In this document: positions 1-43,781 of the stretch, one piece after another | How the letters are laid out: each line of letters begins with the position of its first letter | Position numbering within the stretch: the first letter of the stretch is position 1 | Origin: Bifidobacteriaceae bacterium | Lineage (GTDB): Bacteria > Actinomycetota > Actinomycetes > Actinomycetales > WQXJ01 | Assembly (NCBI GenBank): GCA_031265345.1 | Contig: JAISCU010000451.1 | Coordinates: forward strand, 1 to 43,781 | Direction of reading: 5' to 3' | DNA: 43,781 nucleotides | The notes under the pieces: generated by a model | Database searches by the model: none | What the model saw: only the letters and a program-made list of their open reading frames with translations | Told to the model about the DNA's origin: nothing | Made by a program: the position numbers and the translations under genes

Positions 1-1
1 T

Positions 2-2500
2 GCCTGGACGCCGGATGGCCCAGGCTGGGTCGCCCAGGACCTGGCACCCCAGCAATGGGCGGCCGACCAAGAAGCGAGCCACGGCTGCTCGCTCTTCAAC
101 GAAGGCCGCGCCTGGCGGAGCGTCGCCGTTAGTCAAAGCGTTGTCCTCTTGACCATTCGCTGTCCATCACCTGAGGCGGCTGGTTCGACGGCGGCCGCAT
201 TGGTGCTTCAGGAATCGCTGGGCACGGATGGCCTGCGAGAATCGGAGAGCCAGGTGCTCGGCGCCGGTGTTGATTATGCCTACACCACCACCAATCCATC
301 TTTGGCGATTCGCGTATGGGCCCAGGGAAGCGCCGTCTATCAGCTATCGATTCGGCTTGACGGGGACCCGAGCCAGGCGCAGACAGCTGCGCCGGAGCTG
401 GGCGGAGCGGGTGGTCCGGATCTGATGCCGGACAACGAGGCCTGCTCGACGGAATTCGCTGCGGCGCAGGGGACACCGTTGGTCAACCTGGACGAGGCGC
501 TGCACCCCTCCTTGGTGGGCTGGTCGCCAGCCGGGGACGGCTGGGACGGACCGCCCGGCGTTGAACGGGTCAGGTGGGCCAACACCGCTCCCAGCTGCAG
601 CGTGTTCATGAATCGACGCTGGTGGCGGCGCTCCTCGGACGGGGCCGAGGTAGTCGTAAACATGATCCCATGTGCCACCCTGGCGGCAGCGGTCACGGCG
701 CAGGTTGCTTGGCTCGATGGGATTCCCGGTGACCCGGTACCAGACGCGGGCGTCTTCGATTCAGGTGCCGACCGGGTGATGATGCTGCGCCAAGAGGAGG
801 TGACCGGGGTGATCCGCGGCTGGATCCAAGGAACGGACCTGTACACGCTGGCGGTCTCCGCTGACAACGCGGCCGGAATTGACCTGATCGCCGAGAACGC
901 GCGGCTGGCGCAGGGCTTCGAGACATCGCTGCCGGGTCTCCCCTCCAGCACCGCCACGTTCATGCAGGGCGCATACCGCGCGATCGTCACCGATCCGATG
1001 GCCTATTACATAGTGATCTGGCTGTGCCTCAGAATGGTTTTCCACGTCGGACGGCAGCGCGGCTCGATGACCCCGGCGCGTGACAGGCCCACCGTGCCCT
1101 TCGAGGACCTGCAGCGGCGCGTGACAATAGCGCGGCGCAACCGCTTCTGGCGTTGGCTGGGACACTGGATCGGCGTGCCTTGGCTCGTCGCGTTGGTTCT
1201 GGGGCTGGCGGTCGGATTGGTGACCAAGAGCGCTTTGGACATTCCAGCGCAGGCGTGGATCCTTTGTGTAGGTGGCCTGGTCTTCCTCTTGCTGCGCCGA
1301 AGGCTTCGGCCGTCGGGCGTTGAGTCGCGACGCCACGAGCCTGGCTCGTGGAGCGGCAGAGGCGTGGCGGGCAGGTTTGTTTGGGTTGCCGCGCAGATTC
1401 TCTTCGCTCTCAGTGTGGTGTCATATCTGGCCGGGTCCTTTTTCGCGGTGGTCTTGTATGGAACACGCCCCCTCACCGCAGCCGAAGCCGGGCCCGGCTT
1501 CGTGCGGCGGCTCGTCGCCAACGCCATCGCCTTCGCCGCCAGCGCCGGACCGACTGGCCTGTTCTTTTGCCTGGCCGCCGGCACGGCTGCGTTATTCCTG
1601 CTCGAGCGACTCGGGCTGCGGCTTCGTGCCCGTTCGCTGCGCGAGGCCCAAGCCGCCAAAGAAGCTCGCGGGGTCGCGCCGTTCCTGTTCTTGCGCAGCT
1701 TCAAGGACGACGGCCTCAAGATCCGGGCCAAGCTGCGATTCGGCAGCCTTATTGGTTCGGCCAGCCTGGTTCACCGGATCAGGTTCGAAGAAGTGGTCGC
1801 GGCCCAGCTCAGCCGGACCGCGCCGGTCGTCGCGGCTTCCGAGCCGGGACGCCCTCTAGCTCCGTTGGGCGCGGCGCGGGGCGCTTTGAAGAACCTCGAC
1901 TTGAAAAAGGAGTATCTCGGGGAGCCCGAGCCGCCGGGAGACGTTGCCTTGGAACGCCTGCGGCGCCAATTCGCCGAGCGGCATGTCGACCCCCGATATG
2001 CGGTTGATCTGGGGACCGCGAAATGGAATCTTTGGAAGCTGAAGGTCGCCGACATGGCCGCTGCAGCGCGGGCTGTCGTGATCTCGGCCACGCCCGCCTC
2101 GATAGATGACGGCCTTCGATCCGAGGTTGGCATCACCGCCGCCTTGCCGCACCAACACGTCATTCTGGTGCGGGCTCCGTGGAAGAAGGGCTTCGACCAG
2201 CGCTGGGCCGGGTTTGTCTCCCGGCTCATGGAGCCTGATCTGGCCGGGTCGATCTTCACGCCGCTGACTTGGCTCCACATCCCGCCGGGGATACAAGTGC
2301 TCGCCCACAAGCCCGATGCAGGCTGGCGCGGCTTCGGCTCAGAACAGCGCATCGATTGGTCCTACGCGATGTGTCTGGAACGCGCCGTGCAGTGGCTAGA
2401 AGAACCGCCACCCGTTGAAGCCAAGGAGGGTGTTGGACAACCCTTTCCGTCTCTGTCGACGTCGAGGGAGAATTGGGCATCAAAGGTGAGGGGAGTCTGA
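2..2500 (+). CDS. Membrane protein with duplicated N-terminal domain and cytoplasmic FLRSF domain (5' end outside window)
   Basis: The reading frame is open from the window edge. There is no in-frame ATG or GTG before the TTG at 149, and recognisable protein lies upstream of that TTG, so the true start is outside; 832 residues are visible. The N-terminal half is a tandem duplication: the pattern W-[TS]-P-x-G-x-GW, then WA, then C-S-[LV]-F, W-R and a second Cys occurs twice (about 2-200 and 520-720). About five hydrophobic segments follow (roughly 990-1640). The C-terminal cytoplasmic part begins with FLRSFKDD (nt about 1682-1710) and contains a second block near 2060-2230. The same membrane plus LRSF layout recurs in the protein at 9876-6835. 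I infer a sensor or effector of a membrane-associated signalling system; the enzyme activity, if any, is unknown. It converges on the TIR-STAND gene with a 31-bp gap. Confidence 0.8.
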   Translation, partial: AWTPDGPGWVAQDLAPQQWAADQEASHGCSLFNEGRAWRSVAVSQSVVLLTIRCPSPEAAGSTAAALVLQESLGTDGLRESESQVLGAGVDYAYTTTNPSLAIRVWAQGSAVYQLSIRLDGDPSQAQTAAPELGGAGGPDLMPDNEACSTEFAAAQGTPLVNLDEALHPSLVGWSPAGDGWDGPPGVERVRWANTAPSCSVFMNRRWWRRSSDGAEVVVNMIPCATLAAAVTAQVAWLDGIPGDPVPDAGVFDSGADRVMMLRQEEVTGVIRGWIQGTDLYTLAVSADNAAGIDLIAENARLAQGFETSLPGLPSSTATFMQGAYRAIVTDPMAYYIVIWLCLRMVFHVGRQRGSMTPARDRPTVPFEDLQRRVTIARRNRFWRWLGHWIGVPWLVALVLGLAVGLVTKSALDIPAQAWILCVGGLVFLLLRRRLRPSGVESRRHEPGSWSGRGVAGRFVWVAAQILFALSVVSYLAGSFFAVVLYGTRPLTAAEAGPGFVRRLVANAIAFAASAGPTGLFFCLAAGTAALFLLERLGLRLRARSLREAQAAKEARGVAPFLFLRSFKDDGLKIRAKLRFGSLIGSASLVHRIRFEEVVAAQLSRTAPVVAASEPGRPLAPLGAARGALKNLDLKKEYLGEPEPPGDVALERLRRQFAERHVDPRYAVDLGTAKWNLWKLKVADMAAAARAVVISATPASIDDGLRSEVGITAALPHQHVILVRAPWKKGFDQRWAGFVSRLMEPDLAGSIFTPLTWLHIPPGIQVLAHKPDAGWRGFGSEQRIDWSYAMCLERAVQWLEEPPPVEAKEGVGQPFPSLSTSRENWASKVRGV

Positions 2501-2531
2501 AGGGTTGTCGTGGTCGCCCGTCTTTGGGTGC

Positions 2532-5500
2532 TTAGACGGAGCGAGCCTTCGCCCGGTCGATGATTCCTTGAGCGATTCTCAACCAATTCTCGCGGACCTG
2601 CTCGTAGGAAATGATCCACTGAGTCTCGACGCGGGGTAACGGGTAGCCAAGCTCTTCCAACCACACCTCGGTGGGAATCCAAGAGGTGGCGAACCACTTC
2701 TTGCCCGGGTCGACTGACTCGAAGGCCGCGCGAGCGTGGGCGCGGTCGCCGGTCATCAACGCGCGCAAAGCCAGCAGGTGGCTGATCTCATGGGGCGGCC
2801 CATGTCCGGCCCGCACGGTTCGACGCAACGCGGCTAGGACCGTCGCGAACTTGTCCTCCCGAACGAGGTCGAGGTAACCGAGGATCATGAGGTAGTCCTG
2901 TTCGCGTGCATGGTTGTCTAGCGCCACTGCGCGTTCGAAAGACCGGAGCGCCTCCGCCCTATCGATTCCTGCGGCTCGCGCCCGCGCGACCTGGTCACCG
3001 GCTTCAAGTTCGAAGCGGAAGCGCTTCGAGCGGGCCTTCATGCGATACGCGAGTGCAACCGCGGGGTCGCCGAACATGACCCCGTGATATCGGTCTATCA
3101 TCTGGGTGAACTGCGGCAGGTTGTCGGGTCTGTGCTCGGCCTCGTAGGCGATGGCGTCTTGAAAGTGCCGCCAAAGCCTGAGAGTGATGGCGTACTGGTG
3201 ATGATGGAAGTCCGCCATCGCGGGAAAGGAGGCGATGAGTTCTGTCACGATCTCCGCCGCCTCGTCGTACCGGCCCAGGGTTCTGAGATGGTAGACCTGC
3301 CAGCGGCCGGCGTAGGGAGCGATCTCGCTTGACCTGCGCCGCAATCCGTCGAGGGCCTCGAGGCGCTCCGCGCCATAAAGGGCGTGGGCGTGAACCAACG
3401 CGACCAGTTCGTCCGTGGCGCACCAAGGCCTTCCCTCGGCGTCGTGCGGCATCGAGGACACCAAGCCCCTGATGGTGGGTCCTTCCTGGACTCGTTGGAC
3501 AAGTCCCGAGTAGTAGATACCCCATTCGTGGCCGATTCGGATTGCGAGGACGATAGCCTCAATCTCGGCCGCGTCCGAGTCGCCCTCATGGGCTTCGTCG
3601 ACGCGACGGATCGCTTCCTCGAGGCCCCGTTGGGCGGCGGCCCGCCAGTCCGCCTCGCCCCAGAACCCGGTGCTGGCCCGGTCGAGCCGCACCAGTCGGC
3701 GGATCTCGTCATGGACCCGCCAGGGGTACAGGCTCGACGGGTTGTGCTCCACCAGGGCGAACCTGATGGCCCTTTCGACTGCCCCGTTATGCACCCCGGC
3801 CACTGCCTGCGCCAATCCCTCGTCGAAGAACGGCAGCACACAGGCTGCGCGGAAGGCATCCGCCTCGTCCGGGCGCAGCAAGTCGAGGATCCGTCCGACC
3901 ACCGCTGGCAATTCACCGTCGAGGTCGGTTAGCTCGAACGCCCGGCCGGGGGCGGCTTGCTCCAGGTTCCTGGTCAGGCCCAGGACCGCCTCGATGTGCA
4001 GGGGCAGGCCCTGCGACCGGCGCACTAGGCCCGCGATTACGGCATCGGACATGTCCCATCCCGCCGCCATGCAAGCGTCGCGGTAGATGCGCTCGGTGTC
4101 CTGGTCGCTGAGGCGCTGGAGCAGATGCTGGCGCGGGTCTTCGGTGGCGCCTGCGGCGAGGCCCGGCCAGGCGTTGGGACCCGCCCACCCTAGGTCGGTC
4201 CGCTCAGCCCGTGCCCAGTCCAGCTTGTCGCGGCCGGTAACCACGAATAGGCAATACGGCAAGTTGGCGACGAATTCGACGATGACGGGTTCGGGGGACG
4301 CGGCCCCACGCCGCTGGAGGCGCTCGAAGGCGTCCAAGAAGAACACCAACGCGGGGCGCTCGGCGACGGGCGTGAAGTAGATCTCTTGCGTGAGGATGTA
4401 TGCCACGTCAGCTGCGACCTCAGGTGCTTGCGACTCCTCGGACATCTGCTCACAGGCCTTGAGAACCTGCCGCAACGCTGGGAGCTGCGCGTCGGCTAAC
4501 CCGCCGGGCCGGGCCAACAAGCCGGACGCGGAAAGGTCGAGGACGGCATCGGACAACAGGCGGATGGCTCGAGGCGTCAATGCTGACGGGATCGCGATGC
4601 CGACGAAAGCGGCCACCTGCTGAAGGGAACCCAGGATCGAATCTGCAGTGCGATGCGTTAGGCCCACCTCGCCGGACCTGTCGGGCCGGGCCGCCTCCAG
4701 GTACGCCGCGAGTGCCAGGTCGAACGCAAGCCAGCGGGGCCGTAAGGGCGCGAGCGCGGCGCGGAGCCCGCCCAGGAGCCCCGCCACGTCGAGGTTGCCC
4801 TTCGAGTCGTGGAAGTCCCAGCGGATCGCGATGGTGCCAGGACGCGTCCAGGTGCCCCAGCCCTTGGGATGCGCGTCGCCCGTGAGCCACCGTTGGAGCT
4901 GGCACGAGAGGCCCGTCTTGCCCACACCGCCGCCGCCGTGGAAGACGAGGACGTTGGGGAAGACTCCCTCGGTTAGGGGCTCCGCTCCCCGCAACCGCGC
5001 CTCCTGACGCGCAGCCGATGCTGCCAGCGCCGCGCTCTCTGGAACCCGGTCCGCGAAGGTCTCGCCGACGGTCAGACGCCTCTGGGCGCGAGCGCGCCTG
5101 GGCATCCCAGCGGCCGATGCCGTCCGTTTGGGTTCGTTCTCCTCCTCTTCTTGACCGCGGGGCTGGGCCGGTTGGCGGCCTGCGCCCGTGTCCGGGTCTT
5201 CCGCGCCTGCGTCACGGGCCACGCCGTGGCGGTCAAAGGCCTCGCGAACTCTCGCCAGCAACTGGTCCTCACCGTGCGTGTGGAGGGCCAGGCCCTGGAG
5301 GTCCCCCGTCGCGAGTCTGATCCCGGATGGAACCACCGTGGGCTCTAGCTCCACCGCAAGGATCGGCTTGGAACAATTGTGGGCGTGGGTCACCTCCTTG
5401 CGGACGTCGTTCCGGCTCATCGACACCGGCGAGACGAACACCATGAACAGCGCGCAGTCCTCGACGCGTCCCGCCTCGTAGTCGAGCCACGGTCCGGCTG

Positions 5501-5705
5501 CCGCCATGCCGTCGCCCCGAGCGTCGTACCAGATTCGGTAGCCGTCCCGGCTGAGGCGCTCAAGCAGGCGGTAGACCTGGGCCGCGTCACTGGTGGCGCG
5601 GGCGTATGAGACGCAGGCGTAGGACTCAGCACCTGTGTAGGCGGGAAACGGTGGGAGAGGGGTATCCACGGGCTCCATCCTATTGGCCTGGCGTGCTTGG
5701 GCCAC
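2532..5705 (-). CDS. TIR domain-STAND NTPase with C-terminal helical repeats
   Basis: A protein of 1,057 residues with three parts. Residues about 25-160 form a TIR domain of the bacterial TIR_2 type (CVSYARATSD, IWYDARGDGM, VFVSPVSMSRNDVRKEV). Residues about 250-600 form a STAND/NB-ARC-like P-loop NTPase with Walker A HGGGGVGKT (G257-T264) and a Walker-B-like LVFFLDAFERL. The remainder is helical and TPR-like. Proteins of this design sense a trigger through the repeats, oligomerise on ATP and use the TIR domain to cleave NAD+ or make a nucleotide signal; this is family knowledge, not shown here. By eye the position usually holding the TIR catalytic Glu is Tyr, with Glu next to it, so activity is uncertain. 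The start is GTG 5705 or ATG 5678; neither has a strong ribosome site. It is divergent from the DUF3791 gene by 43 bp. Confidence 0.88.
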   Translation of the reverse strand: MAQARQANRMEPVDTPLPPFPAYTGAESYACVSYARATSDAAQVYRLLERLSRDGYRIWYDARGDGMAAAGPWLDYEAGRVEDCALFMVFVSPVSMSRNDVRKEVTHAHNCSKPILAVELEPTVVPSGIRLATGDLQGLALHTHGEDQLLARVREAFDRHGVARDAGAEDPDTGAGRQPAQPRGQEEEENEPKRTASAAGMPRRARAQRRLTVGETFADRVPESAALAASAARQEARLRGAEPLTEGVFPNVLVFHGGGGVGKTGLSCQLQRWLTGDAHPKGWGTWTRPGTIAIRWDFHDSKGNLDVAGLLGGLRAALAPLRPRWLAFDLALAAYLEAARPDRSGEVGLTHRTADSILGSLQQVAAFVGIAIPSALTPRAIRLLSDAVLDLSASGLLARPGGLADAQLPALRQVLKACEQMSEESQAPEVAADVAYILTQEIYFTPVAERPALVFFLDAFERLQRRGAASPEPVIVEFVANLPYCLFVVTGRDKLDWARAERTDLGWAGPNAWPGLAAGATEDPRQHLLQRLSDQDTERIYRDACMAAGWDMSDAVIAGLVRRSQGLPLHIEAVLGLTRNLEQAAPGRAFELTDLDGELPAVVGRILDLLRPDEADAFRAACVLPFFDEGLAQAVAGVHNGAVERAIRFALVEHNPSSLYPWRVHDEIRRLVRLDRASTGFWGEADWRAAAQRGLEEAIRRVDEAHEGDSDAAEIEAIVLAIRIGHEWGIYYSGLVQRVQEGPTIRGLVSSMPHDAEGRPWCATDELVALVHAHALYGAERLEALDGLRRRSSEIAPYAGRWQVYHLRTLGRYDEAAEIVTELIASFPAMADFHHHQYAITLRLWRHFQDAIAYEAEHRPDNLPQFTQMIDRYHGVMFGDPAVALAYRMKARSKRFRFELEAGDQVARARAAGIDRAEALRSFERAVALDNHAREQDYLMILGYLDLVREDKFATVLAALRRTVRAGHGPPHEISHLLALRALMTGDRAHARAAFESVDPGKKWFATSWIPTEVWLEELGYPLPRVETQWIISYEQVRENWLRIAQGIIDRAKARSV

Positions 5706-5724
5706 ACCTGTTCCGGCGTGCTCG

Positions 5725-5730
5725 TATACT
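5725..5730 (+). promoter_or_regulatory. Candidate -10 element for the DUF3791/DUF3990 module
   Basis: TATACT matches the sigma70-type -10 consensus at five of six positions and lies 18 bp upstream of the ATG at 5749, inside the 43-bp gap between divergent genes. I see no good -35 at 17 bp spacing. The leader would be very short. The call rests only on the hexamer and its location. Confidence 0.35.
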
Positions 5731-5748
5731 GGCTATTGGTGAATTCGG

Positions 5749-5964
5749 ATGGCTTCCAGGACTGTCGATGAGAACCTCATGATCGTCGCGGCGATCGAGG
5801 GCTACGCCGCGAGGCACGGTGTGAGCGGCTCAGAGGCGTTCCGCCTGTTCCAGCGCCATGACCTCTTCCGCATGATCCGAGAGGCATGGGACGTGCTTCA
5901 CACGCAGGAAATTGACGAAAGCCTCTGGTTCGCCGAGGACATACTCGCCCGAGAGGTCGGTTGA
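5749..5964 (+). CDS. DUF3791 domain protein, likely partner of the DUF3990 protein
   Basis: A small acidic protein of 71 residues resembling DUF3791 (ENLMIVAAIEGYAARHGVSG, then EAFRLFQRHDLFRMI and a closing helix). DUF3791 proteins are commonly encoded directly upstream of DUF3990 proteins, as here: the stop overlaps the TTG start of the next gene by 4 bp, which implies translational coupling. I infer a cognate partner or antitoxin; this has not been shown for this pair. The ATG at 5749 has only a weak ribosome site and sits just downstream of a TATACT hexamer. Confidence 0.75.
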   Translation: MASRTVDENLMIVAAIEGYAARHGVSGSEAFRLFQRHDLFRMIREAWDVLHTQEIDESLWFAEDILAREVG

Positions 5965-6449
5965 CGGGCGTGCGCCTTTTCCACGGCAGCCGTGATCGGT
6001 TCGATCAGGTTGACCTCGACAAATCCCGTGACCGGCGGGACTTTGGTCGAGGTTTCTACACCACGACGATTCGGAACCAGGCCGAGGCCTGGGCCAAGAG
6101 TATGCGATTGAGGGCGGGCGGAAGCCAAGGGTTCGTGTACGAGTTCTCATTCGAACCCGAGCTGGGCTTGAACCGGCTGGCCTTCCCGGAAATGAATTCC
6201 GACTGGCTCGAGATGGTGAAGGATCATCGTTCGCTCGGCGGGTTGCGGCACTCCTATGACGTTGTGTCTGGGCCGGTTGCAGACGACAGGACTTTCCGTA
6301 CCATAGCCTTGTACCTGGAGGGCGATTTGACCGTTGAGCAGGCAATCCAGCGGTTGCGCCACTTCGAACCCAACGACCAGGTATCGTTCCACACGTCGCA
6401 GGCTTTGCGCTGTTTGACGCTAGTAGAGAGGCATGAGCTTGGAAACTGA
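5961..6449 (+). CDS. DUF3990 protein, ADP-ribosyltransferase-fold candidate toxin
   Basis: 162 residues matching the DUF3990 pattern along the whole length: LFHGS near the N-terminus, DFGRGFYTTTIRNQAEAWA, a W-x-x-MVKDH block, YDVVSGPVADD, and QVSFHTSQALRCL at the end. DUF3990 falls in the ADP-ribosyltransferase superfamily by family knowledge; the His of LFHGS and the Tyr of GFYTT would be NAD+-site residues. The target is unknown. The TTG start at 5961 overlaps the previous stop and begins directly before the conserved block; GTG 5970 is an alternative. It overlaps the third gene by 17 bp, so the three genes are almost certainly one transcript. A toxin-antitoxin role is inference from context. 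Confidence 0.8.
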   Translation: MTGVRLFHGSRDRFDQVDLDKSRDRRDFGRGFYTTTIRNQAEAWAKSMRLRAGGSQGFVYEFSFEPELGLNRLAFPEMNSDWLEMVKDHRSLGGLRHSYDVVSGPVADDRTFRTIALYLEGDLTVEQAIQRLRHFEPNDQVSFHTSQALRCLTLVERHELGN

Positions 6450-6678
6450 GATCCGCTACCAGGATCAGGACGTTTCGCTGGTAGTCCTCCTCAAGGTGGA
6501 ACATGCCGTCCGGGTCATCGCCGCCAGGCGTGGCCTCGCGTTCGAGGACGCCTACGACCGGTTTCTCGCGTCCGCGACGCACCGGGCGTTGCTCGACGGG
6601 GATTCGCTCATGTGGACGGAGAGTTCGGAGTTCATCGCCGACGAGTATGACCGAGAGATCTCAGACCGAAGCGCCTGA
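6433..6678 (+). CDS. Small DUF3791-like protein
   Basis: 81 residues. It resembles the first gene of the module in layout: a helix with VVLLKVEHAVRVIAARRGL, then FEDAYDRFLASATHRALLDGD and a C-terminal helix ending in EYDREI. Its ATG follows the ribosome-like sequence GAGAGG and it overlaps the DUF3990 gene by 17 bp. Having a DUF3791-like protein on both sides of a DUF3990 gene suggests two partners for one enzyme, or a duplicated antitoxin. The similarity is by eye and moderate. Confidence 0.68.
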   Translation: MSLETEIRYQDQDVSLVVLLKVEHAVRVIAARRGLAFEDAYDRFLASATHRALLDGDSLMWTESSEFIADEYDREISDRSA

Positions 6679-6702
6679 TCTGCCGACCAGCGCATGAAAG
6701 TG

Positions 6703-6729
6703 CTGGGCTCTCGACGCTCCGAGGCCCAG
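6703..6729. terminator. Candidate hairpin terminator between convergent genes
   Basis: Inverted repeat CTGGGCTCTCG (6703-6713) and CGAGGCCCAG (6720-6729), one bulged T, six-base loop. It lies 24 bp past the end of the DUF3791-like gene and about 105 bp past the end of the oppositely oriented membrane gene. On the minus strand it is followed by CTTT; on the plus strand no T-run follows. Confidence 0.4.
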
Positions 6730-6834
6730 GCCCGACGCCCCGCACCCACGGGAAGAACGTCTCGCATGAGCCGGTTCCCTGCCAGGGCTCGAGCGCTGCG
6801 ATCGCGGCGGGAAGACCGGATGCGCGATCGGGCG

Positions 6835-9800
6835 TCAGACGTCCTGTCGCGGCCCTTCAGGTGCTCGCTTCGGATCCGCGAGCAGAGCTCGCAGCGAAGC
6901 GCGGAGCGTGAGTGGATCGAAAGCTGCGCCGAGCGGGCCAACGCAATCTTCGTACCAGTCCACCATGCCGAGCAGGAGATGTGGCGTCTCGATCAGGTCG
7001 CGGCAAAACGCCAGGGACTCTCGTTCCGCATAGTCGAACACGCGCTTGAGTTCTTCCGAGAAGGACTGTTCCTGAACGCTTGACTGATCTAGATCCACAG
7101 CTGGCCCATGCAGGACTGTCGGGTCGATGCCGGAAACGAGCAGCGCCTGGGACGCCGGGCAATCCTCGTGGGCGAGGAACCCCGCGACGATATCCTGGGG
7201 CACCATGCCACCGGCATTCCGCGCGTGCGGGATGTCCCAGGCCGAGCTCAGCACCTCCCATGCCGGCTGCGAGTACCGGGCAAATGAGAACCGGTGTGAT
7301 TCTCGTTGCGGTTGTTCCCATCGGGACGGATGCGCTCCTGACGCCGCTTCATCCAATGCGGCCCGAGCGTACCCCGAGCTGTTCAGGACCTCGCGCAACA
7401 AGTCGGCGACGTCGACACGAGTCGATCCCCGCGATTTGGCACCCTTGACGCTAGCTGCGACGGAGGATCGAGCCGATCCTGAGTAGGCGCCGGTTGCGAC
7501 GCCAGTGGGCGGCAGACCTGTCGGCGGCAGCACGGCCAAGAGGCACCGACGTACGTCAGAAGGTGCTCCGTGGCGTTGCGTGATCGGCTCCAACACGGCC
7601 TCGTCACCGCCGTCAATGATCGACAGGAGGAGGTGACCCGTTCCGACTGCGTGCTCTCCGAACGAAGCAGCGAGCCACCTTGCGGCGCGCAATACCTCCC
7701 GCGCGGCATCGGAGAAACACCCTTCGACGGCTGTCAGGTCTCCAATCAACTCAGTCAGTCCCCGAAGGTGGTCAATCAACCCGGCTTCATCCACCGGGGA
7801 GACCTCTAGCGCGTGACGCACCAGGTCGGCCGCCCCGTCCAAGTCGCCGCGTCCAACCTGCTGGTCAGCGGCCCAAGCCAGAGCAGTGGCGGCTTGGGCC
7901 ATTTCGCCCGACGCTTCGAAGTGGCGGACCGCGGTCCGGGCGAGGTCCGCAGCCGCCAAGGGTTCCGCGCCCGCTCGGGCGCGGGCCATGAGGAACTCCG
8001 CCCGTCCCTGCTCCGCCACGTCGCTCAAGGCCTCAGCGTCCGCCAATGCCTGCGCCGCGAGGCTCTCCGCTCCCTCATCTTCGTTGTCCAAGAGCAAGGA
8101 CGCCAAGTCACAAGCCGCGTCGCATTGACGACGACGGTCATGCAGTTCGCGAGCCACGTCGAGGCGGAGTTCAAGCGCTTGTCTCGCACCGATGTGATCT
8201 CCAGACTGCTGCCGTAATCGGGAGATGTTCCACAATGTCCGGAAGCGCACGTCAGTACCTTTATTCGCCTCGGTTGGGTCGATCCAGACCCACTCCAGGC
8301 CTCGGGCCAACTGCTCCAAGGTCTCTAACGCACCGGATTCGACTGTGCCGTTCTGGGCACCTTGGGCTGATTCGATCAAGCCGCTGTGGAGAAAGGCCAG
8401 CGCCTCCGGGTCGCTTGCTCCGTCCAGTTCTCGTGAGATCAGGCGCGTGAACGAGTCCACTGCCGCTGCATGATCATCGTTGCCGAGTTGTTGCCAAGCT
8501 CGCATCGACGCCACTAGCATCCGTCGTACACCGGGCGGTTGCCGTCTGGGCCGTCCGCCTTTCAACATGTCGGCGAGGGTGACCTTTGGTTGCTCGATTG
8601 GCGCGCTCGGATCATCGGCGCCAGGCGAGGCTTCCCGGACGCGGCTGATCTTCGAATTGTGCAACAGCGCCAACAAGAAGTAGGCCCGCCACTCGCGTCC
8701 CGGGGCGACGATCCAGTGGGCCACATCGGTATCGTCTATGCGCAGGCCTACCACGCAGCGCCACGGAATCTGGTTAAGCTTGTCGAATTCGGCTTGTGGC
8801 AAATCGAGAGCGTTCGTCAGGCGCTCGAGTCGCCTGGCGACTCGTGCCTCAGGCAGCGGAGGGATGATGAAAATGCACTTGGATAGAACCCCCCATTCCT
8901 TGAGATGGCTGATCTCCCAGGACAGTGCGTCTGTTGCGCCGGCGGTCAGCAGAACGACCCCCGCCCTCATGGCTGTGAGCCGGATGCCTTCGCGCCAAGT
9001 GGCATCGTCGAAATAGCTCCGGTATGCGCCGGGGCGCGGCAACCCCTCACGCGGCCGCCCAACAGTCACCATCTTGCCTCCGTGTTGAACACAGTACGAG
9101 ATGAACTCCTCGAACCCGAACTGGGGCCAGAGCCACGAGCGCAGACCGCAGTCAGCCACGGGCGTTTGGATCGTCAAGTCATCGTCCGCGAACGATCTCA
9201 GATAGAGGATGGTTTGAGATCCAGCGTTTAGGTTGAAGTCTGCGTCATCCCCGTGTTTTCGGGCTAGTCTCTCGCCAAGCCTTCGCACCTGGTAGGACGC
9301 GCCAAGCAGCGACAGCCCCGCCGCGGCGCAGATGGCGCTCATGATCCGTCCAGCTATCCATGGTGTCGCGCTGCCCAGAGCGTTCCACAGCAAGCCGCCG
9401 TTGGTGTAGATCAGGGACATCGCGAGCCAGGCCAGGCTCAGCGAGGCGCCACGAGTGGTCCAGGTCACGATGGCTTCCGCGCGGGTCGCTTCACCTCGGC
9501 CGGCGACACGCCCGCTGATCTCCAGGTAGAACCGCTCGAATCCGGGCGACAGCGCGAAGTATCCGGCGGGAAGGAGGGCCACCACGAGCGCCCAACCGGG
9601 GTGCCACCAGACCAGACCGCCTCCGACCAGGACGACAACGAATGGTCCGGAAAGATAAGAGAAGCTGATCAGTGACTTCGCAGAGGGCATCGATTCGTAA
9701 TAGGCGTCAAGGCACTCGGCCTCCACACCGGCCTCCGCCATTTCCTCGAGTGCTTCGGCGTAATACCACTGACCACTCCGGCTCCGCATGATGAGCGATT

Positions 9801-9876
9801 CTCTGTTGCCAGGCGAGGCGACTACAAGGATGAGATGCGTGGTCAGCAGGATTGCCAACACGTACGCGAGTGTCAT
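6835..9876 (-). CDS. Membrane protein with FLRSF domain, helical repeats and Clp-N-type repeats
   Basis: 1,013 residues. The N-terminal about 200 residues contain about five membrane segments, the first at residues 1-20. A cytoplasmic domain opens with YLRSFADDD (about 225-233) and includes a block ending LSWEISHLKEWG, the same domain class as in the gene at 2-2500. A long helical, TPR-like section follows (about 480-715). The C-terminus holds two or three Clp-N-type repeats: one around H748 (VLRAARWLAASFGEHAVGTG, then HLLLSI), a weaker one, and one around H966 (PHLLLGMVD). Clp-N domains normally bind substrates or adaptors for Clp unfoldases; here no Clp ATPase domain is attached. I infer a membrane sensor that offers a docking surface. 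The chosen ATG starts directly before the first membrane helix. Confidence 0.8.
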   Translation of the reverse strand: MTLAYVLAILLTTHLILVVASPGNRESLIMRSRSGQWYYAEALEEMAEAGVEAECLDAYYESMPSAKSLISFSYLSGPFVVVLVGGGLVWWHPGWALVVALLPAGYFALSPGFERFYLEISGRVAGRGEATRAEAIVTWTTRGASLSLAWLAMSLIYTNGGLLWNALGSATPWIAGRIMSAICAAAGLSLLGASYQVRRLGERLARKHGDDADFNLNAGSQTILYLRSFADDDLTIQTPVADCGLRSWLWPQFGFEEFISYCVQHGGKMVTVGRPREGLPRPGAYRSYFDDATWREGIRLTAMRAGVVLLTAGATDALSWEISHLKEWGVLSKCIFIIPPLPEARVARRLERLTNALDLPQAEFDKLNQIPWRCVVGLRIDDTDVAHWIVAPGREWRAYFLLALLHNSKISRVREASPGADDPSAPIEQPKVTLADMLKGGRPRRQPPGVRRMLVASMRAWQQLGNDDHAAAVDSFTRLISRELDGASDPEALAFLHSGLIESAQGAQNGTVESGALETLEQLARGLEWVWIDPTEANKGTDVRFRTLWNISRLRQQSGDHIGARQALELRLDVARELHDRRRQCDAACDLASLLLDNEDEGAESLAAQALADAEALSDVAEQGRAEFLMARARAGAEPLAAADLARTAVRHFEASGEMAQAATALAWAADQQVGRGDLDGAADLVRHALEVSPVDEAGLIDHLRGLTELIGDLTAVEGCFSDAAREVLRAARWLAASFGEHAVGTGHLLLSIIDGGDEAVLEPITQRHGAPSDVRRCLLAVLPPTGLPPTGVATGAYSGSARSSVAASVKGAKSRGSTRVDVADLLREVLNSSGYARAALDEAASGAHPSRWEQPQRESHRFSFARYSQPAWEVLSSAWDIPHARNAGGMVPQDIVAGFLAHEDCPASQALLVSGIDPTVLHGPAVDLDQSSVQEQSFSEELKRVFDYAERESLAFCRDLIETPHLLLGMVDWYEDCVGPLGAAFDPLTLRASLRALLADPKRAPEGPRQDV

Positions 9877-10653
9877 CAGATTCGCCGCCGCCCGGGGATG
9901 GTCAGGGGCGGCGCGCCTCCAGTCGTCGCCCGTGATGACGGTGTCTTCACAGGGATGAGCCTACTGGGACGTGGTCCCCGACACTATGCTCGCGCGGACG
10001 GCCCAGCCCCGCAATAGCAGCCATTCCGCCGGATCGGGCCCGCAGTCGGCGCCTGCCTCCCGGCGGCGTCGGCCACGTCGCAGCTCGGTCGGGAGATGAG
10101 GTCAACAGCCTCGACGCGCAATGGCGATCCAGGGGCGTGGCGATGTCGAGTCGGTTTCCTCCGTTTTGGAGCGATGCCCCATTCAGTTCCGGCGCCAGTC
10201 CTGAGTCTCATTTCGAGGGGCGACGGGCACAGTCCGACACTTCGGCGCGCGGGGGTAATCCGCCAGACGGTGCCGTTGGGCTGCCTACCGGGCGGGTAGT
10301 CCTTGGACGTGAGTCCGTGCTTGGAGATCGGGGACTGCCGGGACCGGTCGGTGCCGCCTGCGGATCCCCGGCTGACGTCCCCAGCCGGAGCGGGCCCGTC
10401 ACCACCGCAGCGCACTCCGCATTGTCCGCGACAGCTCCTTGATGAGAGGCCCGCCCACGGATGGCCGAGTGATCCGTCGAAAACAGCGACGCCGAGTACC
10501 CGCGTGACGCGAGTCGATCAGCCCGGTGGGGTGGGCGCCGGATGCGTTCTGCGAAGCGTCTTGTCGCGCGTCCGGGCCGTATCTATACGACCGGAGCGCA
10601 CGCATCGCTCGAAATCAGACTCGGAACAACCGGGCCAAAGGAAGGAACGACTA
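9877..10653. other. Non-coding stretch of 777 bp between the left flank and the core operon
   Basis: No open frame here gives a recognisable protein or convincing ribosome site. It must hold the promoters of two divergent units. Visible items are a small perfect hairpin (CCGGCTG 10368-10374 with CAGCCGG 10382-10388) and the promoter candidate near 10561-10589. I see no tRNA, repeat array or mobile-element end. Confidence 0.6.
10561..10589 (+). promoter_or_regulatory. Candidate sigma70-type promoter of the amphi-Trp/ABC/TerY-P set
   Basis: TTGTCG at 10561-10566 and TATACG at 10584-10589 are separated by exactly 17 bp. The -10 lies inside the near-palindrome CGTAT-CT-ATACG (10578-10589), which could also be an operator. 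The predicted transcript would start about 58 nt before the ATG at 10654. This is the only good hexamer pair I see in front of the operon. Confidence 0.42.
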
Positions 10654-10965
10654 ATGCATATGCACCGCCACGGACCGGAATGGCTCTTCTCCGCACGCGA
10701 CCCGGAGACCGCCCGGGAGGCATTCGCCGACCACGTCTCAGCGCTGGCCGAGGCGCTCTCGGCTGGGGGATCGGTCCAACTGGCCGAAGACGTGATTGTC
10801 GAAGTCCCGGAGACCGTCGGATTCGAGCTCCGTTACGAGCGCCCGCCCCACGGCGGCTACGCGCTCCTGGTCCGCGTCGAATGGCCGGATTGTCTCCCCC
10901 AGCCCCGTGCCCTGCCTGTGAGCGGACTGTCCATCCGTCCGGCCGCACCGGCGCGCGCCGCCTGA
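10654..10965 (+). CDS. amphi-Trp domain protein
   Basis: 103 residues. The core from about residue 10 to 75 fits the amphi-Trp domain: an N-terminal strand with W and F, a long amphipathic helix (AREAFADHVSALAEALSAGG), then strands with IVEVPETVGFELRYE and LLVRVEWPD. The domain is small, usually stand-alone, and has no established biochemical role. ATG 10654 is preceded by AAAGGAAGG at 7-10 bp, so the much longer upstream-extended frame is not the real gene. It is the first gene of the plus-strand set leading into the membrane protein, ABC exporter and TerY-P triad. Confidence 0.78.
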   Translation: MHMHRHGPEWLFSARDPETAREAFADHVSALAEALSAGGSVQLAEDVIVEVPETVGFELRYERPPHGGYALLVRVEWPDCLPQPRALPVSGLSIRPAAPARAA

Positions 10966-11017
10966 CCCACTCGACGCGGGGCCAGCGCCCAAGTTGACCC
11001 CGGCAGAAAGGACCATC

Positions 11018-12577
11018 ATGCGCACATCAGTGCCTAAGGCCGTCGCGCAGGCCGCGGAACAGATTCGCGGCGTCTGCACCGCGCACGGATTCTCCCACGA
11101 GACCCTGTCCGATTGGGTGTCGTCCGATGCCCCGAACCTCGTCCCCGCCATCGAGTGGACAATGACGCGCGGCGGGGAGTCGCCCTCCCCCAAAACCATG
11201 AGGCTCCTGGTGCGGGAGGTGAAGACACGCCTGGATCTGACCGACGACGACTTCACGGCCGACTTGTCGGGGCCCGGCGCGAAGGTCGCCAAAGCCGCTC
11301 GCTCCGTGTTCTCCGGATCGGTGTTCGTGCTCTGCCTCTGGATCGTGGTCGGAGCGATCCTGACAGCGAACAACGAACTGGCGGCCAACACGTCGGTCGG
11401 GGTCACCATGACGATCCTGGCCGTGTCGATCATCTGGCTCGCATTGTTGGAGGCAGCGCACATCGGCGCCGTCGCGTTGTCGACCGCGGACGTCAGCGAG
11501 TTGGGCGCCACGCATCCCCGCGTGGTTGCTCTCCACCGCTTCATCGACACCAAGGCCAAGCTGGAGCATTACCTGGCCGCCCGCCAAGTCGGGGTTGTCC
11601 TCACGGTGTTCCTGATCTCCGAAGTCACGCGTACGCCGAACCTGGAGCACCTGCCCGGAACGGCGATCGCCATACCCGCGGCGTTCTCGATCATCTTCGG
11701 AATTGGCGCGCCCGGGGCGTTGCTCGTCCTCGTAATCGGGCAGGTTCTGCCGCAGATCATCACAGCTCGCCGTCCGGCCCAAATGATGAATCTCCTTCCC
11801 ATGGCGATGGCGTTTCACGCCACGCGCTTCATCGGCGCCCTCGCGTTGGCGGAGCCGGCAAGATGGCTGGTGGCATGGTCAAAGGGGACGGAGCACATCC
11901 GCACGGCCAAGCGTCAGCGTTACGCGTCCACCACTGAGGACGCGGCGGGCTGGGGCATCACGCGTAGCGGGTACTCCATCGACATCGGGGCCGACCGAAC
12001 CGACATGGTGTGCTCGACTGCCATCCGGTTCTATGACGCGGACCAGACGGACCGGCCCGTGGTCTTGGCTCAGTGCCCGGCAACCCCGAGCCGGATGCGC
12101 ACGGAGGCCGTTCTGCTCCGGGGCGCCGAGGAGCTTCAGCCGACTTACACGGAAGTCGAACAGGCGCTGTCGGGTGACGGGGTCCAGCTGGCAGCCACTT
12201 TCTCTCCTCCTGTCGGGAGCTTCCGCAAGGGCGACGTTCTGCTTGTGGATGCGCACCTGCATTTCGATGGGCTCCTTTTCGGGGACGCTGTGTTGCCGGT
12301 CGTGGCGCCCACGAAATTGTCCACGCTGAGGATTGTGCTGCGCGACCCACCCAGGCCGCTTCCTCCTGCTCGCTACGAGTTGATCCACGACGGCACCGCG
12401 CCGGGGGCCAGAAACGCTCTCGAGCCTGTGGTGCTCGCTGACGGTTCGGCCGCTTTCTGCGTGTCGGAGCTCTACCCCGACCCAGGCGCGAGGATGGCGC
12501 TGTCCTGGCATGGCGGCGGCCTGACACGAGTCGAACCCCACGCCCGCAACGTGTTCCACCTTCAGAAGGAGGCCTGA
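11018..12577 (+). CDS. Membrane protein of unknown function, four or more membrane segments
   Basis: 519 residues from ATG 11018, which has AGAAAGGA just upstream; the in-frame TTG 24 bp earlier overlaps that site and is unlikely. Residues about 1-85 are soluble and helical. Residues about 90-290 contain four hydrophobic segments (SVFVLCLWIVVGAIL, TMTILAVSIIWLALLEAA, IPAAFSIIFGIGAPGALLVLV and a further one). The remaining about 220 residues look beta-rich with a cluster of short strands. The membrane part loosely recalls the DUF21/CNNM fold (an LEAAHIGAVALS helix and an IGQVLPQIITA helix), but this is weak. It is followed after 2 bp by the ABC exporter, so it is probably a partner in the same membrane assembly. 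Function is not recognised. Confidence 0.7.
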   Translation: MRTSVPKAVAQAAEQIRGVCTAHGFSHETLSDWVSSDAPNLVPAIEWTMTRGGESPSPKTMRLLVREVKTRLDLTDDDFTADLSGPGAKVAKAARSVFSGSVFVLCLWIVVGAILTANNELAANTSVGVTMTILAVSIIWLALLEAAHIGAVALSTADVSELGATHPRVVALHRFIDTKAKLEHYLAARQVGVVLTVFLISEVTRTPNLEHLPGTAIAIPAAFSIIFGIGAPGALLVLVIGQVLPQIITARRPAQMMNLLPMAMAFHATRFIGALALAEPARWLVAWSKGTEHIRTAKRQRYASTTEDAAGWGITRSGYSIDIGADRTDMVCSTAIRFYDADQTDRPVVLAQCPATPSRMRTEAVLLRGAEELQPTYTEVEQALSGDGVQLAATFSPPVGSFRKGDVLLVDAHLHFDGLLFGDAVLPVVAPTKLSTLRIVLRDPPRPLPPARYELIHDGTAPGARNALEPVVLADGSAAFCVSELYPDPGARMALSWHGGGLTRVEPHARNVFHLQKEA

Positions 12578-12579
12578 TC

Positions 12580-14313
12580 ATGAACAAGAAGGCTCGCATC
12601 GTTGTTTCGCTATGGAAGCGTCTGTCGCGGGGTCAGAAGGTCATTCTTATCCTGGTGAGCCTCGGCAACACGCTGGCGGCCGCCACAATAGTCCTGCCGT
12701 CTGTGGTGATCGGCCGGATCGTCACGTCGCTGAGTGACGACTCGTCGGCCGCAGTCGCGAACTATGTGCTGATGCTGGGCGGCCTTCTATTGGGGTTCGT
12801 CGTCCTGAGGACTGTCATCCATGTGAGCCTACATTCGGTGCTTCCGCGCGTGGAGGCGGCCCTGCGCGAGGCCCAACTCGAACATGTTCTAAAGACCCCT
12901 GTCCTGGCAAACGCTCAGACCCAATACACCGCCGAGTTGAACTCGCTGATGGGAAGGGGAGCCAAAGCCGGCGCCGACACCGTTCGCATAGTGTTCGCCG
13001 ACCTGATGCCCGCCGCCATGCAGGCCGTCGCCGCCGCCGTGGCGGCGTTCGCCGCGGAGTGGATGATCAGTGTCATCTTGCTTGCCTCGGGCTTGGTGAG
13101 CACGGTTATCACGCATTTCCAATTGAGGAGCCAGGGCGGCGTTCGGGTGGCGATCAACCAGGCCAAAGCGCGTCTCGACGGGATAATGACCGAACTCCTG
13201 CGCGGCAAAGCGGTCATCCGGACGCTCGATGCCGCCGATGCCGAGTCGGCCCGTGTGGGCCAGCGGGCGTTGGAACTGTCGGCCGTCGAAGTTCGTCATC
13301 ACAAAGTCATGGGTTTCTTCGACGCCGCCAAGACGTCGGCGGAAGGCCTGTTCTCGGTCGTGGTGCTGGTAGTCGCGGCAGGTCTGGTCGCCGGGGGCGC
13401 GAGCCCTGGCACCGTGCTCACCCTGTACTTGCTGTTCATGCAGTTCGCCGCGCCGCTCCGGGAGATCCACCGGATCAGGGACGAGTTGAACGAGTCTGGC
13501 CTTCAATTGCGTGAAGCGTTGTCGATTCTGGGCCAAACCTTGGATCCCCTGTTCACTCGCCCCGCCGTCGCCCCGCACATTGAGGGAGCCGATGTGGTGA
13601 TCGACACAGTGCGGTTCACCTATCCAGATGGGAACCGCGCGCTCAGGGGAGTGAGCCTCAATCTGCCAGCCTCAGGCTACCTGGGCATCTGCGGCCCGGC
13701 GGGTTGCGGGAAGACAACCCTTATCCAGACGCTGGTCGGAATCCTGCCCGCGGCCGGAGGACACATCTCGGTCGGAGGAGTCGACGTGGCCGACATGAAC
13801 TCGGCACAACTGGCTGCCACAGTCGCATACGTCTCGCAGACCCCCTACCTGGTCTCCGGGACCATCCGGGCGAATCTGTTGCTCGGGCAGTCGGAGCCTG
13901 TGTCCGATGCAAGGCTCGAGGCCGCGTTGAAACAGGTCGGCCTGCTCGCCGAGATCTCTGGCCTGGATGCGGCCATCGGCGAAGACGGGCGAGGCCTGTC
14001 CGGCGGCCAACGGCAACGCCTGGTGCTCGCCAGGGTGCTTCTCCGTCCAGCAAAGGTAATCGTGCTGGACGAGGCCACATCGGCTCTGGACACCCTCAAC
14101 GAGGAACAGTTCATGAGGGCGCTATTGGCTTCGGGCCGCACGGTCGTAGCCATAGCGCACCGGCTCTCAACCCTGCGACGAGCCGACGAGATCATCGTCA
14201 TGGATCACGGCAGGATCGTTGAATCCGGCACACATGAGGCCTTGGAGGCCTGCGACGGCCTGTTCCACAGGTTGCTCCATGCCGACGAACACGAATTCCG
14301 CACCGTGGCGTAA
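12580..14313 (+). CDS. ABC exporter, fused membrane and ATPase domains
   Basis: 577 residues. Residues about 1-310 form a type IV exporter membrane domain with about six hydrophobic segments; about 335-577 form the nucleotide-binding domain. Visible motifs are Walker A GPAGCGKTT (G372-T380), Q-loop YVSQTPY, signature LSGGQ (473-477), Walker B VIVLDEATSALD (D497, E498) and the switch His in AIAHRLS. All are intact, so ATP hydrolysis is expected. As a half-transporter it should work as a homodimer, since no second half is nearby. The substrate cannot be told. ATG 12580 follows a strong AAGGAGG and lies 2 bp after the membrane protein, so the two are translationally linked. Confidence 0.9.
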   Translation: MNKKARIVVSLWKRLSRGQKVILILVSLGNTLAAATIVLPSVVIGRIVTSLSDDSSAAVANYVLMLGGLLLGFVVLRTVIHVSLHSVLPRVEAALREAQLEHVLKTPVLANAQTQYTAELNSLMGRGAKAGADTVRIVFADLMPAAMQAVAAAVAAFAAEWMISVILLASGLVSTVITHFQLRSQGGVRVAINQAKARLDGIMTELLRGKAVIRTLDAADAESARVGQRALELSAVEVRHHKVMGFFDAAKTSAEGLFSVVVLVVAAGLVAGGASPGTVLTLYLLFMQFAAPLREIHRIRDELNESGLQLREALSILGQTLDPLFTRPAVAPHIEGADVVIDTVRFTYPDGNRALRGVSLNLPASGYLGICGPAGCGKTTLIQTLVGILPAAGGHISVGGVDVADMNSAQLAATVAYVSQTPYLVSGTIRANLLLGQSEPVSDARLEAALKQVGLLAEISGLDAAIGEDGRGLSGGQRQRLVLARVLLRPAKVIVLDEATSALDTLNEEQFMRALLASGRTVVAIAHRLSTLRRADEIIVMDHGRIVESGTHEALEACDGLFHRLLHADEHEFRTVA

Positions 14314-14330
14314 TCCCGCCGGGAGGTCAT

Positions 14331-14377
14331 ACGTTCGGGGGCGCACGGCCTGGTGGCGGTGTCCCCGTTACGAACGC
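14331..14377 (+). other. Imperfect hairpin between ABC exporter and TerY-like gene
   Basis: ACGTTCG (14331-14337) pairs with CGAACG (14371-14376), with a second pairing block GGGG/CCCC inside. It lies in the 198-bp gap that breaks the otherwise tight gene spacing, so it may be a transcript-processing or attenuation site. Weak, because the helix is interrupted. Confidence 0.3.
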
Positions 14378-14511
14378 GACGCGGAGTGAAGAATGGCTTG
14401 CCCGCAGCACCAGGATGCAGTCTGCGAGGCGCAGACATGCTGCCGATCGAGCAAGTGCTTGAACACCCGGACAGCGATTGTCTCATCGAATACCGAACCC
14501 AGGAGGAAACC

Positions 14512-15285
14512 ATGGGTGGAGAACTGCCAACTGCCAGCCCCGACGACGCGATCAGGGCGATGCCTTTCTACATAGTCGTCGACCGCTCCGGATCGATGGC
14601 CGGCGCCCCGATCATCGGGGCGAACACCATCATTCCTGCCATCTGCCAGTGCCTCGCCGCAGACCCAACCGCTGCGGACTGCGCTCACCTGGGGATGATC
14701 TCTTTCAACACCACGGCTCGCGTGGACCTGCCCTTGACCAGCCTCTCGGACCTGATCGACAACGAGGCCGGGTCCGACCTGAGGCCCGCCCTCGTGGCCG
14801 GCGGCGGCACCACCTTCCGGGCACCCATCGAGGCGCTGATCGACCAGATCCCGCAGGACGTGGACCGCCTCAAAGCGCGCGGATTCGAGGTCTACCGACC
14901 GGCGGTGTTCTTCATCACGGATGGCGGCGACAACGGAGGCGACTTCGAGGTCCCGTTTGGCCGGCTGACCCGCCTGAAGTATTACCCGCAGATCGTCCCG
15001 TTCGGGTTCGGCGCGGTCTCCCAGCCCGAACTCGACCTTCTGGTATGGCCGAAGGTCGCGACCGAGGCGTACACGCCGCGCTGGTACCAAGGCTCGGGCA
15101 ATGACACAGGCGCGATCATCGCTGCGATCATCCGGGGCCTGAGCATGTCGATCATGCGGACCTCCAGGTCCGTCTCGGGGGCCGGCCTGTGGGTCAACCC
15201 CGCGCCCAGGACCGACGAGTTGGGTCACGGCTCAGCGGTCATGGCGCACGACGCGAGCCCGTTCCCCGAGGGAGCGAGGCTATGA
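14512..15285 (+). CDS. TerY-like von Willebrand A domain protein
   Basis: 257 residues. It is essentially one VWA domain starting with MPFYIVVDRSGSM; the MIDAS residues are D24, S26 and S28, followed by the GGGTTF block and D137 in FITDGGDN. This arrangement, with the short stretch before the MIDAS motif, is that of TerY-like proteins of tellurite-resistance-type (Ter) systems. Directly downstream come PP2C and kinase genes, which is the TerY-P triad described by Anantharaman, Iyer and Aravind. VWA domains bind a metal and act as docking scaffolds; here the likely partners are the two enzymes. ATG 14512 has AGGAGGAAACC in front, better than the in-frame ATG 14437. The stop overlaps the next start as ATGA. 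Confidence 0.88.
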   Translation: MGGELPTASPDDAIRAMPFYIVVDRSGSMAGAPIIGANTIIPAICQCLAADPTAADCAHLGMISFNTTARVDLPLTSLSDLIDNEAGSDLRPALVAGGGTTFRAPIEALIDQIPQDVDRLKARGFEVYRPAVFFITDGGDNGGDFEVPFGRLTRLKYYPQIVPFGFGAVSQPELDLLVWPKVATEAYTPRWYQGSGNDTGAIIAAIIRGLSMSIMRTSRSVSGAGLWVNPAPRTDELGHGSAVMAHDASPFPEGARL

Positions 15286-16358
15286 CCGCCGTGGCCGCGG
15301 CCCGGTTGGATCCCGCACCCCAACCTGGGATCCAGCCAGAACCAGAACCAGCGCCCGGCGTCGGGGCACTCCCGCCCGAGGACGCCGTCCAGTCCTCGGT
15401 CCCGCGGCTGTCCCGGCCAGCGATCGGTGAGGCCGGGGCCGCCGCCCGGAGCGAAAGCCTCAGTCTCTCGCCCGGCCTCTTCCATGTGCCCGACACGGCG
15501 GTCGACGGGCTGTCGGCGCCCGACTTTGAATTACGCGCGGCCGCTGTCCGCGGCGTCAGCCACCGGCATCACGGCGAGCCCCGTCAGGACGCTTACGCGT
15601 TCGACGCTGGCGAGCGCTGGTGGGCCGTTGCCGTGGCCGATGGCGTAGGGTCTCGTCCGCTGTCGCACATCGCCTCGCACGCGGCCGTCTCCGCAGCCAT
15701 CGGATCTGCGAGGCGGGTCTCGTCCGGGGGCGCGTCATTGGTGGCCTGGCAGGAAGTGTTCGATGCCGCGTCCGCGGCGATCGAGCACGCCGTCAACGCG
15801 TCGACCTGCGCCGTCGGTGCCCCGGCCAACAGCGCGGCCGGCCCCTGGGCTAAGGCCGCCGACGCCCCAATTCGTCGCCTGGCGGCGGCCACTCTCGTTG
15901 TGGCGGTTGGTTTGCGGCAGGCCGACGGAGCTTGGCGTGTCGGCTCGGCCAGCCTGGGTGACAGCCGGTGCCAGTTGCTCCGCCAAGGTCGCTGGCTGCC
16001 CCTGGCAGACCCGCCGGCGCCTGACCCGAACGCGCTCCCGAGCAGCGCCACCGACGCGTTGCCTGGCGAATGGCCGGGAGCCTGGCGCTCCGCGACGGTC
16101 ACTGCGGGCCCCGGTGATCTGGTGGTGGCGTTCACGGACGGCATCGGCGCCCCCTTCGGCACGGGGAGCGGACTGGTGGCCTCGACGCTGGCCGAGTGGT
16201 GGTACGAGCCTCCCGCGTCGCTCGAGTTCGCGGCCCAGGTCGGGTTTCTGAGAAGAGGCTTCCATGACGACCGGGCCGCGGTCGGCGTGTGGCTGACCTC
16301 CGCCGGACCCGGCGAATCCTCCGAACCCGCCGAACGGAGCTCTGACAGCCGTGATTGA
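15282..16358 (+). CDS. PP2C-type Ser/Thr protein phosphatase of the TerY-P triad
   Basis: 358 residues. After a Pro-rich N-terminal stretch of about 80 residues comes a PP2C domain. Metal-binding acids are visible: Q102-D103 in the RQDAYAF block, D120 in ADGVG, D227 in the LGDSR block, D286 in TDGIG and D329-D330 in HDDRA. All canonical metal positions look kept, so activity is expected. It should remove phosphate from the VWA protein, the kinase or their targets. Start ATG 15282 overlaps the TerY stop by 4 bp and the gene overlaps the kinase start by 8 bp, so the three products are probably made in fixed ratio. Confidence 0.87.
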   Translation: MTAVAAARLDPAPQPGIQPEPEPAPGVGALPPEDAVQSSVPRLSRPAIGEAGAAARSESLSLSPGLFHVPDTAVDGLSAPDFELRAAAVRGVSHRHHGEPRQDAYAFDAGERWWAVAVADGVGSRPLSHIASHAAVSAAIGSARRVSSGGASLVAWQEVFDAASAAIEHAVNASTCAVGAPANSAAGPWAKAADAPIRRLAAATLVVAVGLRQADGAWRVGSASLGDSRCQLLRQGRWLPLADPPAPDPNALPSSATDALPGEWPGAWRSATVTAGPGDLVVAFTDGIGAPFGTGSGLVASTLAEWWYEPPASLEFAAQVGFLRRGFHDDRAAVGVWLTSAGPGESSEPAERSSDSRD

Positions 16359-17715
16359 CGAACGGAAGCTGACGATTGGCTCGAAGATCGGTTCCGGCGG
16401 CGCGGGCGACAGTTTCTTGCTTGACCGACCCTTGCGTCCCGACCTGCCAGCCGAAATGGTCTACAAGCGCTGGCGGGAAGGAACCGGACCTACGGGGGCC
16501 GCGCAGGTGGCTGCCCTGGTCGGCTTCCGGGATCGCCTGGACTCGGAGGACCGGGCCTACTTGGACGAGGTCGCTGCGTGGCCCCGCGAGATGGTGGCGG
16601 CCGCCGGGCGCGTCGCCGGCTACCTGATGCCGTGCGCGCCTGCGGAGTTCATGCACCGGAACCCGGCGTTCGGCCCGCAGTGCTCATCCGTCAAGCTGTT
16701 GTTCGCCAAGGCGAGGCGCGGGCGGTCGGCGGGCGCCGAGGTTCCGGACGATTCGGATGTGGTGTCCCGTCTCGTGATCGTGGCGAAACTGGCCCACGCA
16801 CTGAGGTGGCTTCATTCCAAGGGATGCGTGTTCGGCGATCTTTCGCATGAGAACGAGTTGTACGCCGTCCAGGGCCAGCCCCGAATCTACCTGATCGACA
16901 CGGATGAAATCGCCCTGCCCGGCAACCGGGTCCCACAGCATGAGACCCCTGGCTACCGCGCCCCGGAGGCGGCCCAGTTAGGACACTTCTCCAGCCAGCA
17001 GGCGGATGTCTACAAATTCACGTTGGTACTGGTCAGAGTGCTGTCGCCGCCGCGTGAACAGCTCTCTCAGACGGCCAGCCCCGACTTCGTGAGCGGAGTG
17101 CTGGACGCGGACGGGGTGGGTTTGGTCGCGCGAGGGCTCGCGACGGATCCCGCCACGCGGCCGTCGATGACCGAGTTCTACGACTACCTCTACCGCTTTG
17201 TCGGCGCGCAGTTGGGCACCCCGCCGGTGGTCACCTCCGTCACGCTGGATCGTGGCTTCGCCGTCGCGGGCGAACAGGTTACGGTCACCGTCCGTAGCGA
17301 CGGTGCCTCCACCGTCGCCGTGACGCCGCCCGGCTGCGCGGCCAGCGAAGGTCTGGTCGGGAACCCGGTGAGCGTCTCGTTCGACGCACGGTCGAGCGGC
17401 CCGGTTCTTGTCCGGGCCGTCAACCAGAACGGCGTGGCAGCAGCGGTGTCTGAGCCGCTGCACGTGTTGCCGCCAGTCAGGGCGCCATCCGTGGCGCGCA
17501 TGGACGCGCGACGCCCGGATGCAGTTTGCGTCAATTGGAGCGAGGCCGCGTTCGCCGCGGGTTCGGGGTGGCAGGAGTTGCCCGATGCCGTCCGTCTCGG
17601 TCCGGTGGGCGCGTCGGCTGCCTTTGTGGCGGACTTGCCCGCCCGGAACTACTCCGGGCCCCTCTTCTCATCTGGACTGATGCCAGTCCTCAACTGCTAC
17701 TGGAAAGGAAATTGA
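16351..17715 (+). CDS. Protein kinase with C-terminal Ig-like domain (TerY-P triad)
   Basis: 454 residues. The N-terminal about 290 residues form a eukaryote-like kinase: glycine loop IGSGGAG (13-19), candidate ATP lysine K39, catalytic loop FGDLSHEN with D163 and N168, metal-binding D183 in IDTDE (replacing DFG), and PGYRAPE. This divergent catalytic loop is usual for kinases of TerY-P triads, and the essential residues are present. Residues about 290-375 form an Ig-like beta sandwich (GEQVTVTVRSDGASTVAVTP); the last about 75 residues are unassigned. GTG 16351 is the start, inside the end of the phosphatase gene. The DUF4407 gene follows after 2 bp. Confidence 0.84.
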   Translation: MIDERKLTIGSKIGSGGAGDSFLLDRPLRPDLPAEMVYKRWREGTGPTGAAQVAALVGFRDRLDSEDRAYLDEVAAWPREMVAAAGRVAGYLMPCAPAEFMHRNPAFGPQCSSVKLLFAKARRGRSAGAEVPDDSDVVSRLVIVAKLAHALRWLHSKGCVFGDLSHENELYAVQGQPRIYLIDTDEIALPGNRVPQHETPGYRAPEAAQLGHFSSQQADVYKFTLVLVRVLSPPREQLSQTASPDFVSGVLDADGVGLVARGLATDPATRPSMTEFYDYLYRFVGAQLGTPPVVTSVTLDRGFAVAGEQVTVTVRSDGASTVAVTPPGCAASEGLVGNPVSVSFDARSSGPVLVRAVNQNGVAAAVSEPLHVLPPVRAPSVARMDARRPDAVCVNWSEAAFAAGSGWQELPDAVRLGPVGASAAFVADLPARNYSGPLFSSGLMPVLNCYWKGN

Positions 17716-17717
17716 CC

Positions 17718-19163
17718 ATGAATCCGACTGTTCCCCCGACTCCTGTGGGACCCGTCGCCCGATGGCTCTGCCGCCTCGCCGGGATGGATCCCGACTTGGT
17801 CGACGAGTTGCCGAAGTCCCGTTACCAGCACGTGGCGGTAGCGAGCGTCATGCTGGGCATTGGCCTGCTCGCCTTCGCCTCCATGTCATTTGCAGTCAAG
17901 AGCACCGGAGTGGTGGACAGCTGGCAGCTCGCTGCGCTGGTCGGGGCATTTTGGGGCTGCTTGATCGTGACCGTTGATCGCGTCTTGCTCGTGAACATGT
18001 CGCGCCACCCCCAGGGCGGGTTCCGCAACGCGGCCCTCGCCTTCTGCAACCTGGCTGTGCGCGGAGCGATGGCGGCCGGAATCGGCTTCGTGATCTCGAT
18101 GCCTCTGGTGCTCCAACTGTTCGCGCCGGGGATCGCCGCCCGGATTGAGGCCAACCAGGCGCAAGCCCGGATCGATGCGCAGGAAAGCCTCGACGTCGAG
18201 TTCGCTGACATTGCTGACAAGGAGAAAGAACTGGAAGCGGCGCAGGGGGTGGCGACCGATGCGGGCTTCTACGATCCGGCGGCTGTCAATCCCGCGTACA
18301 GAGCGGCCGAGGACGCGAAGAACGCGGCTGGGGCCGAATGCACAGCGGCGAACGCCGCAGCGGAGGCCGAGGCGGCGGGCTCCGGCGGCACCGGCCGCGC
18401 CGGGTACGGCGAGGAATGGCAGCGGCTCAAAGGTATCGCCGAAGACAAGTGCGCGGTCTACCGCGACGCGGAGGCGGAGTTCAACCGGATCGCCGCCGAG
18501 ACGAGGGCTAAGCGTGACGAAGAGATAGCGGCGGCCCAGGCGGCCGCCACGGCAACCGTGGAGCGTCTGACTGCTGAGCTCAAGGTGCTCCGTGGCAAGC
18601 GCGACGGCCTCCAGCAAGACATTGAGACTTCGATCGCTGAATCCGACGGCCTGCAGGCGCGCATCGACGCCCTCTACGAGCTTTCCGACGAGAGCCGGGG
18701 AGTGCGTCACGCGAGGTATGGCCTGATGTTCGTGCTGATCGCGATCGAGGTTGTCCCGATCCTGTCGAAGTTCTTCCGCCAGGTAATGCCTCCTGACATC
18801 CACGACGGCTTGGTGGCGAAGCGAGAGGCGGCCAAGTTGGGGCACGAGGACCTGGGGCTCGCCGAGCAGCACAAGGCGGCGAGGATCCGGTCCCGCGCGG
18901 TGGTCGATGCGGCCCAGGATTGGCGCGTTCAGACGGCTCAGGCATCGCATGAGGTCAATGCGGTGGGCGTCGCCTACCAGAAGGAAGTAGAGCTCAAGAG
19001 GCTCGAAGCGTGGCGTCGGGCGGAGGAAGCGAACAGCGCCGAGGCGGTGGCGCGCGCGGCTGCGCGGCTGAACCGCACAGCCGCCCACGTCAGAGACGCC
19101 GCGCAGGAGGCCGTCCAAGGCGCGACCGCCCCACAGGCTGGCCTTGGTCTGCAGACCCCGTGA
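17718..19163 (+). CDS. DUF4407 membrane protein
   Basis: 481 residues from ATG 17718, which follows GGAAAGGAAAT; the frame is open further upstream but overlaps the kinase gene. Layout matches DUF4407: three membrane segments in residues about 35-140, a long charged alanine/glutamate-rich coiled coil (about 145-335), one more membrane segment (YGLMFVLIAIEVVPILSKFF), and a helical cytoplasmic tail. DUF4407 proteins are membrane-anchored coiled-coil proteins with no proven biochemical role; they could act as a scaffold or sensor for the TerY-P triad encoded immediately upstream. It converges on the AAA+ gene with a 15-bp gap, too short for a clear terminator. Confidence 0.85.
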   Translation: MNPTVPPTPVGPVARWLCRLAGMDPDLVDELPKSRYQHVAVASVMLGIGLLAFASMSFAVKSTGVVDSWQLAALVGAFWGCLIVTVDRVLLVNMSRHPQGGFRNAALAFCNLAVRGAMAAGIGFVISMPLVLQLFAPGIAARIEANQAQARIDAQESLDVEFADIADKEKELEAAQGVATDAGFYDPAAVNPAYRAAEDAKNAAGAECTAANAAAEAEAAGSGGTGRAGYGEEWQRLKGIAEDKCAVYRDAEAEFNRIAAETRAKRDEEIAAAQAAATATVERLTAELKVLRGKRDGLQQDIETSIAESDGLQARIDALYELSDESRGVRHARYGLMFVLIAIEVVPILSKFFRQVMPPDIHDGLVAKREAAKLGHEDLGLAEQHKAARIRSRAVVDAAQDWRVQTAQASHEVNAVGVAYQKEVELKRLEAWRRAEEANSAEAVARAAARLNRTAAHVRDAAQEAVQGATAPQAGLGLQTP

Positions 19164-19178
19164 GCCCAGGCGCGTCGG

Positions 19179-20816
19179 TCAAGCGGCCTCGGTCGGCCGG
19201 CCCGGCTGGTGGCGGAAGACCGCTTCGCGGGTCAGGACGTACTGGCTGCCGTCCGGCGCCCTGAGGATGGGAGCCTTGGAGAACGCCGCCGCGCGGGCGA
19301 TGTCGCGCGCGGCGGCAACATCGATCATGGTGCCGTGGCGGTCGGACGGTGGCGCCGCCACGTCGATGATGTAGGCCTCCGAGTCCCGCACGACTTTCGG
19401 CTCCGCACCCAGGTCGGTGGCCTCGCGGACGTCCTTGCTGCGGACGCAGGGCGATCGGCGGTTGCGCGCCGCCGCGATGCTCGCGTGGACGATTCGTTCC
19501 AGTTCCCTGAAGTTCTCGTCGCGGTACTGGTGGCGTTTGAGGGACTCCAGCGCGTTGCGACTGATGGCCTTGACTTTGAATCCCCGGTTGTGGGCTGGGT
19601 TGAGCGCCACGAAGTCGATCAGCCTCTCCAACTCTTCCGGCTCGCGGTCGCGGAGCGGCGGGATCTCGATCTTGAACTGGAATCTGGCGCTCAGATCGTT
19701 GCGAAACTGCTGCCGCTCGATCAGCAACGGCACGTCGCGATTGGTCGCGGCGACTATCCGGACGAAGCCCGGGAACGGCTCGATCCCGAATGGTCGAATC
19801 ATCCCGTCCTGCAGGAAGACCAGCATTCCGCGCTGGACCGAGAGGTCGAGGTCGCCGACCTCGTCCAGGAATGCGATGCCGTACGCGGCCTGGGCCAGCG
19901 ATCCGACCACTGGCTCCCTGATCCCGCTCCAGACCCCTGGCGCCGCCCCGAACAATTCGTGTGTCAGGTTGTTTGCCCCCAGCGCCGCGCAGTTCACGGT
20001 CGCGCTGGGGAGATCGGTTCCGCCTTGTGCGCGTTGGAGCAGGTCGCGCACCATCTCGAAGACCAACGTCTTGCCGGAGCCCGATTCGCCCTGGACCAGC
20101 AGTTTCTCCGCCGACCAGTCGGCGGATCCACGGTCGGGGTGCAAAAGTGCCTGCGCCTGCGGTGTCATGTGCGCAAAGAACAAGTCCCGCAACGACGGAT
20201 GCGCTCCCAAGCCCCCTTTGGGCAGGTTGGGGCTCAACGGACCCGAGGGGTTCCACCGGGGCACTGGCCCTCTTGCCGTCACAGAGTCGGGGAGTGGGGA
20301 GGCCATGGCCAGCACGGCGTCGCGGAGCCCGGACATGAACTTCTCCATCGTCTTGCTCTTCAGCGTGAGCTGGCGCTTCCTCCGGTACTGGACCTGATCG
20401 GTGTTCCAGTCGAAATATCTGCCCAGCCGGATGTCGTCGTCCTTGGGGGCCTCCCGGTACACGTCCTGACGGAGAAACTCCACCACGGCACGCTCGTTGG
20501 CCCCGTTCTCGCCCTCATTCAGGAGCTGCAGAGCATAAGGGCTATGGTGGAGCAACAACAGCGCCAACACGTCCGGGGTTACGCCCGAATCGCTGGTCAA
20601 GCCGACCCTCACATTCGAGTCATCCGCCCGCGCCAGCCAGTCCTCGAGGGCCTCGGTCTCCTCAGCGGTCGGGGCCTTGGGGACGTGGATGATCATGTAC
20701 ACGCCCCGCGCTTCGGGATTGGAGCCCAGGGCGACGCGGGCGATGGTCTTGCCGTTCCGTTCCGCCAGCCGCACGACGGGCGCGGGCACGTCGCCCACGA
20801 TCAGACAGCGATTCAT
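19179..20816 (-). CDS. Sigma54-activator-type AAA+ ATPase lacking the GAFTGA motif
   Basis: 545 residues. The N-terminal about 190 residues are unassigned. The AAA+ core runs from about 220 to 470 and is of the bacterial enhancer-binding (RtcR-like) class: Walker A GESGSGKT (243-250), Walker B IAFLDE (D318, E319), sensor region VRIVAATNRD, a candidate Arg finger in NDLSARFQFKIEIPPLRDR, and the NFRELERIV helix. The loop that should read GAFTGA is GVWSGI (294-299), so contact with sigma54 is not expected; actinobacteria generally lack sigma54 anyway. It is the third gene of the polymerase operon (ATGA overlap with the 358-residue gene). I infer that it remodels or loads the fused RNA polymerase or its accessory factor. 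Confidence 0.87.
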   Translation of the reverse strand: MNRCLIVGDVPAPVVRLAERNGKTIARVALGSNPEARGVYMIIHVPKAPTAEETEALEDWLARADDSNVRVGLTSDSGVTPDVLALLLLHHSPYALQLLNEGENGANERAVVEFLRQDVYREAPKDDDIRLGRYFDWNTDQVQYRRKRQLTLKSKTMEKFMSGLRDAVLAMASPLPDSVTARGPVPRWNPSGPLSPNLPKGGLGAHPSLRDLFFAHMTPQAQALLHPDRGSADWSAEKLLVQGESGSGKTLVFEMVRDLLQRAQGGTDLPSATVNCAALGANNLTHELFGAAPGVWSGIREPVVGSLAQAAYGIAFLDEVGDLDLSVQRGMLVFLQDGMIRPFGIEPFPGFVRIVAATNRDVPLLIERQQFRNDLSARFQFKIEIPPLRDREPEELERLIDFVALNPAHNRGFKVKAISRNALESLKRHQYRDENFRELERIVHASIAAARNRRSPCVRSKDVREATDLGAEPKVVRDSEAYIIDVAAPPSDRHGTMIDVAAARDIARAAAFSKAPILRAPDGSQYVLTREAVFRHQPGRPTEAA

Positions 20817-21889
20817 GAGGCGGCCCTCCTACGGGGGGGACGTGCCGTCGATCGCGCGACGATCAACCCGGGCGGGTCGAACGCGCCGGCCAGGGCCAGG
20901 GTCGCGACCGGTTGCGACCTCCCTGTCCTGCCGGTCACGCCGAGGTCGTCGAGCAGAGCATCCGGCGAAGTGAGCGGCCACAGGGCGCGGTGGCGGGCGA
21001 TCACGCCGGGCCGGTGCGCCACGGCCAGCAGGGCCTGGCCGTGGGCCCGCCGGATCGATTCGGGCTTGACCGCGGGGTTGCGCGCCATCTTCTCGATCAT
21101 CGGAGCGGTCAGGCTTTCCGGCTTGTCTTCGACCACCTGTCTGCCGATTCGTTCCAGATCCCGGAACAGGCTGTCTTGGCGTCCCTGGCCGAACAGCCAC
21201 AAGGGTGCTAGGCCGAATGGCGTGCCCACCACCACCCGTCTGTCACGGCTGAACTGGCCACTCGAGCGTTCGATGGCTCGGGCTCCGGTGACCTGGCGCA
21301 ATTCCGTCACAGTCTTGCCTTCGGCGTTCTTGGCCACTTTGCCGTCAAGGCCCTTGACTGCCACCCATTTCATAGCTGTCGCGGGCGGCAGGGCGCGGAC
21401 CGCCTCCAATAGGCTGGATGAGCGCAGCGCTGGGGCCTGAGACCGTATCAGAGTTTCCGCGATCTGGGACCAGCCGTAGGCGAGGCGTTCCAAGCGCTCG
21501 TCGGTCTCGGAGTCGCCGGTGAAGGGCAGCCCGATCATGTAGCCCAGCCGATCACCGTCGAGGGTGATCGAAAGCCTCACCCACGGCAACCACGATGGCG
21601 ACGGTGACGGGGCCGGCAGACCGCGATCGTCGTCGCCCAGCAGCACGTCATCCTCGTCCGGCGACCCTTCGGGCAGATCGTCGAGGCTGGGCGCGTCGTC
21701 GAGGCATGCTTGGTCCTCGGGCCAGTCGGCCTCCTCTGTGGGGTTGAGCCGGTCCTGGGCCCAGGACGCAGCGAACCTGTCGGCCGCGGTGTAGCGGACC
21801 GTGCGCGTGGCCGCCCCTGTGCCGGCAGTGGCGCCGACATCTGCCCCAGGGCCGAGGTCCCAGGCCGCCCAGAAGCCGGTCCCGCTCAT
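20813..21889 (-). CDS. Unrecognised protein of the fused-polymerase operon
   Basis: 358 residues. I do not recognise a family. An acidic low-complexity stretch (about 55-95, rich in D, E and P) separates a short N-terminal part containing FWAAWDLGPG from a mixed alpha/beta C-terminal two thirds. The end is basic (ARPPRRRAAS), suggesting nucleic-acid contact. No membrane segment and no Cys cluster. The start overlaps the polymerase stop and the stop overlaps the AAA+ start, each by 4 bp, so the three proteins are translationally coupled and probably work in one complex. Possible roles are a promoter-recognition factor, an alpha-like assembly factor or the AAA+ substrate; all three are inference from position only. 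Confidence 0.7.
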   Translation of the reverse strand: MSGTGFWAAWDLGPGADVGATAGTGAATRTVRYTAADRFAASWAQDRLNPTEEADWPEDQACLDDAPSLDDLPEGSPDEDDVLLGDDDRGLPAPSPSPSWLPWVRLSITLDGDRLGYMIGLPFTGDSETDERLERLAYGWSQIAETLIRSQAPALRSSSLLEAVRALPPATAMKWVAVKGLDGKVAKNAEGKTVTELRQVTGARAIERSSGQFSRDRRVVVGTPFGLAPLWLFGQGRQDSLFRDLERIGRQVVEDKPESLTAPMIEKMARNPAVKPESIRRAHGQALLAVAHRPGVIARHRALWPLTSPDALLDDLGVTGRTGRSQPVATLALAGAFDPPGLIVARSTARPPRRRAAS

Positions 21890-24800
21890 GACACAGCTCC
21901 CGCCGCGAGTCTGGTGCGGGGTCCGCCGAGGCGTCTTGGCTCCTCGCCCAACGCATTCAACAACCAGGTCAGGTTCCCGCGGGATGTGGCGGCCTCGAAG
22001 GCTGATCTTCCTCGCGCCTGGGCGCAGGCGATCAGGCTCCGCTGCCCCGCAGGCGCTGTCTCCCGCAACCTGTCAAGCTCGAGGAACGTGTCCACCAGTT
22101 GCCGAAGCATCAAATGAACGTGGACCGGGTGGATCTCGCCTTTCAACAACGCGCTGGCGTGTTCCGCGATGGGTTGGAGGTAGTCGGCTCGTAGCTGAGG
22201 ATCGGCCAGGTCAGCGCCTTGTTGGAGATATTCCCGCAGGTTGCGGGCCTTGCCCGTCGAGCGGAGGCCGAAGACAGTCGATCTGCCTTGGCCGAAGACC
22301 GCTCTCAGTTCGCCGAGCGTGTCGCCGAGGGAGCCGCTCTGGCCGCCGCCGTGGAAGACTTTCATGGACAGCTGGGTCGAACGTTCGCCGATGAGCATGG
22401 CGGCGAGCACGCCGACGCGAGCGCCGATTGGCGGAGGCTCGCCCTTTCCCGGGTCCACGCCGTAGCAGGACTGGCAGACGCCCACTGGTGAGGCGCAGGT
22501 GAGCGGGGACCGTGACACGGCATCGGGCAACTTGCACTGCGCTTCCAAAACCACGACGGCGTCGGCGACCTCGACCAGCGTCTTGGTCAGAGCCCCGGCG
22601 TGCGGCGAGGTCAGTTTCTTCTCCGCCAAACTCGCCAGTGAGCCGGTAGCGGTGGAGAAATAGTCGGAGTTCGTGAGGCCTCCCAGGAAACAACCTGACA
22701 CGTCGCGAACCGGCGTCAACGGGTGGCCGGCCGCGACCTCGCCGCGCCGGTCCAGGAGTTGGCGAACGGCGTCGGGCTTGCCTGCGGCCCCCGCTGCGAC
22801 GGCTTCCGCGAGGCGGCCACCGGTGGAATCGGCCAGCAGATCGAGGGCTCCGATCGACCAACCGGTCGCCGTGTCGAAACCGCATTGCTCCAGTTCGACC
22901 AGCGCGGCCAGCGCCGTCTGGCCGTCCGCCTGCGTCGCCACAATCCCGTCGACCGCCGTGGGAAGGCTTTCCGCGTCGAGGACCGGCGCATCCGTTCCCA
23001 GACTGGCCGGAAGACAGGGAGGCTCCGCCACGCTCGCGAGGTAGAGTCCCAAGGCTATGTCCAGGCCCATCTTCGCCAGTACCTGGCCGTTGGCGGCCGA
23101 CCGGATGACTGCGGTGGGGGAGAGTTTCATCCAGGCCTCTCCGCGGGCGTGGCCGGTGACGGGGCGGTGCACGGCCACGGTGTCGCCGTCGAAGTCGCCT
23201 GCCAGCCCGGCGAGCACCAGAGGATGGAGGTGGATCGCGTCGCCTTCGACGGGGATCGCTCGCAACGCGACCATGTTGTAAGGGTGCAAGGACGGCTGCC
23301 GGTTGACTATGACCACATCGCCGTGCGGCTCCAGTCCATTGACGCCGAGCCCTGCGGCGAGAGTGCGGGGGAGACCCACTTCGGCAGGACCCAGGGCGAG
23401 GTCTGGGACTATCACGGACCGGCCGGAGAAAGTGGTCGCTTGGCCCAGCAGATAGCGGCGGAGGAGCCCGCGCTTGCCGGATAGGCGGCCCCAGATGGTG
23501 TCCTGGGTCCGCTGTGTCCGGAGCTGCTTGTTACCGGATTGCGGCACACCGAGGATCGCCTTGAGGGCACGCTGGACTCGCGCCCACACCAGGTCGGCTT
23601 GGCGTTCCAGGCCGGTCCCGGCGAGCCGTTCATGTTCGATCAACAGCGCGGCGAGGTCTTGGTAGGCCTTGTCCATCCCCTGACGTTCGACACCTGGAGC
23701 CGAGGCGCGGAAGGCGGGCGGCAGCACGGGCACGGATGTGACTTGCGGCAACGCGGGGCAGCCCGCCTTGCGCCATGGATGTGGCACGGGGTGGGGTAAA
23801 GGTATGGCCCAGCGAACCTGCTCGCGTTCGGGACTGCCGGGCTCCCCATGCACCGCGGCGCCCGAGAGCGGGTCGGTGGAGGCCCTCGAGGAGAGGCCTG
23901 CGTTCAGGGTCCCCTCGGAACCGCCCGCAACCGGGCCGTTGGATTCGTCTGCCGGATTCATCAGGAGCGACGGAACGGTCGCCTTGTCTCGGTGGCCAAG
24001 GTCGCGCCATCCCGGCAGCTCCGGGTAGTGTGTGCCCTGCCAGACCGGGGTCAACGAGCCGACGTCCTCCCTTGCGAGCTCCTGGAACGGGCGCGGAGGG
24101 CCGTCACCCGCGCCGAGTCCCAGTCCCGCGACGGCGAGGTGGGCTTGGACCGCACGTAGGGAGGCGCGGGGCTTGCCGGTGGCCCAGTCGGAGGTCGCGG
24201 AACGAGCCCGCAACGCGTCCGCCAAGACCTCGGTCGCGCCGGCGGCCTCCAAGGCCCACACCTCCATCTCGCCGAGGGACTGGGCCGCTCCGACCCAGTG
24301 GTCGTGGTCGAACCAGCGATGTTTGGCGGGCTGGGCGGTTAGTGGCGATCTCCGTGGCTCCGGGCCATGCACACTCAGCTTCGACGAGGCCAGGTGGTCA
24401 AGCTTGACGATGTACTGCGGGCCGACCACTACGCCGTTATCGCCTCCCAGGAGCGCGCCCCCAAGCATCGTGAGCTTCATGCGCCCGCGGGGGGCACCCA
24501 GGGCGTCCAATTCTTCGGCGAGAGCGGCAGGATCCGCGATGACCCGCCCGGCGCGGCGGCTCCCGGAGCCGGCGAGCATGGCGGCTAGGCCGGTGTGCAT
24601 CTCCCACAATTGGCCGATGTTCAGGCGTCGCAGCACTCCCACAGGGTTGAGGATCACCTCGACGGGCGTGCCTGCGGGCAGGTGCGGCGTGCCTTTGGCG
24701 AGCCTCGGCATGTCGCTGACTGGCAGGATCGCGGAAACCACGCCCTTTCCCTGATGTCGATTCGACAGCTTGTCCCCCACCGCCAACGGCCGTTCGACGC

Positions 24801-26679
24801 GGACGAGGAAGGACACAGCGCAACGCTCCGGGTCGTCGAACACATCCAGGAGCTCGCCCGCAACCGGCGAGCAGACCCGTGCCGTGCGTCCATCCCGGCC
24901 CGTCACCAGAAGCACGGTCTCGTCTTTGCTCACCAAGGTCGGCTCGGTAGCGCCCGGCCAAACCAGTTGCGTGGCGGGGTGCCCTGGGGGCTTTGGCTGG
25001 TCCACCCGCACAATGTGCGTGGAGGTCATCCGTTCCGCGAACGCCTCGCTGACCACTATTCCGTCCTCGTAATTCAGACCATGCCAGGGCGTGAGCGCCA
25101 CCAGGGCGTTGACCCCCAGGCACAGCTGCGCGCGGTCTCGCTGCTCGCCCCGGATCCGGACGTCTGGGGCGTGCGCCACGACCCGCCCGGCGCTGACCTC
25201 CTCGCCCTTCGCGACGTCCACGAACCATGTGTTGTCCGGACCGGAGCGCGCCGTCCACGGCGCTCCGTAGCTGATGCGGACGGGGCCGCGAGAGGTGGCG
25301 ACAGTGATCTGCTGGTCGCCTACTTCGGTGACGATGCCGCCGCGTCGGCTGATCGCCACTCCCTGAGCCATTCCTAGGACGTGTTCCCAGCCCGTTGCGA
25401 TGAGCGGTGGCTCGCAGCCCGCGACGGGAACGGCTTGCTTGAGGTTCTTGGACCCGATGGACGCGCGCGCCGGGTCGTCGTGGTTCACGAACGGGATCAG
25501 CGCGGCGCTCGCCGAGAGGTCGTACCAGTCGGCCAGGCCCTCGGGCGCGTCGGCACGGGACCCGACGGCCGCGAACCGGACGAGCCCAGTGTCGGTCGAT
25601 TCGGGCGTCTGCACGGGGCACAGCGTGCCGCTCCAACCGGGTTCCAGGTCCCTCAGGTCGGCCCGCCCTCGGATCTTGCCGAGACCCCGGAAGCCGATGA
25701 AACAGGTCCTGGCGGCCTGTTCGATTCTCGCCAGGGTGGCCCCCGAGTCGGTTCGAGTCACGACCGAGCTGACCCCGGACTGGCCGCCGGCCAGTGCGGT
25801 GAGGGCAATCCCGGCGGCCTTGGCGGCCCGCCAGACCGTGTCGTCGAGGCAGCCAGCGACCTGGTCGTCACCGCGTTGGCCGCTCCTGCGCTCTGGCGCA
25901 TTGACCATGCCGAAACGTGAGTAGACCAGTTCGGCCATCACCTCGTCCGTCCCGAAGAGCCTGTTGCGCGATGCCGCCGTGCGGCTTGGCCGCGCCCCGG
26001 CGGGCTCGTCGAGCGCGCGATCCCGAGCGCTCTTGAGGGCCGCGACCACCACTGTCTGGTTGCGCTCGGTCGCTTCCAGGCCGAGGGCGAAGAGAGTCGT
26101 CTTGACCAATTGCTGGTCGGCATACCTGCCTGGGAGTTTGCCCAGCGCCGCCCATGCCAAGTTTTCCCAGGTCGACGGCTTGTCCGGGTTCCCGAAGACG
26201 TCCGGGCCGAGCAACGAGGCGATGACAACATCTATCTTCCAACCGGCACCGCTGGGGCGCGGGATGACATGGAGGCCGGATCGCAGGCGAACGCCCATTC
26301 CCGCGCTCAGGGGGCCGCCGAGCCACAAGCCCGAATGCCGCCCGGGCGAGGCAGCCACGATGCCACCGATGGCAGGCGGAGGTCTCCCCTCGTGAGTCGG
26401 ACCCGGCACCGGCCACTTGAGCTGCGCGGTGGTCCGATAGCCCTCGGCTTCGAACTCGAGGTCGAGCGGGGCGAGCCAAGCGGGGGTCAAGTTCCATCCC
26501 AGGCGGCACTCGTCCCAATCCGGTCGGCCGAGGGCCGAGGCGGTGCCGGTCACCGGCACACCAGTCTTTGCGGACGCCAGGGCCGCTAACGCGTCGGCGA
26601 GCAGTTGGTGGCATTCCTCGCCGGTGGACCGGGGGATTTCGGGTGGCTCGGATTCGGGTGGAGGGGGAAGGGTCGTCAT
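21886..26679 (-). CDS. Compact RNA polymerase beta-beta-prime fusion
   Basis: 1,597 residues, about two thirds of a normal beta plus beta-prime. Beta motifs in order: CPVQTPE (354-360), LIPFVNHDDPARASIG (394-409), GLNYEDGIVVSE (534-545), GDKLSNRHQGKG (lysines K637 and K645), LNPVGVLRRLNIGQ (R685), GEMEVWALEA (803-812). Beta-prime motifs follow: VPVLPPAFR (983-991), SGKRG to FSGRSVI (switch 2 region, 1067-1090), NRQPSLHP (N1126, R1127), catalytic DFDGD (1162-1166), bridge helix (about 1340-1372), zinc Cys 1382, 1395, 1402 and 1405, trigger loop TQLSMKVFH (H1443), and a C-terminal clamp piece. Missing or reduced: N-terminal beta lobes, flap, beta-prime Zn finger 1, large beta-prime inserts. No alpha, omega or sigma gene is nearby. 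Start ATG 26679 has AAGGAG. Not the housekeeping rpoB/rpoC pair. Confidence 0.94.
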   Translation of the reverse strand: MTTLPPPPESEPPEIPRSTGEECHQLLADALAALASAKTGVPVTGTASALGRPDWDECRLGWNLTPAWLAPLDLEFEAEGYRTTAQLKWPVPGPTHEGRPPPAIGGIVAASPGRHSGLWLGGPLSAGMGVRLRSGLHVIPRPSGAGWKIDVVIASLLGPDVFGNPDKPSTWENLAWAALGKLPGRYADQQLVKTTLFALGLEATERNQTVVVAALKSARDRALDEPAGARPSRTAASRNRLFGTDEVMAELVYSRFGMVNAPERRSGQRGDDQVAGCLDDTVWRAAKAAGIALTALAGGQSGVSSVVTRTDSGATLARIEQAARTCFIGFRGLGKIRGRADLRDLEPGWSGTLCPVQTPESTDTGLVRFAAVGSRADAPEGLADWYDLSASAALIPFVNHDDPARASIGSKNLKQAVPVAGCEPPLIATGWEHVLGMAQGVAISRRGGIVTEVGDQQITVATSRGPVRISYGAPWTARSGPDNTWFVDVAKGEEVSAGRVVAHAPDVRIRGEQRDRAQLCLGVNALVALTPWHGLNYEDGIVVSEAFAERMTSTHIVRVDQPKPPGHPATQLVWPGATEPTLVSKDETVLLVTGRDGRTARVCSPVAGELLDVFDDPERCAVSFLVRVERPLAVGDKLSNRHQGKGVVSAILPVSDMPRLAKGTPHLPAGTPVEVILNPVGVLRRLNIGQLWEMHTGLAAMLAGSGSRRAGRVIADPAALAEELDALGAPRGRMKLTMLGGALLGGDNGVVVGPQYIVKLDHLASSKLSVHGPEPRRSPLTAQPAKHRWFDHDHWVGAAQSLGEMEVWALEAAGATEVLADALRARSATSDWATGKPRASLRAVQAHLAVAGLGLGAGDGPPRPFQELAREDVGSLTPVWQGTHYPELPGWRDLGHRDKATVPSLLMNPADESNGPVAGGSEGTLNAGLSSRASTDPLSGAAVHGEPGSPEREQVRWAIPLPHPVPHPWRKAGCPALPQVTSVPVLPPAFRASAPGVERQGMDKAYQDLAALLIEHERLAGTGLERQADLVWARVQRALKAILGVPQSGNKQLRTQRTQDTIWGRLSGKRGLLRRYLLGQATTFSGRSVIVPDLALGPAEVGLPRTLAAGLGVNGLEPHGDVVIVNRQPSLHPYNMVALRAIPVEGDAIHLHPLVLAGLAGDFDGDTVAVHRPVTGHARGEAWMKLSPTAVIRSAANGQVLAKMGLDIALGLYLASVAEPPCLPASLGTDAPVLDAESLPTAVDGIVATQADGQTALAALVELEQCGFDTATGWSIGALDLLADSTGGRLAEAVAAGAAGKPDAVRQLLDRRGEVAAGHPLTPVRDVSGCFLGGLTNSDYFSTATGSLASLAEKKLTSPHAGALTKTLVEVADAVVVLEAQCKLPDAVSRSPLTCASPVGVCQSCYGVDPGKGEPPPIGARVGVLAAMLIGERSTQLSMKVFHGGGQSGSLGDTLGELRAVFGQGRSTVFGLRSTGKARNLREYLQQGADLADPQLRADYLQPIAEHASALLKGEIHPVHVHLMLRQLVDTFLELDRLRETAPAGQRSLIACAQARGRSAFEAATSRGNLTWLLNALGEEPRRLGGPRTRLAAGAVS

Positions 26680-26775
26680 CGGGGGCTCCTTGCTGTCTCA
26701 GAAATCCTACCGCCCACGGATGCGGTTTGCGAAGCAATTCATGCTTCATTCCATCGATCAAAGGAGGCCAAGAAC
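26680..26775. promoter_or_regulatory. Divergent promoter region between polymerase and repeat/zinc-protein operons
   Basis: 96 bp separates two divergent start codons, both with strong ribosome sites (AAGGAG on minus, AAAGGAGG on plus). On the minus strand TAGGAT (26709-26704) is a plausible -10 with a leader of about 18 nt. On the plus strand no clear -10 is visible. A shared control region is likely. Confidence 0.5.
26731..26747. promoter_or_regulatory. Inverted repeat, candidate operator
   Basis: GAAGCA-ATTCA-TGCTTC: perfect six-base arms with a five-base spacer. It lies just upstream of the predicted minus-strand -10 (near its -35) and about 30 bp before the plus-strand ATG, so one bound dimer could control both operons. 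Inference from position and symmetry only. Confidence 0.4.
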
Positions 26776-27021
26776 ATGAAGCACATGACCACCACGAGCA
26801 GCACCTCCACGAGCCCGGTGCGGGAGCGTCGGGCCGGAGAAGAGCTTCCCCCAGGGATGTTCCACGGGGGCGAGGAGGTCCCGGAGGGCACGTTCCATGG
26901 GGGCGAGGAAGTCCCAGAGGGGACGTTCCACGCCGCCCTGGTCCAGTGTCCCAAGTGCAAGCACTGGTTCGCTTCGGACACTTACGCCTGGCGCGTCCAT
27001 CACCGGTCCTGCCGCGGGTGA
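26776..27021 (+). CDS. Small protein with three 11-residue repeats and a C-terminal zinc knuckle
   Basis: 81 residues. A Ser/Thr-rich start is followed by three tandem 11-residue units of the form E-E-[LV]-P-x-G-[MT]-F-H-[GA]-[GA], then CPKCKHWF...H-H-x-x-C, a C2H2/C2HC-like zinc finger ending close to the C-terminus. ATG 26776 has AAAGGAGG. Function unknown. It is the first gene of the operon containing the JAB-E1 fusion and Clp-type ATPase, and is divergent from the polymerase. Possible roles are a modifier or substrate for the conjugation system, or a zinc-dependent adaptor to nucleic acid or polymerase. The repeats are fresh at both protein and DNA level, which suggests recent expansion. 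Confidence 0.72.
   Translation: MKHMTTTSSTSTSPVRERRAGEELPPGMFHGGEEVPEGTFHGGEEVPEGTFHAALVQCPKCKHWFASDTYAWRVHHRSCRG
26839..26937 (+). repeat. Three 33-bp in-frame tandem repeats
   Basis: Units start at 26839, 26872 and 26905. Units two and three encode the same first nine residues (EEVPEGTFH) and differ mainly at third codon positions; unit one is more diverged. This pattern means that the protein repeat is under selection. Confidence 0.8.
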
Positions 27022-27038
27022 CCAGAACCGTTGAACAA

Positions 27039-27078
27039 GCGCGGCGCGGAGCCTTGGCCGCAAGGCGCCGCGCCGCGC
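27039..27078 (+). promoter_or_regulatory. Strong intercistronic RNA hairpin
   Basis: 18-nt arms (27039-27056 and 27061-27078) pair with a single A-C mismatch around a GCCG loop; almost all pairs are G-C. No T-run follows, so it is not a standard terminator. It ends one or two bases before the AGGAGAGG ribosome site of the gene at 27095, so it could control translation, protect an mRNA end or act as an attenuator. Confidence 0.6.
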
Positions 27079-27094
27079 CGAGGAGAGGAGCACC

Positions 27095-27583
27095 ATGAAC
27101 GCGCCCATCACCGAGGCCCATGCCCGCCGAGTGGGGGTCTGGCCCAACGTCTGGTATCGGGCTTTCCCAACGCGCCGCGACTACTCGTTCACTTTCGAGC
27201 ACGCGAACGGCGGGGGCTGGATCGTCTACATCAACAACTCGCCCGACTACCGGGGGAGGGCGTCCGGCTCCGTGGCGAGCCATCGCCTCGGCATCGGCAC
27301 CCGCCCCTACATCTGCTGGGACTCCGCCATCGAGACGCTGTCCCAAGCTCAGGGGGTAGCCGCGCTGTGGGCCGATTCGACGGAGAATTACATCGCGACC
27401 GGCGCCTTTCGCCCCGCTGAAGGCCGGCCGCAGGTAAAGGATCGATCGGTGCTGAACGGCTACGCCAGCCGGGGGATGGCGGCCAGGCCGTCAGCGGCGC
27501 TCCGGCCCGGCTCCGACCAATCCGCCGGGCCAGGCGCGCCCAGGTCCCTCTGGTCGCGAGTCAGAGGCCAACTGTTCAACTGA
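27095..27583 (+). CDS. Small single-cysteine protein beside JAB-E1 (possible E2-like partner)
   Basis: 162 residues. Not confidently recognised. The first about 105 residues form a compact alpha/beta domain (WYRAFPTRRDYSFTFEHA, GGGWIVYINNSPDY, SHRLGIGTRPYICWDSAIE, then a helix ending with WADSTENYIATG); the rest is low-complexity and probably disordered. C74 in YICWD is the only Cys in the protein and is followed by a helix, which recalls E2 conjugating enzymes where the active Cys follows a His-containing stretch. That, plus the E1-JAB gene 15 bp downstream, makes an E2-like role possible but unproven. ATG 27095 follows GAGGAGAGGAG and a strong hairpin. Confidence 0.65.
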   Translation: MNAPITEAHARRVGVWPNVWYRAFPTRRDYSFTFEHANGGGWIVYINNSPDYRGRASGSVASHRLGIGTRPYICWDSAIETLSQAQGVAALWADSTENYIATGAFRPAEGRPQVKDRSVLNGYASRGMAARPSAALRPGSDQSAGPGAPRSLWSRVRGQLFN

Positions 27584-27598
27584 AAGGAACGAATCGTC

Positions 27599-29365
27599 AT
27601 GAACTCTTTGAATCCCTTCCGAATCGTCGCTGTCGTGGCCTGGCCCCTGACCCGCTGGCTCGGCCTCCGGTCGCTGAGGCCTGAGACGGATCCGCCCACG
27701 AACCCCGAGGTGGGTCAGTGGGAACCGTCTGCCGGGCTCCTCGGCCCCTCCCCTCACGTCGCGCCACTGGGCCCGGATTCCCAGGATCGGGTGACCTCAC
27801 TCGACCCAGCGGCCCTGTCACAGAAGATGTCATTCGCCATCGCGTGCGACGCCTACCAGGAGATCGCCCGGAGTATCGGCCAGCGCCACGCGGAGACGGG
27901 TGCCGTGCTCGGCGGGTCTCGTGCGCTGGGCCTAATCACCCACGTCCACCTCGACCAGCGGGCCGAGGTCAGCGGCGTCACCTACTCGCCGCACATCGCC
28001 ACGGTCAACCGGCTGCTGCGCGAGGAGTGGGACCCGAACGGGATCGATTTCATGGGCTTCGTCCATAGTCATCCTGGCGGTTACGGCCGTCCGTCAACCG
28101 GCGACCAGATCTACGCTGAACGCATCCTGCGGGCGCTGCCGAGGTTGGATCGCATGGCTATGCCGATCGTCCAGACGGTCCCCGACACGGGCCAGTTCCG
28201 GATGAACGGTTACATGGCGGTGCGTGTAGGTAGCCCGGCGCGCGAACGTATGTGCAATCACCGCCCATCCGAGGACAGCCGGTCCGTCCGGGTCTTGGAG
28301 GCCCCGCTGGCGATCATCGACCCCGCTCGCCCGTACGGCGGAGCGAAGGCCAATCCGTACCTGGCCAGAGTGGCCACCGCCTACGACCGGGAGGTGATGG
28401 CCACGGCAAGGATCGTCGCCATCGGCGTGGGTGGCTCCGTGGGCTACCTGGAGACCATGGCGCGTGCTGGGGCCGGGCAGTTCGTATTGATCGATCCGGA
28501 CGTGATCGAGCCGGCCAACGTGGGCACGCAGGCGGTCGACCCGGAAGACATCGGCCGGCCCAAAGTCGAGGCCTTGGCGGCCAAACTGACCCGTCTGAAT
28601 CCGAACTGCCATGTGTGGACGGTGCAGGCGCGCGACGAAGCAGTCGATGACATCGGCTTCCACCGCCTGCTCCGCGAGCCGCTGACAGGCGGCCCCAATG
28701 TGCTCCCAGCTATGACGCTCCTGTGCGCCTTCACTGACAGCTTCCGCGCGCAGGATCGCATCCAGCGGCTGGGGTTGCATTTCGGAGCGCCGGTGCTCGC
28801 AGCGGCCGTTTATGCGGAGGGGCGCGGAACGGAGATCGCTTTCGCCGCGACCGGGTTGACCCGGGCATGCATCCGCTGCGCCCTGTCTTCGCGCTACGCG
28901 GCGGTGCTGGGGGGCGGCGCCTCGGGGGAGGCCGCGTCCGACGGGACTCCCATGCTGGCCACTGACCGTCTGAACGCGGCGAAGCAGATCGTCACGCTCG
29001 GCCTGCTGCACGCGCTCAGCCCGGTCGCGAATCCTGACCACCCGGCCACCGCCAGGTACCGGGGATGGATGGCGCGGATCAAGGACCGAAACCTGGATCT
29101 CACGCGGCTCGACCCGGACCTCGACCTCCCATCGTTCCGGTTGCTCCGGGGAGTGGGGGAGGGCCGCTGCGTGATGGACGAGACCGTCTGGACCGAGCCC
29201 ACTCCCGACGGACCTGACGCTCCAGCCGGGCCGTGCCCGGACTGCGGTGGAAGCGGGGACCTCGCGGACGGCATCGGAACCTTCGCCGACACGCGGACCA
29301 TGCCAGCCCATTTCGGCGCGGGACGCCGCGCTCCGGTCGTCGCACCGGTGGCCACAACCGTTTGA
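27599..29365 (+). CDS. JAB (JAMM) peptidase-E1/ThiF-like fusion
   Basis: 588 residues. Residues about 75-210 form a JAB/MPN metallopeptidase: E99 and the JAMM motif HSHP-x7-S-x2-D (H156, H158, S166, D169), all present. Residues about 265-500 form an E1/ThiF-like adenylating domain with G-rich loop GVGGSVG (276-282) and the LIDPDVIEPANVG block; the Arg of the usual NLNRQ motif is Thr. CIRC may hold the catalytic or a structural Cys. A C-terminal CPDCGGSG knuckle follows. JAB removes and E1 activates ubiquitin-like proteins in bacterial conjugation operons. ATG 27599 has GAAAGGAA. No obvious ubiquitin-fold gene is adjacent. Confidence 0.88.
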   Translation: MNSLNPFRIVAVVAWPLTRWLGLRSLRPETDPPTNPEVGQWEPSAGLLGPSPHVAPLGPDSQDRVTSLDPAALSQKMSFAIACDAYQEIARSIGQRHAETGAVLGGSRALGLITHVHLDQRAEVSGVTYSPHIATVNRLLREEWDPNGIDFMGFVHSHPGGYGRPSTGDQIYAERILRALPRLDRMAMPIVQTVPDTGQFRMNGYMAVRVGSPARERMCNHRPSEDSRSVRVLEAPLAIIDPARPYGGAKANPYLARVATAYDREVMATARIVAIGVGGSVGYLETMARAGAGQFVLIDPDVIEPANVGTQAVDPEDIGRPKVEALAAKLTRLNPNCHVWTVQARDEAVDDIGFHRLLREPLTGGPNVLPAMTLLCAFTDSFRAQDRIQRLGLHFGAPVLAAAVYAEGRGTEIAFAATGLTRACIRCALSSRYAAVLGGGASGEAASDGTPMLATDRLNAAKQIVTLGLLHALSPVANPDHPATARYRGWMARIKDRNLDLTRLDPDLDLPSFRLLRGVGEGRCVMDETVWTEPTPDGPDAPAGPCPDCGGSGDLADGIGTFADTRTMPAHFGAGRRAPVVAPVATTV

Positions 29366-29374
29366 CCCAACCGA

Positions 29375-29419
29375 GGGAACCGGGCGGGCGGTGACGTCGC
29401 ACCCTCCCGCTCGGTTCCC
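29375..29419 (+). promoter_or_regulatory. Second intercistronic hairpin in the JAB-E1 operon
   Basis: Left arm about 29375-29391 (GGGAACCGGGCGGG...) and right arm about 29402-29419 (...CCCGCTCGGTTCCC) pair over about 17 bases with two mismatches. It lies between the JAB-E1 stop and the Clp-type gene and has no T-run. With the hairpin at 27039 it suggests differential control of genes within one transcript. Confidence 0.5.
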
Positions 29420-29442
29420 CGCCAATCGAAATGGAGAACCCA

Positions 29443-30858
29443 ATGACTGACTTGACCACTGCCGATGCCGCGAGCCTCGCCGCGCTCGAAACCCGGTCTC
29501 GCCGTGCGTGCGTGGTGTACCCCGACCACCCGCTACCGCCTGGGACCTTGCCGCCGTCGGGCCGGGTGGGGGTCGAGCGGACGGCTGGTCGGACCCTCCT
29601 GCATGTCCGGCGCGGCCTACGTTACGAAGGTGAGGACGGCGAAGTCCGTGACTGGATCGCCGGTGGGACTAGGGCTTTCGGGTCACTCGAAGACTGCCTC
29701 GCCTGGGTCCGCGACCGGATCCCGTCTGGCGAACAACCGAACGTGGTGGCGGCGATTCCGGACCGGCCGGCGCGGCTGCCTATCGAATCCGTGACGGAGT
29801 TGGCCCAAGTGGACGTTGCGCCGGCCGAGCCGCCCACGCCCGCCATGCTGGAGCGAATGCTGGCAGAGGACGTCCTGGGCCAGGACGCGGCGATCCGAGC
29901 GCTGGCCGAATTGGCCGGTCACCAGATCGCCAAGCCCCATCCGCGCCGACCGGCGTCCGCGTTGATGATCGGCGCGACCGGGACCGGTAAGACCTTGGCG
30001 GCCGAACGATTGGCCGCCCACCTTGGGGCTGTCACCGGAGCCGAGTGGTCCTATCAGCGGCTCGATCTGAGCGAGTTCTCCGAACGGCACAGCGCAGCCA
30101 GGCTGTTCGGGGCTCCGCCTGGGTACATCGGCTATGGTGACGGCCGGGACCTCGCCGCCGCGCTTCGGGCGAATCCGCGCACTGTGGTCCTACTGGACGA
30201 GGTAGACAAGGCGCACCCGCAGCTATGGCGCTCGCTGATGAATCTGATGGACGCTGGTCGGCTCGGCGGCCAGGCGGCCGACATCGACGCGCGTCAGGCG
30301 ATTCTGTTATTCACGTCGAACAAGGACGCCGATGCCGTGGGGCGGCTCGCCGAGGCCCCCGATGCCGCGCTCCGGGCCTTCCTCCGCGACCACGGCTATC
30401 CGCCCGAGATAGTCGGCCGCATTGGTCGAGTGTTGGTCTTCCGCCCCCTGTCCGCTAAGGTCACCGCCCGGCTGGTGGTGCTCACGGTCCAACGGGTGGT
30501 CGAATCCTGGGGCCTGCGGTTGCGGCGAATCGATCCTGCCGCGGTCTCGTCGCTGGTCGAACGCGCTCCGGTTCGGTCAGGCGGACGCGACGTGGAGTAC
30601 TTCGTGGAGCGGGAACTCGCCGCAGGCCTGGCGGAGGCCGCCGGACTGGTCAGAAGGGCCACTGCGACCGGGGTGCTCAGAAGCTCGGGCACTGTCGATG
30701 CCGTCGGCCCAGCCTGTCTGGCTGCGCGAACCGGCGTGACCGTGGGAGCCCACGATGTGGTGGTGGATTCCGAACTGTCGGTGCGCCTCACGCCTGTCGG
30801 TGAGGCCGCTTCCACTCCTGAGGATCGAGGCGCGGCGGATTGTGACGGGGAAGAATAG
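29443..30858 (+). CDS. ClpA/ClpB D2-type AAA+ unfoldase
   Basis: 471 residues from ATG 29443; GGAGAA lies just before it, whereas ATG 29431 overlaps that site. The first about 130 residues are unassigned. The AAA+ domain is of the second (D2) type of ClpA/B/C: Walker A GATGTGKT (177-184), pore loop GAPPGYIGYG with Y228, Walker B VVLLDEVDKAH (D252, E253), LFTSNKD sensor 1, and a C-terminal lid (VLVFRPLSAKV). No Clp-N domain is attached, unlike normal ClpA/B. It should thread proteins; a ClpP-binding loop is not evident. A target in the JAB-E1 or polymerase system is inference. It ends 11 bp from the convergent caspase-fold gene. Confidence 0.87.
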   Translation: MTDLTTADAASLAALETRSRRACVVYPDHPLPPGTLPPSGRVGVERTAGRTLLHVRRGLRYEGEDGEVRDWIAGGTRAFGSLEDCLAWVRDRIPSGEQPNVVAAIPDRPARLPIESVTELAQVDVAPAEPPTPAMLERMLAEDVLGQDAAIRALAELAGHQIAKPHPRRPASALMIGATGTGKTLAAERLAAHLGAVTGAEWSYQRLDLSEFSERHSAARLFGAPPGYIGYGDGRDLAAALRANPRTVVLLDEVDKAHPQLWRSLMNLMDAGRLGGQAADIDARQAILLFTSNKDADAVGRLAEAPDAALRAFLRDHGYPPEIVGRIGRVLVFRPLSAKVTARLVVLTVQRVVESWGLRLRRIDPAAVSSLVERAPVRSGGRDVEYFVERELAAGLAEAAGLVRRATATGVLRSSGTVDAVGPACLAARTGVTVGAHDVVVDSELSVRLTPVGEAASTPEDRGAADCDGEE

Positions 30859-30869
30859 AGGACAGGTGG

Positions 30870-32006
30870 TCAACCGGGCAATTGCTCGCGCGCAGCCTTG
30901 CCTGCCTCGGTCAGACAGACCTGCCCCCACCACAGACAGGCCCAGAATAGGTCCTTCTCGCCCTCGGGAAGGCACACTCTGACCAGGCCCGCGTCTCGCA
31001 GGCGCTTGAGGGACTCCATCAGCCGCTGGTCGCGGGCCGCACGGGTGTTGGCCTTGGCGGGCACCTTGTAATTGGGTGGGCGGGATCGAAACGAGAAGGC
31101 AGTGTTCGGTCTACGCTTCGCGAGGTCCCCCAGGCCTTTCTTGAGATCCCGGCCGACTCTCCACCTCATCGCCTCGATGCTCGCACCAGGACCGGGATAC
31201 TCCATGTCCGGGGTGAGATCCCTAACGAACTCGCCACCGTCCGAGGTCGGCTCGAACTGGCGGAGGACTTCCATGTCCTCATCGCTGAGTAGTCTCACGG
31301 ACTTCAACAACGTCGCGTCCAACCAGCCTTTCATCACTGGCGGCACTCGTTTAGGGTCTGTCCCACTCACTCGGAGTGCGGCCGCGACTGAGCCAAAAAG
31401 GGACTGGGCGGTAATGCGGCCGGTCGGGTCCCAGGCCTTCACCTTGGAATCCTCGATCATGCCCTCCTCGCCGCCGCTGGCTCCGTGCAACAACGCCCCG
31501 GTAAAACGGTTGTCGCGCTGGTCGTCCTCCAACGTTGGGTCGTTGGCTATGACAACGGTGCCGCTTGGGACAGGGATCGACTCGACCGACTGCGCTTCGC
31601 CGCAGTCCAAGATCAGTGTTGCCCGCCTGATGTCGCGGTGTCTGATCTGGTTGAGGAGCCAAGTGAGGCGAATCGCGTGTGGATCGTTCTTGTCTCCATA
31701 TGGTTTGAAATTGGCCGCCGCCAAGAGCAGGTCGCCGGCGTTGCTAGCACCACGGCCGGCGTAGTAGAACAGGAATTGGCTTTCGTCGCCGCCCCTGGCG
31801 GCTTCCAAGACAGACACGAGGCGGTCTTGGAAGATTTCACGCCGGACGGGCCCGGTCAGAGCCGTCTGGGCCGGGTCGCCCCAGTCCCATGAGGGGTTGT
31901 CCCCGTGGAACTGCTGAGCGAGTCGGAGCGCACCGGCGCCGCACCCCTCTAGATCAGGGAAGAAGTCGTAGCTATCGATGCCCACGAAAAGCGCGGAGTG
32001 GGTCAT
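30870..32006 (-). CDS. Caspase-fold (peptidase C14-like) protein with degenerate active site
   Basis: 378 residues. Residues about 1-190 follow the bacterial caspase layout: ALFVGIDSYDFF, FLFYYAGRG, LILDCGEAQS, then a VVIANDP strand and an RFTGALL block. The usual GHG is GRG, so the catalytic His position is R85 (CGT, checked on the DNA). The usual D-x-C of the DCCHSG motif reads D134-C135-G136, so the catalytic Cys position is Gly, although C135 is one residue away. The C-terminal half is unassigned; its last about 90 residues look winged-helix-like (LMESLKRLRDAGLVRV...). Likely a pseudo-protease acting by binding. Start ATG 32006 overlaps the HD gene stop by 4 bp. Confidence 0.75.
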   Translation of the reverse strand: MTHSALFVGIDSYDFFPDLEGCGAGALRLAQQFHGDNPSWDWGDPAQTALTGPVRREIFQDRLVSVLEAARGGDESQFLFYYAGRGASNAGDLLLAAANFKPYGDKNDPHAIRLTWLLNQIRHRDIRRATLILDCGEAQSVESIPVPSGTVVIANDPTLEDDQRDNRFTGALLHGASGGEEGMIEDSKVKAWDPTGRITAQSLFGSVAAALRVSGTDPKRVPPVMKGWLDATLLKSVRLLSDEDMEVLRQFEPTSDGGEFVRDLTPDMEYPGPGASIEAMRWRVGRDLKKGLGDLAKRRPNTAFSFRSRPPNYKVPAKANTRAARDQRLMESLKRLRDAGLVRVCLPEGEKDLFWACLWWGQVCLTEAGKAAREQLPG

Positions 32007-34924
32007 GATCTGGGTCCCTTCGTCGAGACGATCCAGGTATCCTCGGGATCTTCGGCGCTATCCGTCTTGATGGCCAAAGCCAGCGCGGAATGGCCGTAGC
32101 GGCGAGCCCACAAAACATCAACCGGCTTCACATCGGAGCGGGGCGGGGTCCAATTTCCGATGACAGAGTTGTGCGTGCTGCACCAGACCTTGATCTGGTT
32201 ACGGCCGAGTTCGACGTATGCGACCCAGATCGCTCCGTCACGTCGGATCGCGTCGATGGATTGTACCTCGCGCACGTGCGGCCCAACCTGCGGAGTGTCC
32301 GCGAGGTTGTCCTGGTACACGTTGCCTTCGCGGGTGACCAGTATGAGTGGCCGTCCGGCTGCGTCATCAGGCCACACAAACGCCCTCGCCACTTGGCCGG
32401 TGCCATGGCTCAGGATTATTCGATCCTCTTTCCAACCGTCGTCCCACCTGTAGCCAACCAGCTTTGGTCCGGCGGCCACTACCATGCGCAATTCTTGATC
32501 AGACTGGTCGAGGCATAAGACCCGCGCATCGGTCGGCAACTTTGGCAGAAGGCTTTCGGACTGCGTCCGCCCCCCATGTGTGGTGCGGACCAGGTGGTCA
32601 CCGTCGATCGTCGCGAGACGGATGCCGTCGATGTCCGAGGCAATTGCCTGGGCATCTGAAGGGTCCGGCACGGCTGAATCCGACGCGAGATGATCAGCGT
32701 CGAACCATTTGCCAAGCCCGTCCGGGTAGGCCGCGACGGGCGAAACGGTGTCCACCGACGCTGGTCCCTCGGCACCGGCACCCGGCCCAGCGGATCGCGT
32801 TGGCTCCGCGGGCGCTTCCGACAGATCTAAGAAGGTGACTGGCAGGTCTTTGAGCAACTCGATTCCGTCAATCCCCGTTGGGTCGAGGAGTCCGGGGTCA
32901 ATCGAAAACCCGATGGCCCCCAAATAGTCACGGATGGGGCGCTTGTGGTTCTCCGCAGGCTCTGGATCACGGCCTGCGCGCTTCACTTCCTGGCCCCATT
33001 CCCTCATGGCGAACGACTGAACCGTCTGCCGCAACCTTGCTTGCTTTTCCCTGTCCTTCGGCACACTCGGGTTCGGCACCACACGGAGTCCGAGTCTGAA
33101 CGAGCCCTGCGGGCTCCTAACTGGAACAGGCAACAACGCGCGCAAGCTTATCTGTTCGTCGTAGTAGAACTCCTGTTTGAGCACATGTTCGACGTATTTG
33201 ACAGCTCGGCTCATTTCCTTTTGCAAGTCCCTGGCGAGTCTTTCGCGCGTGACAGACAGGTCGCTCCTGGCCGTGGGCCTTCCGTTTTCGAAGCCTGGCA
33301 AGCGCTCCTCCAGGGCGAGCGCGATGGTTTTGCCGGACGGGTCGAGGATTTGGTTTCGCGCGCCCGCAACGTCTATGAAGGCCTGTTTGAGCACGGCCAC
33401 GGGATCGACGTCGAATAGCGGAAGTCTGGAACGCCCCTTGACGAGTTCGAAGCGTTCCTCGAGACGGTCCCAATAGGTCTCAAGGAGTGCGCGCTCGCCG
33501 ACGCTGCGTGTTTCGTAATCCGGCGCGCGATGGATCCCAACGTCCAAGGCGTCGGCCAGCCTTAACAACGCCAGTTGACGATGGGCTCGTTCCAGCCGGT
33601 CCCGCTGGTCTTTGTCGTCAGGGGGTTCTCTTCGTCCTTTCTCCAACGCGAAAAAGTCAAGGTCAAAGGCCCGGATCAGGGGACCATCGAGGCCGCCGTC
33701 GGCGGGGTCATTCGAAGGCTTAACTCTAAGCCTTTCCGGTTGTTCGGGCTCCTTTTCCTTCGGGCTCTTGTCTGCGTTGCAGGATGTCCATCCTTGATGG
33801 TGCTCGCTGATCAGCGCGACCCTGCCCGCCAAACGGTCAATATCGATGCGATTTGCAAGCCGGTCTCCCACGCCGTGCACTCTAGAACCGGACTGGCGCA
33901 GCCGTGTGGCACTCAGCGCGCCGTGGAAGGACCGAACATCGACCGGGTCGGTCGCCAGGACCTGACGGTATCTGGCCGACGCGTGGCCCCAATCGTGCAA
34001 CCAAGCGGCCAATGCCAGCGTGAAAACGTCTTCGAGGTCGACTCTTCCGGCATCGAGGAGTGGCTCGCACAGACTGGCGACGTTGCGGTCCACGGCGACC
34101 GAGTGGGCATCGTCATGCAGCACCATCTCTGGCACGTAGTTGGGGTACCAGATCTGATTCCGCTGGCGTACCCAATGCGAGACGAGCCGTCGCAGTTCCT
34201 CTGCTTCCTCGGGGTACCCGGCGCGCTCCAAGAGGTCCGCGCAAGCCGACTTGTGGTCGCGGGCCAGCATGACGGCATCGTCCGCCAAGAGCGCGAAAAG
34301 CAACCTCGTGGCGCGCCTGGTCCCGGTGGCCTCACTGACCAAGGTTGGGTAGGCCCTCTGCATAATCTTGGACTCGCCAGCGAAAGTTGATCGCAGAGCG
34401 GCGAAAACGCCTGAAGCGGACGGCCCTCGGCGGTCGTCCAGAGGCAACACCCCTTCGCCTTCGGCCGCGCGGTAGCAGGTGATTCCGGCGAGGTCCGATG
34501 CCGTCCGGAGCGCCTCACGCAACTCTGAGGTTCCCCCAGCGATAGTGATCACGGGTCCAGCGACCGCGCTTTCAAGCAACCCTGACTCGACCAGGGGCGT
34601 TCCCAAGACAGGTTTCTTGAGTTGCCTCATGCGGATCTCGCCGAACAGGTCGCCGACTACCCCAGCGATGTCGGAAGAAGCATCGATGACGCAGGCGTCT
34701 GCGCGATCTCCAAAGGTGGTCCTGGCCGCGACCAGGTCGGCTTCTGTCCCGCACACCACGATCTTGAAGGGCGCGGATTCTGCTTCGGTAATGCGTTCCG
34801 GCACGGTTTCGTCCCGTTTGTATCCGACCACGGCGAGCGTCGCTCCGTGCGACGGGCCGTCATCCAATCGAGCCTTCAGGTCCACGTCGTTCCGTGTCGG
34901 ACGCGTTGCGGCAGTGGGGGTCAT
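32003..34924 (-). CDS. HD-domain phosphohydrolase with C-terminal repeat domain
   Basis: 973 residues. The first about 140 residues are alpha/beta and unassigned. A metal-dependent HD domain spans about 260-500: VLHDDAHSV, AWLHDWGHA (H310-D311), SFHGALSA, SEHHQGW, and LLRLADALDVG, so the full ligand set seems present. HD enzymes cleave phosphoesters, often in nucleotides or cyclic nucleotides. The last about 250 residues have short strand repeats (DARVLCLDQSD, ELRMVVAAG, PLILVTREGNVY), suggesting a beta-propeller sensor. Its neighbours are a SLOG protein (4-bp overlap) and a caspase-fold protein (4-bp overlap), which fits a nucleotide-signal circuit, with the HD enzyme making or removing the signal. 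The substrate is unknown. Confidence 0.82.
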   Translation of the reverse strand: MTPTAATRPTRNDVDLKARLDDGPSHGATLAVVGYKRDETVPERITEAESAPFKIVVCGTEADLVAARTTFGDRADACVIDASSDIAGVVGDLFGEIRMRQLKKPVLGTPLVESGLLESAVAGPVITIAGGTSELREALRTASDLAGITCYRAAEGEGVLPLDDRRGPSASGVFAALRSTFAGESKIMQRAYPTLVSEATGTRRATRLLFALLADDAVMLARDHKSACADLLERAGYPEEAEELRRLVSHWVRQRNQIWYPNYVPEMVLHDDAHSVAVDRNVASLCEPLLDAGRVDLEDVFTLALAAWLHDWGHASARYRQVLATDPVDVRSFHGALSATRLRQSGSRVHGVGDRLANRIDIDRLAGRVALISEHHQGWTSCNADKSPKEKEPEQPERLRVKPSNDPADGGLDGPLIRAFDLDFFALEKGRREPPDDKDQRDRLERAHRQLALLRLADALDVGIHRAPDYETRSVGERALLETYWDRLEERFELVKGRSRLPLFDVDPVAVLKQAFIDVAGARNQILDPSGKTIALALEERLPGFENGRPTARSDLSVTRERLARDLQKEMSRAVKYVEHVLKQEFYYDEQISLRALLPVPVRSPQGSFRLGLRVVPNPSVPKDREKQARLRQTVQSFAMREWGQEVKRAGRDPEPAENHKRPIRDYLGAIGFSIDPGLLDPTGIDGIELLKDLPVTFLDLSEAPAEPTRSAGPGAGAEGPASVDTVSPVAAYPDGLGKWFDADHLASDSAVPDPSDAQAIASDIDGIRLATIDGDHLVRTTHGGRTQSESLLPKLPTDARVLCLDQSDQELRMVVAAGPKLVGYRWDDGWKEDRIILSHGTGQVARAFVWPDDAAGRPLILVTREGNVYQDNLADTPQVGPHVREVQSIDAIRRDGAIWVAYVELGRNQIKVWCSTHNSVIGNWTPPRSDVKPVDVLWARRYGHSALALAIKTDSAEDPEDTWIVSTKGPRS

Positions 34925-35394
34925 CGACGCACTCCCTCCGGCCAGACGACGACTACTTCCTTAGCGGTGCTGCGCGCGAAAGCCACGGCATCGGCGGTGC
35001 CGCCCAGGCCGGCAGCGGGCTGGCCGTCCCAGACGGCAACGACCACGTCGCTACGGCGGATGACCTCCTCGCCGGCGGCCATGAACGCCTCCTCGGTGGG
35101 CGCGTCGAAGCCGAGGAGCACTTTGCCAGAGCACTGGTTGATTAGGTGCTGGTAGCTCTTCAGCCCGTCTTCGGAGAAAGTGGTGTCGTAATCCCTCGAT
35201 GGGATTATGGCGACCAGGGAGCCACCGGCGACAAGAATTTCACGGGCGAATAGTTGATCTGCTCCTGCGGCGAGGCTGCTGTAGCCGGTCACGGGACGCG
35301 ATTGCGCGTCGATACAGGCTCTGATGCCTGTGGTCACATAGTCCAATGCTTCAGGCGGGATGCCTTGGTGTCCGGTGATGCCGAGTGCGGTCAT
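34921..35394 (-). CDS. SLOG-family nucleotide-binding protein
   Basis: 157 residues, a single Rossmann-like domain of the SLOG class: ALGITGHQGIP at the N-terminus, YSSLAAGADQLFA, SLVAIIPSRDY, EEVIRRSDVVVAVWDGQPAAGLGG and TADAVAFA. The WDG and GG motifs are the expected ligand loop. SLOG proteins bind or process nucleotides and nucleotide-like ligands and are common in conflict operons; the ligand here is unknown. ATG 35394 has AAGGAG in front, inside a 14-nt leader identical to that of the fused polymerase gene. It overlaps the HD gene by 4 bp. The 129-bp gap before it probably holds a promoter. Confidence 0.86.
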   Translation of the reverse strand: MTALGITGHQGIPPEALDYVTTGIRACIDAQSRPVTGYSSLAAGADQLFAREILVAGGSLVAIIPSRDYDTTFSEDGLKSYQHLINQCSGKVLLGFDAPTEEAFMAAGEEVIRRSDVVVAVWDGQPAAGLGGTADAVAFARSTAKEVVVVWPEGVRR

Positions 35395-35523
35395 TGGGGG
35401 CTCCTTGCTCGTTGATCGCTGTCGATTGTCCCACTGAAGACGGCAGTTGGCCAGTGTCCGTCAATCAGGACATGGAGGGAGCAGGCCGACGCACCACTGT
35501 GGTTCACGGCCATGCGGGCGGGC

Positions 35524-36600
35524 CTATTCGGAGAGTTTCCTGTCGGCGATCATTTGCATGGCGCGTTCCGCGCTGTGGGGCTCGCGAAAACGTGCTGGGT
35601 CGCCGAGGATCGAGTCGCGGTCTGCTCGAATCTCGGACTTGAGCTCCTCCAAGACGTCACTGACCACCTGCAGGTGATCGGGTTGGTTGAGCGCTAACCA
35701 CATCCTGGCTCCGTATTCCGCCATGAGTTGCGCCTTGGTGGCGGCGGGGTCGGCGCGCCGCACGGCATGAAATTCCTCAGACTGCTCGTAGTCAGGCATG
35801 TGTTCAGCGAACCATGCGCTCATTCCGGGCTCGTCGGTGTCAACGAAGAGCCCGAATTCATCGAGCTGTTGACTGGACTGGTTCCGTGTGAGAAGTTCCC
35901 CGACCCGGAGCTGGAGTTCCCAATAGATGTGTTTCAGGAAACCCTGCTTTTCCTCGGGGGCAAGGCTGGTCAATCCCACCTCCGCAATGAAGGTGTCATC
36001 GAGCTTCATCCGATGCCCAGTCTCCCGGTGGCTCGTGACCGTGATCGTTTCTCGGCGTGCCCCGAACTCCTCGTGCCATTTCAGCACGTCGTGGACGACC
36101 TCGTGGACCAGGTCCCTCCAGAGGGCTGACTCGTATCCTGCCCTGTATGGTCGCTGGAGATCCCTCCAATTGAGGGACTCAATGAAGCGCATTTCCTCCT
36201 GCTCAGCGTCCGGGCGCAACAGCCTGTGACCCGCCAGCACCAAGGGGATTATGGCCGAGGGGACCTCGTCTGGGACCGTCTTGGCCCGGAAAGTGTTGAA
36301 CTCCTCCATGCAGACCCCGCTGGCGAAGTACCTCGAGCTCACGACAGGGATGAACACCAACGCATCTGCCAGGGACCGCTGTAGCCTCTCGCGCCAATCT
36401 TCGCCGCCCACCATGGCGTCAATGTCCCGGAAGACCTGTGCCTCGACCGAGGCTTCTGCCTTCAGCTGGCCCACGAACTCTCGGAAGAGTCGGTCCATCA
36501 CACCAGGGAAGGCCTCAAGATTGTCTTCGCGGTGATAGCTCAGGAAGACACGGATTTCGGGTCCTGCATTGGGCTGGCGAGACACGACGGAAGCATACAC
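35524..36600 (-). CDS. TIR domain protein with DUF5663-like C-terminus
   Basis: 358 residues. Residues about 15-150 form a TIR domain (VFLSYHREDN, VFRDIDAMVGGEDWRERL, VVSSRYFASGVCMEEF). A middle part of about 60 residues links to a C-terminal helical region of DUF5663 type (AEVGLTSLAPEEKQGFLKHI, ELQLRVGELLTRNQSSQQLDE...WFAEHMPDYEQ). TIR domains of this sort cleave NAD+ or make signal nucleotides when activated; DUF5663 is presumably the regulatory half. Start GTG 36600 (or GTG 36585) with weak ribosome sites; the radical SAM gene ends 14 bp upstream, so co-transcription is likely. Confidence 0.8.
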   Translation of the reverse strand: MYASVVSRQPNAGPEIRVFLSYHREDNLEAFPGVMDRLFREFVGQLKAEASVEAQVFRDIDAMVGGEDWRERLQRSLADALVFIPVVSSRYFASGVCMEEFNTFRAKTVPDEVPSAIIPLVLAGHRLLRPDAEQEEMRFIESLNWRDLQRPYRAGYESALWRDLVHEVVHDVLKWHEEFGARRETITVTSHRETGHRMKLDDTFIAEVGLTSLAPEEKQGFLKHIYWELQLRVGELLTRNQSSQQLDEFGLFVDTDEPGMSAWFAEHMPDYEQSEEFHAVRRADPAATKAQLMAEYGARMWLALNQPDHLQVVSDVLEELKSEIRADRDSILGDPARFREPHSAERAMQMIADRKLSE

Positions 36601-36614
36601 CGGGCCGGTAGGGG

Positions 36615-37742
36615 TCAGAGCATGGCGGGGTGAGGGTGTGGATAAGCGATTGTGCCGTCTGCGCCAGCGGCGAAGTTGAGGGTGTTGTGCGAGCAGGGAG
36701 GGCAGGACGGCCCAAGGAACGTCCCGTGCTGGTCGGCTATTTCCTGGCTGCGCGCAAGGATGTCGGCGAGTTGGTCGAAGTCCGGAGGGTCGATGCCGCC
36801 CAGCGGCGTCGCGGGGTCTGGCCGGAATGGGCTGAGGACTGGGACGCCGCCCCGTCGGGCGATCTCCTCCACGCCCTCGAGGGTGGACTCGGCAGGCTCC
36901 AGGCCGACCAGGAGCATCGAGCGCACGCGCCCAGGTCCAAGGATCTCAGCGGCGTGCTCGATGAAGTCCAGATAGTAGTCGCGGCCCCAGTTGTACTTCT
37001 GGCGCGCGACCTGCTGCTGTCGCTCGCGGTCATAGACCTCCAGGTTGATCGACAGGTCCTTGACGCCGGCGGCCTTGAGCGCGGGCAGGTCGAGTACGCC
37101 GGGAATCGGCACCATCATGACGTCCACCGGCACGTCGGGGAACGCTTCGATGACTTGCAGGTAGAGTTCCCGGTGGTTGCCCACGTCCTTGGGCTTCGGC
37201 GTGCCGCCCGACACCAGAATGTGGTGGGCAGGCTGTAGCGGGTCGTTGATCGCGACGCGGAGCGCTTGTATGCAACCGTCGATCCCCTTAAGTTGATAGG
37301 TCGCGATGGGATCGTCATAGGGGATGTTGCAGAACGTGCAGGTCATGGCACACGATCTGAGCGGCGAGAGCCGCGCACGGTCGCCATGTGTCACTACCAG
37401 GTCCATGAGTTCGCGTCCGCGGCCCGGCTCGTGGAACCGGGGCTGAAGGCAGTACCAGGCCTGGGATTCCAGGTCTCCGTCCCGGACGTAAAGCGCCTCC
37501 CCGTCCAGGTCCAGCACGGTGGTCGCGTTCTCTGCGAAGGAGTTGTGGTCCCGAACCGGGGCGTTGACCCACACGTCATGGTCCAGCTTGAGGATCGGTC
37601 CAGATGTCGAGGCGTAGTCTGCGGACGACAGCCCGGCGCCGCGGGCTGCATCGGTGATCCACTGCCGCGCTCGCGGAGCGATCGCCAGCCCTTGGGCGAG
37701 CATCCTGAGCTTGAGTTCCTGAGCCGGGGGGAGGTCATTCAT
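36615..37742 (-). CDS. Radical SAM enzyme
   Basis: 375 residues. The CxxxCxxC iron-sulfur motif is C131, C135 and C138, followed by a full partial-TIM-barrel pattern: HILVSGGTPKPKD (GGT/GGE-like SAM site), DVPVDVMMVPIPG, GVKDLSINLEVY and RVRSMLLVGLEP. Two extra Cys near the C-terminus (GPSCPPCSHN) may bind a further cluster. The substrate is not recognisable; it is not a viperin by its motif. It sits between two TIR genes, so it could make or modify a small molecule in that circuit. Start ATG 37742 is preferred over GTG 37790 because conserved-looking sequence begins there; no strong ribosome site is seen. Confidence 0.84.
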   Translation of the reverse strand: MNDLPPAQELKLRMLAQGLAIAPRARQWITDAARGAGLSSADYASTSGPILKLDHDVWVNAPVRDHNSFAENATTVLDLDGEALYVRDGDLESQAWYCLQPRFHEPGRGRELMDLVVTHGDRARLSPLRSCAMTCTFCNIPYDDPIATYQLKGIDGCIQALRVAINDPLQPAHHILVSGGTPKPKDVGNHRELYLQVIEAFPDVPVDVMMVPIPGVLDLPALKAAGVKDLSINLEVYDRERQQQVARQKYNWGRDYYLDFIEHAAEILGPGRVRSMLLVGLEPAESTLEGVEEIARRGGVPVLSPFRPDPATPLGGIDPPDFDQLADILARSQEIADQHGTFLGPSCPPCSHNTLNFAAGADGTIAYPHPHPAML

Positions 37743-37832
37743 GAAGGACGTCCCAGGTTTGGGCACGAAACGCGGTCGGCAAGACACCACAGGGGCGCTC
37801 AGGGCAGTGACCCTGGCTGGTCGGCTGAGGTA

Positions 37833-38648
37833 TCACGGCAGGTATGTCTCAATCCAAGAGGCGATTGCGGCCTCGCCAGCGCGCCGCGAGACCCGTTCGA
37901 TGAGTTGGTCAAGCGTAGCGTTGAGGGCTGGGTCGGACTCATTCAAAGAGCCATTGAACCCCGCGATGGCCTGCGACTCTTCGATGTGAGACCAGGTCTG
38001 CGGGCTAAGTTCTTGGCGCGCGTACCGGCTCCGCAGGGCAATAGTCAGGGTGCCGTCGAGCGGGACGGAGTGTCTATCCCCTGCGGGCACTGTACTTCGA
38101 TGTGGACGGGGGCCGACCCGCTGCCCGCCGATCCACTCCGCCTGAGCAAGTATGTAGTGCTCGAACCACTTCTTCAAGGGTTCGGGCAGTGCCGTCGGGT
38201 CTTTCAAATCCGTGACTTTCGACACTCCGCCGAGCCGGGCGGGATTCAACGATCTGAGGACCTGCCAGTGCTCTTCGTGCCTGACGTTCTTGGCTGGCTG
38301 ATCTACGGTCACAGGCAGAATGTCGAGCTCGCCCTCCCGCCAACGTTCGATTCCAAAGTCAAGTTCCTTGAACGTCTGCCTTCGGGGGTCCTTCGTCAGA
38401 TATCGGGTCGAAACGAAAGCGACAAGCAGATCTGCGCGGGCCAGCGCGCTGTCCTGGTTCCATTTCCACTCCGTGCCCGATGGGTTGGCCTGTTCGCTCC
38501 GGTAATCGTAGATGCGAAACCCGATTTCCCCTGTCTGGCGGCTCCCAATCGGCTGCAGAGTGCGTCTCCATGCCGCCACGAAATTCGTTAGGTCTTTGCT
38601 GTCGCTCGTGGAGTAGCTGAAAAACAGGGTCACGGGGTCTTGTTTCAT
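37833..38648 (-). CDS. TIR-like domain protein
   Basis: 271 residues. Residues about 5-130 look like a TIR domain: LFFSYSTSDSKDL, FRIYDYRSE, ARADLLVAFVSTRYL and FKELDFGIERW. The remaining about 140 residues are helical and unassigned. The Glu expected in the middle helix of active TIR enzymes is not obvious, so activity is uncertain. Its ATG overlaps the stop of the STAND gene by 4 bp, so the STAND protein could be the sensor and this TIR the effector of a split two-gene system. Confidence 0.75.
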   Translation of the reverse strand: MKQDPVTLFFSYSTSDSKDLTNFVAAWRRTLQPIGSRQTGEIGFRIYDYRSEQANPSGTEWKWNQDSALARADLLVAFVSTRYLTKDPRRQTFKELDFGIERWREGELDILPVTVDQPAKNVRHEEHWQVLRSLNPARLGGVSKVTDLKDPTALPEPLKKWFEHYILAQAEWIGGQRVGPRPHRSTVPAGDRHSVPLDGTLTIALRSRYARQELSPQTWSHIEESQAIAGFNGSLNESDPALNATLDQLIERVSRRAGEAAIASWIETYLP

Positions 38649-41521
38649 CGTCTGTCCCGCTCTCGCGCCAGCCGCCGGATGAGTTCGTGCTCAGCGGCGC
38701 GCGACCGATAGTCGGTCTTACCCGAGAGGTCTTTCAGCTTCTGGAAACGCTCGGCCCGTTCGCCGAACGGGAGCCTGGCCAATCTTTCCTCGGACATGAC
38801 GGCGTCTCCCTCGAGGACGAACATGCCTTCGTCCTCGCTCAGGTTGGCTTCGCCCCAGACAGTCGAGTCGTCGAACGTTGCCGCTCCCCTCAGGCCGCGG
38901 CCGAACCATGGACCGGCCAATCCGGTCTGACGGACAAACAGTCGGAACGATGCCTCAGGGATTCTGGTGGGATGTTCGGCTTCAGCTACGGGGCGCGACA
39001 CGCTGAGTCCGCGGAAGGCGCAACCAAGGAGGTAAAGTCGCAATTCGTCCATCTCGACGAAGTCAATCGAGGACCCTGCGGCGTAGGCAATCGCCAGTTC
39101 GCCGTGATCGCTGAGGTCAACGCTCCAGTCCAGGTCATCGGCGAACACGCGCTCGCGCTGCGGTGAGGGCAAGAAGCGGCAACGTCTCGACATTAGGCCG
39201 GATACGCGGCTGCCGAGGATCGTGAGACCACCCCCGAGGTTGACGATCTTCCCGGCCCGAGTGGTGTCCACTTGCGACCGGTTGGCGCATGTTGCCGCCA
39301 TCCCCGAGGTCAGCGAATAGAGCACGGTTTGGACGGAGTCTTCTGCCCCGTCGTAACCGCGGAAGTAGCGCAGAGCGCGGAGCACGTCTTCGGCGCCATC
39401 GGCCCAAAACTCCGGAACCCCTCCCTCGTAGACATCGTCAGTGGCATCGCCCTTCAACACCCTGTCAAGAAGGTCATGGTTCGGGCGGCCTACAATCTTG
39501 CATTCGTCGAGGAGCACGCCGTCCAGGACGCAGTTCACGAACTGGACGTTTTCGAACACGCACTCGTTGAAGCGCGTCATACGAAAGTCACAGTTGACGA
39601 AGACGATGTCTCGAAAGTGCGCCTTGTCGATCCAAGAACGCTGAATCCTTGAGTTCGCCAGGTAGGGACTCGCCTTGGTTTCAACTAGTCCACGACTGCC
39701 CAATGGGCGCCCCTGCGAGGGGCGTACGTCCCAAACGAAGCGGTCGCCGATCACTGCGGTGATTGATTCCAATTGGGGATAGGGGCTCGATGTGGGAGTC
39801 TTCGTCCAACGCCGCAGGGCGCGCCCAAGTTGGTCGTGGATGAGATGGATACTCGATTCGGTGACGCGGCAGATGTTCGTGGCGTCAAGCCATTTGACCG
39901 CAAGAAGGTACGTCCGTATTAGTTCGACTGTGACTTCCGCATCTTGGCAGCCGAGCACGGCCCCCGCCGACATGTCCCGTGGGTCTTCGAGCCAAGGCAA
40001 GTGGTCGAGCGTGAACGCCTCCCGCAGCTCGGCTGCGGCCGCAGGGGGAGCGAATGCGATCTTAGCGCCCTGCTCGAGGGCGTCGTCACTGTATAGAGCC
40101 AGGATCCTGTCTCGCCTGCCGTTTTCCTCAGACCAGAACCAGTCAAGGACTCCGTGGGCCTGATCTCTTGTCAGACGTGCAGGTTCAAAGGACGATGGTC
40201 GCGGTGCGACACCAGACAGATCATCGTCGCCTGTCGCTTGCGATGCGCGATGGTCGGAGCAGAGCATTCCCATCTCGCGCGATCTCGCGAGTTCCAACAG
40301 CCCCCATATGGTTCGGCGCTCCTTGTGGGATTCGGTTGAAAGATGGGGCACCATCCGGCGTATGTGGTCCTCGGCGAGGTCGGTCAAGACGTCGGTTGGC
40401 AGATGGTCTTCCCCGACGCTCTGATCGGCGAATGTCAGGGCGTTCTTGCAATGGTTCAGTTTGGTGACGAAGGTCGCGTTGAAGGTGGCGGGGACCAGGG
40501 CATCGGAGATCTCGCTGACTGCGCTCGCGTGGGTCTCTCCTCTGAGCGACCCGAGCAAGCCCAAGAGGCTGGCTGCCGGTGAGTCATCGAGCATTTTCTC
40601 GACCAGACCGCTGACGATGCCCTGTCCGCCGCGGTCGTCTCCGTCGTGGGCTTCCCAGAAAAGTGAGTACAACGCTGCTTGGAGTTCAAACACAGCAGCC
40701 GGCGAGGTCCGTTTGTGTCGCCAGAGTTCCAGGAGCAGTTGAGCGACGGTGTCATCAACAGCTACGGGAACACCGGTCCATGTGCTGTGCGTGGACGGAT
40801 AGGCGATGATGCTCTCGATAGCGTGCTCATCGAGCACGGGTCCGAGTTCCTTGACAGACATGAGGTGCGAGTTGACCATGCGTTCGAGGGGCCTGACGGC
40901 GGCGTAGGAGTCGGAACGGAACGACAAGACGATCTTGAGTTTGGATGGAAACGTCCGCGTCACATGTTGGATCCACTTGAAGAAGCCCTGGATCCTCTCG
41001 TAGGAGTCGCCCGCCTCGCGAATGAATTCTTCGAACTGGTCGAAGACCAGCACACAGGTCTTGACCCACTTCGAGAACGATTCGTACACCCGGCGGTTTG
41101 CCAGGTGGCGCTCCTCCGCTGAGCCGAGCGAAACGTTGGCAGCGATCAGGTTCTTGATGTAGTCGTCGACGCCGCGCAACGAGTCTTCGCCAAGGTCATC
41201 AGAATCGACGAACCGGTAGCCTTGGGGGACGGCCCAAGACGTGCAGACAACAGGCGTCATCTTGTGCTGTTCTAACGCCGGTCGGAGCTCCATCTCCAAG
41301 AAGGATGATTTCCCTACAGCCGAGGCGCCGTGCAGTATCACCAGGGAGTTGTCCTGGATTCTGTTGACCAAGTCCGTGGCATCGCTATTGCGGCCGAGGA
41401 ACGGGCGCTTGCCCATGTCCAACGACCTGATGTATGGCCGCGGGCCGGTCCACGGGCAGCGATCCTCCATTTGCCTGAGTCGCTGTTGCCATCTGATCAG
41501 CGTCGATTCAAAATCAGCCAT
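38645..41521 (-). CDS. STAND-class NTPase with pentapeptide-like repeats
   Basis: 958 residues from ATG 41521, 2 bp after the previous stop. Residues about 35-330 form a STAND NTPase: FLGRNSD, Walker A HGASAVGKSS (about 64-73) and Walker B CVLVFDQFEEF. A middle section is helical. Around residues 640-700 come pentapeptide-like repeats (RSWIDKAHFRDIVFVNCDF, RMTRFNECVFENVQFVNCV), which form a right-handed beta helix and usually bind a ligand or mimic nucleic acid. STAND proteins are ATP-driven switches that oligomerise on recognising a trigger; the effector here is probably the TIR gene with which it overlaps. Confidence 0.83.
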   Translation of the reverse strand: MADFESTLIRWQQRLRQMEDRCPWTGPRPYIRSLDMGKRPFLGRNSDATDLVNRIQDNSLVILHGASAVGKSSFLEMELRPALEQHKMTPVVCTSWAVPQGYRFVDSDDLGEDSLRGVDDYIKNLIAANVSLGSAEERHLANRRVYESFSKWVKTCVLVFDQFEEFIREAGDSYERIQGFFKWIQHVTRTFPSKLKIVLSFRSDSYAAVRPLERMVNSHLMSVKELGPVLDEHAIESIIAYPSTHSTWTGVPVAVDDTVAQLLLELWRHKRTSPAAVFELQAALYSLFWEAHDGDDRGGQGIVSGLVEKMLDDSPAASLLGLLGSLRGETHASAVSEISDALVPATFNATFVTKLNHCKNALTFADQSVGEDHLPTDVLTDLAEDHIRRMVPHLSTESHKERRTIWGLLELARSREMGMLCSDHRASQATGDDDLSGVAPRPSSFEPARLTRDQAHGVLDWFWSEENGRRDRILALYSDDALEQGAKIAFAPPAAAAELREAFTLDHLPWLEDPRDMSAGAVLGCQDAEVTVELIRTYLLAVKWLDATNICRVTESSIHLIHDQLGRALRRWTKTPTSSPYPQLESITAVIGDRFVWDVRPSQGRPLGSRGLVETKASPYLANSRIQRSWIDKAHFRDIVFVNCDFRMTRFNECVFENVQFVNCVLDGVLLDECKIVGRPNHDLLDRVLKGDATDDVYEGGVPEFWADGAEDVLRALRYFRGYDGAEDSVQTVLYSLTSGMAATCANRSQVDTTRAGKIVNLGGGLTILGSRVSGLMSRRCRFLPSPQRERVFADDLDWSVDLSDHGELAIAYAAGSSIDFVEMDELRLYLLGCAFRGLSVSRPVAEAEHPTRIPEASFRLFVRQTGLAGPWFGRGLRGAATFDDSTVWGEANLSEDEGMFVLEGDAVMSEERLARLPFGERAERFQKLKDLSGKTDYRSRAAEHELIRRLARERDRR

Positions 41522-41523
41522 TG

Positions 41524-43773
41524 TCAGTCGTCTCCATCCAGTGTCAAGCCGCATCGGTGGTTCCTGCCATGCACCAGAGGAGCGAGCGAGTGACCAGCAG
41601 TGGGCTTGAGGTGCTGGAGGTAGTGCTCGAGGGGCTCGGTCATCGACTCCACCTGGCTATTGACTATGTCGAAATCGGACCAGCGCAGAAGGTCGCTGGC
41701 GCGCCGAGTCAGTGCATTGGGCCGGTTCAACGCCATACCCGACCGCTTGGGGCGATTCGGGTTGGCCGTCTGGTGTCCGCCGACGCCCGCGATTTGCGCG
41801 ACCAGCCGGTACCGTATCGGATCGTCCGAGGCCTGGACCCCTAGGAGCATCCAATAGCGCCAGTAGCCCTCGGGGAAATAGTTCGCCAGCTTTGGCGGTA
41901 GGCCTTGGCGACCGGAGTCGAATTCAGGGAAGCTCAGGAACATCGAATGAGATTCCTCCAGCACCACCGCATGTTGGAGGCCGGCCAACGAATCTTTGGA
42001 CGTGTGGCCCTCGCCCGTGAGCGCGTTGGCGATCTCCGCCATGAGCCTCCTGGCTTCCAGGCGCTCTTGCGCACGAGAGTCGAAGAGGGACGGAAGGTGA
42101 ACCAACGGTGAGCCACTTAGGCGGATAATGAACGGCAATGGGCCTTTAGCCGTCAACCCCCGGAGCACGGGTGAGGACACGTCATAAGGATTGTCCTTGA
42201 CTAGAGTCTCGGTCAGCGCGCCGGGCTCCTCTTTACCTCTGCTGACAACGAACCAGTTACGTTCCGGAGGGCGCGTGATCGACTGCAAGGCCGCACCTGG
42301 TGGACCTGGCTCGACCAGGTATCCCAGCCAGACTGTCGCCGCAAGGTGGTCGCGTTCGCCAAGCCCCACATTGACGGGCAAGACGACCACAAACGGCAGG
42401 TCACTGTGGAAATGGCGAAGAGCCAACTCGAGCTCGACATCAAACGTCGTGACGAACGCAGTGGCGGGAGGAGCGACTTGGGCAGGTGGTGCCGCCTCAG
42501 CATCCGGTGTTGGTGGTTGTGTGGGTTCGGCTTCGGCGTCCAATGCGCTCTCGGCGTCGCCATAGCCCTCGCGCTCGTCGAGTTCATCGATGAAGCCGCC
42601 GCCGCTCACCTCGTCGTCAATATGGGCAGCATCGGCCTCGGTCGATGGCGGCCCGTGGTCCCCGGCAGCTAGGACGCGATCCCTGCTGTCAGAGTCTTTC
42701 CCGATCATGCGCTTGAAGCAGTCGTGGCTGTGCCGCGCCTGGGCGGCGAGCACGTTGGCGTATACGCGATAGCCGCGGTCGATCGAGGAACCGGTTGCGT
42801 CCTTCCATCCGGAATTGTCCGGCAGACTTTCCCATGCGTCGGCTCGTGCTTTTGAAGGGGCCTCGAGCACATCGACGATTCCCCCCGTGACCGCTTCCGG
42901 ATCTGAAAACACCGGCCGGGATCCAGTCCTCAACCCGGGGGCGTCTTGGGTTTCGCGAGGGTGGAGTCCGATAGCTAGCAGTACCTCGGGCCAACTCAAA
43001 TAGGAGTCGTTGGGTTGGCTTCCCGCTGGCGAACCCGACGGTTTCGGCAGGAGGCCTTCGGTGAGGTAGTACCAGGCGACTTCAGTGAGCGTCAATAGAC
43101 GGTCCGAACTTATCCGCGCCTCGCGCTTCTCAGGATCGATGTCGGCTGCGATTTCGTTGACGAGGTGGATGATTGCCCGCAGACGCGTCTTGAGTCTGCC
43201 GCTGGCCCTTGTCAACGGCGTCCTAACCGATTCGCTCGCGTGCAAGAGCTTGGCTCGGGCATGTCCCCAACGGTGTCTGACGAGTTCTGACAGGTCCCCA
43301 AGTTTGCCTGGGCTGGCGGCCTCGTCCTCCCATCGGTTGATAGGCAACTGGCAGGCTTGCTTGGCGAAAAAGTAGGCCGAGTTGACCGCCGCCGCCGCCG
43401 CGAGCAACCTCAGCACCCATGCCTCGTAAGCAGGGATCGACGGGTTGGTCTTACCGTCGTCACGACTCGACTCGGCCCAGAACCGGCCGATCGCGTTCTC
43501 GTCGTTCGGCGGCTCATCGGCTGTGAAGTCCTGGCTCCGGCGGCTGTTCAGCAGTGATAGGCAGAAGAGGCCTGTTGACTTGGCATCTTCCTCGGTCGTT
43601 CCGCTCGCTACGAGTTGCTTCATCACAGCCGTTGCTACATCGAAACCCGATTCGACTGCCAGCTTCGGAGCTAGCATCTCGGCTCCCAGCACCAGCGTTA
43701 CCCAGGGTATGCCGCCGGTTCCATCGCGATCGAGGGCCTGACATATCAGGACCTGATCATCGTCGTTGGTCAC
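41524..43773 (-). CDS. Large protein of unknown function upstream of the STAND gene (5' end may be outside window)
   Basis: 749 residues from GTG 43773. Two further in-frame sense codons precede it before the window edge, so the real start may lie outside. No family is recognised. The N-terminal about 370 residues are mainly helical, then an acidic low-complexity linker (EPTQPPTPDAEA) of about 60 residues, then an alpha/beta C-terminal domain with strands such as PFVVVLPVNVGL and PLPFIIRLSGSPLVHL. No membrane segment or catalytic motif is obvious. It stops 2 bp before the STAND gene, which makes it a likely upstream partner, for example a trigger-recognition or adaptor protein (inference). 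Confidence 0.65.
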   Translation of the reverse strand: MTNDDDQVLICQALDRDGTGGIPWVTLVLGAEMLAPKLAVESGFDVATAVMKQLVASGTTEEDAKSTGLFCLSLLNSRRSQDFTADEPPNDENAIGRFWAESSRDDGKTNPSIPAYEAWVLRLLAAAAAVNSAYFFAKQACQLPINRWEDEAASPGKLGDLSELVRHRWGHARAKLLHASESVRTPLTRASGRLKTRLRAIIHLVNEIAADIDPEKREARISSDRLLTLTEVAWYYLTEGLLPKPSGSPAGSQPNDSYLSWPEVLLAIGLHPRETQDAPGLRTGSRPVFSDPEAVTGGIVDVLEAPSKARADAWESLPDNSGWKDATGSSIDRGYRVYANVLAAQARHSHDCFKRMIGKDSDSRDRVLAAGDHGPPSTEADAAHIDDEVSGGGFIDELDEREGYGDAESALDAEAEPTQPPTPDAEAAPPAQVAPPATAFVTTFDVELELALRHFHSDLPFVVVLPVNVGLGERDHLAATVWLGYLVEPGPPGAALQSITRPPERNWFVVSRGKEEPGALTETLVKDNPYDVSSPVLRGLTAKGPLPFIIRLSGSPLVHLPSLFDSRAQERLEARRLMAEIANALTGEGHTSKDSLAGLQHAVVLEESHSMFLSFPEFDSGRQGLPPKLANYFPEGYWRYWMLLGVQASDDPIRYRLVAQIAGVGGHQTANPNRPKRSGMALNRPNALTRRASDLLRWSDFDIVNSQVESMTEPLEHYLQHLKPTAGHSLAPLVHGRNHRCGLTLDGDD

Positions 43774-43781
43774 GTAGTGAT

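Follow-up and report, generated by a model that had tools for sequence, protein, structure and literature searches.

Fused rpoB-rpoC serves as the housekeeping RNA polymerase in Helicobacter and Wolbachia, and RtcR is a CARF-AAA-HTH activator of RNA repair which senses RNA damage. In this article we analyse a stretch of 43,781 nucleotides (the window; contig JAISCU010000451.1 of a Bifidobacteriaceae bacterium), where three genes, overlapping by 4 bp each, encode in this order a single-chain RNA polymerase, a 358-aa protein and an AAA+ ATPase (Table 1). No description of such an operon was found in the open-access literature searched.

The operon has in common with sigma-54 and its enhancer-binding activators (PspF, NtrC, RtcR) a core of two double-psi barrels and an activator-type AAA+ ATPase with an L1 loop, and the predicted fold of the 358-aa partner is nearest to sigma-54. 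It is distinct from the sigma-54 systems in that the core is one chain and all three parts are found in one operon; furthermore the partner is without a sequence-level match to sigma-54, the exact GAFTGA is missing from the L1 loop in all 31 ATPase sequences, and no helix-turn-helix family could be recognized in the ATPase by Pfam, its tail being 104 residues. The best matches of the ATPase in both NCBIfam (126.6 bits) and PADLOC (138.9 bits) are of the RtcR type, but the NCBIfam score is below the model cut-off of 650 and the match is confined to the AAA domain (residues 235-465), not reaching the N-terminal domain, where RtcR has its CARF.

As in the Helicobacter and Wolbachia enzymes, beta is followed by beta' in one chain; those fusions are full length, whereas the operon polymerase is a shortened chain whose fusion-model scores lie far below the cut-offs (NF007172, 261.6 bits against a cut-off of 5,372; NF011417, 247.1 against 4,632). 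The reduced beta and beta' parts are reminiscent of the jumbo-phage multisubunit polymerases, and the clade of the operon polymerase lies within a wider group holding viral enzymes; however, the phage enzymes examined are mostly split between ORFs (among the viral loci with both polymerase parts, these were in one ORF in 5 of 38), and relatives of the ATPase or of the 358-aa protein were detected at none of 40 viral polymerase loci at E 1e-10. YonO and the NCgl1702-like polymerases of phages and mobile elements are likewise accessory enzymes of the two-barrel type made of one polypeptide, NCgl1702 being compared by its description only. YonO has only few residues in common with cellular enzymes and no detectable trigger loop (PMC5467207), and the YonO/NCgl1702-like enzymes are without a flap-type insert (PMC7824862). 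Unlike YonO as described there, the operon polymerase keeps its trigger loop, and 986 of its columns could be aligned to beta and beta'.

Table 1. Positions of the operon genes and of their parts in the window
Feature	Positions	Strand	Basis
Single-chain RNA polymerase, 1,597 aa, operon gene 1	21886..26679	-	ORF, Pfam, profile alignment, structure model
Polymerase N-terminal part, residues 1-310	25750..26679	-	profile alignment, structure model
Beta core, residues 311-829 (E. coli beta 516-1297), reduced flap	24193..25749	-	profile alignment
K637 and K645, counterparts of beta K1065 and K1073	24745..24771	-	profile alignment, relatives' rows
Beta' core, residues 949-1449 (E. coli beta' 95-942, deletions)	22333..23835	-	profile alignment
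Catalytic DFDGD, residues 1162-1166	23182..23196	-	ORF translation, profile alignment, relatives' rows
Bridge-helix region, residues 1341-1372 (beta' 773-804)	22564..22659	-	profile alignment
Zn site 2: C1382, C1395, C1402, C1405 (beta' C814, C888, C895, C898)	22465..22536	-	profile alignment, relatives' rows
Trigger-loop region, residues 1425-1448	22336..22407	-	profile alignment, relatives' rows
Sigma-54-like protein, 358 aa, operon gene 2, 4-bp overlap with gene 1	20813..21889	-	ORF, family A3, model and structural match, profile comparison
Residues 223-233, profile-aligned to the conserved stretch past the sigma-54 HTH (E. coli RpoN about 392-403)	21191..21223	-	profile comparison
Residues 278-284, arginine-pair stretch, start of third helix of C-terminal bundle	21038..21058	-	set opposite RpoN box by eye
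AAA+ ATPase, bacterial enhancer-binding (sigma-54 activator) type, 545 aa, operon gene 3, 4-bp overlap with gene 2	19179..20816	-	ORF, Pfam, NCBIfam, PADLOC
Walker A, residues 243-250	20067..20090	-	motif alignment
L1 loop, residues 294-299, GAFTGA position but altered	19920..19937	-	motif alignment
Walker B, residues 313-320	19857..19880	-	motif alignment
Arginine-finger stretch, residues 371-378	19683..19706	-	motif alignment

The polymerase chain

Both Pfam and the profile alignment place the 1,597-residue product on RNA polymerase beta and then on beta', which confirms the single-chain beta-beta' polymerase claimed by an earlier, sequence-only reading. In the profile alignment residues 1-310 show no similarity to the beta sequence; in the structure model they match the N-terminal half of beta, with the model range beginning at 17-19 in most rows. 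That reading had also expected two facing double-psi barrels. The beta fold including its barrel was recovered in the model, which ends at residue 1200 and for which all the structural rows listed are beta-type chains; the beta' barrel stands by sequence, being present together with the bridge helix and trigger loop in the sequence profile (490 columns, E 3.5e-57), and by the beta' portion within modelled residues 1-1200.

The DFDGD motif and both barrel lysines are identical in 34 of 34 rows, and the catalytic residues are kept in the 33 relatives; the possibility of a relic was rejected on these grounds, as the sequence-only reading had anticipated. The fork region, bridge helix, trigger loop and Zn site 2 are also kept in the profile alignment; the chain lacks, among other parts, the beta' zinc ribbon, the flap tip and the jaw. 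On profile and model evidence the chain is assigned to the two-barrel multisubunit-type (beta/beta') lineage, and it is predicted to synthesize RNA.

The partner protein and the ATPase

The polymerase had previously been taken as a lone gene. It is real, nevertheless it is only the first member of the operon, and is followed by the genes of a sigma-54-like protein and of an ATPase resembling sigma-54 activators. Sigma-54 takes the first five places among the structural matches to the model of the 358-aa protein, with a gap of 1.6 to the row that follows, and the best of these matches places model residues 99-293 on sigma-54 272-469; additionally, in the same region the signal against the sigma-54 profile was higher than with any of 200 shuffles. 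The protein is predicted to have a fold like that of the sigma-54 DNA-binding half, which is made up of a long helix, an HTH and the RpoN bundle, and upstream of the matched range there is probably too little sequence for a core-binding domain. With sigma-54 Pfam models at E up to 10 none of 8 relatives of the protein was matched. The exact RpoN box was not found; in 6 of the 8 relatives an arginine-pair stretch occupies the position where it would be expected.

The sigma-54-interaction AAA+ domain of the ATPase is well recognized (PF00158, 102.8 bits against a cut-off of 20.2), with Walker A, Walker B and arginine fingers intact. At the altered L1 loop T or S is found at position 4 in 26 of 31 sequences and an aromatic residue at position 3 in 29 of 31. 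Sigma-54 itself was above the Pfam cut-off in none of 148 Actinomycetes-class genomes, with one match below it. Among four actinobacterial genomes a single match above the cut-off, from Actinomadura (25.4 bits, 32 positions only), was rejected as a chance HTH match because by eye the ORF looks like a LacI-type regulator.

We consider it probable that the three overlapping genes make one self-contained sigma-54-style transcription machine. In such a machine the single-chain polymerase would be the core and the 358-aa protein its sigma-54-like promoter factor, and the ATPase would open the promoter only once its N-terminal sensor domain has been triggered. We infer that the three proteins act together and that the core alone would be unable to fire; ATP hydrolysis by the activator might remodel the sigma-54-like protein via the altered L1 loop, and a small private promoter set, possibly that of the immune-type genes of the island, could be transcribed without the host polymerase. 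A promoter consensus showed no enrichment, and the repeats around the operon revealed nothing telling. It could alternatively be supposed that polymerase and ATPase cooperate with the ATPase acting directly on the polymerase, the 358-aa protein being some other adaptor or an inhibitor. This is unlikely in view of the structural matches and the profile signal, and also because a neighbour of the sigma-54-activator type predicts a sigma-54-like partner.

Relatives and mobile elements

The family is rare, with 33 relatives of the polymerase found. In both trees P0001-P0033 form one clade separate from six actinobacterial housekeeping enzymes, and therefore a recent copy of actinobacterial rpoBC was rejected. 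P0034 and the metagenomic fusion P0036 branch nearest to the clade, and the larger group which joins it with viral polymerases has a support of 0.992, the placement being weak because the branches are long. This grouping, and the accessory RNA polymerases known from phages (PMC5467207, PMC7824862), would suit an enzyme with which a phage or another mobile element transcribes its late genes, as YonO does for SPbeta. We regard such an origin as quite unlikely: besides the weak tree placement and the 40 viral loci mentioned above, Pfam recognized no phage structural gene among the window proteins scanned, a scan of the viral collection with the polymerase (P0001) matched nothing, and in tblastn a query cover of at least 80% was reached in none of the 66 plasmid and 47 phage records having a match to the polymerase. 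Viral scans with A3, the family of the 358-aa protein, and with P0046 gave no relatives, that with A2 gave eight generic activator matches, and P0121 matched nothing in plasmids at 1e-25.

The island

The immune-type neighbours in the island include TIR, nSTAND, HD and caspase-like genes, and the description of the polymerase as shortened and diverged, with its catalytic site intact, and as set among genes of signalling and immune type is supported. Neither the polymerase nor the 358-aa protein is covered by a PADLOC model. These neighbours, the similarity of the ATPase to the RtcR type (with the NCBIfam score below its cut-off) and the loss of beta' N458 in 32 of 34 rows would be consistent with an immune effector whose RNA synthesis is independent of ordinary promoter transcription, for instance one that yields a signal or a toxic product by RNA copying or extension. 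It is, however, very improbable, since the DNA-dependent template-handling parts are kept and a sigma-54-like partner would serve no purpose. A fused housekeeping polymerase belonging to an odd lineage, for which the Helicobacter and Wolbachia enzymes are precedents, is hardly credible and was rejected, in agreement with the sequence-only reading, on the fusion-model scores, the missing parts, the rarity of the family and the position outside the actinobacterial housekeeping clade.

Implications and distribution

Returning to the sigma-54-style machine, we put forward, tentatively and with considerable doubt, that it may be a portable orthogonal system of about 7.5 kb, in which a one-chain RNA polymerase, its own sigma-54-type factor and its own sensor ATPase are carried by bacteria otherwise without sigma-54; it might stay locked until triggered and then express a private immune regulon beyond silencing by phages that seize the host polymerase. 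If this were so, the sigma-54 logic, in which an ATPase opens a polymerase that is otherwise locked, would exist in a small mobile cassette whose core is a single chain, and accessory cellular-type polymerases would exist beyond phages and killer plasmids. The long-standing question of how far a cellular RNA polymerase can be reduced and still initiate in a regulated, activator-dependent manner would become directly testable, and a switchable orthogonal polymerase would be at hand for laboratory use. Confirmation of the sigma-54-like protein may furthermore reveal what sigma-54 requires without a core-binding domain and flap tip.

Regarding the distribution, the best 80 of 592 relatives in a scan of genome contigs were housekeeping rpoB/rpoC with a best-segment identity of 27-33%, which is uninformative on family members. 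With the ATPase as query, genome samples yielded 0 of 4, 0 of 394, 0 of 296 and 0 of 396, the large samples being scored on only 3-4 candidates per genome and including no known positive, without which an empty result says nothing. In a sample of 8 genomes the one match, in a Sphaerobacter genome, is limited to the AAA part (profile positions 238-482). The source contigs of the relatives of the polymerase and of the ATPase match in size.

The polymerase chain

The operon opens with a real RNA polymerase: the reading frame put forward by the sequence-only reading was recovered exactly on the minus strand, and a search against the Rpb1/Rpb2 families (Pfam) placed the beta domains Rpb2_3, Rpb2_6 and Rpb2_7 ahead of the beta' domains Rpb1_2 and Rpb1_5 in the same chain. 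Its sequence retrieved bacterial beta and beta' chains from the PDB (best score 173.6 bits, among the best 60 of 193 distinct sequences). When the profile of the family (34 rows) was compared with profiles from 11 housekeeping enzymes, it aligned with beta over 496 columns (E 5.2e-73) and with beta' over 490 (E 3.5e-57), and the resulting residue map bore out every motif cited beforehand. The partners of E. coli beta E813, D814, K1065, K1073, R1106 and H1237, and of beta' R425, D460, D462, D464, C814, C888, C895 and C898, are identical in 34/34 rows; that of the trigger-loop H936 is His in 24 and Gln in 7 of the 34. Judged from these residues, the protein is almost certainly built to polymerise. 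Beta' N458 is the sensor of the 2'-OH on the incoming nucleotide; its partner beside the catalytic motif (residue 1160, window 23197-23202) is Ala in 32/34 rows, Ser in one and Asn in one, thus the choice between ribo- and deoxynucleotides may be relaxed.

Features of the window
Feature	Position	Strand	Remark
Single-chain RNA polymerase, 1,597 aa	21886-26679	minus	ATG start
358-aa gene	20813-21889	minus	downstream of polymerase gene, 4-bp overlap with it
545-aa gene	19179-20816	minus	downstream of 358-aa gene, 4-bp overlap with it
Three TIR-domain proteins, HD-CE, caspase-like, radical SAM, nSTAND1 with pentapeptide repeats	2532-5705, 30870-41554	minus	
vWA, PP2C phosphatase and kinase-like genes	14353-17715	plus	in a row
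DUF4407 membrane protein	17526-19163		after the vWA-PP2C-kinase triad
81-aa ORF	26776-27021	plus	preceded by AGGAGG-type site
162-aa ORF, ThiF/JAB protein, ClpB-like AAA protein	27095-30858		downstream of 81-aa ORF

YonO, a prophage single-chain two-barrel polymerase, is described as having no more than a few residues in common with cellular enzymes and an undetectable trigger loop (PMC5467207), and NCgl1702-like enzymes of mobile elements as having no flap-forming insert (PMC7824862); the window polymerase is far nearer to bacterial beta/beta' than either. The parts consulted of two conflict-system surveys (PMC8195603, PMC12839542) contain no such polymerase, and searches of open-access literature did not find the system described, which is no proof of its being unpublished.

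The operon and its proposed sigma-54 logic

The 545-aa protein carries an AAA+ domain of the sigma-54-activator type (PF00158, 102.8 bits; Pfam), with conserved Walker A, Walker B and arginine fingers. Its nearest NCBIfam model is RtcR (126.6 bits, below the cut-off of 650), PADLOC also gave an RtcR-type match (138.9 bits), and the top 35 of the 38 distinct PDB sequences matched by its family profile are NtrC-type regulators. The L1 loop is present, with an aromatic residue at position 3 in 29/31 relatives and Thr/Ser at position 4 in 26/31; exact GAFTGA occurs in 0/31. The Thr at position 4 in PspF provides the coupling between its ATPase and region I of sigma-54 (PMC7057263). By eye, a Rossmann-type sensor domain seems to make up the first 190 residues; Pfam found no HTH family in the protein. 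A distant ATPase relative (about 30% identity) is P0158, on a 28,503-base contig of the isolate Mycobacterium sp. ZZG.

Co-location was assessed from the size of the longest contig of each database cluster, exact equality being taken as a sign of a shared contig. A length in common with one of 30 other ATPase relatives was found for ten polymerase relatives out of the 33 besides the window's own; of 85 unrelated ATPase rows, none shared a length with a polymerase relative. Among the seven other relatives of the 358-aa protein, three matched a polymerase contig in length (17,380; 60,228; 72,178) and three an ATPase contig (17,380; 72,178; 30,491); judged by these equal sizes, the full set of three genes apparently occurs on two further contigs. 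The three-gene operon is well supported.

The sigma-54 likeness of the 358-aa protein is probable, on modest scores. Actinobacteria are reported to be without the sigma-54 system (PMC3162934). The sigma-54 Pfam model exceeded its cut-off in 0/148 Actinomycetes-class genomes, with one match under it, and did so in 39/61 genomes of the phylum of a Desulfosporosinus genome and in 4/14 named controls. The threshold was also exceeded in one Actinomadura genome, across 32 positions only, and this was taken as a chance HTH match. Since a sigma-54-activator ATPase adjoins a predicted sigma-54-like protein in such hosts, a partner polymerase is called for, and the operon supplies one as its first gene. 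Loss of the flap tip from the polymerase and the apparent loss of the core-binding domain from the predicted sigma-54-like protein are mutually consistent. As a working model we propose that the three genes form a portable sigma-54-style transcription machine; no enrichment of the sigma-54 consensus was seen.

Neighbouring genes

Domain scans found the window rich in immune-type genes, among them those for the TIR, nSTAND, HD, caspase-like and radical SAM proteins, the ThiF/JAB protein with its ClpB-like AAA neighbour, and the vWA-PP2C-kinase triad, a context which suggests a possible defence role. The triad resembles TerY-phosphorylation systems. The 81-aa ORF ends in a CxxC-type zinc-finger-like C-terminus with terminal Arg-Gly, and possibly forms a ubiquitin-like conjugation operon with the 162-aa ORF and the ThiF/JAB and ClpB-like AAA genes.

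The polymerase family

The relative search gave 729 proteins at E < 0.001; among the best 120, P0002-P0034 are fused relatives of similar size (1,477-1,808 aa), followed by longer fusions and housekeeping chains. The window polymerase (P0001) and P0002-P0033 are monophyletic in a tree of 61 sequences and 879 columns (support 1.0, stem 0.87) and again in one of 94 sequences and 797 columns (support 0.976, stem 0.91), built after removal of 5 identical rows and without 2/40 viral loci, each missing one polymerase half. Six actinobacterial housekeeping enzymes cluster apart from this clade in both trees; its nearest neighbours in the larger are P0034 and P0036 (joint support 1.0, long branches). 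Operon relatives with a named organism belong to Propionibacteriaceae (P0004, P0131) and Bifidobacteriaceae (P0138). Window GC is 61-69%. On these grounds an actinobacterial host is probable.

In P0042 (1,984 aa) and P0046 (1,917 aa) alpha, beta and beta' are fused in a single protein, PF01000 and PF01193 at residues 20-207 preceding the beta and beta' domains; P0046 had no match in viral contigs. In P0004-P0007 the C-terminal part of beta' is interrupted, following the position of window-protein residue 1539, by some 120 extra residues that carry a YgjP-like metallopeptidase domain (58 bits in P0004; precomputed PF01863 in P0004-P0007), a predicted protease within an RNA polymerase. P0024 and six more relatives have an insert of 25-28 residues after residue 948; in P0024, the one whose cysteines were examined, it contains the motifs C-x-C and C-x2-C immediately ahead of where beta' begins and resembles the beta' zinc ribbon, which the window protein has lost.
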